This document shows, piece by piece, positions 1 through 64,000 of a DNA stretch of 64,000 nucleotides. Location: contig JAQMWT010000576.1 of NCBI GenBank assembly GCA_029834535.1, positions 1 to 64,000 of the forward strand. The letters run 5' to 3'. The DNA comes from Chrysophaeum taylorii (Eukaryota > Sar > Pelagophyceae > Pelagomonadales > Pelagomonadaceae). The position numbers were made by a program, and so were the translations under genes. The stretch's first letter is position 1; the number at the start of each line of letters is the position of its first letter. The notes under the pieces were generated by a model that saw only the letters and a list, made by a program, of their open reading frames with translations, searched no databases and was not told where the DNA came from.

Positions 1-729
1 GACATCAATCTACGCCTTGACCGCCCAAGCGCCCAGTCAACTGCCCAGTCTAAATCGCAGGCATCAAATCGAGTATTTTTCTGCTCAAACGACGCAAGTT
101 TTTGACATATTAGCGTGATGTCCTGGAACGTTTACTACTCTTGTTCATCTCCACCCTAGTACTTTCTATTCCGCAACACAGGCCCCCAGTGCTGGGCTTA
201 AGTCTTTGCAGCGCTGCCTTACGGAAGCACACAGGAGGACAGAGTTTGTAGACAACGTCAGTAGCTCAGTTCATTGTTGTGTGTTTAAAAATAAAGCGAT
301 TCGAAACGCCCATGCTGATATCTCCCAACGAGGGTAATACGTCTTCATCGCTTCCCGCCCATTAAAGGGGTTGTCAAAGTACATGTGACGTGTACAAAGT
401 GCTACAATAAAACCTGATATGCCAGGCACACCAGTCGTGCTCATAATATCATCTTAATGAAGATGAACTTAAAACTGACAGGATTCGCCAAATCATCGAG
501 GGTCATCTCGCGTCTGAGCAACCGCATTCCATTCTTGACGTACCGCGCCCTTTCTTCTTGTTGATTTGTGCGCTGTGCGATCGGTCCAGCCATGGGATAG
601 CTTTAATTCGCAACAGTCCGCAGCCATTCCAACTGTCTTGTTTTAACGATCCGCTGCTCCACACTAGAGGCTATAATCCTCCGCCTTGGAAAATCAATTG
701 CTATTAATAAGCAGCTCAAAGAGGCAATC
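1..729. other. No gene recognised
   Basis: I see no supported gene here. The stretch is of moderate GC, has no long conserved-looking frame and no clear terminal repeat. It could be remnant repeat or the 5' flank of the gene that starts at 730. Confidence 0.4.
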
Positions 730-1839
730 ATGCAGACTGCGACATCCCTTAAAGTTGATGCCTCTAAAATCATTGTGAACCCTGACGATAGCACCATGCT
801 TTTACTTCAGCTGCCCTTTATCTCGAGTGTAAATCTTGAAATTCTTGTAGCAGCTTGGTCTCTGTTACATTCTGTTGAAGATAAAGTATGTGTAGTAACC
901 AACCCGGATGAGCTGCTTAACGTGCTTGTCGAACGCTTCGTTGATGATGTTTCCCACCAATTTAACGCAATCTCCTCTGAGACGTTACCGCCAATGCTAA
1001 ATTATTTTCGTCGACTATCACCTGTACAGCAAGCTGCCTTTAAAAATGTGCTAATCCAGGTTGGCTACCCTTCGGACATAATTGATGTCTTTTCAGATGA
1101 TACTTCTTCTGATGATGTTTCACCAGCGCCGATCGACAATCCACCCGCTGAACCCACGCTAGATAAAGCTAACGATAATATGGCGGAATCTTTACATCAA
1201 TTAAAAGAAGAGGTTCGGTCTTTATCCTTGCGTCTCACTAATACCGAACAGCAATTGATGGCGCGAGATCAACAACTATCGCTTGCATTAACATCTCTCA
1301 CACAGATGCAAGAGACTTACGAAAATTTAAACACCCAAGTGATTGAGAACATCAAGCTTGTGTCTCTATTAGACAACACCTTGTCAAGTCTTCAGATGCA
1401 TCAGGACATCATAATCCCGTCCTCTGCTGTATTTGTCCATATCATTTCTCGGTCGCTTATCTCATCTGTTGGACAGCTCCCTCCAGATACGCAAAATGAG
1501 GCACAGCAAGTTCAAATCGACGCAGCTGCTCATCACCTCCACACAGCTATGTCTGGTGCAAATGATCGTGTTATTCCTGCATTGGATCTACACGCTCTTA
1601 CACTCGATGCTGCTATGTCTTTCCTTTCGTCTGTCTTATCACCCTTGGTCACCTTGAGTGATGCAATGACTACGCACAATACTAACACTACTAACGACCT
1701 ACCCTCTGATGTTCATAATTCGTCTTCTCCAGAGTTAAAGGAACTGGACGACAATAGCGAAGATGAATTGGACCATACATCTGATGTGGATACTGATACA
1801 GCTTCTTTGCGTAACATTACAACACGCTCGACATCATGA
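730..1839 (+). CDS. Unrecognised 369-aa coiled-coil protein with acidic C-terminus
   Basis: A single uninterrupted frame of 369 codons starts at the ATG at 730. I do not recognise the family. Residues 1-115 look globular with regular hydrophobic spacing. Residues about 150-235 are a heptad-rich coiled coil (leucines among Glu, Gln and Arg), and residues 335-369 are rich in Asp, Glu, Ser and Thr. There is no signal peptide or membrane segment. The AT-richer composition matches the copia-like gag genes at 3.6-5.3 kb rather than the GC-rich DNA further right. An LTR in the same orientation begins 177 bp downstream, so this may be a gag-like or accessory gene of a non-autonomous element using that LTR as its 3' end. 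A host gene is the alternative. The open frame is seen; its membership in an element is inferred. Confidence 0.5.
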   Translation: MQTATSLKVDASKIIVNPDDSTMLLLQLPFISSVNLEILVAAWSLLHSVEDKVCVVTNPDELLNVLVERFVDDVSHQFNAISSETLPPMLNYFRRLSPVQQAAFKNVLIQVGYPSDIIDVFSDDTSSDDVSPAPIDNPPAEPTLDKANDNMAESLHQLKEEVRSLSLRLTNTEQQLMARDQQLSLALTSLTQMQETYENLNTQVIENIKLVSLLDNTLSSLQMHQDIIIPSSAVFVHIISRSLISSVGQLPPDTQNEAQQVQIDAAAHHLHTAMSGANDRVIPALDLHALTLDAAMSFLSSVLSPLVTLSDAMTTHNTNTTNDLPSDVHNSSSPELKELDDNSEDELDHTSDVDTDTASLRNITTRSTS

Positions 1840-2015
1840 TAAACTTGCCCTGTTCTGTTGTTGTTTGTTCCATTGTCCACTGTTTTCATGTATACTGCAC
1901 AAGTTCCGCCTCAATAACGTCTGAAATGCATAAATCGTTTCCACACGTTGAGGGGGTCCAGAGAGCGACACTATTATGTGTGCGACACTGGAACATTTTC
2001 ACACCAATCTCTACA

Positions 2016-2355
2016 TGAGGGTTTTCTCTCCGTAATACGGCTTTCCCTCTTTCTTTCCTTCCTTACCCTTCCGCCCTTTTATTTTCATGACTATGAAGAA
2101 CCCAGTCTGAAGCTCTTTTCCAACATGGAGTAGGCCTCCAGGTGCGTACCGTCAGGTACGGGGTTGTCTGTTTAATTAACAGAGGCTTCGTTCCTCGTTG
2201 TCAGTGTAAACGCTTCTATGGGACCTAATGTCCTTAAGGAGTTAGGACTTAAAGCCCTACCTTGTGTAGTAGCATGTGGCAAGCGGAATGGTCTGTACAC
2301 GCCTAAGACTGCACGCAGTCTCTACCATGTACCCGGAGAGGGTCAAATCTCTCCA
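2016..2355 (+). repeat. LTR of the half-tRNA copia-like family, plus orientation
   Basis: About 340 bp that match, in inverted orientation, the sequences at 6046-6380 and 5751-6045. It begins TGAGGG and ends CTCTCCA, the TG...CA form of an LTR. The 3' end contains a short hairpin formed by GGAGAG and CTCTCC. It is not followed by the primer site seen after the minus-strand copy, so as placed it is a 3' or solo LTR. Its orientation is opposite to that of the gag-protease block to its right. Confidence 0.65.
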
Positions 2356-2439
2356 GTTGTAGCGAATAAATTGGGAGAGTAGGCAACAAATTGTTTAATC
2401 TAAACAAAGTAATCTTGACATTATCGTCAATTTTACCCT

Positions 2440-2803
2440 TACCCTGATCGCCGACTGCGGTTGCGATGGAGGACGGTGCCTCATGAATCCTGAGCCTTGC
2501 GAGGGCATCCGCCCTCCCGGCGTAGGTTGGCACCTATTCGCCTCCCGGGCGGGCCGGTTGGCAGCCGGAACGTTCGCAGTGGGGCGGGGTATGGCCGGGG
2601 GGCGACGACGGAAGGTTATCGACGAGTTGGTTGTCAGTCATATCGCGGTCTCCTCGTCGCATGGCGACAAGCTTGATGGTCACTCTCCGCCGACCGACCT
2701 TTCGGCGCTCCTCGTCTACAGGCCCGTGATTCCGGACTGGCTCCTGTCGGTCCGGCCTGGCTCCCATGCTCGGGAGAGGTCTGAAGTTAGTTTAGTTAGT
2801 TTA
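2440..2803 (+). mobile_element. (GTTA)n-tailed retroposon, copy A
   Basis: About 364 bp, also found inverted at 36237-36604 and, shorter, at 39196-39454. All copies end in repeats of GTTA, the simple-repeat tail typical of non-LTR retroposons. Copies A and B both start at TACCCTGATCGCC, so they may share a defined 5' end, while C is truncated at the 5' side. The last 65 bp or so resemble the end of the LINE copy at 57746-57979. It may therefore be a SINE using a LINE tail, or a short LINE 3' end. No Pol III promoter boxes were convincing. It lies inside the copia-like element. Confidence 0.6.
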
Positions 2804-2869
2804 CTCTGGTTATATGATTGTCCTTTAAATTCAACCCCATAAAGATGTATACCAAGTTTATCTTCTCCC

Positions 2870-3243
2870 CATTGAGTCATGCTGATGATGTGCAGATCGG
2901 GATCGTCATGGTCGTTTTGCTTGGGTAGGAAAAGCGCAACATCTAGCTTTACATATCCCACGTTCGGGTGCTTTGGGAGAGCGGGAATGACGGTTCTTAT
3001 AATCATGGCATGTGTGATACTTCGAGTATCTGTAGCAGTCTGGATAGCGGGTGACAAGGACTCGGGTAGTTTAACGATATGTATTGGATCAGCGTAACGT
3101 TTAAAATTAATTACGTGTTGAGAGGCACACGTGTCAGCATATCCTGGCGTAGTCATTAGCGGTAAATTGTACTCATTGTACAGTTTAAGCATTGTTGCAT
3201 AACAGGCATGTGTCGAGCTTTGACCAAACACGTACTGTGTCAT
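2870..3243 (-). CDS. Protease region of the copia-like element
   Basis: The frame contains DTCASQH about 40 residues in, which corresponds to the D-(S/T)-G-A-(S/T) active-site strand of copia retropepsins, followed by beta-strand-like segments. It lies directly downstream of gag, as expected for a copia gag-protease order. Its far end runs into the inserted retroposon, so the remainder of pol is not present here. The family call is moderate: the motif is not perfectly canonical and no full domain can be aligned by eye. Confidence 0.45.
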
Positions 3244-3592
3244 GAAACTTGCGTTTGTTCGGAAGGTACAACGACGAGTGTAAAACCATTGTTTAATTTC
3301 GGTAGCAACACAGGGAGATCTGTACCATCCTCATTATCTTCGTTGGGTTGATTATTGGGGAGCTCGGAGTGCGAAGAAGTTCCCGAGCTTGACGACGAAC
3401 GATAGCATTCTGGGCTTTAGCATTTATGTGCTGCAGTAGCGGCGGCGGAATGTTATCGACTTCATCATCTTTGATAGCTAGAAAAGTATGAAACATTTTT
3501 TCTGTTTCAGCAGCCCCCCTCTGCTCCGCATCACTGGGGGGCGCTGCAGGAGCAGAAGTTTCAGCTTGATACTTTTCTTCTATAACATGAGA

Positions 3593-5267
3593 TTATTTAT
3601 CGGTTTCTAAGAGGTTCGATATGGTGTTGGACATGGTATCAACTCGAGATAAGTGTAGATGAACTTGAGTAGCTTCGTCAGGATCTAAAGACTGTGTCGA
3701 AGCTTGAGAGCCGGTTGTCCAAAGGGTACTAAGTAAGCTCTTCATTTCCTCCTGAACCATTTTAGAATCGGTGGAAGGATTGGGATTCGCTTCCTGTAAT
3801 TTACCAAACAGGTGGCGAAGACGATCAACTTGATAAGTAGCCCGGTCCATAAGGGACATGTTAGAGCGCGAGTTGCGGTTAGAGGAATGTGAGTAGACAG
3901 GTCGGTCGAAACTGGTGCCTTTGACGTTATAATTTGAAGGTGGACGATTGTAAGACGTGTCACGAGGTGAAATTGTCGATGCTTTGTCTTTTGCGTTACG
4001 AAGCTTACGAGCGTTAAAACCAGACTGTCCAACCACAGTAACTAACAATGAGTAAGCATTGTTTAGCGAGTCGCGGGATTGATGAATAGTATCCATCAAT
4101 AATACCTCAGGTGGCTTGGTAGCGGTAGTACCAGGGATATATGGAATCCATGATGCGGGTTTATCCAAGCGTCGGTTATATGAAAATTTTGTGTCATTAT
4201 ATATCTTTAACAAGAACTCCAATAACGAACGAACATCGTTAGGATCAACTAGCTTTAAAACTTCAGGATCGTGAGTCGAGTTGTTCCCCGAGCGTGTCTC
4301 GTAGAGTTTGCACCATTCCAATAAAGACTGAGAATAGCGCTCGTGATCAGAGGGATTAGCATATAGACGATACATCTCCTCGTGAGCTTCGAGTGTGATT
4401 ATGGAATCATTAAATTGGATTGATGCTTCGTCATAATTTAATTGCTTTGCCTGAGTTTGGAAAGCAAGGAGTTGTTCGACAAATACATGAGCATACCAAT
4501 TAACATTTAAGGACATTCGATTAAACTGAGATTCAAGCTCAGTGACATCTGTACATGACACTGTCTCGTAGTAATGGTAGGCTAAAAAGCATTACTGCAC
4601 GTAGTTTGTTAGGATGTGCAGTAAGTGCATAAATCTTCTTTAATTGAGGCCACATGGCAAGGGCAGGGCGTTCTTGCGATTCTAGATTGAAGAATGTGTA
4701 CAAGAAACCGGCAGTTTCGCAATGTTTGATCCAATCGGCATTAGAGAGACCTGTAAAGGATATGTTAGTTAGAGATGAGTCATACACAATTGATTTAGGG
4801 AATCGGGTATCTAATAAAGTGAGAACACGCTTAACATCCTCATTTAATTCGGGACGAACAAGATTATATGACTCTCGAAAGAACCGTCGTTCGAGATTAT
4901 TACGAACATCGACTGATAGTTGATGGGAAGAATTAACGTGCCAAGTTCTGAGATGATCAGGCAAGGCATCTTCATTAGGTAATTGTAATTCGTTAGCCTT
5001 TTCAGCTCTCCATTGAGCGAAAATGATATCAACTTCATGTTCGAAAAGTTGGTTATACTCCGGAGCATTCCGGGTGTAAGCGTCATACGAATCGAAGCAG
5101 AACAACGTGTCCACGTATGGACTTGTCATATGTCTGCGAAGCATCTCAATTTGGAGGCTTACTTTGGTTGAGTTGTCTTGGAAGCGCAGTCCACTGTCGA
5201 GTTTATCAACAAGGATTTGTTCCTGTTTGTAACTATCCGTGGTGGATATTGGTTTTGGTTTTGACAT
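3593..5267 (-). CDS. gag region of the copia-like element
   Basis: The first frame on the minus strand starts at 5267 (MSKPKPISTT...) and is followed, with a slight overlap, by a second long frame ending at 3593. Together they occupy the gag position between the primer site and the protease. The proteins are helix-rich, with many charged and aromatic residues and a Ser/Asn/Arg-rich stretch in the middle of the second frame that could bind RNA. I see no CCHC zinc knuckle. Capsid-type function is inferred from position only; I cannot align it to a named gag family. Base composition is AT-richer than in the main copia family. Confidence 0.5.
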
Positions 5268-5736
5268 AGTCGTGACCTATGGAAAATAGGTTATTGGAAG
5301 GATAAAACAAGTTAACATGTTTGAATGAAGGGTTTCTAACATGTAGAAGAATATGTAAAATTCGCTATTTTAAGCGTGAGCATATAAACAAGACCAAACA
5401 AATCATTATGCCATTTAAGCATGATGCTTTTGAGACTGAAGAATGGATTAATTCTCGAGCAGTCAGTCTTTTGTTGGGGAATGGGAGGAAAAACCCGTAC
5501 AAGTTTCCGCGGCTTGTGTAGGGAAAATTTTAATTTTATTGGCTATGCGAGTGCACATGACCAGTGGCCGACCCAACTCGGTCACAAACCAAATTAACTG
5601 GTGGGCACATACCGTCACACAACAAATATGTACAGTAGACCACCGCCAAACACATTGTCGCGTTGTACTCGTAATCAGGCGTAAACTGATCACTCCATTA
5701 TACGCACAACACAGTTGGGCTGACACACCTACGCAT

Positions 5737-5750
5737 CTGGGCCCATAACC
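5737..5750 (-). promoter_or_regulatory. Half-tRNA initiator-Met primer-binding site
   Basis: The plus strand reads CTGGGCCCATAACC, identical to the anticodon stem-loop of eukaryotic initiator tRNA-Met. On the element's strand this is GGTTATGGGCCCAG, directly after the LTR end. Drosophila copia is known to prime reverse transcription from the 5' half of the same tRNA through this kind of site. Confidence 0.75.
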
Positions 5751-6045
5751 TGGAGAGATTTGACCCTCTCCGGGGTACATGGTAGAGACTGCGTGCAGTC
5801 TTAGGCGTGTACAGACCATTCCGCTTGTCACATGCTACTACAAGGTAGGGATTTAGGCCCTTACTTCTTAGGGACATTATGTCCCATATAAGCGTTTACA
5901 CTGACAACGAGGAACGAAGCCTCTGTTAATTAAACAGAAAACCCCGTACCTGACGGTACGCACCTGGAGGTCTACTCCATGTTGACAGAAAGCTTCAGAC
6001 GATTCTCATTGTCATGAAATACATAATTGCGGAAGGGTAAGGAAG
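5751..6045 (-). repeat. LTR of the copia-like element, slightly shortened at its start
   Basis: Matches the other two LTR copies over nearly its full length and ends TCTCCA directly before the primer site. It is immediately preceded, on the minus strand, by another LTR copy, forming an LTR-LTR tandem. Confidence 0.65.
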
Positions 6046-6380
6046 TGGAGAGATTTGACCCTCTCCGAGTACATGGTAGAAACTGCGTACAGTCTTAGGC
6101 GTGTACAGACCATTCCGCTTGTCACATGCTACTACACAAGGTGGGGATTTAAGCCCGAACTCCTTAGGGACATTAGGTCTCATAGAAGCGTTCACACTGA
6201 CAATGAGGAATGAAGCCTCCATTAATTAAACAGACAACCCCATACCTGACGGTACGCACCTGGAGGTCTACTCCTTGTTGGATGTGAACTGCAGACCTAA
6301 TTCTTCATAATCTGAGATATAATGGCGGAAGGGGTAAGGAAGGAAAGAGGGAAAGCCGTCTTACGGAGAGAAAACCCTCT
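6046..6380 (-). repeat. Second LTR copy in tandem
   Basis: About 335 bp, similar over its length to the inverted LTR at 2016-2355, including the upstream part with GGGTTTTCTCTCCGTA and TTCCTTACCC. Its end abuts the next LTR with no spacer. Confidence 0.6.
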
Positions 6381-6424
6381 TGCGGAGATAGGCGTGAAAG
6401 GAGTGAGAAGTTCCAGTGCCGTAC

Positions 6425-9400
6425 ACATAATAGTGTAGAGAGGATATCGGGATAAAGTTGTCTGGGGGTGGCCATAAATATGGAAACCCTAAATTTGCTG
6501 TAGACTTGGAGTTGTGGTCTGGTGGAAGTCGCCAGTGGCTATCATGGGAAGATGATGGGGCTGGGACTGAGGATTGCGAGTGTATCGCGTATGATGGTGG
6601 ATGCGGGCGTGTGTCCTGTGCAGAAGAGTCGGTGCCCTGTGCATAAAATGCCGAAGAGCTGGGCAACAGAAGAAAATGCCTGAAGCCGATGGACTGTTCG
6701 AAGATATTGTCCTTGCCTGGGGGAGAGTTGACTATGAAGGTATGGTCGGAGTTGCATCTTTCGTGTTCGTTTCGGCATAGTAATTCTGAGTCGTGACTGT
6801 CGACTGATCCAGTATTCATTTCATGTCCGGAGTCGTTTTCACCAGAATCAAACTTCCCTTGATGTACAAGCGCGAGAGAGCGTGGTGCATCCCTGGTGAA
6901 TCGTGCAGTGACTGAAAGGGGAGACATTCGACAGAAGGGTGTTGTCGATATGCGAGAGCTGTACAGTATACAACGTGTAGGGAGCGTATGTTTCAAGAGA
7001 GGATTAGTCTGTGGACGGGAGATGTCCGAAGAATGAACATGATGTGAGGTCCTGTCCATAATGCGAGAACTGTCCGATAATGAGTCATGCGAGACTGTGG
7101 CTAGCAGCGAGTGTGTGGGAATGAAGAAGTAGATAGGCATGGCAGTTAACTTCCCTTGATTCATAACACAACTCGGTGGGGCTAGCGGTGTGCGGTAGTG
7201 ACATCCGGTAGAATGCGGAGAGCAGAGCGCGTGTCCAACCTGTGGAGATGGGGGTTTATCCTCGCGGGTGCTACGGAAAGTGTCGACTGGGTGCGAGTCG
7301 CAATGGCGGCTGTTGGGCTCGGAGTTCTGCAAGATGGAACCTGCAGTGTGAACGGAGAGGAGCGAACCGGGTGCGTCATAGGAGCGTAATACGCTAGTGC
7401 AGTCTGAGCCGTGTCCGAAACAGGATTCTGATAGTAATGTCGACAAATGCGAAACATGATCAGAACTGGGCGAGGATGTCGCGTGAAGTTATGTTGTAAC
7501 CGAACCATAGTGGTGCAGAGCCTCAACGTCAAGCATAGTGCTGGGAGGGACGTTAAAAGAGGTGAGCAAAGGACTCTGCGTGCGGCTATCATTTGGTGGC
7601 GGCAATTAATTGCGCGAGACTGGCGATAACTGCGACGTGTGGCTTTGGCGTGACAGAACTTCTTTTGCATATGGCAGCATGCAGGATAAAATCGAGCGAG
7701 CTGAAACTTGAGAGATGTGACCTGCAAGAGACGGACGGAAGAGCGTGGGAGGCTCTGAATTGCATTGATGATGGAACTTAGTGTCATCACAAATCGTCGG
7801 GGATTTGGTCGTCGGGAGTCGCGTTGAAGCGAGGAGGAACGACGAGTGCTCGTCAGGTCTTGGCGTGTGACAAAGGTCCTTAGAAAGAGAGACTTCGGTA
7901 CGTGCCTTGAGTGAATTCCGATGTAGCCCGAGTAGCCATAGGAGGGATGACTGATACGAATCGAAACGAATCTTGTCGTCGGCGGAAAACTAATGCGCCC
8001 TCGTAATTCGAACTGGGTGAAATCTTCGAATCGCCGGTGAGACGGAGAGACCGTGGTTGCGGAACGAGCGCAGAGTCGGGCGGCGGTCGGAGGAGGCGCT
8101 TCAGCGGTGGCAGAGACGACAGTGTTCTGCTTATCCTGAACCAAAGGGTGTTCGGGAGTCGTACTGTGCGACAAGCGAGCGTGCATCTCAGTTGACTGTG
8201 AGTGTACCATGGGTATGGCGCAATGTTCGTAGTCTAAACCGAGAGGGGCGGTGAGCGTGCCGTCGCGAGTGCATAGGAACCTGTGCGGTGTCTGAGCTGT
8301 AATCGGAATATGACATATGACGTCATACAAAGCGATGGGAGCTGAATCGGACGTAATGGGACTGGCTAGTAGTGCCGGGAGCAGCATGTCGGGGGTGGCG
8401 CTCAGAGATGAGGGTGGAACGCAGTCCACTTCTATCTTGGTTGCCGTGTGTGGCGGTACTATGAGCGTAAGCATCTGACATGAAGTAAATGCTTGTGTCC
8501 CAAACGAGAATGCGGGTATAGTCGCACAGGAAGGTTGCATATTGTATCTGCTGCAGTCGAAAGCTCTGGAGGAAGCCAATGGAGAAACTACGAGCACATG
8601 GGTGGCGTCTGGTGGCCAGAGTTCCTGTGGGAATGGCGGAGGTGACTCCAAAGTAGGATTCCTTCTTGGGTATGACTCAAGCGTTGCGATAAGTTCATGC
8701 TCGAGATCATAGTCGTCCAATAGGTGACGTGAGGTGATCGCGAATGAGCGATGCGTCGACCTGGTGTCAGGGGAGACCGAGGTGGTGCAGTGACCTGACT
8801 GGCTGAGGTAGCCGTGCTGGTAAGATTCCAGTGAGTGCGCATAATTCTGGGGAGTGCTGACATTGGCTTGTGCCTGATCTGCAGTCGTGCAGGGTGGCGA
8901 GGTCGTCTGTGCTAATGCGGATTGCAGTGACAGGGAGGGGTCAGGTGCCTGGGAGGCTGGAAGGCGGCCTTTGTCTTCCAGAGGCGAAGGGAACAAGCAA
9001 AGCTGAAGCTTCGTCTCGTCGTGATCAGATAGGCGCAATGAGGCTGTGCGCGTGATCGTGGTGCGCTTACCTGTATCTTCGTGATGTACCCGTGTGTCCT
9101 GCGGTGGTGCTTCTGCGAGCGGGACATGTCTGAAGGATTGGTCCATCGGGTGGGGTGCATCAGCTATGAATGAGACAGGAGCCAGTAGCAGTGCAAGGTC
9201 AGGTGACAGAGCGTCTGCGTGGTCGAGCAATCGAGCGTTGGACCTGAGCATCGTCTGCATAGTCTGGAACCGTGCTGTGCAGTTGGTTTGCATTGTCTCG
9301 CCTGCTACATCAATGGGCTGGCTGGCGTAGCTGGCCATTGTGGTCTTATCTTTCGTCTTGTCGTCCAATAGAGACTGCGAGATAGTACTCGTTGCTATGT

Positions 9401-10097
9401 GCGAGATTATACGTAGCTGTTGAGCAGCTGTGGAGAGCTGAGTGCTTTCTTGTCTGGCAGTTTCTGTGGCTTTGGAGTTCCAGAGACATGATTGCGCAGC
9501 TTCAGACGTCTTGGCATTGGGATTGCCATAAAGTGACTCTTAAGTTCAAAGTCGGACGTCGGAAAATGCATCGAAAGACCTGTGAGTTCACCAATTGAAA
9601 TACGCCCTCGTAAGGCGTGCGCGACGTGGTGCGGGCGCGAGCGACTTATGTTGGTGATCTGAAGGTCGTGAGATTCGTTGCGGCGCGGATTGTCGGTGGA
9701 AATGACGAGTGTCGTGGTGGTGGAGGCGGTGACGCGGAGAGCATCGAAAAGCGTGTCATGCTCCAAGAGCAAAAGCGCGTGATGCGGGGGTCCGAAGTCA
9801 GTGCCAAAAGGGGTGTGGCCCGCGGCTGACCTTTCTGCAAGGTAGGGCAGATGGGCGCGTGAGCTGAGATCCTGTGGTGGAAAGTATCCAGCCAGGAATG
9901 CTTGGGGTCCAGTGCGGGAAATCGAAAAGGGGGATCGCCGAAGGAGAGTGCAGTAGAACCTAGGGCGATGGAAGGGTCAGTCATGCTGGGTGCATCCTCA
10001 ATGGCGGAGATGCGGGGACCAGAGCAGTGAGTGCCGTAGTGACCAGGGTTGCCCATAGGCGTGTAGGGCATTCGAAGGTGCGGGCATGTGAAATGCG
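6425..10097 (-). mobile_element. LARD copy 1 (large non-autonomous LTR element), truncated
   Basis: The stretch is about 94% identical by eye to parts of 45.2-50.3 kb, in the same orientation. It holds a long minus-strand frame (7182-9368) whose protein is rich in Ser, Thr, Pro and His and has no recognisable domain, plus smaller frames matching other parts of the long frame in copy 2. Neither LTR is present: the 3' end stops near 6425 and the 5' third is missing where plus-strand copia sequence takes over at about 10,097. Protein differences between the copies look as frequent as DNA differences would predict under weak constraint. Broken; number of breaks a handful. Confidence 0.6.
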
Positions 10098-10849
10098 TCG
10101 TCTTTGGCAATCTCGCATTCTGGTCTAGCAAACGCCAAACTCTTACTGCCAAAAGCACCATGGAAGCTGAACTCATCGCCGCCAGCGCAGCCGCCGATGA
10201 ATGTCAATGGTTCCACCAACTCTTCTCCTCTCACCCTTATTTGTTTTCACGTGATCAAGCTCACGCTATCCCCCTGCTTATTGATAACGATAGCGCATTA
10301 CACGTCGCTAATCACCCCAAGTCAGTGCTCCATCTCGTCATATCAACTCACGAGAATTTCGCATTCGTGACTACCAAGCCAACTCGGTCATTCGTCCTCT
10401 CTGGTGTCCTACTCATCACCAGGTCGCTGATCATTTTTCCAAGCTTCTTCCACGCAATTTATTCCACAAGTTCAAAACCGCCTACGGCGTTCACTCTTCA
10501 TCCTCTTCACCACCATCACATCAAGTTGCTCTTTCTGCTACTCTTCCACCGTGCGACTCTGTCCAGAACACTCTCCATGTTCTTGTCGATGGTAAGACGC
10601 TTCCCGCGTAGTTTGATCCAGATTTCGCTCACCGAGTTCAATCTGTGAGGGCGTAGAGATAGAAATTTTGAATTAGGGTTAGTACCCCCTATTCTAGGGT
10701 TAGTTCCCTTAACTTTAGCACCTTTTGATTTAAGAAAACGCGGTGTTGCTCACACCGGCTGTCCTCGTTTAAGGAGACAGACTCGAGGGCAGACTACCAC
10801 GGCCCATCGCTCTGCTGAAGGGCAACACTGTTGAAATTACTGTTCTCTA
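10098..10849 (+). mobile_element. 3' fragment of the main copia family (RNase H end plus LTR)
   Basis: Contains the copia RNase H signature KSTMEAELIAASAAADE and downstream tail also found in copies 1 and 2 of the main family, then the 3' LTR from 10,654 to 10,849. The LTR begins TAGAGATAG, follows the conserved GAGGGCG run, and ends TGTTCTCTA. Everything 5' of RNase H is missing, and the fragment meets LARD sequence of opposite orientation at its left edge. A fossil piece. Confidence 0.8.
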
Positions 10850-10891
10850 AGAATAGGGTGTACTAACCCTAATTCAAATTTTCTATCTCTA
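10850..10891 (-). repeat. First 42 bp of a main-family copia LTR, inverted
   Basis: The minus strand reads TAGAGATAGAAAATTTGAAT and onward, the start of the copia LTR. It lies back to back with the complete plus-strand LTR, and its outer edge abuts gypsy integrase sequence. It looks like the remnant of a second copia that once entered the gypsy element. Confidence 0.65.
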
Positions 10892-10893
10892 GG

Positions 10894-11625
10894 CTGCTTG
10901 CCGGTGCGCATCATGAAGGGTGAGATTTTCGTTCCCGGAATGTACATACGGTTGTACATGAACGCAGCGTACTGGATGAAAATCGACCAATCCGGTTGAC
11001 GCTGCTCATAAATCGCAGCCCTCAAGAAGGCTTTGGTGAATCGGTTGACACGCTCGGTGTGATTGCTCTGAGGATGATGCGGGATTGTAGTTCGATAACG
11101 GACATTAAATTGACGAACGAACGTCCGAAATAACTTGTTCGCAAACTCATTTCCATTATCCGTGACTATACACCGTGGGAGACATCCCTCGAGCAAAATC
11201 TTGTCTACAAACGCGTTCAAAATCGAGTAGTCATGCTTGGTGTTAATCAGAGCCAGTTTAAGAAAATGCGAAGCCGCATCGTACATCGCGAGGATATACG
11301 TGTGCAAGTCAGCACCTTGCAATGGTCCAATAAGATCCATGCCTATGACGTAGCAATCTCCGATGCGATTCGGTTGGCAGAGCAAGCCATGGCGCTTAGG
11401 CACGGTGGATCGAATCTTTTGGCAGATAATGCAGGCATCGATGAACTCATTAACCGATGATGAGACGTTCGGCCACCAATATCGTTCCAAAATCCAATTC
11501 GCGGTGAAATCTCGTCCTACATGGCCTCCAAACAGGCCTCGATGATGCATGGCGATAACACGCTTTCGCATCGATTGAGGTACCACGATAAGACGTCGAG
11601 AGTCCGAATCATCGACCTTGTACAA
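10894..11625 (-). CDS. Gypsy integrase region (G1)
   Basis: The frame shows the HHCC zinc-binding module (HHRGLFGGH, then CIIC) followed by the DDE core: the first Asp in GMDLIGP, the second in VTDNGNEF and the Glu in HTERVNR. A segment after the core includes the YNRMYIPGT motif common near the end of gypsy integrases. In life this enzyme would join element cDNA to the chromosome. The frame runs out into the inverted copia LTR remnant. The family assignment is secure from the motifs. Confidence 0.85.
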
Positions 11626-11879
11626 AACATCGTTGTCAGCCTCGTATAGTACTGGTGATTGCCCGTCTTGATCTTTCTGCTCCGAGTTGAGGTTTTTCCG
11701 GATTCGCTTGCCAGTTTCGTCTCAAGTCTGCTCTTTCGCTATCTCCTCGAGAGTGACTTCATTTTCAGCTTGATCTGCAAAAGGGAGACGTTCGACGGGG
11801 TCAGCTGGTTCAGCTTCGTACGCAAATTGAGGCAGCTGCACGTTTTGGCGCGTACTAACTGCTGCCATTGCTGCGGTAG

Positions 11880-13500
11880 GCTTGCTGTCCGGGTACAGGC
11901 ATCGTCACCGGAGAAAAGGTGAAGCAAGCTGTACCAGGAACATCAGTGGGAATTTCCTGGAAGATCAGATAAGCTTCATTGATCGGTTCCCCGTCTTCAT
12001 CTTGCTCAATCAACTTATCGATGGGGTTGCGTGACAAGCAATCAGGGATGCGCATGCCGGGGGAGTTTCCAGGCTTGTATCCGAGCTCCCGGTCAAATGC
12101 AGCAAGCCGCATAGCCCATCGCGCTAACTGTCCAGATGTATGGTTCGAATCCCGAAGGGACGTCAAATTACGGTGATCCGTCTCCAATTTCGTCTGATGT
12201 CCTTCGATGTAGAAGCGAAAATTCTCGAGAGCTGAGAGGACTGCAAGGAGTTCCAAACGTCGAGGATCATACTTCCTCGTCGATTTGGGCACAGTCCGAC
12301 TCCAGTACTCGATAACTCTCTCTTCCACTCGTTCTTTTCCATCGTCGTCAACGACTGGTACTTTCTGAAATAGGGCACCTAATCCATGCGCGGAAGCATC
12401 AGTTCGAATGTAGAAAGGCAATGAGTAGTCAGGATGATAAACTCCCTTAGAAGTGACAATAGCCTCAATGATGACATCCCATGCCTCCTGACACTCCTTC
12501 GTCCGCTCGAATTTTACGTCCGGCAACGTCAGCTGTCTCAACGGCTCAGTAACCTTCGCAAAGTTTCGCACATAACGACGGCAGACGCTCCCCATTCCGA
12601 TGAAAGAACGCACTTGCTTCTTAGGGTCAGCATCTGGCAAAGTGCCTGGAATTGGTATGCGCCTGATGGCTTCTAAAGACCTTGGTGATGGAAGAAGTCC
12701 GTTCGGGATGGACAAATGACCCAAGAACTCGATGACTTCCTTCACAAAGTGACAAAGTGGATCTTCTTTATCTTGGCGCTGTATCTTTTCAAGGCAAGGC
12801 GGGGAATAACTTGCACGAGGCATTGCAAATGATTCCTTGTATCCGCGTGACCGGCAGTGATATCGTCGATATATGCCTCGAGATCACGACATAGCCACCT
12901 TGACAAGTCGCTGTTCAGTTGCTTGCAGAACAAACTTCCGGCGGGTTTGACTCGCAAAAGTAGACGCATGTAGCTGAATGCTCCCAATGGACTCGTGAAA
13001 GTCACCACATCATGCACATTTATTGACAGTCGCAAATTGTGATAACCCCATCTGATATCCAAACTCGAACGACAGATTTTGTCGATGAGAAACATCAGCG
13101 CGCCAGCCATGCTCACGCTCGGCCAGCTATCATCCTCGAGCAATGCATTGAGGCGTCGCAGGTCGACAGCTGCCCTGTAGGCGTTGGAAGTGCCTGGCTC
13201 GGCTCGCGTTGGAAGTGCCTGGCTCAGCTCGTTTCTTGGGCAACATCAACATCGGGAAACCCCACGGAGAGTTCGCGGGACGGGTAACTCCGTCTCGGGT
13301 CCATTCCTCGATTTGTAGCCTCGGGCACTCAATCTTTTCCATTGACAACCGATACGGCGAGAGCTTGACGGGGGTCGGGTTCTCTTCTTTGAACCGAAGT
13401 GTGACCTCAGGTGAATCAACAGGCCTCATCACGTCATCGAAAAATGCCCACGAATACGAGAGAAGATGCCTCATCATCAGTTTCTCGTCATCATCCAATG
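11880..13500 (-). CDS. Gypsy reverse transcriptase and RNase H region (G1)
   Basis: Parts seen: the RT fingers segment with PYRLSMEKIE, SPWGFPMLMLPKKR and the catalytic AYIDD; the connection segment; then RNase H with its acidic residues in IRTDAS, LELLA, TDHRNLT and PDCLSR. These are classical Ty3/gypsy RT-RH landmarks in the right order. The enzyme would copy element RNA into DNA and remove the RNA strand. The region is a fossil with a few interruptions. Confidence 0.85.
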
Positions 13501-15719
13501 CAAGAGGCTCTGTAATGCCTAATTCAGCCATCACCTCTTCGACCTGCGCGACGGTCGGAGGGATGACCTTCCTGCTATCCTGATCAGCCAAATGAGGAGG
13601 CATCACTGGCAACGGTTGACCATGTTCGTCGTGAGGCGCGTCCGCCCACGGAACATCGTACTTGTTGAAATACGCGGGTCGCTCCTTCGTGGTGCCTTCT
13701 TCTTCGGCGATGGCGGAGGGATGGTTGCTGGCTTGGCTGCTCTGCGTTACAACAGTGGCGACGGTGCCCCCTGCAAAAGATTGAGCCGTCCCAGGCGACA
13801 TAGCCGACGGTGGTGGCGGGGTGGTGGTGGGCGCAGATGATGGTGCAGGACTGGGTGCTGGACTAGCGTGGGAGTACACTTCATCTTGAGGGATCCATGA
13901 CACGCCTCGGGTGTCAGGGTCAATGGTTGGAATGCGCGACTCGATAACAAAGGGCGAAAACCGCAAAATATGGTGGTCGGGACTTGCTATCGTCGTCGTC
14001 ACAATAATCCGCAACTTACCCGAATTTCGAATCGAAGGGTCCAAACGAATTGTGCACTGCTAGCGCGATCCGCGTCATAGTCGCGGGTGGCACCATACTG
14101 CCAAGCATCTTCATAGCTGCTGTCTGAGGTACTTTCTCACCCCATTGCCATGTGGAAGGGACGGTCATAATTTCTTGGTGCATCTTTGACGATAGCGGTC
14201 GTGTATTTGAGAAGTGAGGTCCCATCTGTAATTTATTGCGCGTCACTGTAAAGGCGGGTCCGATGGCCGGTCGCGTAGACGAAAAACTGTTCACCACAAT
14301 TAGCGGGTGACCACTCGTAAATCCCAACGCTGGCCCAAAACGGTCCTGTAGATTCGGTGGTACACGCGTTAACAATGATAGTGCCAATCGAACATTGCAC
14401 GCAAGTAGACGCGTGCGCGAACGCAGCAATTCCGGCATGATGCTATAAAAGTCGACAGCGAGTGGAATGTAAAAGCTATGATGCACAAAGGGAATCACAG
14501 ATGACTCTTGTTCCAACGTCAACGGTCCGATCACATAGGGTGCATTCCTCAAGTGGCGCAAGACCCAAGAGGCGATTGCAGCGCCTTTCCGCGCGTCCCT
14601 GTAGTGCAGATTGGCGGTAGATCCATAAATACACGGAGGACTCGCGTGAAAACAGGAGTGCTTCCAATAGACCGGGTGTATGTACGACAAAACTAAGTCA
14701 TGTGCACGACGATGAGATTTGCCAAGCTCAGGAAGAATATAGGGGATCTTCGGAAAGTTGAGCTCGAAAGTAGCTCGAGCCTGAGGGCAAGAGTCTAGTC
14801 CAAAGCTAAGACAATGCGAAATGATGTGCCATAAAGCTCATTGCATTGTCGGATACCCAAAGTGGATCCACCAGCGCCGGCGAAATAGACGACGACGTAG
14901 GTGTATGTAATAGGGATCCAAACCAAGGAAGCGTGTTTAGCTAGCAGCTCCTTGGTAGTCGCCTCCATCTCCATTCTGGTGTTTTTGTTGTTTCGTCAAT
15001 TGGAGGAGGCTCAGGAGGAGGTATGTCATTTAAAACATCCTCCTCAACTTCAGTTTCGTTTTCGTCAGCCAAGACCGTCGCATACCAAACGTCCTCCGTG
15101 GTTTCCATATGCATATTGACGCATCCTTCGTGCGATAGGATCTCTCCTTCGACCATAGGGACTTCAGGGTCGATATCAATGTGTCCTTCACCAACATGCT
15201 CATCAGCGGCGTGAACTTCGTTGGGCTCTTGTGGGCAATAAGACGAGAAGGATCCGGGGATGACACGAATATCCGGGTGGAGTGACCGATAAGGTCGGAA
15301 CGCCTGGCCTCTCATCAGCGGTACGTCGCACTCAAGCTCCAACAAATACGGCTGGCTAGGAAGAAGGAAGCGCGTATCAGTCACGTACGCAAAATGCGGG
15401 ACGACGTCTTCCTCCTCTGGACGGCGTCGAGGTTGATCACCCGACTTTTCGGTAATCTCACGACCGTTATTGCCCAACCAGGAATCCCCTCGGTATGTGC
15501 GCTGATGATTTGCTCGAGAGCGAATAGAGCGCAACAAACTGTCATAGCTCCATGGAGGATTAAATGGCGTCCAGTACTTGGTATTTCCGTCTTGTACGGC
15601 AAGCTTGGCCGTTGGGAACATCGGCACTACCGTCGGAGTCGCATCAAATGCCTCATTGTAGAGGACAACCCCATGCTGGTCTTGGGGCAAATCGGACGTC
15701 CGATTCTTGACAACCCCAA

Positions 15720-15910
15720 TGGTTACTTCGGAGCGTCGAAAGATGGCCGTCTCCGACGTGTAGTCCAAAATAGCACCCAACAGTCGTAGTTCTCGTGCTC
15801 CCAACAGCAACTGCCCGTTCGTTTGTCCAACAAAAAACATGAGCAGTGTGGACGTCTTTGGCGCTAAAGAAACCCGAAGGATAATCCATTCGCGGATAGC
15901 AGCTCCCGAA
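15720..15910 (-). CDS. Protease-like segment (G1)
   Basis: The minus-strand frame contains GQLLLGARELRLLGAILDYT, which fits the second half of a retroviral-type aspartic protease (LLG...L...AILDY). The first active-site motif was not identified, so this is a partial call based on pattern and on its position upstream of RT. Confidence 0.4.
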
Positions 15911-16050
15911 CCTCCCGATCCATTCAGAGTACGAGTCGTGGGAAGTGGTTGACGACGAGCCCCGCGGTGGCTCCCGCAATTCTCTGGATCTTCACCCACA
16001 AACACGTCGGCTTTGCGCTCACTCAACCGCTGCGCACCGATTCGCCGCCG

Positions 16051-16098
16051 AAAACGGAGAATCGATAGTCCGGGGTGGACTATCGATTCCCGTTTCTG
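16051..16098. other. Strong inverted repeat (hairpin) upstream of the gypsy frames
   Basis: A 13-bp perfect stem (GAATCGATAGTCC at 16059-16071 and its complement at 16077-16089) closes over a 5-base loop GGGGT. The pairing continues outward to about 20 bp with one bulge. It lies just upstream of the first gypsy reading frame. Confidence 0.7.
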
Positions 16099-16484
16099 AG
16101 ACCACTGTAGTGGTAACTCAGATCACCCGCCCCTCTTGGCCGGACCGGAAGTCGCACCGAACCCTTTCACCCAGCCCAAACCACGGGTGTTACCACCACA
16201 CGCCCGATCTCCGCGTATACGCTCACGCCATATCGAGATCAGACAATCAGAATTATGAGGGTAATAGCAATAAGCAATACAAATTCTTGGTACATTGGTT
16301 TCAGTGGAAGGGCAGGTGAGGGTGTCAAGGTGACACCCCCTCACAATAGCAAGGTCAGTGCCAGAGCAACAAGCAGGGTAAGTGGAAAGTGACAAGCAGG
16401 TAAGTGGGGAGATGGGCGTTACTGCCACAGCTCCAGAGCGTCGTACATATTATGAGTCAACTCTCTGGAGGTATGTAGGATCAC
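16099..16484. other. No gene recognised
   Basis: Probably the 5' flank or leader of the gypsy element G1. It contains a short inverted motif GGTGTCAAGGTGACACC near 16320. I see no coding signal or clear LTR boundary. Confidence 0.35.
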
Positions 16485-16640
16485 ATGTTAACCTAGGTGT
16501 GTTTATATGTATCGTCGGTCGTGTGCCGAGGCTAGGGGAACCTAACTTTGTTTCCCGAAACTACCCTGCCAGACTAACACGGTGAGACGGGATGGTCCTT
16601 CCGTGACTTCATACCAGTGCCTTGCGGAATACTCTGCAAA
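16485..16640 (+). repeat. Gypsy LTR-like sequence
   Basis: It shares an ordered series of blocks with 33560-33652 and 43817-43895, including CATGTTAAC, GTCGTGTGCC, AGGCTAGGGGAAC and CGGGAT. I infer an LTR or leader of the gypsy family, because it precedes gypsy RT here. Its exact ends could not be set. Confidence 0.45.
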
Positions 16641-16745
16641 GTGATGAAAGAACTTGGAATACTTGACAAACTGCACTTAGATGATGATGCGAGTCTCAAG
16701 AGGAGTCAACGTGTCCGATATGCTTAGACGTTCTTCGACCCTGTT

Positions 16746-17194
16746 ATGGGATCAGTGTATTCACCACAAGTATCTTTGTGTTTTGTAGACGCCGGTCCTA
16801 TGCCGGTCAGGATGATGCTTTATCGACCGACTCCGGCCAAGCTCGATTGTTTTCGCAATCAGGTTGCCGAGTGGTGTCGAGAGGAAGTTCTCCGACCCGA
16901 GGATTCGCCATGGAGAGGTCCTTTGCTCATGTTACCCAAGAAGAGAGCTGAATTCAAGACGTCTTCCTTCTTTTGTTCCGCGGTCAAGTTACGTCAGCCC
17001 CATGATGAGTTCATCGATGACAGTTTGCCGACTAATTTGCAGAATTATGCTTTAGCTTTTCTCGCGATGCGCCGCTGGAGAACATATACTGACATACGAC
17101 TGGGATATCAGAATCTTCGCTTAGATCCTGCAGTCGAAGACGCTGCTGCGTTGGTCAGTCCTCTTGGACCCGACAATTTTCTGCACTAGCCCTT
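16746..17194 (+). mobile_element. Gypsy RT fragment, plus strand (G2)
   Basis: The frame contains the RT N-terminal landmarks MLYRPTPAKLD, DSPWRGPLLMLPKKRAE and DIRLGYQNLRLDP and ends near the SPLGP motif, where copia LTR sequence begins at 17,195. The last five bases, CCCTT at 17190-17194, are the target-site copy of that copia insertion. Broken; what is present covers only the first part of RT. Confidence 0.75.
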
Positions 17195-17392
17195 TAGAGA
17201 ACAGTAATTTCAACTGTGTTGCCCTTCAGCAGAGTGAGAGCAGTGGTAGTCTGCCCTCGTCCTGTGCTATAACAACGAGGACAGCACGGTGTGAATAACA
17301 CAGCGGTTTTTTGAATTAAAAGTGAGCTCGAAGCAAGAGAGCTAACCGTAGGATAGGGGGGTACTAACCCTAAATTAAATTTTCTATCTCTA
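17195..17392 (-). repeat. 3' LTR of main copia copy 1
   Basis: 198 bp, starting TAGAGATAG and ending CTGTTCTCTA on the minus strand, alignable with the LTRs at 10654, 33654, 43621 and 60662. It is preceded by the conserved GAGGGCG run at the element's 3' end, a possible polypurine-type primer. Confidence 0.85.
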
Positions 17393-17449
17393 CGCCCTCA
17401 CAGATTGAACTCGGTGAGCGAAATCTGGATCAAACTAAGCAGGAAGCGA

Positions 17450-19130
17450 CTTTCCATCGACAAGTATGTGGAGAGTGTTCTGGACGGAATTGTACGGTGG
17501 AAGAGTAGCGGAAATAGCAACTTGATGAGATGGTGGTGAAGGCGAGGTGGAATGAACACCGTAGGCGTTCTTGAACTTGTGGAATAAATTGCGGGAAAGA
17601 AGTTTCGAAAAATGATCAGCGATCTGGTAGTGAGTAGGACACCAGAGGGGACGGATGACCGAGTTGGCCTGGTAGTCACGAATGCGAAATTCTCGTAAAT
17701 TGATATGACGAGAGGGAGCACGGACTTTAGGGTGATTAGCGACATGTAAGGCGCTAGCGTTGTCAATAAGCAGGGGAATAGCGTGAGCTTGATCACGCGA
17801 AAACAGATAAGGGTGAGAGGAGAAGATCTTATGAAACCATTGGCATTCATCAGCGGCTGCGCTAGCGGCGATGAGTTCGGCTTCCATGGTGCTTTTGGCA
17901 GTAAGAGTTTGGCGTTTGCTAGACCAGAATACGAGATTGCCAAATACGAAAATACATGCACCAGAATGAGATCTTAAGCGAGGGTCAGAACGGTCAGCGA
18001 AACTGGCATCAGTAAAACAAATAATGGGCGAACGAAGATGATGCAGTTCTGGATATGTGCCGATCAGATGCTGAATAAAGGGCGTAATAGAGGGGCTGTC
18101 GGATGAATAGTCGAGAGAATCATTCGGAGTACCCTTCAAATAGCGAAGTAAAACATACAAATGTAGAAGATGGGTCTGCTCAGGGTTGTGCATGCCTTTG
18201 CAGCATTTGTTGCACAGAGTGGTGATGTCTGGACGACAAGTGACAGACAAGTAAATACTAGTGCCACAGTAATGGGGAAAATGCTTGCGTAAAATTTCTA
18301 AGGTAGGAGCCAAGTCGGAAAGAAGCTTAGCAGAAGGTTTCTGAGTGAGAATGTCCGAGTAGGGGACGTCAGTAGTACGGAGGTTGATTTTATGCTCGGC
18401 GAGCATCTTGTTTATCTTCGCGGCTACATTCATAGTGAGGTGACCAGCGGAGACATTGTAGTGTACATCGATACCAAGAAAGGATCGGATGTTATCGTGC
18501 CATGTACCTTTGCCATATTCCTTCTCCAAAGCGGTGCGAAGAGATGTGATTTTGGCGGTGTTGGTACCAGTGATCAAGAGATCATCGACTGAGACGGATA
18601 GCTCATGTTGTCGAAGAAACGAGTCGAATTTAATGTTCCACAACAAAGCTGACTGTTTGAGACCATAGAGAGCCTTGACGAGTCGGAGAGCTAGCTTGGA
18701 CTCTGGGTGGTTCTTCTGTATCTGCTGGACAAGGTTTTGCGAGACACGAATCCCTCGAGGTAAGTCTATCCATACCGGGCGATCAAGTGCCGATTGGATG
18801 AATGCCTGGGGAATGTCTGCGTGCGCGACCGGGAGCCTGAGCTTCACAGCGATGGCGAGCAATAACCGGTTGGTGGCGAGCATCGCGGTCGGTGAAGATG
18901 TGGCATAAAAGTCAATGCCGACACGTGCCAAGAAACCTCGGGCAACTAGACGAGCTTTATAGCGGTCTGGGGTGCCGTCAGCAAAATACTTGATCTTCAG
19001 CGCGAGTTCCGTCGATATAGACGAACGGTCTGGCGGTAAAGGTTCAAGCTTAAAGACGCCGCTGGAGCAAAAGCCTTCAATTTCCTTGCGAATCTAAGCA
19101 ATACGCTTAAGCTTATCTTCTTCGCCGAGT
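17450..19130 (-). CDS. Copia reverse transcriptase and RNase H region, copy 1
   Basis: Landmarks on the minus strand: KARLVARGF just upstream, FYATSSPTAM, HADIPQAFIQSALDRPVWI, LVKALYGLKQS, the catalytic VSVDDLLITG, and in RNase H, FTDASFADRSD and KSTMEAELIAASAAADE. These are standard copia RT-RH motifs in the standard order. The enzyme would copy the element's RNA into DNA. Highly similar sequence is found at 41.85-43.56 kb and, for the last part, at 10.1-10.6 kb. Confidence 0.88.
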
Positions 19131-19799
19131 TCTTTGAGTTCGACAATCTTTTCAGGCTCATATACAACGTCATCCGCAGTCACGAGTTGTAACACGACAT
19201 GGTCGATGTGCTGCAAGTCATAGTCCATGACTTCTTGGATAATGTCTTGATTCGGATCACTTTGACTTATGAAGAGGTGTCCGAGTTCGCCAGAATCATG
19301 CATGAAGGCGTGTCTGTGACGAGAAGCTAGGTGGTAGTGCTGATGCGCTGAGATGTCCCATAAGAGAGAGGAACTCATACAACAGAATTCTTGGTTCCAT
19401 TGACGCGCATAGTACTCTGCCGGTGACAATTCGTCATGGCATACATAGTTCTCGAGAACAGAATTGTCGTTGTCCAGGTGGTCGACCAAGACAGACGAGT
19501 GGTACGGCTTCCTTGGGAAGTCAACGTACAAGAGTTCTGCGTCGGTTTCTCTCTGCAGATCCAGTGCAGTGCCGCCCATGATACCATAGTCTTGAGTGGT
19601 ATTTGCGAGGAGGCATCCTGTCGGAACATCATCTGGCGGCTTAGCGTCCCTTCTAATGTTGAGATCAGATGCGATGCTGGCGGCATGGCCCTGGTGCAGA
19701 GCGCTGACACTGATGAGAAACATCAATGTGCTGGACATGTTGGCTGTGGCGCGAGCCGTGGGTTGCTCCTGCTGGTATTTCCAGTTGCGACCATACTCT

Positions 19800-21268
19800 G
19801 ATGCGATGATGCGTCTGGTGAAAAGTTGTCCATCGTCGACACGTTTCACGATATAGAGTTGATCTTTGGGAATGCGGAATCCGCGCTCGTCCTTGAGATC
19901 TGCCTTGAGTTTGTCACTCTGGTTGCGATGCACGAGGACTGGAGTAAAACCTGAATCATCGAGAACAACCTCTAGGCGATCCTTTCGCTTGGGCATCGGA
20001 ATGCTACCGTCCGGCGGAGGTGGCCGGTTGAGGAACGAAAAATCCTGTTCAGGTGTCTCGTCGCTGACGGGACTTGGATCAGTAGCAGAGGTCGGATCTG
20101 GTTCTTTATGTTCGTCGTCATCATCGGGTTCATCATCCTGGTCGTTATCATGAGTCTCGCCCTCATTTTGCGATTCCTGTCTAATTTCCGGCATTGGCTG
20201 CTCGCTTATAGCTGGGAGCGGGTCCTCTTGCCGTGCCTCTGCTGGGATCTGTGCGTGTGCTTTGATCCGTTCGATCTCCTTGTTGCGGTTGACTGGCATG
20301 TCTGCATCAACGTGGAAGTCGTTCGAGGTGACGATTTTTCCATATCGCCCTTGATGTACAAGCAGGATAGAGCTGTGAACATCACGGATAAATCGGTCCG
20401 TGCCGGGGAGGTTCGGGAGATAGTTGTTACTGTGGAAGTAAGAGGCGGAGACGCTGGAGGGTTCCAGTTTGTGACTTTGAGGATAGACAAAGGTGACAGG
20501 TTCGCCAAAGGGGAGGAGCTTCAGGAGTGGTGCCGTGGGTGACATGATGCGCCGGGGAACGGTGCAGGTCATGTTATTGCGCGAGGGCAGTCCATGAGAG
20601 CGCTGATTGTCTGCTTGGATCTTGTGCAGTAGAGCAAACGGGTGGTAATACTCGGCGCCAATAGGCTTTCCTTCGATGCGGACGCTGCGCAGGTTAAGGA
20701 GGCGAACGACGGTGCCTCGAGTGTTTTCCTTAAGGATGTTTCCCGCGAAGTTCCGCTGGTGTAGGTGGCGACCAATGATTTGAAACTGGATACCGAGCTG
20801 CACCTTGAGCGGGTGGAAAGCTTCGGAGCGGAATGTGGAAAAAGCATCAGATGAGATGATTTTCACACTTACATCCAATTCGACCTTACTCACGTTGACC
20901 ACGTAGAGGATGCCAGCCAGAACGTCCTGAGCGTCTAGTTTCCGCAGGAAATAGACCCACTTGTGTGCTGAGATAATACACACGAAATGCATGATGTAAC
21001 GAAAGCCACCATAGCATTTGCTGATGCCCGGGTATGAGACATCCATGTGGAGATGTTGGCCAGGAGCATAGGCCAGTTCATCCTGTGACCTGGAAGAGTT
21101 CTGATGTCGGAAGCTAACATGCGGTTGACAGCGCTTGCATTCGCAGCAGTCTTGCAGATACCGATCATCACCTGGGCGGAGATTCGTAACATTGGCGGCA
21201 ATTGTGCGGCGAAGAATCTCGGGTTGTTGGTGGTGTATGCGGTGCCAGCGAGTGACCAAAGCCCTCAT
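19800..21268 (-). CDS. Copia integrase region, copy 1
   Basis: The frame begins near a HHCC zinc-binding module (HRIHHQQ, then CECKRC), followed by the catalytic core with the first Asp in LHMDVSYPG and the second in IISSDAFSTF; the position of the Glu is less certain, around HQRNFAGNI. A long acidic linker (Glu/Asp/Pro-rich) follows the core before RT, as in many copia polyproteins. The enzyme would insert cDNA. The same block is present in copy 2, where a retroposon has inserted in it. Confidence 0.8.
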
Positions 21269-21624
21269 TTCGCGTGCTGAATAGTGCCGGGCTTGTGCAA
21301 GGGGGGCAGAGCGGCAGTCGAAGCGCTGGGGGGGGTGGGTCGCTTGTCAACTCGGACTTTAGCAACTGTGGCCTCGGCGAGTAGCGTCTCGAGGTTTTTC
21401 GATTTGCTTGGTTTGCGGATCGCATCATGGCGAGCATCTGCTACGGCATTGAAAAGGGAGGTGAGGTTGAGGTCCACCTCTGCTAAGGGACGGTTGGAGA
21501 TGTTCAAGAAGAATTCTGCAACCTGGTGGATGTCTCCGGGGCTGGGAATGCCATTGCGCATGGTTGCCCATTCGATGTGAATGTTCACGTGGTGATGCGA
21601 TTCGTGGAGTGCCGAGGACAGCGC

Positions 21625-23270
21625 TGTACTTAGCCTGCAGCATGTTGTGCGGGACGGCGTTGGCCAGCGCCTTAAACGCGAAGTACGGCGGATGCTCTTG
21701 GAACAAGCGGAGCAGTTCCGGGTCCGATTGGTGTCCAAACTTTGCGATTTCGTTGAGAGTCGCGTATCGGATGTGGTCGGGAGAGATCAGCAGTAATGCG
21801 TTGGAGTAGCTCGTGTTGGTTGGGTACGAGCCAGTGACCGAGTAGCACTTTGTGGATTTCTGGAGCGTGTCGCCGATGTGGCCGACGTAGTCCGCGTAAG
21901 TGGGACGTGCTTCGGACATTATGAGTCCCGTGGGGTCATCGAGAGTAATTCGCCCTCGTGAATCGATCGCGGCAAAGCCGGGATGCGAGCGATTCATGTA
22001 GTGGACCCACGTGGAGGGGCGCGAGCAGCTGTGAGCGGCTGCCAAGGAGTTGGTGTAGGCGACGACCAGAAAGGCGGTGCCCTTGGGAACATCCAGGGAG
22101 AAGGTGTGCGTTGGGGAGAAGACTGCGGGTTGGTGTGAACAGTCCAATATCTGAGGGGGCCGTGAATGCAAGGTGAGGGATGCGCGCGGGAAGTAGCCAC
22201 ATGCGACGGCGGTGGCGGCAGTGCCGGTGATGGCTCCATCTAAATGGTAAGCACATTGAGACTCTGAGGCGTGAAAGCAGCGGAGTGTGTTCCAGGCGGC
22301 GAGAGTAGGGTGTTGCGACAAATGGTTGTGCAGCAATGTAAATACCAAGAGATGTGAGATATTGGTCATCGAGGCATAGGGGGTGCCGTCGGCGTCTAGT
22401 CCTAGATCCGTGAAGGGCTTCTTCAAGCGCGCAAGCATTTGGCAGATGCGTGCATTCTCGGAAATCGAGAGTTTAGCTGCGTTGGCGGATGCGTATGATA
22501 ATGTGGCTTTGTTCTGGTAGTAGTCCAGGGTGGAGCGGGTCACTGTACCATGAAGGGCGGGGTTTGCTATCCAGAGATCGTCGGGGATAGTGTGACTTGG
22601 GTCCAGGAGGGGAAGCATGCTCGGAGGGGATATGAACCAGGGAGACGCGGTTTTCTCGAGGTTGTAGCCGGTGAGCGGGTGTCGGGCAAAGACAGCGAGG
22701 TGGCGGTTCTTGCTTGTGACGTCACCAAAAGCGGAGGCATTGTATTGTAGACACCGGGGTGTCTGAAGTAACCCATGCGCTGATAGCATTTGGCGAGCTG
22801 GGTGTACTCGTGGTGAGTTCGGGGGTTTGGGGGTACATTCTCGACAATGGTGTATGTCGGGAGCGTGCAACGAACAAAGCGAATCTGTTCTTTGACGAAA
22901 AGGTCGGCGGTCACCGGAGTGGCATAGCCGTCATAGTCTTTCATTACGCTCAGATGTTGACAAGGCAATGTGAAGACAGCCAGGTCAAGTTGAGGTAGTC
23001 GTATTTTGCCGGTTTGTAGAGCGGCAGTGAGCTTTCTTAGATCCGCATAGTGCGGAGCGTGCGGGAAAAGTTGCTGCGCGCGGGCGCGCATAATAGGGTT
23101 GATTTCACAGGTGACCACGACAGTGATGCGCTTGTCGAAGCGTTTGCGAAAAGAGTCAAAGCCTTCTTGGTGGAGTCCACCTGCAATAATGGCTGTGTGT
23201 AGCGGAGGGGGTTGTGCTTGCACAGAGAGGTCCGCTGAGCCAGTGAATGCATATTGGACGACAGTACGCG
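21625..23270 (-). CDS. C5 cytosine DNA methyltransferase domain carried by copia copy 1
   Basis: Domain between protease and integrase. Motif I-like: AIIAGGLHQEGFDSF (near 23,190). Motif II-like: VTCEINPIMRARAQQLFP. Motif IV with the catalytic Cys: LPCQHLSV (PCQ at 22957-22965). Motif VI: YTIVENVPPNP (ENV at 22834-22842). Motif VIII-like: SAFGDVTSKNRHLAV. After a stretch of about 300 residues that should include the target-recognition part come a motif IX-like segment, RYATLNEIAKFG, and motif X, ANAVPHNM (near 21,660). This order is that of enzymes that methylate carbon 5 of cytosine in DNA. Motif I lacks the usual FxGxGG form, so it is divergent and activity is not certain. Retrotransposons with captured DNA methyltransferases have, as I recall, been reported in charophytes and dinoflagellates. 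Confidence 0.78.
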
Positions 23271-23779
23271 GCAGGCTGATTAATTCCGTCAGGAATATAG
23301 AATGATGCTGTAATTTGGCGAAATCGAGGAGATGGGATTGCGAGCGCGTCTTTGCGACGTTCTGCGTTATGTGTGCAAGCTCATCCTTGAGGGACATTTT
23401 CGTTCCGGTGTGGAAACTAATCACAGCGCGGAATGTTTGCTTTGGATGGGATGGCAGGGACAAGAGACCATTAGTTTGGCGATTGGCGAGAACTACTGCG
23501 GTTGTGCCTATAAGCGTTTTGTAATCATGAGGATCTGAAGTGGAAGTGGTCAGAAGTTCATACAAGTATGGTTCGTGCGGCAGCGGTGGGTCTGTTGCCT
23601 GGACGTTCAGAGCTTTCAGTTGAGAGGTCGCTATAACCTGTAAACCTGGTCTGAAGTGCGGGACGACCAAAAAGACTAAGTATAATACGTAGCCTGTGGA
23701 GTCTTTGATATCCTTTGAGGAGAGACCTGCAGCCTGCAAATACAGCGGTTTGACACCGATGAAGTGGCTGGTTAAGGTG

Positions 23780-23930
23780 CCTCTGCCCATGCGGATGGTA
23801 TGTTCGGGAATCCTGCGTATGGACTCGGGAACAAAATGTTGGATTGTGCGAGTGAAGCAAAATGATGCGCCACCGTCAATTAAAGAAACTTCAGTGCCGG
23901 GTCCATTGCATCCGTGCAGCGAGTTAGTCT
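23780..23930 (-). CDS. Protease region of copia copy 1
   Basis: The frame has SLIDGGASFCFTR, which fits the copia protease active site D-(S/T/G)-G-A-(S/T), about 70 residues into the frame that leads into the methyltransferase domain. Following strands (IRMGRGTLTS, LYLVFLVVP) fit a retropepsin fold. The same motif is at 63.3 kb in copy 3 and near 35.95 kb in copy 2. The residue after the catalytic Asp is Gly rather than Ser or Thr, which is unusual. Confidence 0.6.
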
Positions 23931-24080
23931 TTGTGGGGGCCTTTCCTGTAGTGTAAGTGGCACAAAGAAATTCTGCGACTCTGGGGGAAAGTGTTGATGA
24001 TGTCGGGAAGTTCTTCATCGTGAGGCTTGGTGCCTGATTTAGTAAAGTTTGGTTGGCGGCACAGGCGTCGTCGGCAACCA

Positions 24081-25805
24081 TCATCGAAAAAGCTGGCTCT
24101 TGTGTAGAGCACGCATGTAGTCGCTGTGACGTTGTGCGTAGTCTTCGGCGGAGTCGTCTTCATCGTCTATTTCGGGGATGTTATCGTCGTAGAGGCCTAG
24201 CTGTCCGTGATCATCATAAAAACCGAGGTGGCCTTGGTCATCTGCGTCGTCGGCTGCGCCCTCATCGGGTGGATCATCCTGGGGATCGGATGATAGCACC
24301 TGAAGAAACTCGGCGGCGTCGGAATCAGCCTCGGAGAGGAGTATCTCATCGGAGATAGTGGTGATGAGGTTGATGAGCTTGGTCATGCGCTCTGAGTTGG
24401 AGGTGTGTTGGCGACCGGCTTGACTAAGGTTCCGGATGGTCTGGAGCTTGCGACGAACATCACGGAGGGGGACCTTAAACCGTTGGTCAGGAGTGGATGG
24501 CTTTGGGGGATGCGTTTGAGTGGGAAAGGTGACCTTGCGGAGGTGCGGGTGCTCGCGTTTGTCTGGGGTGACAGGAGAAGCACGGGGTTGTGTTTGCAGG
24601 TTGGGGTGACAGCAGCGGACTTGGCAACGGGTAAAGCAAGGGCTGGAGCATATAGGACAAGCGCGGTCCCGGAGGTAGCTGACATAGCGGCCGGCCGTGT
24701 GGCGCAGGAAGCGGCGGATTATTGCCAGGGATCGACGAGCACGTAATCGCTTCCAGGCTCGAAATTGGTGCTGAAGAAGGGCCGCTACGTAGTGGAGTGG
24801 CGGGCCAGGAGTCTGGCGCAAGGCCGCGACGCGGTTCTGCCGGGCAGCACGTGCTTGAGCGTGTTGAGCGCGGGTGCGTATAACGCGGGCGACATCCGGA
24901 TGTGCAGAGTTGGTGCATGCGCGTGAAGGCGAGGCAGATAGCGGCGGCTGAGGGGTAGGTGACGGGCCCGAGGGTGGCGAGGAATTTGGCGTGGGTGTGG
25001 CAGACGCCGGGGAAGTAATGGTGGCAGTGGGTGTGACGGACTGTGTGGGCGTAGCAGGTGAGCGACGGGCACGGAGGTGCTGCCGAGCGCGAACAAAGCG
25101 CTGAAGACGGAGCGCGGCGGTGTGACGTGGCTGACCAGGAGCGCGGCGCAGGGTCGCAACGAGGTTCTGTCGGGCAGCACGTGCAAGAGTATGCTGAGCG
25201 CGACTTCGGGCAGCACGAGCGGTGGACGAGAAAGTAGAGTGCGGGGCAGGGGTCGGAGGCAGAGCCGGTTGTGGTGGCGGAGGGGGAGTTGACGAGCTCT
25301 GGGTCGCGGAGGCGGGCGGCGAGTGAGCCGGTGTGGCCGCAGCAGACGACGGAGGGCTGTCGGTAGGGAGAGCTCCCTGGGGTTGAGTCCGCGCGCGAAA
25401 CTTGCGCTGGAGAAGACCTACAGCGTGGTGGCCGTGGCGCCGAGCTGCGACGAGGCTCAGCCGGGCTGCACGCGCCTGGGCGTGTAGATGTTGGGTGCGT
25501 GCAGCGCGGGCGACCGCTGGCAAAGTGGGATGGGTGCAGGCTCGAGCACGATTGGTAGGCAAGGCGTGGAGACGCGGTAGGGGGGCGTGCGAGGAGCCAG
25601 GAGCCTCGACAGAGGGCGAAGGCGTTGGCGTGGGTGCGGGAGATGGCGGAGAGATGTCAGGGGCAGCGGTGTGCGCGGGAACCGGTGGCGAAGGATGGTC
25701 GACCTCAAGGTCCATGTCCATGCCTGTGGTAAGAAGGTGTGTGCCAGACGAGGGGAGGTTCTCGGCGGCAATGTGGGTGGACATGAAGGACGGTTCGAGG
25801 TCCAT
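24081..25805 (-). CDS. Chimeric 574-codon frame: IQ-like repeat protein joined to copia gag
   Basis: One open frame. Residues 1-403 have no counterpart in the gag of copies 2 and 3. They contain three repeats (about 86-140, 196-248 and 295-358), each with Ala/Arg-rich helix followed by an IQ-like motif: LLQRKFRAR, LQRFVRARQHLRAR, LLQHQFRAWKRLRAR. IQ motifs bind calmodulin-type proteins. Pro/Ser/Thr-rich linkers separate the repeats. A Cys cluster follows (residues 383-399, C-x2-C-x3-C-x3-C-x3-CC). From about residue 404 the frame is copia gag (PRASPVTPDKREHPHLRK and onward). The fusion may be a captured host sequence, an alternative gag N-terminus or a chance recombination. The first part is GC-rich and low in complexity, so its coding status is not proved. 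Confidence 0.5.
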   Translation of the reverse strand: MDLEPSFMSTHIAAENLPSSGTHLLTTGMDMDLEVDHPSPPVPAHTAAPDISPPSPAPTPTPSPSVEAPGSSHAPLPRLHALPTNRARACTHPTLPAVARAARTQHLHAQARAARLSLVAARRHGHHAVGLLQRKFRARTQPQGALPTDSPPSSAAATPAHSPPASATQSSSTPPPPPQPALPPTPAPHSTFSSTARAARSRAQHTLARAARQNLVATLRRAPGQPRHTAALRLQRFVRARQHLRARRSPATPTQSVTPTATITSPASATPTPNSSPPSGPSPTPQPPLSASPSRACTNSAHPDVARVIRTRAQHAQARAARQNRVAALRQTPGPPLHYVAALLQHQFRAWKRLRARRSLAIIRRFLRHTAGRYVSYLRDRACPICSSPCFTRCQVRCCHPNLQTQPRASPVTPDKREHPHLRKVTFPTQTHPPKPSTPDQRFKVPLRDVRRKLQTIRNLSQAGRQHTSNSERMTKLINLITTISDEILLSEADSDAAEFLQVLSSDPQDDPPDEGAADDADDQGHLGFYDDHGQLGLYDDNIPEIDDEDDSAEDYAQRHSDYMRALHKSQLFR

Positions 25806-26106
25806 AGGCGCAGGCTCGAGTGGTACGGGGTCGTGAACTGTGGCGGAGGGCCGCTGGCGGTGTGGGCGGCGGCGACGCGATGCAGGTGAGTTTTCGGCAG
25901 AGGGGGCGGGAGGGTGGGTGGCTGGCGCCGTGGTGGGTATTGGGAGGGGCGCGGTGGTATATGCGATCCCCGCGTTCGGTGGAGGCGCGATGTCCGTAGC
26001 AACAGACCCGGATGGTGGCGCGCGGCGGCGGGGGCCATGGCGGCGCGGTGCCGGTGTCGCAGCGGGCGGAGGGGGAGTCGCATTGGTGGGTTCCCGACGG
26101 CGAGGG
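25806..26106. other. No gene recognised; GC-rich flank
   Basis: Very GC-rich low-complexity DNA upstream of the chimeric frame. A copia 5' LTR would be expected about here if the element were complete, and none is present. Confidence 0.4.
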
Positions 26107-27108
26107 GGGGTTGTTTGTCCCCCGATTCAGGGTAAGGATCAGGTAGGCGCGCGAGCCAGACAGTGATCCTCCAAGCCGTCTAAGCGACCTCGCAGACTGT
26201 TTCCACGACCCGCGGCGGCTCTTTCAGCGCGCTCACGCCCCGTCGAAACGATGTTGTCGATGCTGACTACACGCGCACGACCGCGGCCTTTTTTTCGCGG
26301 TGACGAGGCGTCGGAGTTCTTTTCGGCCGACTAGGTTGGGTCGGAAGACGACGCCTCGCTCTCAAGAGTCGAGTTTTCAACTCCCTGACAACCAACGGCA
26401 TGCTGACTTTGATCGCGAGCTTAAAGTCTTCGCAACCTCGACCCGTCGCACGGCCTCTGCAACGGCACCCGATACATCATCGATCGTGTCGTGTCACCGA
26501 GGCTCCTCCAACCAGTATCCCCTTAAGCCCCGCCGACGCCAAACGATCACCAAGAGCCAGGGGCAGACGCCCCGCAAAGTCGGCGTCCTCTTGCCGAAGC
26601 CCGTCTTCTGCCACGTCCAGCTCTACGTGGCTCTCTGTCGATCGGCAACCCCGGGGATATCCTCTTCTGGGTCGACGACTCCACCCTACCCCACACGTGC
26701 TGCGCAATACCGATAAGCCCCCTCCCGGCGTCTACACGCGCACTATAGGTGAACTTACTGGGACCAGGTGAACTTACTGGGGTTAGAGATTGGGACTAGG
26801 TGAACTTAGTGACCAGGTGAACTTACTGAGACCAAGTGTGAACTTACTGGGGCTTTTAGAGTAAACTCAAAGCTTAGCGGCGTGTGCGGATCAAGCAGCT
26901 TAGATTGGCGGGGGTGAGAGCGACGAGCTCAAAGGAGAGTGGGGTGAGTGGGTGTGGGTTTACGCCGAATCCCATGCTCGGGAGAGGTCTGAAGTTAGTT
27001 AGTTAGTTACTGGGGTTAGAGATTCGGACTAGGTGAACTTAACGGGAACAGGTGAACTTGCTGGGGTTAGAGATTGGGACTAGGTGAATTTACTGGCCTG
27101 CACTTGTA
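26107..27108 (+). mobile_element. Helitron-type helicase remnant 1 with minisatellite tail
   Basis: Degenerate C-terminal part of a Pif1/Helitron helicase. Scattered frames show a counterpart of DLADYFHDPRRLFQRAI, then the FFSAD motif before helicase motif V/VI, then TINKSQGQTP (as TITKSQGQTP here) and PVFCHVQLYVALCRSATP, the hallmark of this family. From about 26,746 it passes into imperfect repeats of AGGTGAACTTACTGGG and ends in ACTGGCCTGCACTTG. Frame changes make it non-coding. About 1 kb, closely similar to remnant 2. Confidence 0.7.
26970..27009 (+). mobile_element. Short (GTTA)n-tailed retroposon end, copy D
   Basis: Forty bases matching only the extreme 3' end of the GTTA-tailed family (CATGCTCGGGAGAGGTCTGA then the GTTA tail), inserted in the minisatellite tail of remnant 1. 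The comparison sequence without it is at 28078-28100. It is a strongly 5'-truncated copy. Confidence 0.6.
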
Positions 27109-27123
27109 CTACTAATCGGCAGA

Positions 27124-27161
27124 TGTTTGTTTGTCTGTTTGTCTGTTTGTCTGTTTGTCTT
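27124..27161 (+). repeat. (TGTTTGTC)n microsatellite
   Basis: About five tandem units of TGTTTGTC separating helicase remnants 1 and 2. Similar short arrays occur at 55345-55378 and near the head-to-head pair at 56.5-56.8 kb. Confidence 0.85.
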
Positions 27162-27225
27162 TAAATGTCGACTGCTAAGAGGGGGGTGTGTGTGGGGAGC
27201 ATGAAGGATGTTTGTCTGTTTGTCC

Positions 27226-28218
27226 CCCGATCCAGGGTAAGGATCAGGCAGGCCCGCGAGACAGGCATTGATCCTCCAAGCCGTCTACGGCGACCTCGCA
27301 GACTATTTCCACGACCCGCGGCGGCTCTTTCAGCGCGCCATTCTCTCGCCCCGTCGATACGATGTTGTCGATGCTGACAACGCGCGCATGACCGCGGCCC
27401 TTTTTTCCCGGTGACGAGGCGTCGGAGTTCTTTTCGGCCGACTAGGTTGGGTCGGAAGAGGACGCCTCGCTCTCAAGAGTCGAGTTTTCAACTCCCTGAC
27501 AACCAACGGCATGCTGACTTTGATCGCGAGCTTAAAGTCTTCGCAACCTCGACCCGTCGCACGGCCTCTGCAACGGCACCCGATACATCATCGATCGTGT
27601 CGTGTCACCGAGGCTCCTCCAACCAGTATCCCTTAAGCCCCGCCGACGCCAAACGATCACCAAGAGCCAAGGGTAGACGCCCCGCAAAGTCGGCGTCCTC
27701 TTGCCGAAGCCCGTCTTCTGCCACGTCCAGCTCTACGTGGCTCTCTGTCGATCGGCAACCCCGAGGATATCCTCTTCTGGGTCGACGACTCCACCCTACC
27801 CCACACGTGCTGCGCAATACCGATAAGCCCCCTCCCGGCGTCTACACGCGCACTGTAGGTGAACTTGCTGGGACCAGGTGAATTTACTGGGGTTAGAGAT
27901 TGGGATTAGATGAATATAGTGACCAGGTGAACTTACTGGGACCAGGTGAACTTACTGGGGGTTTTAGAGTAAACTCGAAGGTTAGCGGCGTGTGCGGATC
28001 AAGGCAGCTTGGATTGGCGGGGGTGAGAGCGACGAGCTCGAAGGAGGGTGGGGTGAGTGGGTGTGAGCACGAGTGGGTTTACGCCGAGCTTACTGGGGTT
28101 AGAGATTTGGACTAGGTGAACTTACTGACCAGGTGAACTTACATGAAACTTACTGGGATTAGGTGAACTTACTGGGGTTGGAGATTGGGACTAGGTGAAC
28201 TTACTGGCCTGCACTTGT
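27226..28218 (+). mobile_element. Helitron-type helicase remnant 2 with minisatellite tail
   Basis: Direct repeat of remnant 1, about 1.1 kb downstream, including the same helicase blocks (FFSAD, KSQGQT counterpart, VFCHVQLYVALCRSATP) and the same switch from the helicase end to the minisatellite. It ends in the shared ACTGGCCTGCACTTG. The two remnants form a tandem duplication by unequal exchange or repeated insertion. Not coding. Confidence 0.7.
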
Positions 28219-28326
28219 TGCATACTAAACGGATCGCAAAAAACGGGAAGTTCAATGTGCGTCACGTCTGTCTGTCTGTGTGTGTGTCTGTGTGTCCTGT
28301 CAGTCTTCCGTATTTTCTTTTTACGT

Positions 28327-28456
28327 GCTAGAAAGAGAAATTACCTATAGGACGCAAGACTGCTTCCAAACCAGGAAAGAAAGAAGATAAAGAAAAAAGA
28401 TAAGCCGTGAGTAGCCTGCTATAAAGAGAAATCACCTATAGGACGCCAGACTGCTT
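28327..28456 (+). repeat. Pair of 39-bp direct repeats
   Basis: Copies at 28327-28365 and 28418-28456, each running from GCTA(G/T)AAAGAGAAAT to GACTGCTT, separated by 52 bp of A-rich DNA. They lie upstream of the gene at 28617. Function unknown. Confidence 0.7.
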
Positions 28457-28616
28457 AGGACGTCTTCCGGTTTTTCTCGCGGTAAACCGCGTCGTGGCTC
28501 GCCCCTTCGTGGAGAGCGACGGCGGACCGCCGCGCGGCCCGGGATGACGAGACAAACCGCCCGGCGCTCGGCGAGGCGGGAGATCGTGCGGGGAAACGAA
28601 AGAGGCGCAAGTTCCT

Positions 28617-29153
28617 TTGAAAAGGAACTGGTACTCGAGTGTCCTCGCCCAGGAGCGGAATGGCGAAGAGAAAGTGTACAAGCGCGCTGTTGATGCGTGG
28701 AAGCGCTTGTGGCGTGTTCGAGACGATCGCTTTCTCGAGCGCGAACGTGCGGTCCGTCGCGACAAGATGGGGCGATTGCGGGCCGCTCGTCGTGAAGCTC
28801 TTGCCGCCGGCGACGAGGACGCGGCGATGCTGCTTGAGCGTCAACGCGAGGCCAAGCGTATTGCAATTGCAGAGCGGCGTGATGATCGTCTAGAAGAAGC
28901 GCACGCCGGCGACGAGGACGCGGTGCGCGCGCTCGAAGACGAATGCGAGGCTGATCGTCTGCGCCACGTCGCACGGCGCGACAAACGTTTAGAAGAAGCG
29001 CACGCCAGCGACGAGGACGCGATGCGCGCGCTCGAGGACGAACGCGAGAGTGATCGTCTGCGCCACGCCGTATGCCGCAAGAGTCGCAGGGAAGCTAAAC
29101 GAGCTGGTCGTAGTCACCAGCAGCGCTCCTCGCCCCCCCCCCCCCCTTTCTAA
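28617..29153 (+). CDS. Unrecognised 178-aa protein with 33-residue charged repeats
   Basis: The frame starts MKRNWYSSVLAQERNGE. From about residue 60 it holds three tandem copies of a charged helical unit of about 33 residues, best seen in RLEEAHAGDEDAVRALEDE and RLEEAHASDEDAMRALEDE, each ending DRLRH. The C-terminus is basic with a poly-Pro end encoded by a C-tract. Such Arg/Glu-rich helices suggest a rod-like or nucleic-acid-associated protein. Tandem charged repeats upstream of helicases occur in some Helitron-type elements, but nothing here proves membership. The antisense strand is also open, a side effect of the DNA repeat. The start could lie further upstream. Confidence 0.45.
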   Translation: MKRNWYSSVLAQERNGEEKVYKRAVDAWKRLWRVRDDRFLERERAVRRDKMGRLRAARREALAAGDEDAAMLLERQREAKRIAIAERRDDRLEEAHAGDEDAVRALEDECEADRLRHVARRDKRLEEAHASDEDAMRALEDERESDRLRHAVCRKSRREAKRAGRSHQQRSSPPPPPF

Positions 29154-29195
29154 CTTTTTTTTTTCAACCAAAGCCCTGCCGCGCCGGCCCTAATT

Positions 29196-29463
29196 AGGGT
29201 AAATGTGACATATAAAGGGTAAATGTCACATCACTGGTTATTGAGGTCACATCACTGGTACCCAAAAATGTGAGGCCACATCACTCGCACCGTAGGCAAA
29301 TCACTGGTACCCCATTTATGCTTAGGTGACATCACCCGTACCCGAGGGACACATCACTCGTTCCCCGTGTCGCGGGCTCACAGGTACCAGTGATGTGTCC
29401 CGAACTGGTCTATAGTAACCAGTGATATGACCCATATTAGAAAAACGGTACAAGTGATGTGAG
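29196..29463. repeat. Array of CACATCACTGGTAC motifs in both orientations
   Basis: About six forward copies of a CACATCACTGGTAC-like motif, then three inverted copies (GTACCAGTGATGTG and variants) in 270 bp. The dense, oriented cluster resembles the subterminal binding-site arrays of DNA transposons. It lies upstream of the genes at 29.6-31.5 kb. Confidence 0.65.
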
Positions 29464-29624
29464 CAAGAAGCAACAGTTGATGGAACGAAGTTCAAATCAG
29501 ACTTACGCCGGCAGTTTCGTATCAGTGCACCGTTGCCAGCGGTCCTGCAGACGGGGGTGAGTGAGAGACGCGCGCTTTCTGCTGGTGCCGGTCCCGCCGG
29601 ATCTTGGACGGTCGGTAGACTCTC

Positions 29625-30053
29625 GTGAGGATGTCGGCGTCTCGGGAGAGCGTCGATAGCCTAATGAACATCTCGGACACATTCAGAGAATACGCAGAAG
29701 TTTTCGCGACTCAAATTGAAAGCCCAGCTTCCGACGACGAGGAGGAGGATGGAGGGCCCGAGGATGCGCTGCGGGGTGGGGGCGCTGAAGGAGTCTCGGC
29801 GACGGAGCGTAAGGCGGTGCGTCGAAAGGCCAGGACCGAGGCCATCAACGCCGAGAACGCCCGCTACGAGGGCTTGAACCAGCCGATGCCGCGAAAACTG
29901 GCGCAAATCCCGCACGACGAGAAACTCGAAGTCGGCAAGTGTACCCGAGTCGGGCCCACGCAGAACTTCAAGCGACTGAACTGGCTGCGAGGGACAGAAA
30001 GGTCCGGCTCGCGATTGGCCACCGGTTCAACAAAGGCTCGCCTCGGGCATTAA
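29625..30053 (+). CDS. Unrecognised 142-aa acidic protein
   Basis: Open frame MRMSASRESVDSLMNISDTF..., with an acidic stretch (ASDDEEEDGGPEDA) in the first half and a basic helix after it. I do not recognise a family. It is the first frame after the motif array and lies 250 bp upstream of the next gene in the same direction, so it may be the first exon or first gene of a transposon. No membrane segment or signal peptide. Confidence 0.4.
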   Translation: MRMSASRESVDSLMNISDTFREYAEVFATQIESPASDDEEEDGGPEDALRGGGAEGVSATERKAVRRKARTEAINAENARYEGLNQPMPRKLAQIPHDEKLEVGKCTRVGPTQNFKRLNWLRGTERSGSRLATGSTKARLGH

Positions 30054-30301
30054 TATGAAGCCGACGAAGAACGGACGTAGGCTTGCGCTGTGGTGGGTGC
30101 GATAGGTTTTTCGTTATCATGACGCGCACGGACTGCGAGAGTTGGGTTCTCCAGTATGCCCAGGATCATTATATCAATTGCTCAAATCAACGGTCGATGA
30201 CTGTCTCGTCACGCCAGCCGCGGAATTGCGGGCCTTCGAACGACTATCGATAGCAGCGCGCCTACACCGCGCAGCAACTGCTTCCAGTTATTCTATCCGC
30301 C

Positions 30302-31111
30302 ATGCTTCACGACCTCAAAAAGAAGAAGCAAAAACGCAAAGCAACGCCGAGCGGATTGGTTTCCATTTTACAAGAGTTTGTTCCTCGGAAAGTAGACATT
30401 GAATTCGCGCACCGGCTGCTGAAACACACGCGGGCTGTGATATACGGGAAGCCAGAGGATGATGCTAAGGCCATAACTCATATCGAGCAAGCATGTGCTG
30501 CTGCTGGCATCCATCTCAAATTTATCTGCGTCAACGCAGCGAAGGCGAAGTCCATGCACCTCGAGGCCGAAGAGCTCAAATTCGGGCGGGAACAGGAGCG
30601 CCGGATGAAAGGGAGGCTGATCAATGAGAAGGCCAAGTTTGATCCTACGACTGTTCCTCTCCAAATGTATGACGATCTGGGCGAGGACATACGATTCGTC
30701 ATCGGCTACTCGGTATGCTTCCAATTCGCATGCGAGCTCCTTCCGGATTGCTCGAACGTGAGCTTCGGTGATTTCACCCACACCAAGGCGGGTTGCTTGG
30801 ACGGGATTGTCAAGCTGGCATCCTGCAAAAAGAGCACTACAATCTCTTTTTCTGGCCTTTGGCTGACGAGCACGACGGCGACGAAGTTGACGAAGGCGAC
30901 GAATATGACAAGGTCGACGTGTTCACTGACGACGAAGAAGGCGATCGCGACGCTCCTCGAGATGGCCCGCCTTCTGACACCCCGGGCACTGCTGGAGACG
31001 AACCGTGGCTGGCTGCCCCATCCGCTGCTGGAGGCCAACTGTGGCCACCTGCCGAGGACGAGGTGCTCGTGGTCGAGGAGAAGGCTGCGAAAGCACAAGC
31101 CGCCATTTTGA
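30302..31111 (+). CDS. Unrecognised protein, possible transposase fragment
   Basis: The frame is convincing over about its first 165 residues: a basic start (MLHDLKKKKQKRK), then helices such as AKAITHIEQACAAAGIHLKF, then VIGYSVCFQFACELLPD and SFGDFTHTKAGCLDGIV. The last segment is the sort of strand-turn pattern seen around a catalytic Asp in MULE-type DDE transposases, but I cannot confirm it. From about 30,790 the more protein-like frame is the one starting at 30,793, so a frameshift or an intron is likely there. Role as transposase is a guess from neighbourhood and pattern. Confidence 0.35.
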   Translation: MLHDLKKKKQKRKATPSGLVSILQEFVPRKVDIEFAHRLLKHTRAVIYGKPEDDAKAITHIEQACAAAGIHLKFICVNAAKAKSMHLEAEELKFGREQERRMKGRLINEKAKFDPTTVPLQMYDDLGEDIRFVIGYSVCFQFACELLPDCSNVSFGDFTHTKAGCLDGIVKLASCKKSTTISFSGLWLTSTTATKLTKATNMTRSTCSLTTKKAIATLLEMARLLTPRALLETNRGWLPHPLLEANCGHLPRTRCSWSRRRLRKHKPPF

Positions 31112-31530
31112 AGGAACGCAAGCGAAGCTTCCGAGACGAAGAGATGTCTGATGAGGAAGCAGCGCCAAATTTGCAGCAACCCCGCGCGTCACAGCAACCC
31201 GCCGCGGGTGTCTGTGAGCCGATCTTGAAAGGCACTCGAGGTGCGACTGCCATGGCGATTGCTCGGGACTTTCAGGCTCGTCCACTCGCTCATGTGCAGG
31301 AAACCACCCAGTCGCGCTTAGAACCAGGCCAAAAATGCGCAGTTGCTAGGTGCTTCGTGGGACTGCCATCGCAGCACACGTGCTCACGCTGCCAGAGGTT
31401 TATTCACCTACAGTGAGCTGCACGCGCTCAGGGAGTTGATGAAGGCGACCAACAAAACAACTGCTGGGAACCCAAGTGCAAGCCAATTCGCAAGCCACAG
31501 CGCGAGGTGAAACGCCGCCGTGGCAAATAG
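30793..31530 (+). pseudogene. Continuation of the previous gene: acidic linker and zinc-finger end
   Basis: In this frame an acidic segment (GDEVDEGDEYDKVDVFTDDE) is followed by a charged helix and then a Cys/His cluster CAVARCFVGLPSQHTC, CSRCQRFIH. A TGA at 31414-31416 falls where spacing suggests a zinc-binding Cys, and the frame after it continues protein-like to a Cys-containing basic end (NNCWEPKCKPIRKP). The likely reading is a transposase-like gene inactivated by a point change and by a frame change near 30.8 kb. A read-through or intron is possible but not supported. Confidence 0.35.
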
Positions 31531-31539
31531 CTCTTCAGA

Positions 31540-31922
31540 ACCATGCTGCACCCGCCCGTGTCCCGCCGAGGGCAAGGCGCTGTTCGTGGTAGTTCCCACT
31601 CAGACAAGCTGCGACGTGCTATTCTTGCGCATGCAGCCCTCTTTCTTGCTCATGCGACATGCGACGATCTTTCTTATTCTTGCGCATGCGACTTTAATGC
31701 GCATGTCCACCCCATCGCTGTCCGTTGAGAAGACATCTCTCCCCTACAACCTATCTTCTACCCTTGTCAATAACCCCTGGATTGACCTTCGAGCACCCAC
31801 AAGCACCCCCCGCCTCTTTGCAGTCGACCTTTTACCTCTAGCTTTGTAGAAAACAGTCACCTCGAAACTAGACCCTACCTCTCTCTCTTCTCGGTGCCAC
31901 GTCAGACGAAAAATCCTGCCCT
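31540..31922. other. No gene recognised
   Basis: Intergenic DNA between two convergent genes, with three CTTGCGCATGC-like words near 31.63-31.70 kb. A segment at 31832-31857 recurs inverted at 33438-33462 (TTTTCTACAA, then GCTAGAGG), so the two may mark the ends of something that includes the gene at 31945-33072. Confidence 0.4.
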
Positions 31923-31941
31923 TCAGAGACTTGTATACAAC

Positions 31942-31967
31942 TAACTAACTAACTAACTTCGGACCAC
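31942..31967 (-). mobile_element. 26-bp (GTTA)n-tailed retroposon insertion with 19-bp target duplication
   Basis: The insert is four TAAC units plus TTCGGACCAC, that is, on the minus strand, the last ten bases of the LINE end plus a GTTA tail. It is flanked by perfect 19-bp copies of TCAGAGACTTGTATACAAC at 31923-31941 and 31968-31986. This is the signature of target-primed reverse transcription that stopped almost at once. Confidence 0.85.
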
Positions 31968-33072
31968 TCAGAGACTTGTATACAACGAAACCGCCCAACA
32001 TTTCGTAAACATGTACAAGCTGCGCTTCGGCTGCTTCATCTGGCAACATCGTCATCAAATCCGAACGCTCGTGCGCCGGGAGTCTCGATGCGAAGTCGGC
32101 GAGGAGGTCGTGTCGCCGATGTCGACATCGCGGAAGCTTTTCGCGCGCAGCCATAAGTGGTTGGCGAAGCTCCAATCGACGTTGGGGTGTCAGTTCCGCC
32201 GAATCATCATCTTCTTCTTCAGCACCGGTGCTTTGGTACGCAAGTCGAACACCATCAAGTTCGGCCTGCACGCGACGGATTTCTTCTTGCTGGGCAGTGA
32301 CCTTGTCCTCTTTCTCGTCCAGCTCGCAATACTGGCGGTTGACTGTCATGCGTAGCGTCTTCACCAGAGCCTCATAATCACGGAGCTGCTTTTGCAGCTC
32401 CTCCGAACTCAACTCCGCTTCCATCTCGTTGTCGCGGTATTCGCCGTCATCTTCCTGACCACTCGTTCGACCCTTCTGGCGAGGTGGCGTGGCGTGGCTT
32501 CGGCCGTGTTGGACACGTCGCTTGCTCCCGGACGACGGCGTCGGCGACAGGCTTCGAGCCCGGCCGTTGTCGGTGCTCTGCACGACCGGGGCTGCCGGGG
32601 CGGGCGCCGGAGCCGGCAGAATCGCAAGCGCTGGCTCACGCGAAGAGCTGCGGGCTCGTTTTCGCCTGTCGGTGGTCCAAAACGTCTTGTTCGTAGCCTC
32701 CGGAAACGGAATTCGGCCTGTCGGCCACGGTAAGCTCTCGTGCGGCTGCAAGACGACGTAGGCACAGCGCCAGACACCGTCTTTTTTATAGTTGCGCCGG
32801 TAAATCCCATTAGCACTGTCGGAATACGTGCCTGACGCATGTCGTGGCCCGAGCGCAGAATTCGGCGAGTCGAGGGCCACGCCTCGGAGATTCTTCGACC
32901 GGTCGCGCGCAACGACAGCGTTCAGTAGTTGCCAGTCTGACCAGACCTGTCGGCAGGTGCCGGTGGCCAGGACAGCCTTGACAAGTGGCGCGTCGACGTT
33001 GAGCTCGAACGTTCGCGGCATGCGTCTCGCGTATTCGACCGAGTGTAGCGGGTCGCGATGGACAGCCTTCAC
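31945..33072 (-). CDS. Unrecognised 375-aa protein with coiled coil
   Basis: A long open frame from the ATG at 33,072. Residues 1-140 look globular and basic (PRTFELNVDAPLVKAV, GIYRRNYKKDGVWRCAYVV). A low-complexity Pro/Ala/Arg/Ser region follows, with basic clusters that could be nuclear targeting signals. Residues about 205-275 form a coiled coil (SSEELQKQLRDYEALVKTLR, TAQQEEIRRVQAELDGV), and a helical end follows. I do not know the family. The last residues, after VVYKSL, are encoded by the 26-bp retroposon insertion; without it the frame would continue with KGRIFRLTWH and beyond. The gene converges with the transposase-like gene to its left. Good codon-level continuity over 1.1 kb supports a real or recently real gene. 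Confidence 0.5.
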   Translation of the reverse strand: MKAVHRDPLHSVEYARRMPRTFELNVDAPLVKAVLATGTCRQVWSDWQLLNAVVARDRSKNLRGVALDSPNSALGPRHASGTYSDSANGIYRRNYKKDGVWRCAYVVLQPHESLPWPTGRIPFPEATNKTFWTTDRRKRARSSSREPALAILPAPAPAPAAPVVQSTDNGRARSLSPTPSSGSKRRVQHGRSHATPPRQKGRTSGQEDDGEYRDNEMEAELSSEELQKQLRDYEALVKTLRMTVNRQYCELDEKEDKVTAQQEEIRRVQAELDGVRLAYQSTGAEEEDDDSAELTPQRRLELRQPLMAAREKLPRCRHRRHDLLADFASRLPAHERSDLMTMLPDEAAEAQLVHVYEMLGGFVVYKSLSGPKLVS

Positions 33073-33500
33073 TTACCCAAGCTGACTCCAGGTCCGGAAC
33101 AAGGTCCTGATGGCGTGGCTCGGCGGAGTAAGTAAAGGCCCTCGGCGCTCGGGCAGGGCGGCCTCAAACGTGCCGAGCTAGGGTTTGGACGGATTTTCGC
33201 GACGGCTTTCAAACGAGTGCCGCTGGTCTCGATGTGCCCCGGCGCGCGTCGTAGCCCAAGGCGAGAGGGTCGGCGACGTGTTCCCACCTCGCACGACCGC
33301 GCTCGGCGCAGCAGTCCTCCGGGGAAGCAGGGAATAGGACCAGAGGGTGCTGATCCTAATTTTGAAATATGCTCTGCAATGTCATAATCTCTCTCTCTCT
33401 CTCTCTCCAAGCCTTGTGACGTCAAGCTGACTCTGATTTTCTACAAGGCTAGAGGAACCTTAAAAACCCCCTCGAGTGCACCTCTTTGCAGTCGACCTAT
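33073..33500. other. No gene recognised; contains (CT)n
   Basis: Upstream region of the 375-aa gene. It holds a CT microsatellite at 33389-33407 and the inverted partner of 31832-31857 at 33438-33462. The word CCTCTTTGCAGTCGACC occurs directly at both 31813 and 33481. Confidence 0.45.
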
Positions 33501-33653
33501 AATCGTGCTTACGCTCATCTTCATAGATTAGCGCGCCCCGTAGGCACGTAGTTTTGCATGTTAACGCCAGGTGCAGTTCTACGTATCGTCTGTCGTGTGC
33601 CTAGGCTAGGGGAACTAACCAGTTCCCTGAATTCTAACCTACCAGATTCACGC
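33501..33653 (+). repeat. Gypsy LTR-like remnant, left part
   Basis: Shares ordered blocks with 16485-16600 (CATGTTAAC, GTCGTGTGCC, GGCTAGGGGAAC, CCAGA). The match resumes on the other side of the copia element at 43,817, so copia copy 2 sits inside this remnant. Confidence 0.5.
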
Positions 33654-33848
33654 TCGAGATATAAATTTTGATTTAGGGTTAGTACCCCCCTATCCTAGGG
33701 TTAGCTCTCTTACGTAAGCACATTTTGATTTAAGAACACGCTGTGTTATTCACACCGGCTGTCCTCGTTATAGGAGACAAATACGAGGGCAGACTACCAG
33801 TGCTCTCACTCTGCTGAAGGGTAACACAGTGCAAATTACTGTTCTCTA
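33654..33848 (+). repeat. 5' LTR of copia copy 2
   Basis: 195 bp, start TCGAGATATAAA, end CTGTTCTCTA. It contains the family's TTAGGGTTAGTACCCCC block. Directly after it comes TTGGGCACCAGTCCCGG, shared with copy 3 and in altered form with the LARD, a probable primer-binding site whose tRNA I could not identify. Confidence 0.85.
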
Positions 33849-33933
33849 GATGTTGGGCACCAGTCCCGGTATCAGCAGAGTCCCTGGATTTCCAGAAGAG
33901 TTCCGCTCCCTGACGTTCCTGAACCAAAACAAG

Positions 33934-35235
33934 ATGCCAACCAATCAAGAACTCCAAAAGGAGATAAAAGAACAAGAAGCTCGCTTAGAGGCAAAGCATC
34001 AAAGGGAGATGCAAGCACAAGCTCAAGCAAACGACGCTCGCTTCCAAGCACTCGAAGCGCGATTTAACGCCATGCAGACACCACCTGCCGTCGCTGCTGC
34101 GACTGCTCCCCCCACTCCAGCTCAACAAGACCCCAAGCACAAGGCTAACACCTTTAGTGACCCACCTAGCGCCGTCCTCAAGTCAATGGACTCCGCTCAA
34201 GTCACACCCCAAATGCTCTCGTTTCGCGTTATGCAGTTGTTCGTCGAACATCTGATGCCTGAAACAGGCATAACGCAATACTTCTTGCAGGGCTTCTACA
34301 CGTGGGAATCCGTCTTACGCGGATCTAATGATCTAGCTGACGCTCTTCTCAGCCACTGCATCAAGGAATATGACAAGGACCCCGACAACCACGCTACCGC
34401 TGGGAACACGCACGATTTCCATGGCCGTTGCGTGTACTACAAGGGCGTTTACCGCAAGTTTGGCGAGCACTTCCTGGAAAACGTCTACGAGCCTAAGCTC
34501 CAAGAACATAAAGACCAAGACCAGGACACGATCGATACGACGAAAGGAAAATTATATCCGATCACTCAACCTCACCTCCAAGGAAAACAAGCCGACTTCA
34601 CCGTGTACCTCCGCGAGACCGTGCACCCCCTTTTTCGCCGTTTCCTGCATGCCGGTAGCGACTCCGTCGAGCACCCAGCATACGACGAAATCGATGCACT
34701 CGGATCCTCCCATCCGATCGGACTCGAATTTGTGCTCCAGGTCCGCCTCGCACTTGACAAGCACACGGGCCAGAACCACGTCCACCATGCGCATTATGTT
34801 TATAATGCCTTCCTGGACACACCGTTCAACCCTGAGATCCACGAGCCTGCGCATTATATCGATTATATGCGCCACGTTCAGCAACAGCTTCGCCAAATCA
34901 CCAACGATGCCTCTCTCCAACTTCCCGATGACAAGATCCTCAAGGAAATCCATCAAATGCTGCGGTTCAAGTACCCTCCGAGCTTGCTTGACTCCCGCGC
35001 CCCAACCCACATCAAGGGCTTCGCGCGTCTTGCCAACTGTCTGCGCACCCCCAGCGACTCGCTGTTACTCGACGAAGACAAAGAAGCGATAAATCATCTT
35101 CCCAAGTTGATCGCCCGCATCACGGTTATCTTTGATCGCCCGCATCACGGTTATCTCCACCTTCGAGCGCAACTTTTGGGCTCACCTCAAGCCTCATCCA
35201 ATGCCGAACTTCAAGCCGTTGCGATTCGTCTCTGA
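33934..35235 (+). CDS. gag, copia copy 2
   Basis: The likely start is the ATG at 33,934 (MPTNQELQKEIKEQEARLEA), since an upstream in-frame ATG at 33,850 overlaps the primer site. Residues 1-45 form a charged coiled coil. The following 350 residues are an alpha-helical capsid-like region (TGITQYFLQGFYTWESVLRG, HPIGLEFVLQVRLALDKH, HQMLRFKYPPSLLDSRAPTH). No CCHC knuckle is visible. It matches copy 3 closely, with many silent differences. Role in particle formation is inferred from position. Confidence 0.7.
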   Translation: MPTNQELQKEIKEQEARLEAKHQREMQAQAQANDARFQALEARFNAMQTPPAVAAATAPPTPAQQDPKHKANTFSDPPSAVLKSMDSAQVTPQMLSFRVMQLFVEHLMPETGITQYFLQGFYTWESVLRGSNDLADALLSHCIKEYDKDPDNHATAGNTHDFHGRCVYYKGVYRKFGEHFLENVYEPKLQEHKDQDQDTIDTTKGKLYPITQPHLQGKQADFTVYLRETVHPLFRRFLHAGSDSVEHPAYDEIDALGSSHPIGLEFVLQVRLALDKHTGQNHVHHAHYVYNAFLDTPFNPEIHEPAHYIDYMRHVQQQLRQITNDASLQLPDDKILKEIHQMLRFKYPPSLLDSRAPTHIKGFARLANCLRTPSDSLLLDEDKEAINHLPKLIARITVIFDRPHHGYLHLRAQLLGSPQASSNAELQAVAIRL

Positions 35236-36236
35236 CTTTGGTCGTCTGCCGACCAAGGACAAAGATAATCCACGTTTTCGCTCCCGCCATCATGGCCTCC
35301 ACTTCACCGAAGATGATGATGACACCTCACCCTCTGAAGATGAAATTCCTCCAGATCCTGATGAAGCCTCCCCCGAAAACGACGCAGTTGCAATGTTTCT
35401 CACGGAAGCCAACCTCGATCAAGATGAGGACACCGATCTCATCCAACACCTACACGCCTACCGAAAGAAACAAATGTCCCGCCACCAGAAGAAGACCCCC
35501 CCGAAAAAGCCGCCAAATCCTCGCTCCCCGTCGTACTACGATATCAATGACAGCCCTAATCCCAAGGTCACCCCTGTCACCCCAACCAAGAACAAACACA
35601 ACCCCCGTGCTTTTCCTGTCACCCCAGACAAACGCGAGCACCCGCACCTTCGTAAGGTCACTTTTCCCACTCAAACGCATCCACCACAGCCATATACTCC
35701 TGACCAACGATTCATGGTCCCCCTTCGTGATGTTCGTCGCAAGCTCCAAACCATACGGAACCTGAGTCCACCACCGCCAACCACACATTATCAAATCTGG
35801 CACCAAGCCTCACGACGACGAATTTCCCGACCACATCAACCCTCTCCCCCAGAGTCGCAGATTTTCTTTGTGCCACTTACGCTTCAGGAAAGACCCCCAC
35901 AAAGACTAACTCGATACACGGATGCAATGGACCCGGCACGGAAATTTCTCTAATTGCGGTGGCGCATCATTTTGCTTCACTCGCACAATCCAACATTTTG
36001 TTCCCGAGTCCATACGCCGGATTCCCGAACACACCATTCGAATGGGCAGAGGCACCTTAACCAGCCACTTCATCGGTGTCAAACCGTTGTATTTGCAGGC
36101 CGCAGGTCTCTCCACAGGTTACGTCTTATACCTCGTCTTTCTGGTCGTCCCGAAATTCAGACCAGGTCTACAGGTTATAGCGACATCTCAGCTGAAAGCT
36201 CTGAACGTCCAAGCAACAGACCCGCCGCTGCCGCAC

Positions 36237-36604
36237 TAACTAACTAACTAACTTCAGACCTCTCCCGAGCATGGGAGCCAGGCCGGACCGACAGGAGCCA
36301 GTCCGGAATCACGGGCCTGTAGACGAGGGGCGCCGAAAGGTGGGTCGCCGGAGAGTGATCATCAAGCTTGTCGCCATGCGACGAGGAGACCGCGATGTGA
36401 CTGACAACCAACTCGTCGATAACCTTCCGTCTGCGCCCCCCGGCCATACCCCGTCCCACTGCGAACGTTCCGGCTGCCAACCGGCCCGCCCGAGAGGCGA
36501 ATAGGTGCCAACCTACGCCGGGAGGGCGGATGCCCTCGCAAGGCTCAGGATTCATGAGGCACCGTCCTCCATCGCAACCATGCGGTCGGCGATCAGGGTA
36601 TGAA
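36237..36604 (-). mobile_element. (GTTA)n-tailed retroposon, copy B
   Basis: Inverted relative of copy A over its whole length, inserted in copia copy 2. The tail is four or more TAAC units on the plus strand at 36237. GCAC lies on both sides (36233-36236 and 36605-36608), a short possible target duplication. The uninterrupted copia sequence at the same place is seen in copy 3. Confidence 0.7.
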
Positions 36605-36989
36605 GCACGAACCATACTTATATGAGCTTCTGAAAACGTCCACCTCAGATCCCCACGATTATAAGACGCTTCTAGGCAAAACCGCATTAGTTCTCGCCAA
36701 TCGCCAAACTAATGGTCTATTGTCCCTGCCATCCCATCCAGAGCAAACATTCCGCGCTGTGCTTAGTTTTCACACCAGTACGAGAATGTCCCTCAAGGGT
36801 GAGCTCGCACACACCACGCAGAACGTCGCAAAGACACGTTCGCAATCCCACATGTTAGATTTTGCAAAATTACAGAATCATTCCATATTTTTGACGTAAC
36901 TCATCTGCCTACCGCGCACTGTCGTCCAATATGCATTCACTGGCTCAGCGGACCTCTCTGTGCAAGCACAACCCCCTCCGCTAAACACA

Positions 36990-38520
36990 GCCATTATTGC
37001 AGGTGGACTCCACCAAGAAGGCTTTGACTCTTTTCGCAAACGCTTCGACAAACGCATTACTGTCGTGGTCACCTGTGAAATCAACCCTATTATGCCCGCG
37101 CGCAACAACTCTTCCCGCACGCTCAGCATTATGCGGAACTAAGAAAGCTCGCTGCGGCTATGCAAACCGGCAAAATACGACTATCACCTTGCCGTGTCAA
37201 CATCTGAGTGTAATGAAAGAATATGACGGCTATGCCACTCCGTTGACCGCCGACCTTTTCGTCAAAGAACAAATCCGCTTTGTTCGTTGCGCACTCCCGA
37301 CATACACCATGGTCGAGAATATACCCCCCAACCCCAGAACTCATCACGAGTACACTGAACTCGCCAAATGCTATCAGCGCGTCGGTTACTTCCGACACTC
37401 CGGTGTCTACAATGCCTCCGCTTTTGGTGACGTCATAAGCAAGAACCGCTACCTCGCTGTCTATGCCCGACACCCGCTCACCGACTACAACCTCGAGAAA
37501 ACCGCTTCTCCTTGGTTAATATCTCCTCCGAGCATGGTTCCCCTACTGGACCCCAGTCACACTATCCCCGACGATCTCTGGATCGCCAACCCCGCCCTTC
37601 GTGGCTCAGTGACCCGCTCCACCTTGGACTATTACCCGAGCAAGGCCACTTTCTCCTACAAACCCGCCAACGCCTCGAAACTCTCGATTTCCGAGAATGC
37701 ACGTATCTGCCAAATGCTCGCACGCCTGAAGAAGCCCTTCACGGATGTAGGACTCGACGCCGACGGCACCCCTTATGCCTCGATGGCTAATATCGCCCAT
37801 CTCTTGGCATTCACATTGCTGCACGATCACTTGTCGCAACATCCTCCTCTCGCCGCCTGGTACTCACTCCGCTGTTTTCATGCCACAGAGTATAATGTGC
37901 TTACCATTTGGATGGAGCCATCACCGGCACTGTCGCTACTGCCGTCGCACGTGGCTACTTCCCGCGCGCCTCTCTCACCCTACATTCAAGGCTCCCTCTG
38001 ATATTGGACTGTTCCCACCAACCCGCAGTCTTCTCCCCCACGCACACCTTTTCCTTGGATGTTCCCAAGGGCACCGCCTTTCTGGTCGTCGCCTATACCA
38101 ACTCCTTGGCAGCCGCTCACAGCTGCTCGCGCCACTCCACGTGGGTCCACTACATGAATCGCTCGCATCCCGGCTTTGCCACGATCGATTCACAAGGGCG
38201 AATCACACTCGATGACCCCACGGGACTCATAATGTCCAAGCACGTCCCACTTACGCGAACTATGTCGGCCACATCGGAGACACGCTCCAGAAAAGCACCA
38301 AGTGCTACTCGGCCACTGGCTCGTACCCAACCAACACGAGCTACTCCAACGCACTACTGCTGATCTCGCCCGACCACATCCGATATGCGACTCTCAATGA
38401 AATCGCAAAGTTCGGACACCACTCGGACCCGGAACTGCTCCGCCTGTTCCAACAGCACCCGCCGTACTTCGCGTTCAAGGCACTGGCCAACGCCGTCCCG
38501 CACAACATGCTGCAGGCCAA
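36990..38520 (+). CDS. C5 cytosine DNA methyltransferase domain, copia copy 2
   Basis: Same domain as in copy 1 at the same place in the element. Motif I-like IIAGGLHQEGFDSF begins at about 36,993. The PCQ of motif IV is at 37192-37200 (LPCQHLSVMKEYDG). The motif VI position is near 37,315, and the motif VIII-like SAFGDVISKNRYLAV follows. The motif X-like ANAVPHNM is at about 38,483. The long segment between motifs VIII and IX is conserved with copy 1 in both length and sequence. This copy is a fossil with a few interruptions. Its presence shows the domain belongs to the family and is not a one-off insertion in copy 1. Confidence 0.75.
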
Positions 38521-38949
38521 GTACAGCGCTGTCCTCGCACTCCACGAATCGCATCACCATGTGAACCTTCACATCGAATGGGCAACCATACGCAATGGCA
38601 TCCCAGCCCCGGAGACATCAACCAGGTTGCCGAATTCTTCTCGAACATCTCCAGCCGTCTCTTAGCAGAGGAGGACCTCAACCTGACCTCCCTCTTCAAT
38701 GCCGTAGCAGATGCTCACCATGCTGCGATCCGCAAGACAAGCAAATCGAAAAACCTCGAGACGCTACTTGCCGAGGCCACAGTTGCCAAAGTCCGAGTTG
38801 ACAAGCGACCCAGCCCCCCCAGCGCTTCGACTGCCGCTCTGCCCCCCTTGCACAAGCCCGGCACCATTCAGCACGCGAAAAGAGTGCTTTTGCTCGCTCG
38901 CTGGCCACACACACCACCAGCAACCAGAGATTCTTCGCTGCACGATTGC

Positions 38950-40120
38950 CGCCAATGTAACGAATCTCCGCAAGGTGATGATCGGTATCTGCAAGACTGC
39001 AGCGAATGCAAGCGCTGTCAACCGCATGTTAGCTTCAGTCATCGGAACTCTTCCTGGTCACAGGATGAACTGGCCTACGCCCCTGGTCAACATCTCCACA
39101 TGGATGTCTCCTACCCCAGCATCAACAAATGCTATGGTGGATTCCGATACATCATGCATTTCGTGTGTGTTTTTTCGGCACACAAATGGGTATACTAACT
39201 AACTAACTAACTTCAGACCTCTCCCGAGCATGGGAGCCAGGACGGACCGACAGGTGCCAGTCCGGAATCACGGGCCTGTAGACGAGGAGCGCCGAAAGGT
39301 CGGTCGGCGGAGAGTGACCATCAAGCTTGTCGCCATGCGACGAGGAGACCGCGATGTGACTGACAACCAACTCGTCGATAACCTTCCGTCTTCGCCCCCC
39401 GGCCATACCCCGTCCCACTGCGAACGTTTCGGCTGCCAACCGGCCCGCCCGGGAGGGTATACTTCCTAAGGAAACTAGACGCGCAGGAAGTTCTGGCCGG
39501 CATCCTCTACATGGTCAATGTGATTAAGGTCGAATTCGATGTAAGTGTAAAAATCATCTCGTCTGATGCCTTTTCCACCTTCCGCTCCGAAGCTTTCCAC
39601 CCGCTCAAGGTGCAACTCGGTATCCAGTCCACTGCAGCGAATGCAAGCGCTGTCAATCGCATGTCAGCTTTCGTCACAAGAACACTTCCTGGTCACAGGA
39701 TGAACTAGCCTATGCTCCTGGCCAACATCGCCACATGGATGTCTCATACCCGAGCAGCCGCAAATGCTATGGTGGCTTTCGTTACATCATGCATCTTGTG
39801 TGTGTTATTTCGGCACACGAATGGGTATACTTCCTGCGGAAACTGGACGCGCAGGACGTTCTGGCCGGCATCATCTACGTGGCCAATGTGATTAAGGTCG
39901 AATTCGATGTAAGTGTGAAAATCATCTCGTCTGATGCCTTTTCCACCTTCCGCTCCGAAGCTTTCCACCCGCTCAAGGTGCAACTCGGTATCCAGTTTCA
40001 AATCATTGGTCGCCACCTACACCAGCGGAACTTCGTGGAAAACATCATTAAGGAAAACACACGAGGCACTGTAGTCCGCCTCCTTGACCTTCGCAGTGTC
40101 CGCATCGAAGGAAAGCGTAT
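38950..40120 (+). CDS. Copia integrase region, copy 2
   Basis: Contains the CSECKRCQPH zinc module end, the first catalytic Asp in LHMDVSYPS and the second in IISSDAFSTF, matching copy 1. A GTTA-tailed retroposon interrupts it, and some of the core is present twice. A fossil. Confidence 0.75.
39196..39454 (-). mobile_element. (GTTA)n-tailed retroposon, copy C
   Basis: About 259 bp, 5'-truncated relative to copies A and B, with a TAAC tail at its left edge. An 8-bp target duplication, GGGTATAC, is visible at 39188-39195 and 39455-39462. It sits in the integrase region of copia copy 2. Confidence 0.8.
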
Positions 40121-41849
40121 TGCCGCCGAGTATTATCACCCGTATGCTCTGCTGCATAAGATTCAAGCAGACAATCAGCGCTCTCATGGACTGCCCTCGC
40201 GCACCAACATGACCTACACCGTCCCCCGTCGCATCATGTCAGCTATGGCACCGCTCCTGAAGCTCCTTCCCTTTGGCGAACCTGTCACCTTTGTCTATCC
40301 TCAAAGTCACAAACTGGAACCCTCCAGCGTCTCCGCCACTTGCTTTCATAGCAACAACTACCTCCCCAACCTCCCCGGCACGGACCGATTTATCCGGGAT
40401 GTTCATAGCTCTATCCTGCTTGTACATCAGGGGCGATATGGAAAAATCGTCACCTCGAACGACTTCCACGTTGATGCAGACATGCCAGTCAACCGCAGCA
40501 AGGAGATCGAACGGATCAAAGCACTCACGCAGATCCCAACAGAGGCACGGCAAGAGGACCCGCTCTCAGCTATAAGCGAACAGCAAATGCCGGAAATTAG
40601 ACAGGAATCGCAAAATGAGGGCGAGACTCATGATGACGACCAGGATGATAAACCCGACGATGACGACGAACATAAAGAACCGGATCCAACCTCTGCTGCT
40701 GATCCAAGTCCCGTCAGCGACGAGACACCTGAACAGGATTTTTCGTTCCTCAACAGGCCACCTCCGCCGGACGGTAGCATTCCGATGCCCAAGCGAAAGG
40801 ATCGCCTAGAGGTTGTTCTCGATGATTCAGGTTTTACTCCAGTCCTCGTGCATCGCAACCAGAGTGATCAACTTTTTCGTTCCTCAACCGGCCACCTCCG
40901 CCGGACGGTCGCATTCCGATGCCCAAGCGAAAGGATCGCCTATAGGTTGTTCTCGATGATTCTGGTTTTACTCCAGTCCTCGTGCATCGCAACCAGCGTG
41001 ATAAACTCAAGGCAGATCTCAAGGACGATCGCGGATTCCGCATTCCCAAGGACCAACTCTATATCGTGAAACGTGTCGACGATGGGAAACTTTTCACCAT
41101 ACGCATTATCGCTTCAGAGTATGGTCGCAACTGGAAATACCAGCAGGAGCAACCCACGGCTCGCGCCACAGCCAACATGTCCAGCACATTGATGTTCCTC
41201 ATCAGTGTCAGCGCTCTGCACCAGGGCCATGCCGTCAGCATCGCTTCTGATCTCAACATTAGAAGGGACTCGCTTCTGATCTCAACATTAGAAGGGATGC
41301 TAAGCCGCCATATGATGTCCCGAAAGGATGTCTCCTAGCAAATACCACCCAAGACTATGGTATCATGGGCGGCACTGCACTGGATCTGCAGAGAGAAACC
41401 GACGCAGCACTCTTGTACGTTGACTTCCCAAGGAAGGCGCACCACCCATCTGTATTGGTCGACCACCTGGACAACGACAATTCTGTTCTCGAGAAGTATG
41501 TGTGCCACGACGAACTGTCACCGGCAGAATACTATGCGCGTCAATGGAACCAATAATTCTGTTGTATGAGCTCCTCTCTCTTGTGGGACATCTCAGCGCA
41601 TCAGCACTACCACCTAGCTTCTCGTCACAGACATGCCTTCATGCACGATTCTGGCGAACTCGGACACCTCTTTCTAAGTCAAAGTGATCCTAACCAAGAC
41701 ATTCTCCAATAAGTCATGGACTATGACTTGCAGCACATCGACCATGTCGTGTTACAACTCGCGACTGCTGCAGATGTTGTCTATGAACCTGAAAGACTGT
41801 AGAACTCAAAGGACTCAGCGAAGAAGACAAGTTTGAGCATATCGCTTCG

Positions 41850-43560
41850 ATTCGCAAGGAAATTGAAGGCTTGTGCTCCAACGGCGTCTTTAAGCTTGAA
41901 CCTTTACCGCCAAACCGTTCGTCTATCTTGACGAAACTCGTGCTGAAGGTCAAGTATTTTGCCGACGGCAACCCAGACCGCTATAAAGCTCGCCTAGTTG
42001 CCCGAGGTCTCTTGGCACGTGTCGGCATTGACTTTTATGCCACATCCTCACCGACCGCGATGCTCGCCACCAACCGGTTATTGCTCGCCATCGCTGTGAA
42101 GCACAGGCCCCCGGTCACGCACGCAGACATTCCCCAGGCATTCATCCAATCGCACTCGATCGCCCGGTATGGATAGACTTACCTCGAGGAATACGTGTCT
42201 CGCACAACCTTATCCAGCAGATACAGAAAAACCACCCAGAGTCCAAGTTGGCTCTCCGACTCGTCAAGGCTCTCTATGGTCTCAAACAGTCATCTTTGTC
42301 GTGGAACATTAAGCTCGACTCGTTTCTTCGACAACATGAGTTCGAACGCTCACAAGTCGATACTTGCCTCTATATCAGTTCGGATCGATCTATCAACAGA
42401 TGGGCTCTCCTATCCGTCTCTGTCGATGATCTACTGATCACTGGTACCAACACCGCCAAAATCACGTCTCTTCGCACCGCTTTGGAGAAGGAATATGGCA
42501 AAGGTACTTGGCACGATAACATTCGATCCTTTCTTGGTATCGATGTACACTACAACGTCTCCGCTGGTCACCTCACTATGGATGTAGCCGCGAAGATAAA
42601 CAAGGTGCTCGCCGAGCATAAACTCAACCTCCGTACTACTGACGTCCCCCGCTCGGACATTCTCACTCAAAAACCTTCTGCTAAGCTTCTCTCCGACTTG
42701 GCCCCCACTTTAGAAATATTACGCAAGCATTTTCCTCACTACTGTGGCGCTAGTATTTACTTGTCTGTCACATGTCGCCCAGATATCACCACTCTGTGCA
42801 ACAACTGCTTCAAAGGCATGCACAATCCTGAGCAGACCCACCCTCTCCACTTATATGTTTTACTTCGCTATTTGAAGGGTACTCCGAATGATTCTCTCGA
42901 CTATTCGTCCGACAGCCCCTATATTACGCCTTTTATTCAGCATCTGATCGGCAGCTATCCAGAATTGCATCACCTTCGTTCGCCCATTATTTGTTTTACT
43001 GATGCCAGTTTCCCTGCCGTTCCGACCCTCGCTTAAGATCTCATTCTGGTGCATGTATTTTCGTATTTTGGCAATCTCGTATTCTGGTCTAGCAAACGCC
43101 AAACTCTTACTGCCAAAAGCACCATGGAAGCCGAACTCATCGCCACTAGCGCCGCCGCTGATGAAGATGTCAATGGTTTCACGAGATCTTCTAATTTCAC
43201 CCTTATCTGTTTTCACGTGATCAAGCTCACGCTATTCCCCTGCTTGTTGATAACGCTAGCACACTACATGTCGCTAATCACCCTAAAGTCAGTGCTCTCT
43301 CTCGTCATATCAATTTACGAGAATTTCGCATTCGTGACTACCAGGCCAACTCGGCCATTCGTCCTCTCTGGTGTCCCACTCACTACCAGGTAGCCGATCA
43401 TTTTTCCAAGCTTCTTCCCCGCAATTTATTCCACAAGTTCGAGAACGCCTACGGTGTTAACTCTACATCTTCTTCACCACCATATCATCAAGTTGCTCTA
43501 TCTGCTACTCTTCCACCGTACGACTCCGTCCAGAACACTCTCTATATTCTCGTCGATGGA
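41850..43560 (+). CDS. Copia reverse transcriptase and RNase H region, copy 2
   Basis: Landmarks: PDRYKARLVARG, FYATSSPTAML, HADIPQAFIQS, VKALYGLKQS, the catalytic VSVDDLLITG, then in RNase H CFTDASF and KSTMEAELIA. Order and sequence match copy 1 (17.45-19.13 kb). A fossil with several interruptions. Confidence 0.8.
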
Positions 43561-43620
43561 AAGTCACTTCCTGCTTAGCTTGATCCAGATTTCGCTCGCC
43601 GAGTTCAATCTGTGAGGGCG

Positions 43621-43815
43621 TAGAGATAGAAAATTTAATTTAGGGTAAGTATCCCCCTATTCTAGGGTTAGCTCTCTTACTTTAGCACTTTTTGATTTAA
43701 GAAAACGCTGTGTTATTCTCACCGGCTGTCCTCGTTATAGGAGACAGATACGAGGGCAGACTACCACTGCTCTCACTCTGCGGAAGGGTAGCACAGTACA
43801 AATTACTGTTCTCTA
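43621..43815 (+). repeat. 3' LTR of copia copy 2
   Basis: Starts TAGAGATAGAAAA after the conserved TGTGAGGGCG, ends CTGTTCTCTA. About 8% different from the 5' LTR. The following bases return to the gypsy-like remnant; TCACG is found within one base of both outer ends and may be the target duplication. Confidence 0.85.
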
Positions 43816-44178
43816 CTCACGTTGAAGCGGGATAGTTCTTCAGTTCTCTTCCCACTGCATTTGAGGATCCTCTGGAGCATGTGGCAATCCTAAAACCTCG
43901 CATGTCTGTCATCACCTGCCTCAGTGCACTTGTATGCTCCCATTCACTCGCACGCATGATTCCTTTTGCTTGCCTCCGGGTAGGCCCCAATTAGCCATTC
44001 AGCCGAAGAAGAGCCTTCACCCGGGAGTTCGCCGACGAAAGCGCCGGGTGACCAGCAGTGCCCCGCAGCACTGCCCCAGTCCTAACTTAGAGTATATGGA
44101 AGATGGGGTAGGAAACTACTTTTCTGGTTCTGGCGAATGGACCGAGCAGAGTCCCGGCGAGGGCCGCGGGGCACCGGG
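43816..44178 (+). other. Gypsy LTR-like remnant (right part), then unassigned DNA
   Basis: The first 80 bp or so (CGGGATAGTTCTTC...) continue the gypsy-like match to 16570-16640. The rest, to the LARD LTR, shows no gene. Confidence 0.4.
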
Positions 44179-44369
44179 TAGAGAACAGTAAAAATCACTG
44201 TGCCCCTGGTAGAGAATGGTGGCAGTGGTAGTGCCACTCTTATTGCCCTGTCTCTAACGACACAAAGAGCAGCACGGTGTTCGACACAGCGATTTGGGTG
44301 TTTAGGTGTGAGTGTGAGACTAAGGGGAGGGGGGGGGTCCCTAACCCTAAATGGAATTTTCTATCTCTA
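44179..44369 (-). repeat. 3' LTR of LARD copy 2
   Basis: 191 bp. Similar to 53600-53785 and, more distantly, to the copia LTRs. Contains a G-tract near 44,325. Confidence 0.7.
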
Positions 44370-44825
44370 CGCCCTCGCAGATTGAACCCGGTGATGAGCG
44401 AAATCCGGGACAAACAAAACGAATGTCTGGCCAGAGACAGATAGACGTTGAGTTGTGAGGAGGCGTGGAAGGAAAGTGTGCGAAGTGCGTGAGAGAGATA
44501 GAGGAGAGTGGAATAGCAGGTAAGTGTGAGTGAGAAAGGAGAAAGAGCGCGAAGTTGCACGTGGAATAGTTGAAAGGGGAAGCAAAATAAAACGGATATT
44601 GCAAGAAGAGGTGGATGATCAAGGAAAAGAAAAAGCATCGATCGTAAGGAAGAAGAAAAGTGGAGGAATATGCTAAGAGGGTACGTGGAGGAAAATGCTG
44701 GGTAGGCTAATGGCGAAGTATGGCGAATTCTGTTCGAGCGATCCGATCATCATCTTGTTCAATGACTGATGAGATGGGGGACGGTGCGTGACGGTGGATA
44801 AATCCTAAGTGGCGGGGGGATCATC

Positions 44826-47528
44826 GGAGTAGAACGGGTGGTCTAACGAATAACAACAGGAGGGATCATGGGTCAGGTAGTCGGGAATTGTGCAGCAGAC
44901 CAATGGTTGATCGAACGGCGAATAATGAGAGTGGCCGTAGGTATGAGATTCTATTGTGATTAATGTTGGGCGAATAAAGGTTTGACGATGTGACCGAGCG
45001 CCAGCGTTATCCCATGAAGAGATATGACAATTGAACCAAAGCGGTTTCGACATAGTAAGGTGATCGTCGTAATGATAGCGAGTAAGGCGGAGCTATTTCT
45101 GGAAGCTGAGAGAACCAGAATTGCCTGTCACATACGTGTCGAAGCTGTCGTCCTGAGTGTAGCGTGGGACAGCTGAAGCTTTGTTATGAGCGTGTAAAGT
45201 AATATGCGGATAATAGTAGCGCGATGAGGATATCGGGATAAAGCTGTCTGGGGTTGGCCATAAATGTGAAAACTATAAATCTGCTGTAGACTTGGGGTTG
45301 TAGTCTCGTGTAAGTCGCCAGTGGCTATCATCGAAAGATGATTGGGCTGAGACTGAGGTTTGCGAGTGTATCGCGTATGATGGTGGATGCTGGCGTGTGT
45401 CCTGTGCTGAAGAGTCGGTGCCCTGTGCAGAAAATGCAGAAGAGTCGGGCAACAGAAGAAAATGCCTGAAGGCGATGGACTGCTTGAAGATAGTGTCCGT
45501 GCCAGGGGGAGAGTTGACTTCGAAGGTACGGTCAAAGTCGCATCTTCCGTGTTCTATTCTGCCAAGTAATCCTGAACTGTGACAATCGACTGATCCAGGA
45601 TTCACTTCATGTCCGGAGTCGTTTTCACCAGAAACAAACTTCCCTTGATGTACAAACGCGAGAGAGCGTGGTGCATCCCTGGTGAATCGTCCAGTGACTG
45701 AAAGATGAGACGTTCGACAGGAGGGTGTTGTCGATATGCGAGAGCTGTACAGTATACAACGTGTAGGGAGCGTATGTTTCGAGAGAGGATTAGTCTGTGG
45801 ACGGGAGATGTCCGAAGAATGAACATGATGTGAGGTAATGTCCATAATGCGAGAACTCTCCGACAATGAGTCATGCGAGACGGTGGCTAGCAGCGAGTGT
45901 GTGGGAATGAAGAAGTAGATAGGCATGGCAGTTAACTTCCCTTGATTCGTAACACAGCTGGGTGGGGCTAGCGGTGTGCGGCAGAGCGCGTGTCCAACCT
46001 GTGGAGATTGGGGGTTATCCTCGCGGGTGCTACGGAAAGTGTCGACTGGGTGCGAATCGCAATGGCGGCTGTTGGGCTCAGAGTTCTGCAAGATGGAACC
46101 TGCAGTGCGAACGGAGAGGAGCGAACCGGGTGCGTCATAAGAGCGTCATAAGAACCGGGTGCGTCATAAGAGCGTATCTTCTCCGTTCGCACTGCAGGTT
46201 CCATCTTGCAGAACTCGGAGCCCAACAGCCGCCATTGCGATTCGCACCCAGTCGACACTTCCCGTAGAACCCGCGAGGATAACCCCCAATCTCCACAGGT
46301 TGGACACGCGCTCTGCTCTCAGCATTCTACCGGATGTCACTGCCGCACACCACTAGCCCCACCCAGCTGTGTTGTGAATCAAGGGAAGTTAACTGCCATG
46401 CATATCTACTTCTTCATTCCCACACACTCGCTGCTAGCCACAGTCTCGCATGACTCATTATCGGACAGTTCTCGCATTATGGACAGGACCTCACATCATG
46501 TTCATTCTTCGGACATCTCCCGTCCACAGATTAATCCTCTCTTGAAACATACGCTCCCTACACGTTGTATACTGTACAGCTCTCGCATATCGACAACACC
46601 CTCCTGTCGAACGTCTCATCTTTCAGTCACTGCACGATTCACCAGGGATGCACCACGCTCTCTCGCGTTTGTACATCAAGGGAAGTTTGATTCTGGTGAA
46701 AACGACTCCGGACATGAAGCGAATACTGGATCAGTCGACTGTCACAGTTCAGGATTACTTGGCCGAATAGAACACGAAAGATGCGACATTGACCATACCT
46801 TCGAAGTCAACTCTCCCCCTGGCACGGACACTATCTTCAAGCAGTCCATCGCCTTCAGGCATTTTCTTCTGTTGCCAAACTCTTCCGCATTTTCTGCACA
46901 GGGGACCGACTATACAGCACAGGACACACGCCTGTATCCACCATCATACGCGATACACTCGCAAACCTCAGTCTCAGCCCAATCATCTTTCGATGATATC
47001 CACTGGCGACTTACACGAGACTACAACCCCAAGTCTACAGCAGATTTATAGTTTTCACATTTATGGCCACCCCCAGACAACTTTACCCCGATGTCCTCAT
47101 CGCGCTACGATTATCCGCATATTACTTTACACGCTAATAGCCTAGCTTCAGCTGTCCCACGCTACACTCGGGACGACAGCTTCGACACGTATGTGACAGG
47201 CAATTCTGGTTCTCTCATGTTTGACAGGCAATTCTGGTTCTCTCATCTTCCAGGGGCAGCTCCGCCTTACTCGCTATCATTACGACGATTACCATACCAC
47301 GTCGAAACCGATTTGGTTAAACGGCCATATCTCTTCATGGGATAACGCTGGCGCTCCGTCACATCGTCAAACCCTTACTAGCCCAACATTAGTCACAATA
47401 TAATCTCATCCCTACGGCCACTCTCACTATTCGCCTTTTGATCAACCATTGGTCTGCGGCATAATTCCCGACTGCCTGACTCATGATCCCTCCTGTTGTT
47501 GTCCGTTAGACCACCCGTTCTACTCCAT
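44826..47528. repeat. 2.7-kb inverted repeat (palindrome) in LARD copy 2
   Basis: Left arm about 44826-46117, right arm about 46180-47528, mirrored around a 62-bp centre that holds two copies of AACCGGGTGCGTCATAAGAG. The arms are roughly 95% identical by eye. LARD copy 1 has only one arm. The right arm ends in A10TA6 at 47529-47545, where the left arm has no A-run. Confidence 0.8.
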
Positions 47529-47748
47529 AAAAAAAAAATAAAAAATACGCGAGCGTAGTCTGAGCTGTGTCCGAAGCATGATTCTGATAGCAATGTCGAC
47601 AGATGCGAGATATGATCATAACTGGACGAGGATTTCGCGTGAAGTTGTGTTGTAACCGAACCGTAGTGGTGCAGAGCTTCAACGTCAACCATAGTGCTGG
47701 GAGGGACGTGAAAAGATGTGAGCAAAGGACTCTGCGTGCGGCTATCAT

Positions 47749-50700
47749 TTAGTGGCGGGCATTTATTGCGCGAGACTGGCGATAACTGCGACGTGTGGCT
47801 TTGGCGAGCCAGAACTTCGATTGCGTATGGCAACATGCAGGGCAAAATCGAGCGAGCTGGAACTTGAGCGGTGTGACCTGCAAGAGACGGACGGAAGAGC
47901 GTGGGAGACTCTGAATTGCATTGATGACGGAACTTAGTGTCATCACACATCGTCGAGGATTTGGTCGTCGGGAGTCGCGTTGAAGCGGGGAGGAACAACG
48001 AGTGCTCGTCAGGTCTTGGCGTGTGACAGAGGTCCTTAGAAAGAGGGACTTCGGTACGTGCCTTGAGTGAATTCCGATGAAGCCAGAGTAGCCATCGGAG
48101 GCATGACTGATACGAATCGAAACGAATCTTGTCGTCGGCGGAAAACTAATGCGCCCTCGTAATTCGAACTGGGTGAAATCTTCGAATTGCCGGTGAGACG
48201 GAGAGACCGTGGTTGCGGAACGAGCGCAGAGTCGGGCGGCGGTCGGAGGGGGCGCTTCAGCGGTGGCAGAGACGACAGTGTTCTGCTTATCCTGAACCAA
48301 AGGGTGTTCGGGTGTCGTACTGTGCGACAAGCGAGCGTGCATCTCAGTTGACTGTGAGTGTACCATGGGTATGGCGCAATGTTGGTAGTCTAAACCGAGA
48401 GGGGCGGTGAGCGTGCCGTCTCGCGTGCATAGGAGCCTGTGCGGTGTCTGAGCTGTAATTGGAATATGACATGTGACGTCATACAAAGCGATGGGAGCTG
48501 AATCAGACGTGATGGGACTGGCTTGTAGTGCGGGGAGCAGCATGTCGGGGGTTGCGCTCAGAGATGAGGGTGGAACGCAGTCCACTTCTATCTTGGTTGC
48601 CGTGTGTGGCGGTACTATGAGCGTAAACATATGACATGAAGTAAATGCTAGTGTCCCAAACGATAATGCGGTTATAGTCGCATGGGAAGGTTGCATATTG
48701 TCTCTGCTGCAGTCAAAAGCTCTGGAGGAAACCAATGGAGAAACCACGAGCACATGGGTGGCGTCTGGCGGCCAAAGTTCCTGTGGGAGTGGCTGAGGTG
48801 ACTCCAACGTAGGATTTCTTCTTTGGTGTGACTCAAGCGTTGCGATGGGCTCATGCTCGAGATCATAGTCGTCCAATAGGTGACATGAGGTGATCGCGAA
48901 TGAGCGATGCGTCGACCTGGTGTCAGGGGAGACCGAGGTGGTGCAGTGACCTGACTGGCTGAGGTAGCCGTGCTGGTAAGATTCCGGCGGGTGCGCATAA
49001 CTCTGGTGGATGCTGGCATTGGCTTGTGCCTGATCTGCAGTCGTGCAGAGATGCGATATCGTCTGTGCTAATGCGGATTGCAGCGACAGGGACGGCTCAG
49101 GTGCCTGGGGGGCTGGAAGGCGGCCTTTGTCTTCCAGAGGCGAAGGGAACAAGCAAAGCTGTAGCTTCGTCTCGTCGTGATCAGATAGGCGCAATGAGGC
49201 TGTGCGCGTGATCGTGGTGCGCTTACCTGTATCTTCATGATGTACCTGTGTGTCCTGCGTTGGTGCTTCTGCGAGCGGGACTTGTCTGAGGGATTGGTCC
49301 ATCGGATGGGGTGCATCATCTATGAATGAGACAGGAGCCAGTAGCAGTGCAAGGTCAGATAACCGAACGTGTGCGTGGTCGAGCAATTGAGCGTTGGACC
49401 TGAGCATCGTCTGCATAGTCTGGAACCGTGCTGTGCTGTTGGTTTGCATTGTCTCGTCTGCTACATCAATGGGCTGGCTGGTGTAGCTGGCCGTTGTGGT
49501 CTTATCTTTCGTCTTGTCGTCCAAGAGAGACTGCGAGATAGTTCTCGTTGCGATGTGCGAGACTATAAGTAGCTGTTGAGCAGCTGTGGAGAGCTGAGTG
49601 CTTTCTTGTCCGGCAGTTTCTGTGGCTTTAGGGTTCCAGAGACATGATTGCGCAGCTTCAGACGTCTTGGCACTGGGGATTGCCATAAAGTAACTCGTAA
49701 GTTCAAAGACGAACGTCGGAAAATGCATCGAAAGACCTGTGAGGTCACCAATTGCAATACGCCCTCGTAAGGCGTGCGCGACGTGGTGCGGGCGCAAGCG
49801 ACTTATGTTGGTGATCTTAAGGTCGTGAGATACGTGGCGGCGCAGAGCGTCGGTGGGAATGACGAGTGTCTCGGTGTTAAAGGCGGTGACGCGGAGAGCA
49901 TCGAAAAGCGTGTCATGCTCCCAGAGCAAAAGCGCGTGATGCGGGTGGTCCGAAGTCAGTGCCAAAAGGGGTGTGGTTCGCGGCTGACCTGTCTGCAAGG
50001 TAGGGCAGATGGGCGCGTAAGCTGAGATCCGGTGGTGGAGAGTATCCGGCCTGGAATGCTTGGGGTCCAGTGCGGGAATTCGAAAAGGGGAATTGCCGAA
50101 GGAGAGTGCAGTAGTACCAAGGGCGATGAAAGGGTCAGTCCTGCTGGGTGCATCATCAATGGCGGAGATGCGAGGACCAGAGCAGTGAGTGCCGTAGTGA
50201 CCAGGGTTGCCCATAGGCGTGTAGGGCATTCGGAGGTGCGGGCATGCGACATGCGTCCTCGAAAGTGGAGTTACGTGCCGAGCGATAGGACGCTCTTGAG
50301 GGAGGCAACGTGCGTGACTTTGGTGCATGTTTGTGGTGGAGCAGGCAGCTGGCGTGGAACTGTTGTCGTACATTCCAGTGATGCGAAAGTGCTGACAGAA
50401 GCGGTTCCGGTGGTTGGAGTCTGTGCATTGTGCGCGGAGAATGTCTCCTGAGAGCGCAAAATCGAATTTCCGGAGGCAGCGCAAGCGTGTGGCGTCCAGA
50501 AGAGGGCTATGCAAGGGGACATAAAGGACCGAAGTGGTCGCAAAGGTAGCGAGCATAGTTTGCGGCTGATCGGGCCGTTCATGACTCTCGAAGTCTTTGT
50601 CGATTACTGCAGCCGTGGTGAAGGCTTGCAAGAAGCTTGGTTCCGGTGAGACATGAGGATCGGCAGCCGAAAGGAGTGCGTCCTCTGACTGAGAGTTGGG

Positions 50701-50952
50701 GCGCGGGTGATCATGTGCTGCGACTGATGCTCGTGCGAAGACGTCCATCGAATTGTGGAATGGTGATCGCAGATGGGTCCATGCAACCTGATGAGCAGTG
50801 TCATCCAGTGCATTCGGCCGAGAAGGTGGATGGTGGGTGCAGCAGCGAGCGCCGGTGAGCGGCAGTGCGCGCCTGTCTTCGGGGAGAGAAGGCAGCGAGG
50901 TGGAACCAGCTTCAACGTGATCGGGAGCGACTGATCGAGAGATATCGGACAA
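47749..50952 (-). CDS. 1067-codon frame of LARD copy 2, no known domain
   Basis: A single open frame of 3.2 kb, exceptional for this window. The protein is rich in Ser, Thr, Pro, His and Ala. Some stretches look structured (ELWPPDATHVLVVSPLVSS, PHTATKIEVDCVPPSSL, FELRGRISFPPTTRFVSIRI). I see no motif of RT, integrase, protease, RNase H, capsid or envelope proteins. In LARD copy 1 the matching frame is open for 728 codons. DNA identity near 94% and protein identity near 88-90% suggest weak constraint, so the frame may be open by composition (few TA-containing codons) rather than by selection. Alternatively it is a fast-changing structural protein of a non-autonomous element. Confidence 0.4.
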   Translation of the reverse strand: MSDISRSVAPDHVEAGSTSLPSLPEDRRALPLTGARCCTHHPPSRPNALDDTAHQVAWTHLRSPFHNSMDVFARASVAAHDHPRPNSQSEDALLSAADPHVSPEPSFLQAFTTAAVIDKDFESHERPDQPQTMLATFATTSVLYVPLHSPLLDATRLRCLRKFDFALSGDILRAQCTDSNHRNRFCQHFRITGMYDNSSTPAACSTTNMHQSHARCLPQERPIARHVTPLSRTHVACPHLRMPYTPMGNPGHYGTHCSGPRISAIDDAPSRTDPFIALGTTALSFGNSPFRIPALDPKHSRPDTLHHRISAYAPICPTLQTGQPRTTPLLALTSDHPHHALLLWEHDTLFDALRVTAFNTETLVIPTDALRRHVSHDLKITNISRLRPHHVAHALRGRIAIGDLTGLSMHFPTFVFELTSYFMAIPSAKTSEAAQSCLWNPKATETAGQESTQLSTAAQQLLIVSHIATRTISQSLLDDKTKDKTTTASYTSQPIDVADETMQTNSTARFQTMQTMLRSNAQLLDHAHVRLSDLALLLAPVSFIDDAPHPMDQSLRQVPLAEAPTQDTQVHHEDTGKRTTITRTASLRLSDHDETKLQLCLFPSPLEDKGRLPAPQAPEPSLSLQSALAQTISHLCTTADQAQANASIHQSYAHPPESYQHGYLSQSGHCTTSVSPDTRSTHRSFAITSCHLLDDYDLEHEPIATLESHQRRNPTLESPQPLPQELWPPDATHVLVVSPLVSSRAFDCSRDNMQPSHATITALSFGTLAFTSCHMFTLIVPPHTATKIEVDCVPPSSLSATPDMLLPALQASPITSDSAPIALYDVTCHIPITAQTPHRLLCTRDGTLTAPLGLDYQHCAIPMVHSQSTEMHARLSHSTTPEHPLVQDKQNTVVSATAEAPPPTAARLCARSATTVSPSHRQFEDFTQFELRGRISFPPTTRFVSIRISHASDGYSGFIGIHSRHVPKSLFLRTSVTRQDLTSTRCSSPLQRDSRRPNPRRCVMTLSSVINAIQSLPRSSVRLLQVTPLKFQLARFCPACCHTQSKFWLAKATRRSYRQSRAINARH

Positions 50953-51923
50953 GGCGGGAGTGCCTGGTGAATCTGAGCTGATACCTGCGGGTGCGGTGAG
51001 TGCCTGCGAGTATGTTGACCGTGGGGCCGTTGACAGCGTGTCTTGTCCTTATGGATACGGCATTGCGGGGGCATTGGTGATGGTGCTTGGATCAGGTGGC
51101 TGATCTGGAATGGTCGGGGAGACCATATTCGAGGCTAGTGAAGTTGGTCTTGCTTCTTCGCTGTTGCATCATACCAGGGGGCCGAATCCGAGGGAATGTT
51201 GTCAGTGGCCTGCGGCTCTTGTGCCTGGGGCATAGAATACGGCGGAGCCTTGGGTCCTTGAGTGTGGTTGCCATAGTCGATGTAGGCATAATACTCGGGA
51301 ACATCTCGAGGTGTTTTGTTCTTTGACTTGTCGAAAGTGGGAACGAGGTGGCTTGGTGTTCCTTCGACAAGACTGCTTCCTGGGCCGTTGTGCCCGAAGA
51401 GAGAAGAAGCCCATGTGCATGTCTTGGCAGCATGATGGTGAGCATGACCATAAGGGAAAGGGCTGTCTTTTGATAATTCGGGATTTGTCGACTCTTGATG
51501 TTGGTGGTCTTGTTTCTTGGTGGGACTTTGCACGTGGTGATTGTCGCTGGTAGTAGGGGTACGGTCGCCGGTGTTGGATGTACGCCCTCGCAACTCGGAC
51601 GCGGGGATGTGGTCGAGTTGGAATGAACCAGGTGGCTGATGAGGCGAGCGGGTGCAAAGGGGTTCAGGGGGTGCCACAGAGGCGAGGAGTGATTTGGCAG
51701 AGGAGGAGGGGCCAACGATGGCGGGGGGTCGAGAACGGAGAGACGGAGTGGGTGGTGAACCAGGAGAACCAAGTCCGGGGCATCCGTGGGCGTGGTGATG
51801 AGACTCGGGGAGAATCGGGAGGGAGGTATTGGAGATTGGTTCGAAAGGGGATGAAGGTAGGTTGTGGATGGGAAAATGAGGTGAATGATGCGATGCAGCA
51901 TCTTCGGTGGGGTGGGTGGCATC

Positions 51924-53431
51924 CTAGGAGGTAGGAATGGTGTTGAGGACGGCGTTGGTTTCAAAGTGGGAGTTGCGGATGTCAGCATGGGCAGTTTCGA
52001 GTGCCTTGAACTGGGTGTGGGTGAGATGGAGTTCCGCGCGGATGTATACCAATTCGTCAGCTTGGATGGCGAGCTGGGCAGTGGCGAAAGCTAGGGCGGC
52101 GTCGGTTATGGTGAGTTTGGCGGCTGTCGAGGACAAAGCGTCATCCTTGAGAGTGAGCGTGGCCTTGGTTGCGGCCAAGTCATCGGTTTGGGAGCGGAAT
52201 GCAGCCTGAGTGGTGGCCAATTCGCGTTGGAGCGCAGACGGAGGTGCATTGGAACTTCGAGAAAGGAGGTGGTGTGTTGCTTTGGTGGAGACGGGGGAAT
52301 GGTCGGGGCCGTGGAGTGCGTATTCACGCGGGTGTAGATGAAAATCGGGGGAACAGCGATTTTTGAAAGGTGATGAAGGTCGGTCAGGATGGTCCGATGG
52401 TTGGGCGGTAGTAGCTTGAGCCGCAGAATGAGCTGGGGTAGGAATGGAAGTGCCTGGGCCGTAGTGGCCGTAGGTGGCGTGGTCTTGTGAGTGGAGATTG
52501 AAGTCTGGAGGAGAGTGACTTGCGGAAGATGATGGATATCGGACAGTAGGGTCCGACGGTGGGGCGGCAGGAGCTTGAGCCGCGGTGGGGGCGTGGTCAG
52601 GGATGACGGTGCCGGGGCCGTCATAACCGTAGGTGGCATGATCATCAGGAAGGACATGAGTGTTGCGGCGATGGGGTTGACGAGGATGTTGGGGAACTCG
52701 AATAGATGGTGAAGTGGGAGTCGCCGATAGTGGGGAGTTAGGCTCCAGTGAAGGAGGTGGAGGCTCCGGTGGGGTTGGTGGAGTGAAGAGATTATTGTTG
52801 AGTGGTGGTGGTGGTGGAGTGTTCAACATCGCTGGTGCGATATTCGAACGAGGTGGAGTGTCCTCGTGAATGTGGGGTGTGCCAGGTTGTGGAGTAACCT
52901 TGGCGATGCCTGGGTCCGGAGGGAAGGCAGTGGGGGCCTGAGACTTTGCCGTGGGTGTTTGACATCCGGTGGGGTTGTCGGCAGGAGGTGGATTCTGTTC
53001 GTGTTCGATAACATTTTGAACAGTAGGAGGGGGGGTGACCATCGAGATGATCGGGTCTTGGGTCACGACTTCGTGATAAGCTTGCTTTTGCTTGAGGGGG
53101 TTGCCGTAAGAACAGCTGGTGGAGGAGCTTGTTCGAATTGCTCGTCATGATCGAGTTGCACGTCTTGATCGAGTTGCTCGTCTTGAGCTGCGATGCTTGC
53201 GGTGAGCGCAGCATTTTCGGCAGCGTGTTTGGCTCTGAGATTAGCGAGATCAGTGGTGGTCCGATTATATATTTCATCTAGGCGCTTTTTGAGCGGTTGC
53301 CAGAGTGCTTGTGGGTCTTGTGGTGTAGCGAATTGCTTCGCTGATTCCAGACTCGGGACTTGTGGGTCGTGAGTCGCCATGTTGTCGGGGTTGCGTTTTG
53401 CGCGTTGTTGTTTGCCTTTCACACGTTTCAC
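51924..53431 (-). CDS. gag-like 5' region of LARD copy 2
   Basis: Two overlapping frames near the 5' LTR. The first (53431-53063) begins MKRVKGKQQRAKRNPDNMAT and contains a coiled coil (RLDEIYNRTTTDLANLRAKH). The second (53066-51924) is Pro-rich, with two diverged copies of a DHATYG(Y/H)(D/Y)GPGT segment, and ends in a long regular helix (ELATTQAAFRSQTDDLAATK and on). Position after the primer region and coiled-coil content suggest gag-like proteins; nothing more specific can be said. Confidence 0.4.
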
Positions 53432-53599
53432 ACTTGTTCACCAGTAGCAAGTGATGAGACTTGACTACGGTCTTGACACTTTCAGGAAATTCAGGAGATT
53501 GCTCTTACCTGGAAATCCTGAGTCTTTGTCCGAGACGTCGATCGGGATCGATGTCTTTCGGAGGACGTTTCTCTACGAGTACCGGACTGGGTCCAAACC

Positions 53600-53785
53600 T
53601 AGAGACAGGGAAAAGTCACTGTACTCCTGATAGAGAAGGATAGCAGTGGTAGTGCTGCCTTTCGCCCTGTCCTCTTACGACGCAAAGAGCAGCACGGTGT
53701 TCGACACAGCGATTTTGGGTGTTTACGTGTGAGTGTGAGACTAGGGGGGGGGGGTCCTAACCCTAAATGGGGTTTTCTATCTGTA
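53600..53785 (-). repeat. 5' LTR of LARD copy 2
   Basis: 186 bp, starting TACAGATAGAAAA and ending TGTCTCTA on the minus strand. Just after it the minus strand reads TTTGGACCCAGTCCGGTA, similar to the primer region of the main copia family. Confidence 0.7.
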
Positions 53786-53897
53786 GTGTTCCTGGTCGAG
53801 ATTCTGTATCTTGTGGACTGCACGGGGAGGCCTACTGAAATTCAGGGGGTGTCTGGTGTCGGCGTGAAGTCCGCTGACTCCCGGCAAAAAGTGTGAA

Positions 53898-54287
53898 TCA
53901 GAGAGCGGGGGAAGGGGCGCCGAGACCACCAGAAAGACCACGGCGGTGGTCTCCTGGCATGCTGCCGGTGCGCGACGGATTCAGTCTTAGAGTGGCTGGT
54001 TGGAAGACGCTGAAGGGCATGAAGAGGGCGGCGCTGCCTAACGTGCCCATGTTTCCAAAGAGGCTGGAAGGGCCGTAGTTGTTGGCACGGCCGCCGCCAG
54101 CTAGCCGTGCAAGGAGCGCCGAGAGCATTTGAATTTGCTGTTGCAGCTGCTGCACCATGTGTGGCAGTAGAAACGGCACCTGACCACGCTCAGGGGTATT
54201 GTCGCCAACACGCCGGAGTCCTCGAACTTGAGGCCGGCGCGAGGCTTGGGGTCGGCCGTTCAGCGCGACAAACAACTCGCTCGCCAA
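53898..54287 (-). CDS. Unrecognised 129-aa protein
   Basis: Open frame from the ATG at 54,287 (MASELFVALNGRPQASRR). It contains an amphipathic helix (VQQLQQQIQMLSALLARLAG) and a Gly/Pro-rich end. No family recognised. A hAT-type element lies 33 bp upstream of the ATG, so the original promoter or upstream exons may have been displaced. It could be a host gene remnant between two insertions, or chance. Confidence 0.3.
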   Translation of the reverse strand: MASELFVALNGRPQASRRPQVRGLRRVGDNTPERGQVPFLLPHMVQQLQQQIQMLSALLARLAGGGRANNYGPSSLFGNMGTLGSAALFMPFSVFQPATLRLNPSRTGSMPGDHRRGLSGGLGAPSPAL

Positions 54288-54320
54288 GCCTCACAAACTT
54301 GAGACTGGGAGGTTGATAAT

Positions 54321-55106
54321 CAGCGTTGGGAATTCACTGGGCTCACTTCACTAGGTTCACTGAATTTGGTTCACATCACTTCACTTCACTTCACCGAATT
54401 TTGTTGTCCGAAGTCCAATGTTCACTTCATGTTCATTCACTTTGGCTGACGGCCTGACCCCGACCCCGTATGATGAGCGAAGTCGAGCCGCGCTATCTGG
54501 AGGTGGAGGATACAGCTGATGATGAGGAGGAAAACGCGGAACAGCAGGAGAAGCACAAGAAAAAGCCGATGTCGATGCTGACGTCGAACACGCCCGGCAA
54601 AACTGGATGATAAACCAGGGAAACGTGTTGCTCGGCGCGGACGAGGCGGACAAAGTTGCCCTCCTGCGCGTGACGAAGAATTTCATTGCGGCGGCCCGGA
54701 TCAAGCATAGCGATCTCGCCGAGACCGAGTTCAAAAACGCCGGAAGCACTATCCCCGACGACTCTGCGGGGATGGGGTCTGATGAGGAAGAATGAACAAG
54801 ACGAAGATACCGAGGTCGTTCACATCGCCTAAAGTGAGAAACACTGAACACCATCCACAGTGACTCCTCCTTTGCCCCGAAACGCGAATGAATATAAGAG
54901 CACCAGACCTAGGCAATAGCGGGCGGGGCGCACGGAACTGACGGGGCGCGGCAGGGACCGGCGCTGGCGTAAAAAAAGAGGCGTTCACTTCACCATGGTT
55001 CACGATAGCCACGTAGGGCGACGTGTTCACTTCAAATCACTTCACCAAAATTGCGTGGCAGGTGAAGTGGCTCGCGTTCACTTGCGGAAATGAATACCCA
55101 ACGCTG
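54321..55106 (+). mobile_element. Non-autonomous hAT-type DNA transposon, 786 bp
   Basis: Terminal inverted repeats: left CAGCGTTGGGAATTCACT, right (complement) CAGCGTTGGGTATTCATT, matching at 16 of 18 positions. Flanks TTGATAAT and TTGATTAT form an 8-bp target duplication with one mismatch, as hAT elements make. Subterminal DNA holds many TTCACTTCA words, plausible transposase-binding sites. No transposase with RNase H-like core or dimerisation domain fits in the length, so it needs a helper element. Confidence 0.85.
54470..54795 (+). CDS. Short acidic frames inside the hAT element
   Basis: Two overlapping small frames: 54470-54610 (46 aa, MMSEVEPRYLEVEDTADDEE) and 54607-54795 (62 aa, MINQGNVLLGADEADKVALL). 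The second reads well upstream of its ATG too (KADVDADVEHARQNW), so both may come from one gene split by a frame change or an intron. The second contains a helix with basic residues (LLRVTKNFIAAARIKHSDL) and an acidic end. Possibly a remnant of the N-terminal part of the parental transposon protein or a captured host exon. Family unknown. Confidence 0.35.
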
Positions 55107-55487
55107 TTGATTATGATAAAGATACTCTTGATAAAGAAAAGAAAGTCCTAAAGGGACTGACGTCGCCTAGACAGCTGGCATCTACGTCAGAGTGAAAGGA
55201 GCAGGGCAACCCTTAAGGGGCAGGGTAAGCCCTGAGAAGTAGGGTAAGCCCTCAGAGACGGAAGTTGTCGCCAGAGGACCCCCCTAGTGAGAAATCGAGC
55301 TGCCCACAGCGAGTGGCTCATCCTTACTACTAATTGGCAGATGCTTGTTAGTTTGTTTGTTTGTCTGTCTGTCTGTCGTTAAGGGTCGACTGCTAAGAGG
55401 GGTGTGTGTGTGGTGCATGAAGGATGTGTGTGGTTTTGTGGGTAGGAGGGATGTGCCTGACGGGCGTAGATAGATATGTCTTTAAAG
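55107..55487. other. No gene recognised
   Basis: Spacer between the hAT element and the third helicase remnant. It contains two copies of AGGGTAAGCCCT near 55,230 and 55,255, and TGTTTGTC-type repeats at 55345-55378. Confidence 0.45.
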
Positions 55488-56535
55488 GTCGACAAGTGCA
55501 GGCCAGTAAGTTCAACTAGTCCCAAACTCTAACCCCAGTAGGTTCACCTGGTCCCAGTAAGCTCACCTGGTCAGTAAGTTCACCTAGTCCCAATCTCTAA
55601 TCCCGCTCCGCCTTTTACCTTTAAGTTTACTCTTAAACTCCAGTAAGTTCGGCGTAAACCCACTCGTGCTCACATCCACTCACCCCACTTTCCTTTGAGC
55701 TCGTCGTTCTCACCCCCGCCAATCTAAACAGCCTTGATCCGCACACGCCGCTAACCTTTGAGTTTACTCTAAAAACCCCAGTAAGTTCACGTGGTCCCAG
55801 TAATAAGTTCACCTGGTCACTAAGTTCACCTAGTCCCAATCTCTAACCCCAGTAAGCTCACCTGGTTCCAGTAAGTTCACCTGGTCCCAGTAAGTTCACC
55901 TACAGTGCGCGTGTAGACGCCGGGAGGGGGCTTATCGGTATTGCGCAGCACGTGTGGGGTAGGGTGGAGTCGTCGACCCAGAAGAGGCTCTCCTCGGGGT
56001 TGCCGATCGACAGAGAGCCACGTAGAGCTGGACGTGGCAGAAGACGGGCTTGGGCAAGAGGACGCCGACCTCGCGGGGCGTCTGGCCCTGGCTCTTGTTG
56101 ATCGTCTGGCGTAGGCGGGCCTTAAGGGATACTGGTTGGAGGAGCGTCGGTGACATGACACGATCGATCATGTATCTGGTACCGTTGCTATGGCCGTGCG
56201 ACGGGTCGAGGTTGCGACGACCTTAAGCTCGCGCTCAAAGTCAGCATGCTCTTGGTTGTCAGGGAGTTGAAAACTCGACTGTAAAGAGCGAGGCGTCCTC
56301 TTCCGATCCAACCTAGTCGGCCAAAAAGAACTCCGACGCCTCGTCTCCGGGAAAGGCCGCGGTCATGCGCGCGTTGTCAGCATCGACAACATCGTTTCGA
56401 CGGGGCGTGAGAATGGCGCGCTGAGAGAGCCGCCGCGGGTCGCGGAAATAGTCTGCGAGATCCCCGTAGACGGCTACGAGGATTAGTATATGGCTCGCGC
56501 GCCTACCTGTGCCTTACCCTGATTCGGGGACAAAC
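55488..56535 (-). mobile_element. Helitron-type helicase remnant 3, inverted, with minisatellite tail
   Basis: Minus-strand counterpart of remnants 1 and 2. Helicase words seen: FFSAD region near 56.3 kb, ARLRQTINKSQGQTPREVGV and VFCHVQLYVALCRSATPR near 56.0-56.1 kb. The minisatellite of GTGAACTTACTGG units runs from about 55,910 to 55,500. The KSQGQT stretch is uninterrupted here. A broken remnant of about 1 kb facing remnant 4 head to head. Confidence 0.7.
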
Positions 56536-56865
56536 AGACAAGCGATGACCACGACTAGGTCCCGCGTACTTATCTCCGCCCGTCAGGCACATCCCTCATA
56601 CCCCACAAACCCACCCACATCCTTCATGCTCCCCACTCACACCCCCCTCTTAGCAGTCGACATTTAAAGACAAACAGACAAACCCACACACACCCCCCTC
56701 TTAGCAGTCGACATTTAAAGACAAACAGACAAACACAAAACAAAACCACACACATCCTTCATGCGCCACAACCCCCCCCCCCCTCTTAGCAGTCGACCTT
56801 TAAAGACAAACATACAAAAATCTCCTTTCCATAAGTTAGGACTGCTAAGAGGGGGGGGTAGATAG
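56536..56865. repeat. Spacer with repeated CCCTCTTAGCAGTCGAC words
   Basis: Three plus-oriented copies of a block with CCTCTTAGCAGTCGAC, TTTAAAGACAAACA and CACACATCCTTCATG words, then one inverted. The same block, inverted, precedes remnant 2 at 27163-27225. It seems to be the conserved upstream end of the helicase module. Confidence 0.6.
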
Positions 56866-58160
56866 GTATGTCTCGCGAATCAGGGTAAGGCTCAGGTAGG
56901 CGCGCGAGCCAATTGATCCTCCAAGCCGTACACGGCGACCTCGCAGACTATTTCCACGACCCGCGGCGGCTCTTTCAGCGCGCCATTCTCACGTCCCGTC
57001 GAAACGATGTTGTCGATGCTGACAACGCGCGCATGACCTCGGCCTTTCGCGGAGACGAGGTGTCGGAGTTCTTTTCGGCCGACTAGGTTGGGTCGGAAGA
57101 CGACGCCTCGCTCTTTACAGTCGAGTTTCCAACTCCCTGACAACCAACAGCATGCTGACTTTGAGCGCGAGCTTAAGGTCTTCGCAACCTCGACCCGTCG
57201 CACGGCCATTGCAACGGTACCATATACATGATCGATCGTGTCATGTCACCGAGGCTCCTCCAACCAACTTTGTATCCCTCAAGGCCCGCCTACGCCAGAC
57301 GATCAACAAGAGCCAGGGCCAGACGCCCCGCGAGGTCGGCGTCCTCTTGCCCAAGCCCGTCTTCTGCCACGTCCAGCTCTACGTGGCTCTCTGTCGATCG
57401 GCAACCCATAGGATATCCTCTTCTGGGTCGACGACTCCACCCTACCCCACACTTGCTGCGCAATAAGCCCCTCCCGGCGTCTACACGCGCACTGTCGTCT
57501 ACGGCGAGGTCCTCGGGTAGCCGCCCTCTCTCCCGCAACACAGAGTCGTCGGGTTCAGAGCTCAGCAGGGCGCAGCACCGAGTCATGCGAGTTGAACAGA
57601 GGACGAAGAAGTGGAGCGCCCTACGAAGGACGAGTGTTTGCGAGGGACCGGGCTGAACTGGGCGCTGGACTAAAGGGGTTTTGCTTTGGTTCCAAGTGGA
57701 CTTGCTGGCCTGCACTTGAAGACGAGTGTTTGCGAGGACCGTCGATGACGTACGGGAGGTCGCTCGCCAAGGCACTCCGGAAATGCGACATCCCCTTCAA
57801 CTCGTGGCACGACCTCGCACAAGACCGCGCGCAGTGGCGGTCCGCCATCCATGCACTTTCATCCCAAGCTTCTACCCCAACTGTGTGATTTTTTGCTCTG
57901 TGATCCTGGACCGGCTACTACCGGCCCAGCCTGGCTCCCATGCCCGGGAGAGGTCCGAAGTTAGTTCGTTAGTTAGTTAGTTTGCGAGGACCGTCGAAGT
58001 CAGCACAGCACGAAACTTCGTGGGGTTTGAGATTTGGGACCAAGTGAATGTGGGGTTAGAGATTGGGACTAGGTGAACTTACTGGGACCAGGTGAGTTTA
58101 CTAGGACCAGGTGAACTTACTGGGACCAGGTCAACTAGGTCAACTTACTGGCCTGCACTT
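56866..58160 (+). mobile_element. Helitron-type helicase remnant 4, with original C-terminus
   Basis: Plus-strand copy. In separate frames: VYGDLADYFHDPRRLFQRAI, then FFSAD, then LRNLDPSHGHCNGT, then RLRQTINKSQGQTPREVGVL, VFCHVQLYVALCRSAT, and the C-terminus GVYTRTVVYGEVLG ending at 57,520. These are the ordered hallmarks of Helitron/Pif1 helicases, including the VVY-EVL end missing in remnants 1-3. It is interrupted by the LINE at 57746-57979 and ends in minisatellite units and ACTGGCCTGCACTTG at about 58,160. Several frame changes, so not functional. Confidence 0.75.
57746..57979 (+). mobile_element. 5'-truncated LINE 3' end with 18-bp target duplication
   Basis: Perfect 18-bp flanks GTTTGCGAGGACCGTCGA at 57728-57745 and 57980-57997. 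The insert reads as the C-terminus of a LINE ORF2 (RSLAKALRKCDIPFNSW, then HDLAQDRAQWRSAIHAL) ending at the TGA at 57,886-57,888, followed by about 65 bp of 3' UTR and a GTTA-type tail. AQDR-x-x-W near the end is typical of several LINE clades. It identifies the GTTA-tailed family as LINE-driven. Confidence 0.85.
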
Positions 58161-60656
58161 GTTTGCGCTGAGCGCGAGCTTCCGCATCTCGAGCATCTCA
58201 AAACTTGATTCGTGTGTACACGCGTTGGATAATGTGGTCGAGCAGATTGCCGTGGTGCAAGGTGATCTTGAGGTCCAACACACCAAACTCGTGAGTAGAA
58301 ATCAGCCACACAGAAAACGAAATCTTTTGTCAGCTTCGACCTAACGGTGAAGCGGGAACCATCAACAACCTTATATGCGGGCCCAAAATGGCAGGCAGGA
58401 AGACAAAGAGTAGAAAGATGAAAGGTAGACTTACAATGAGAAAGCAGGTCCAAACGAGGCACGAAAAGCGAACTTCGCATATCAGGAATGAACTTGCGAT
58501 TGGAGCAAAAGGCAGCGCCGTACGTAGAGGCAAGCCAAAGGGCAACGCATAACGCGACGGCAAACCAAACAGTAATATTCTGTCCGCGAAGACAGGCTCG
58601 AAGAAAATCTTGGAAAGAACGGTTCACCCGTTCTGCATGATGAACGTGAACACGATAGTGACTCCTAATCAAGTGTCGCACTTCGAAGAGCAAGAAAAGT
58701 TCTTCCGTCAACGTAATGACGAACTCGTGAGCGCTATCCGTGCGAATCATTGGTGGTGAATGTCCTTCCAACACAATGATAGTGACAATAGACGCAGGAA
58801 GAGGCTCTGCGATCTTGTCGCGAAGCATGGCTAAACGATGAATAACACATAAAATCGGGGAGTGTGGAAAAGAATCGCCGAAGACGACAGGACGAGTCTC
58901 GTGACCATAACTGGAATAAGACCCACAGAGACTGATACGATGGGCAGAACAATCAGCATCATAGGCGAGTTGCCGAAGTAGACTAACTTTCTTCTGTTCG
59001 GGCGTGCGAGTTTTCTGAGACACCAAGCATCGAGCAGCATGGGCTTCGACTTCGTTCGACACGTGCGACTACCAGAAGCGCTCCAAAATCGACTGAACAA
59101 TACTCTTGCGACTCATGTGTCCATCACAAAAGGGGTTACCAGAAGCAATCCACAATCGACTGAACAATACTCGTGCGACTCGTGTGTCCATAACAAAAAG
59201 GGTTGTCACGGCACAATTGAATGATATGCTTGCGAAATTCCGCAGAAGCAACAATCATAGGATGCAGATCGGCAGCGATCCGGCAGAGTACTTCCTCGAC
59301 GCGTTCGAAACGAGAATCGACTTCCGAACGACCAAAAGAGTGGAATTGAGCCATCCAAAAACAAACAGTCGTGCACGAAGGAGCTTTCTTCAACTCTCGA
59401 ATTAGCTCATCGAGCTTACGATTGTCGGGAGTCTGGTCGACATATTCCGGACAGGCAGCATTATTATTATTATAAGCAAAGAACAGGGTTGGGTCGGCAA
59501 ACGACGCTTTGGACGCTGAATCGTCGCACTGGAAACGACTAAAGACAAATGATCACCTGGAGGCTCATCCTTCTTCGCAGATATTTCGGTTGCAATAGAT
59601 GACAACATGACACGATATACTGGCGTTCGCACTCCTTCCTCACCTGGAGACTTCGGCAATCCCTGGAAAACCAAATACGCGTGGTTGAGAGGTACAGTAA
59701 AATCGTCAGTCTCAATCCCGCGATCTGGAGGATAGCGAAAGAAATAATCAGGGTTGCTCATTCCCAGCGACCTACCCGGCTTGTAGTCGAGCTCAGGGTC
59801 AAATTTTGCGGGTCGCATATCCCATCGGGCGAACTGAACAGACGAGTGAGGAGCTCTCCGCAAAAACGTCAGATATCGAGGATCCGTCTCCGGTAGAATC
59901 CCGATTAATTCGATAGAAGCTCGAAAATGCTCTATAGGTAGAATGACAGCCAGCAGTTCCAAACGGAGGGCCCCATCGAGTCGCATTCCTTCCGGCGCAG
60001 CATAGCTCCAAGATTCAATCGCTTGCTCCTCTCGAGTGACTCTTCCACCTTCGTCCTCGACTTCGACAATCGTGAAGAGACACATGCCAAGACTATCTGT
60101 AGACACATCAGAACGTATATGTAGCCGCGAATTGTAGTCGGGGTGGTACACTCCCCTAGAATCGACCAAATCAACAACAATGGAGTCCAAAGTTTGATGA
60201 CACTCGGGCGCCCACTCGAACGACACACCTTCGACACACAAACGTCTCAGCGGCTCTACAATCTTGGAGTGGCCCTGTAAATACCAGTGGCCGAAATGGC
60301 TCGTGTCGATGAAAGATCGGATCTGAGGCTGTGATAAGATATCAGGAAGAGTCCCTGTAATCGGCATAATCGGTGGTGCTTTCAGCGTCTTAAGATTCGG
60401 CTTCAAAACATCAGGCGTAGAAACATGGCCCCAAAACTCGATATCATATTGAAGAAGATGGGACTTCGAGGTTCGACTGCTGTATCCTCGCTGGGCTGAA
60501 TGGCAGAGAACTTCGATCATGCCTTGCAAATGACGGTGGAGACTGTCTACCCCGATCATAATATCTTTGAAGATATCAAGTAAGTCCACGTACATCCACT
60601 TAGGCCAGTCGCTAGCCAGCTGCTTGCAAAAGAGTGCTACAGCGACCTTAACTTCC
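58161..60656 (-). mobile_element. Ty3/gypsy fragment (G4): RT, RNase H and integrase
   Basis: On the minus strand: RT part from LFCKQLASDW through the connection (AWECHQTLDSI-like segment), RNase H (HIRSDVSTDSLG, LELLAVILPIEHF, NPDYFFRYP), then an integrase part with IRTDSAHEF and HAERVNRSFQDFLRA. It starts abruptly at 60,656 within RT, next to a copia 5' LTR. A 70-bp tandem duplication lies near 59.07-59.21 kb. Broken with about five breaks. The missing first part of RT corresponds to what is present at 16.7-17.2 kb. Confidence 0.8.
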
Positions 60657-60661
60657 AAGGG

Positions 60662-60857
60662 AGGAGATACAAATTTTGACTTAGGGTTAGTACCCCCTAT
60701 CCTAGGGTTGGCTCTCTTACCTTTAGCACCTATTAATTCAGAAAAACGCTGTGTTATTCACACCGTGCTGTCCTCGTTGTTGGAGCACAGGACGAGGGCA
60801 GACTACCACTGCTCTCACTCTGCTGAAGGGTAACACAGTTGAAATTACTGTTCTCTA
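60662..60857 (+). repeat. 5' LTR of copia copy 3
   Basis: 196 bp, start AGGAGATACAAATTTT, end CTGTTCTCTA. Alignable over its full length with the other main-family LTRs. Its outer edge cuts gypsy RT sequence. Confidence 0.85.
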
Positions 60858-60942
60858 GGTATTGGGCACCAGTCCCGGTATCAGCAGAGTACCAGGATTT
60901 CCAGTCGAGTTCCGCTCCCTGACGTTCCTGAACCAAAACAAG

Positions 60943-63096
60943 ATGCCAGCCAATCAAGAACTCCAAAAGGAGATAAAAGAACAAGAAGCTCGCTTAGAGG
61001 CAAAGCATCAAAGGGAGATGCAAGCACAACATCAAATGAGACAAGCACAAGCCCAAGCGCTACAAGCACAACGCAATGCCATGCAGACACCACCTGCCGT
61101 CGCCGCAGCGCCCCCCCCCCCCCCACTCCAGCTCCACAAGACCCCAAGACCAAGCCAAACACCTTCACTGACCCACCAAGCTCTGTCCTCAAGTCCATGG
61201 ACGGCGCTCAAGTCACCCCCCAAATGCTCTCGTTTCGCGGTATGCAGTTGTTCGTCGAACATCTCATGCCCGAAACCGGCATAACGCAATATTTCTTGCA
61301 GGGCTTCTACACGTGGGAATCCGTCTTACGCGGATCTAACGATCTAGCAGACGCTCTCCTAAGCCACTGCATCAAGGAATATGACAAGGACCCCGATAAC
61401 CACGCCACCGCCGGCAACACACAAGATTTCCAAGGCCGTTACGTCTACTACAAGGGCGTCTACCGCAAGTTCGGCAAACACTTCCTTGAGAACGTCTATG
61501 AGCCAAAGCTCCAAGAACTTAAAGACCAAGACAAAGACACGACCGATACGACGAAAGGAAAGTTATATCCGATCACGCAACCTCACCTCCAAGGAAAAGA
61601 AGCCGACTTCATCGTGTACCTCCGCGAGACCGTGCACCCCCCTTTTCGCCGTTTCTTGCATGCCGGTCGCGACTTCGTCAAGCACCCAGCATACGACGAA
61701 ATTGATGCACTCGGATCCTCCCATCCGATTGGACTCGAATTCGTCCTACAAGTCCGTCTTGCACTTGACAAGCACGCGGGCCAGAACCACGTCCACCATG
61801 CGCATTATGTCTACAATGCCTTCCTGGACACGCCGTTCAACCCAGAGATCCATGAACCAGCGCACTATATAGATTATATGCGCCACGTTCAACAACAGCT
61901 CCGTCAAATCACCGACGATGCCTCTCTCCAACTTACCGACAACACGATACTCAAGGAAATCCACCAAATCCTCCGTTTTAAATATCCTCCAAGCTTGCTT
62001 GACTCCCGCGCCCCAACACATATAAAAGGGTTCGCACGTCTTGCCAACTGCCTTCGCACCCCCAACGACTCGCTGTTACTCGACGAAGACAAAGAAGCGA
62101 TAAACCATCTGCCCAAGTTGATCACCCGCATCGCGGTTATCTCCGCCTTCGAGCGCAACTTTTGGGCTCACCTCAAGCCTCACCCCACTGAATTTCATGC
62201 CGTTGCGATTCGTCACTGACTTCGGTCGTCTGCCGACCAAAGATAAAGACAATCCACGTTTTCGCTCCCGCCGTCATGGCCTCCACCTCACCGAAGATGA
62301 TGCCGACACCTCACCCTCTGAAGATGATATTCCCCCAGATCCTGATGAAGCATCCCCAGAAAACAACGACCCCGTTGCCGTTTTTCTCACGGAAGCCAAC
62401 CTCGATCAAGATGACGACACCGATCTCATCCAACATCTACACGCTTACCGAAAGAAGCAGATGTCCCGCCATCAGAAGAAGACCCCGCCGAAAAAGTCGC
62501 CAAATCCTCGCTCCCCGTCGTACTACGACATCAATGACAGCCCTAAGCCCAAGGCCACCCCTGTCACCCCAACAAAGAACAAACACAACCCCCGTGCTTC
62601 TCCTGTCACCCCAGACAAACGCGAGCACCCGCACCTCCGCAAGGTCACCTTTCCCACTCAAACGCATCCCCCAAAGCCATCCACTCCTGACCAACGGTTC
62701 AAGGTCCCCCTCCGTGATGTTCGTCGCAAGCTCCAGATCATCCGGAACCTTAGTCAAGCCGGTCGCCAACACACATCCAACTCAGAGCGCATGACCAAGC
62801 TCATCAACCTCATCACCACTATCTCCGATGAGATACTTCTCTCCGAGGCTGATTCTGACGCCGCCGAGTTTCTTCATATGCTATCATCCGATCCCCAGGC
62901 TGATTCGCCCGAGGAGGGCGCAGCCGACGACGCAGATGACCAAGGCCACCTCGGTTTTTATGATGATCACGGACAGCTAGGCCTCTACGACGATAACATC
63001 CCCGAAATAGACGATGAAGACGACTCCACCGAAGACTACGCACAACGTCACAGCAACTACATGCGTGCTCTACACCAGAGTCCGCTTTTTCGATGA
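60943..63096 (+). CDS. gag region, copia copy 3
   Basis: Start at MPANQELQKEIKEQEARLEA, chosen because the same start is conserved in copy 2 after the primer region. Capsid-like helices (EAHIG-type charged coil, then TGITQYFLQGFYTWESVLRG, HPIGLEFVLQVRLALDKH) are followed by a Pro/Lys-rich region (SPVTPDKREHPHLRKVTF) and an acidic end (EIDDEDDSTEDYAQRHSNYM). The last part is the segment also found in the chimeric frame at 24.1-24.6 kb. No CCHC knuckle. Confidence 0.65.
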
Positions 63097-63109
63097 TGGT
63101 TGCCGACGA

Positions 63110-64000
63110 CGCCTATGCCGCCAACCAAAATTTGCTAAATCAGGCACCAAGCCTCACGATGCCGAACTTCCCGACATCATCACAAATTCCCCCCAGAGTC
63201 GCTGACTTTCTTTGTGCCACTTACACTACACGAAAGGCCCCCACCAAGACTAACTCGCTGCACGGATGCAATGGACCCGGCACGGAAGTTTCTTTAATTG
63301 ACGGTGGCGCATCATTTTGCTTCACTCGCACAATCCAACATTTTGTTCCCGAGTCCATACGCAGGATCCCCGAACATACCATCCGCATGGGCAGAGGCAC
63401 CTTAACCAGCCACTTCATCGGTGTCAAACCGTTGTATTTGCGGGCTGCAGGTCTCTCATCAAATGATATTAAAGACGCCACAGGCTACGTATTATACTTA
63501 GTTTTCTTGGTCGTCCCGCACTTCAGACCAGGTTTGCAGGTTATAGCGACCTCTCAACCGAAAGCTCTGAATGTCCAGGCAACAGATCCCCCTCTGCCAC
63601 ACGAACCATACCTGTATGAACCTCTGACCACCTCCACTTCAGATCCTCACGATTACAAAATGCTTCTAGGCCAAACCGCAGTAGTTCTCGCCAATCGCCA
63701 AACTAATGGTCTCTTGTCCCTGCCATCCCTTCCAAAGCAAACATCCCGCGCTGTGTTTAGTTTCCACACCGGAACGAAAATGTCCCTCAAGGATGAGCCT
63801 GCACACATAACGCAGAACGTCGCAAAGACGCGCTCGCAGTCCCATCTCCTCGATTTCGCCAAACTACAGCATCATTCTATATTCCTGACAGAATTAATCA
63901 GACTGCCGCGTACTGTCGTCCAATATGCATTCACTGGCTCAGCGGACCTCTCTGTGCAAGCACAACCCCCTCCGCTACAAACAGCCATTATTGCAGGTGG
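63110..64000 (+). CDS. Protease and start of methyltransferase region, copia copy 3
   Basis: Contains the protease active-site motif VSLIDGGASFCFTR near 63.3 kb, the strands after it, and a linker ending QPPPLQTAIIAGG at the window edge, which is the start of the methyltransferase motif I-like segment. So copy 3 very probably carries the same methyltransferase, but this lies outside the window. Confidence 0.65.

What the first reader, a model, noticed from the sequence alone, without database searches (positions are those of the whole stretch)
21625..23270. Copia retrotransposon carrying a C5 cytosine DNA methyltransferase
Between protease and integrase, copy 1 encodes a domain with C5-methyltransferase motifs in order: AGGLHQEGF (I-like), CEINP (II), LPCQHLS (IV, catalytic Cys), IVENVPP (VI), FGDVTSKNRHLAV (VIII-like), and at the far end ANAVPHNM (X). 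The motifs are seen directly. Family knowledge says PCQ and ENV in this order define C5 DNA methyltransferases. I recall a published report of such domains captured by retrotransposons in charophytes and dinoflagellates, so this may be a relative or a new case. Inference: the element could methylate its own cDNA or alter host silencing.
Basis: partly seen in the sequence, partly recalled or inferred. Interest (0 to 1): 0.92.

Follow-up and report, generated by a model that had tools for sequence, protein, structure and literature searches.

The report
Retrotransposon lineage carrying DNA methyltransferase
Copies of a Copia-type jumping gene in what seems to be an algal genome carry, inside their polyprotein, a domain built like the enzymes that put methyl marks on DNA, and related elements carry it in the same place, so a whole branch of these elements seems to have brought its own DNA-marking enzyme.

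Summary
Confirmed and extended. Copy 1 (minus strand) has C5-methyltransferase (MTase) motifs I-X between Copia protease and integrase; PF00145 passes its cut-off (23.2 bits against 22). Its frame breaks near 22,740, between motifs VI and VIII; elsewhere in the genome one open frame of 1952 codons holds protease, MTase, integrase and RT. Two other Copia families of this genome and five elements from unnamed ENA records carry a homologous segment in the same place; one has full-length PF00145 (E 1e-20). On an RT tree of 24 rows the nine MTase-bearing rows form one branch (100/98). Profiles, fold searches and dN/dS near 0.13 (integrase 0.09) support a conserved MTase; Cys of motif IV and Glu of motif VI are kept in all eight lineages read. 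Published cases (de Mendoza 2018) are LINE, DIRS and Gypsy; my seven literature searches showed no described Copia case, apart from one passing phrase. Activity, substrate and role are inferred: motif I and the second Arg of motif VIII are degenerate in the window's family, and no strong CpG decay was seen. Host not named.

The parts
21625..23270 (-). C5-methyltransferase-like domain of copy 1 (motifs I to X), frame broken near 22,740
   Evidence: PF00145 23.2 bits on the piece with motifs I-VI; tblastn of the relative L009 covers 23250-22639 and 22825-21611 in two frames
22960..22962 (-). catalytic Cys codon of motif IV (LPCQHLS)
   Evidence: sequence; Cys kept in 32 of 32 copies read
22840..22842 (-). 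Glu codon of motif VI (IVENVPP)
   Evidence: sequence; Glu kept in 32 of 32 copies read
22567..24084 (-). open frame: Copia protease-like motif (IDGGAS at 23880-23863) and MTase motifs I-VI
   Evidence: structure model of 22744-23301. The protease is read from its motif; no Pfam protease match was seen
21425..22870 (-). open frame holding MTase motif VIII, the long segment in the place of a target-recognition domain, and motifs IX-X
19094..21268 (-). integrase frame of copy 1 (rve about 21070-20780)
   Evidence: PF00665 20.2 bits, E 7.5e-4, below the Pfam cut-off 32.6
17435..18931 (-). reverse transcriptase and RNase H frame of copy 1
   Evidence: PF07727 RVT_2 E 3.3e-21; RNase H read by eye
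17195..17390 (-). 3' LTR of copy 1
   Evidence: 85% to the LTR of copy 2
24081..25805 (-). frame upstream of Pol in copy 1; only the part below about 24,587 matches the gag end of copy 3
33656..43815 (+). copy 2, with LTRs 33656-33848 and 43623-43815 (91.7% alike)
36933..38569 (+). MTase domain of copy 2, in several frames
   Evidence: tblastn; PF00145 19.8 bits on 36997-37998, under the cut-off 22
60664..64000 (+). copy 3: 5' LTR, gag, protease and start of the MTase, running off the window
   Evidence: PF00145 match beyond the window at contig position 64133-64501

Best explanation
It is a Ty1/copia-type LTR retrotransposon whose Pol polyprotein has a C5 cytosine methyltransferase domain built in between protease and integrase. 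The domain is an old, inherited part of one Copia lineage, not a recent accident of this copy. Most likely mechanism: Pol is cut by its protease; the MTase travels with integrase and RT in the particle, binds SAM, forms the usual covalent adduct with a flipped cytosine (motif IV Cys, motif VI Glu; mechanism recalled from the enzyme family) and methylates cytosines of the element's new cDNA before or during integration, so that the DNA looks like host DNA or is protected from host factors. Shown here: domain order, homology, fold, one-branch distribution, purifying selection, kept Cys and Glu. Inferred: catalysis, cDNA as substrate, protective role. I put about 0.95 on identity, about 0.6 on the domain being catalytically active, about 0.4 on cDNA as its main substrate.
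Against: Motif I is degenerate in the window's family; the second Arg of motif VIII is Leu in 31 of 32 copies; the motif IV Gln is Ile, Thr or Val in the related elements. CpG observed/expected is about 1.0 in the elements (0.94 in B and C), with CpG-to-T 7.2% against CpH-to-T 5.2% on one strand and no excess on the other: no strong trace of heavy CpG methylation, though lower than at two host loci (1.26, 1.46). The 29 family loci were picked by their PF00145 match, which favours conserved motifs. Models are of middling confidence (pLDDT 61 and 57), TM-scores modest (0.48-0.60 of the query for ranks 1-27 of the window piece, 0.28-0.38 for P0004, with rmsd up to 16), and METTL15 ties with DNMT1 in the second look at the window piece. 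Several profile comparisons inside the lineage fail when made directly (window family against B/C N-part 0.38, against P0006 0.008; P0006 against P0007 0.53). No assay exists.
Confidence: 0.6

Rival explanations
1. The domain is a former MTase kept for structure or nucleic-acid binding: it holds cDNA or RNA, or positions integrase, without methylating.
For: Degenerate motif I, Leu in place of the second Arg of motif VIII, Gln of motif IV replaced in related elements, long segment between VIII and IX in the window family and P0006; no strong CpG decay; a second element type in the window keeps only weak similarity, without the PCQ and ENV motifs.
Against: Cys of IV and Glu of VI unchanged in all eight MTase-bearing lineages read, which a mere binding module would not need; P0007 matches the whole profile.
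Confidence: 0.25
2. It is an RNA C5 methyltransferase (DNMT2-like use of the fold) acting on the element's RNA or on the tRNA primer, not on DNA.
For: de Mendoza 2018 suggest RNA as a substrate for the LINE-borne DNMT, which did not methylate DNA in yeast (part 4 read); the absence of a strong CpG mutation signature fits.
Against: Best named sequence matches are DNA MTases (HhaI, DNMT5); DNMT2 only weakly for P0007 (0.003). In the fold lists DNMT2 is among the top rows too (rank 12, rank 3), so this is not strong.
Confidence: 0.12
3. The MTase acts in trans on the host genome and shapes host silencing, or is tolerated because it restrains the element.
For: Hundreds of copies in three families (lower bounds); the genome has an SRA domain and two other C5 MTase loci that read like host genes, so marks could be read or kept.
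Against: No methylation data; no strong CpG depletion.
Confidence: 0.1
4. Assembly chimera, contamination or chance motifs.
For: None found.
Against: 29 of 29 further loci that I read encode the same domain; same arrangement in other records; significant profile and fold matches.
Confidence: 0.02

Closest known systems
KnitGypsy-Dnmt3 (Klebsormidium nitens, de Mendoza et al. 2018, PMC5890265)
   Same: LTR retrotransposon with a C5 MTase inside the Pol frame; catalytic residues and purifying selection on the domain (paper: Ka/Ks < 0.2; passage).
   Different: Gypsy, not Copia; MTase is DNMT3-type; here sequence and profile searches of solved structures list HhaI, DNMT5, DNMT1, DNMT2 but no DNMT3. 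Place of its MTase within Pol not seen (figure not held).
SymbioDIRS-Dnmt3 and SymbioLINE-Dnmt (Symbiodinium, same paper)
   Same: C5 MTase in retrotransposon coding regions, in an alga, at high copy number.
   Different: DIRS (tyrosine recombinase) and LINE elements; the paper says that the abundant Copia elements of Symbiodinium lack any DNMT. Relation to the orphan SymbioLINE MTases not testable here (no sequence at hand).
Ty1/copia (Pseudoviridae) retrotransposons
   Same: Protease, integrase, RVT_2 reverse transcriptase in this order; short LTRs.
   Different: A segment of about 500 residues (MTase) between protease and integrase: distance from protease motif to integrase zinc finger 860 (P0001) and 671 (P0007), against 133-216 in four ordinary Copia rows (6 of 21 rows where both patterns were found).
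DIRS elements with Dam-like adenine MTase (recalled, and as cited in PMC5890265)
   Same: Retroelement with a methyltransferase.
   Different: Other enzyme class (N6-adenine) and other retroelement class.

Membership tests
C5 cytosine methyltransferase superfamily (PF00145) | profile match above the curated cut-off | tested here: met
   window piece 23.2 bits, L003 46.4, L004 38.6, L009 32.1, L010 29.9 against 22; copy 2 piece 19.8, under it; families B and C, P0003-P0006 not seen by Pfam
C5 cytosine methyltransferase superfamily (PF00145) | Pro-Cys of motif IV and Glu of motif VI | tested here: met
   32 of 32 copies (the loci were picked by PF00145 match, window copies 1 and 2 were not); 9 of 9 and 4 of 4 in families C and B
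C5 cytosine methyltransferase superfamily (PF00145) | SAM-binding motif I (FxGxG-like) and acidic residue of motif II | tested here: inconclusive
   motif II Glu 32 of 32 and the first Gly of GGLHQEGF 30 of 30, but motif I is degenerate
C5 cytosine methyltransferase superfamily (PF00145) | motif VIII QxRxR | tested here: inconclusive
   first Arg 32 of 32, second Arg is Leu in 31 of 32; both Arg present in families B and C and, by eye, in P0003-P0005 and P0007; P0006 has one
C5 cytosine methyltransferase superfamily (PF00145) | MTase fold | tested here: met
   Foldseek top rows C5 MTases for the window piece and the P0004 segment; models of middling confidence, modest TM-scores
C5 cytosine methyltransferase superfamily (PF00145) | methyl transfer to cytosine | not testable with these tools
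   needs an assay
Ty1/copia (Pseudoviridae) | RVT_2-type reverse transcriptase downstream of integrase | tested here: met
   copy 1 RVT_2 3.3e-21; L009 RVT_2 1.6e-38 after rve in one frame (rve itself weak, 0.0061)
Ty1/copia (Pseudoviridae) | long terminal repeats | tested here: met
   193-nt pair around copy 2, 91.7%; no clear target-site duplication seen by eye
Published DNMT retrotransposon families (SymbioLINE, SymbioDIRS-Dnmt3, KnitGypsy-Dnmt3) | LINE, DIRS or Gypsy retroelement backbone | tested here: not met
   backbone is Copia; so the same kind of thing, not a member of these families
DNMT3 | closer to DNMT3 than to other C5 MTases | tested here: inconclusive
   no DNMT3 chain among sequence matches at E up to 1 for P0007 or for profile A3; DNMT3 is in the fold lists below DNMT1; no tree with DNMT3 could be made

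The most novel reading that the evidence does not exclude
A C5 methyltransferase was taken up once by the ancestor of a Copia lineage and has been a standing core enzyme of its Pol ever since, between protease and integrase, through divergence of the RT region down to about 33-43% identity and in more than one host; it came from a bacterial- or viral-type enzyme rather than from DNMT3, and in some branches the recognition region was enlarged and the active site drifted while Cys and Glu stayed, so that these retroelements mark their own nucleic acid with a changed specificity or substrate.
Probability: 0.4. Interest if true: 0.88.

Novelty: new variant of a known kind. Interest (0 to 1): 0.74.

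Why it matters
Cytosine methylation is a host weapon against transposons; finding a C5 methyltransferase as a conserved part of a whole Copia lineage, not as an isolated capture, turns the question of why a parasite would carry its victim's silencing enzyme into one that can be tested: three families in one genome plus relatives in other records, one with a near-canonical enzyme (P0007) that can be expressed at once. It adds a fourth retroelement backbone (Copia) to the three reported in 2018, and apparently a source other than DNMT3.

Tried and rejected
Chance motifs or linker: rejected by Pfam, profile and fold results.

Sequence search of the window-family domain (L004 piece) in the large protein set: 7998 candidates scored, none at E 1e-3; phmmer of the L009 domain against PDB sequences: none at E 1; so single-sequence searches miss it, profiles find it. 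P0007's MTase region found only itself among 4128 candidates. P0007's MTase gives no match in the window's genome (4 candidates scored; the tool notes that an empty answer shows nothing by itself); P0004's segment matches 113 places there (113 of 765 candidates scored) at no more than 42% identity, so P0004's own element was not seen in this genome.

Direct profile match of families B and C (L044, L045: N-part 13%, E 0.002; C-part 3%, 0.013) and of P0006 (E 0.58) to canonical MTases fails; they are tied in through P0003-P0005 (99.7%, 2.5e-25; 95.2%; 88.5%, 2.7e-6). Other weak direct comparisons: window family with P0007 50%, with B/C parts E 0.38 and 0.021, with P0006 0.0084; B/C with P0007 0.029, C-part with P0006 0.38; P0006 with P0007 0.53.

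Relatives in viral contigs and genome contigs: 80 and 33 pattern matches, none confirmed; one further scan could not be built.

Alignment A1 (full-length Pols with window pieces) was misaligned and not used. In one search two of the motif IX markers were set one residue off; they are not used.

CpG decay as a sign of self-methylation: no strong signal. Target-site duplication of copy 2: none clear by eye. Host name: the SSU rRNA search did not complete. A light-harvesting gene on the contig of L001 matches antenna proteins of chlorophyll a/c algae and others (which algae is recall), hence 'alga' as an inference.

Literature: searches. Listings were seen (up to 20 rows; two searches had 64 and 66 papers, most not opened); opened were PMC5890265 (parts 1, 2, 4 of 7 and passages), and passages of PMC9998398, PMC12344493, PMC6338049, PMC12477816. 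None of what I saw describes a Copia element with a C5 MTase, except one sentence in PMC12344493 that speaks of DNMT3 in 'LTR Copia and DIRS' elements and cites the 2018 paper, whose own text says Gypsy. Subscription papers and preprints were not searched.

Full report
OBSERVATION. The window is part of a 70.8-Mb eukaryote assembly in 697 contigs. On the minus strand, copy 1 of a retrotransposon has a frame 24084-22567 with a Copia-type protease motif and MTase motifs I, II, IV and VI, a frame 22870-21425 with motifs VIII, IX and X, an integrase frame 21268-19094 and an RT/RNase H frame 18931-17435. Pfam: PF00145 23.2 bits (cut-off 22, E 5.4e-5), rve 7.5e-4 (below its cut-off), RVT_2 3.3e-21; nothing in the piece with motifs VIII-X alone. 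The MTase frame of copy 1 is broken near 22,740. Copy 2 (33656-43815, plus) has LTRs of 193 nt that are 91.7% alike and a broken MTase; copy 3 (from 60664) leaves the window.

RELATIVES IN THE SAME GENOME. PF00145 gives 57 matches in the genome, all above cut-off, with 123 of 474 candidates scored. L001 and L002, the two best, look like host genes. I read 29 other loci, which cover 30 of the remaining 55 matches; 29 of 29 encode the window family's domain by tblastn, and 9 of 29 show it as one stop-free stretch. L009 has one open frame of 1952 codons: protease motif at residue 80, MTase about 313-820, integrase rve 1016-1110 (weak, E 0.0061), RVT_2 1686-1933; the frame ends after the RT, before RNase H, so it is not a complete Pol. 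L010 has 1868 codons with PF00145 and RVT_2. In L009 and copy 1 the upstream gag stop overlaps the Pol start.

RELATIVES ELSEWHERE. A search with residues 970-1950 of the L009 frame (integrase to RT) gave 24 proteins from 7990 scored candidates; the five best, P0003-P0007 (35-43% identity over 29-35% of the query; source 'ena', organism not given), are Copia Pols. P0007 has PF00145 over positions 1-319 of 324, E 9.8e-21, between Pol_BBD and integrase. P0003-P0005 and P0006 have in that place segments with TPC/WPC, ExT and Arg motifs that Pfam does not see. Two further Copia families of the window's own genome, B (L044) and C (L045), likewise have LCSG, PC, EMTPPH and RERW between protease and integrase (Pfam sees no MTase); the RT of 12 loci of these two kinds is 33-36% identical to the window family's (sorting by eye). 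Lower bounds of copies of these MTase-like segments: 148 (148 of 1003 candidates scored) for B, 150 (150 of 929) for C. RVT_2 itself: 150 matches, 150 of 1670 candidates scored. P0004's segment matches 113 places in this genome, 31-42% identity, best E 2.5e-28, the bulk of them at family C coordinates.

ONE LINEAGE. RT tree of 24 rows (29 were cut out; win_copy1, P0017, P0022, P0025 and P0026 were left out before building as short or partial): the nine MTase rows (window family twice, B, C, P0003-P0007) are one side of a branch, 100/98, in 99% of 200 bootstrap trees; P0014, P0015 and P0018 among the others are long branches; P0006 is nearest to the window family (95/95), which also shares with it a long segment between motifs VIII and IX. 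'No MTase' for the other 15 rests on their Pfam lists and, for four of them, on the short way from protease to integrase (133-216 residues against 671-860). MTase tree of 18 rows, N-terminal part: the nine Copia rows lie on one side, 85/84, but a stronger branch (100/99) puts P0007 with the references against the other eight. One capture is the simplest reading; a separate one in P0007 is not excluded.

SELECTION AND RESIDUES. Nei-Gojobori medians over open copies: protease 0.109 (11 copies), MTase I-VIII 0.133 (25), long segment 0.174 (13), IX-X 0.127 (19), integrase 0.086 (10), RT 0.125 (4 copies, 6 pairs). The loci had been picked by PF00145, which favours the MTase. Families B and C were picked by likeness to L044 and L045, not by PF00145: 0.089 (4 copies, 6 pairs) and 0.235 (9 copies, 28 pairs, stop-free copies chosen). 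Cys of IV and Glu of VI: 32 of 32, 9 of 9, 4 of 4, and by eye in P0003-P0007. Against full function: Leu for the second Arg of motif VIII in 31 of 32 window-family copies, degenerate motif I, other residues for the motif IV Gln in the related elements.

HOST METHYLATION. The genome has an SRA domain (one match) and C5 MTase loci that read like host genes. CpG observed/expected is 1.0 in the window family (0.94 in the B and C loci), 1.00 in the whole window, 1.26 and 1.46 at two host loci; in six copies compared pairwise, CpG-to-T change is 7.2% against 5.2% at CpH on one strand, 4.1% against 4.05% on the other. That gives no support for heavy CpG methylation of old copies and does not exclude mild, transient or non-CpG methylation.

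COMPARISON WITH WHAT IS KNOWN. de Mendoza et al. 2018 (PMC5890265; parts 1, 2 and 4 of 7 and passages read) describe DNMTs in SymbioLINE, SymbioDIRS-Dnmt3 and KnitGypsy-Dnmt3 and state that Copia in Symbiodinium lacks them. The finding is the same kind of thing on another backbone, at lineage depth, and apparently from an enzyme other than DNMT3. Hence 'new variant of a known kind'.

MECHANISM. See Best explanation. Shown: anatomy, homology, fold, distribution, constraint. Inferred: catalysis, substrate, benefit.

Noticed in passing
window 47752-50952 (-) and 7185-9368 (-): A second element type has long frames weakly similar to the MTase region of the window family (P0001 residues 357-748 with 50.8 and 63.5 bits; best of 200 window shuffles 27.7). 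In the alignment of 7185-9368 a Cys is aligned at motif IV but the PCQ and ENV motifs are gone; perhaps a decayed or repurposed relative. Pfam sees nothing in it.
   Followed up: partly
window 24587-25805 (-): The gag side of copy 1 stops matching copy 3 at about 24,587; above it lies a frame with several ARAAR...LQRxxRA-like repeats, so copy 1 is chimeric or truncated there.
   Followed up: no
window 26232-26819, 27343-27929, 55868-57575: Repeats about 1.1 kb apart, with short arrays of a 17-19 bp unit (GACCAGGTGAACTTACTGG) nearby that recur at 55.5-58.1 kb.
   Followed up: no
window 10840-12823 (-) and 59405-60658 (-): Gypsy-like element remains (RT_RNaseH, Integrase_H2C2, rve).
   Followed up: no
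L002 (G000:C621): C5 MTase gene in a frame of 2086 codons with TSC in place of PPC in motif IV; L001 (G000:C634) reads like DNMT2 (label from recall).
   Followed up: partly
L009 about 3597-3633; window about 24081-24084: Gag stop and Pol start overlap as TGATG, which suggests coupled termination and reinitiation or frameshifting between gag and pol.
   Followed up: no
P0003, P0004, P0005 (proteins from ENA records): Very long single frames (3249, 2767, 3300 residues) that seem to hold gag and Pol together, with the MTase-like segment inside.
   Followed up: no
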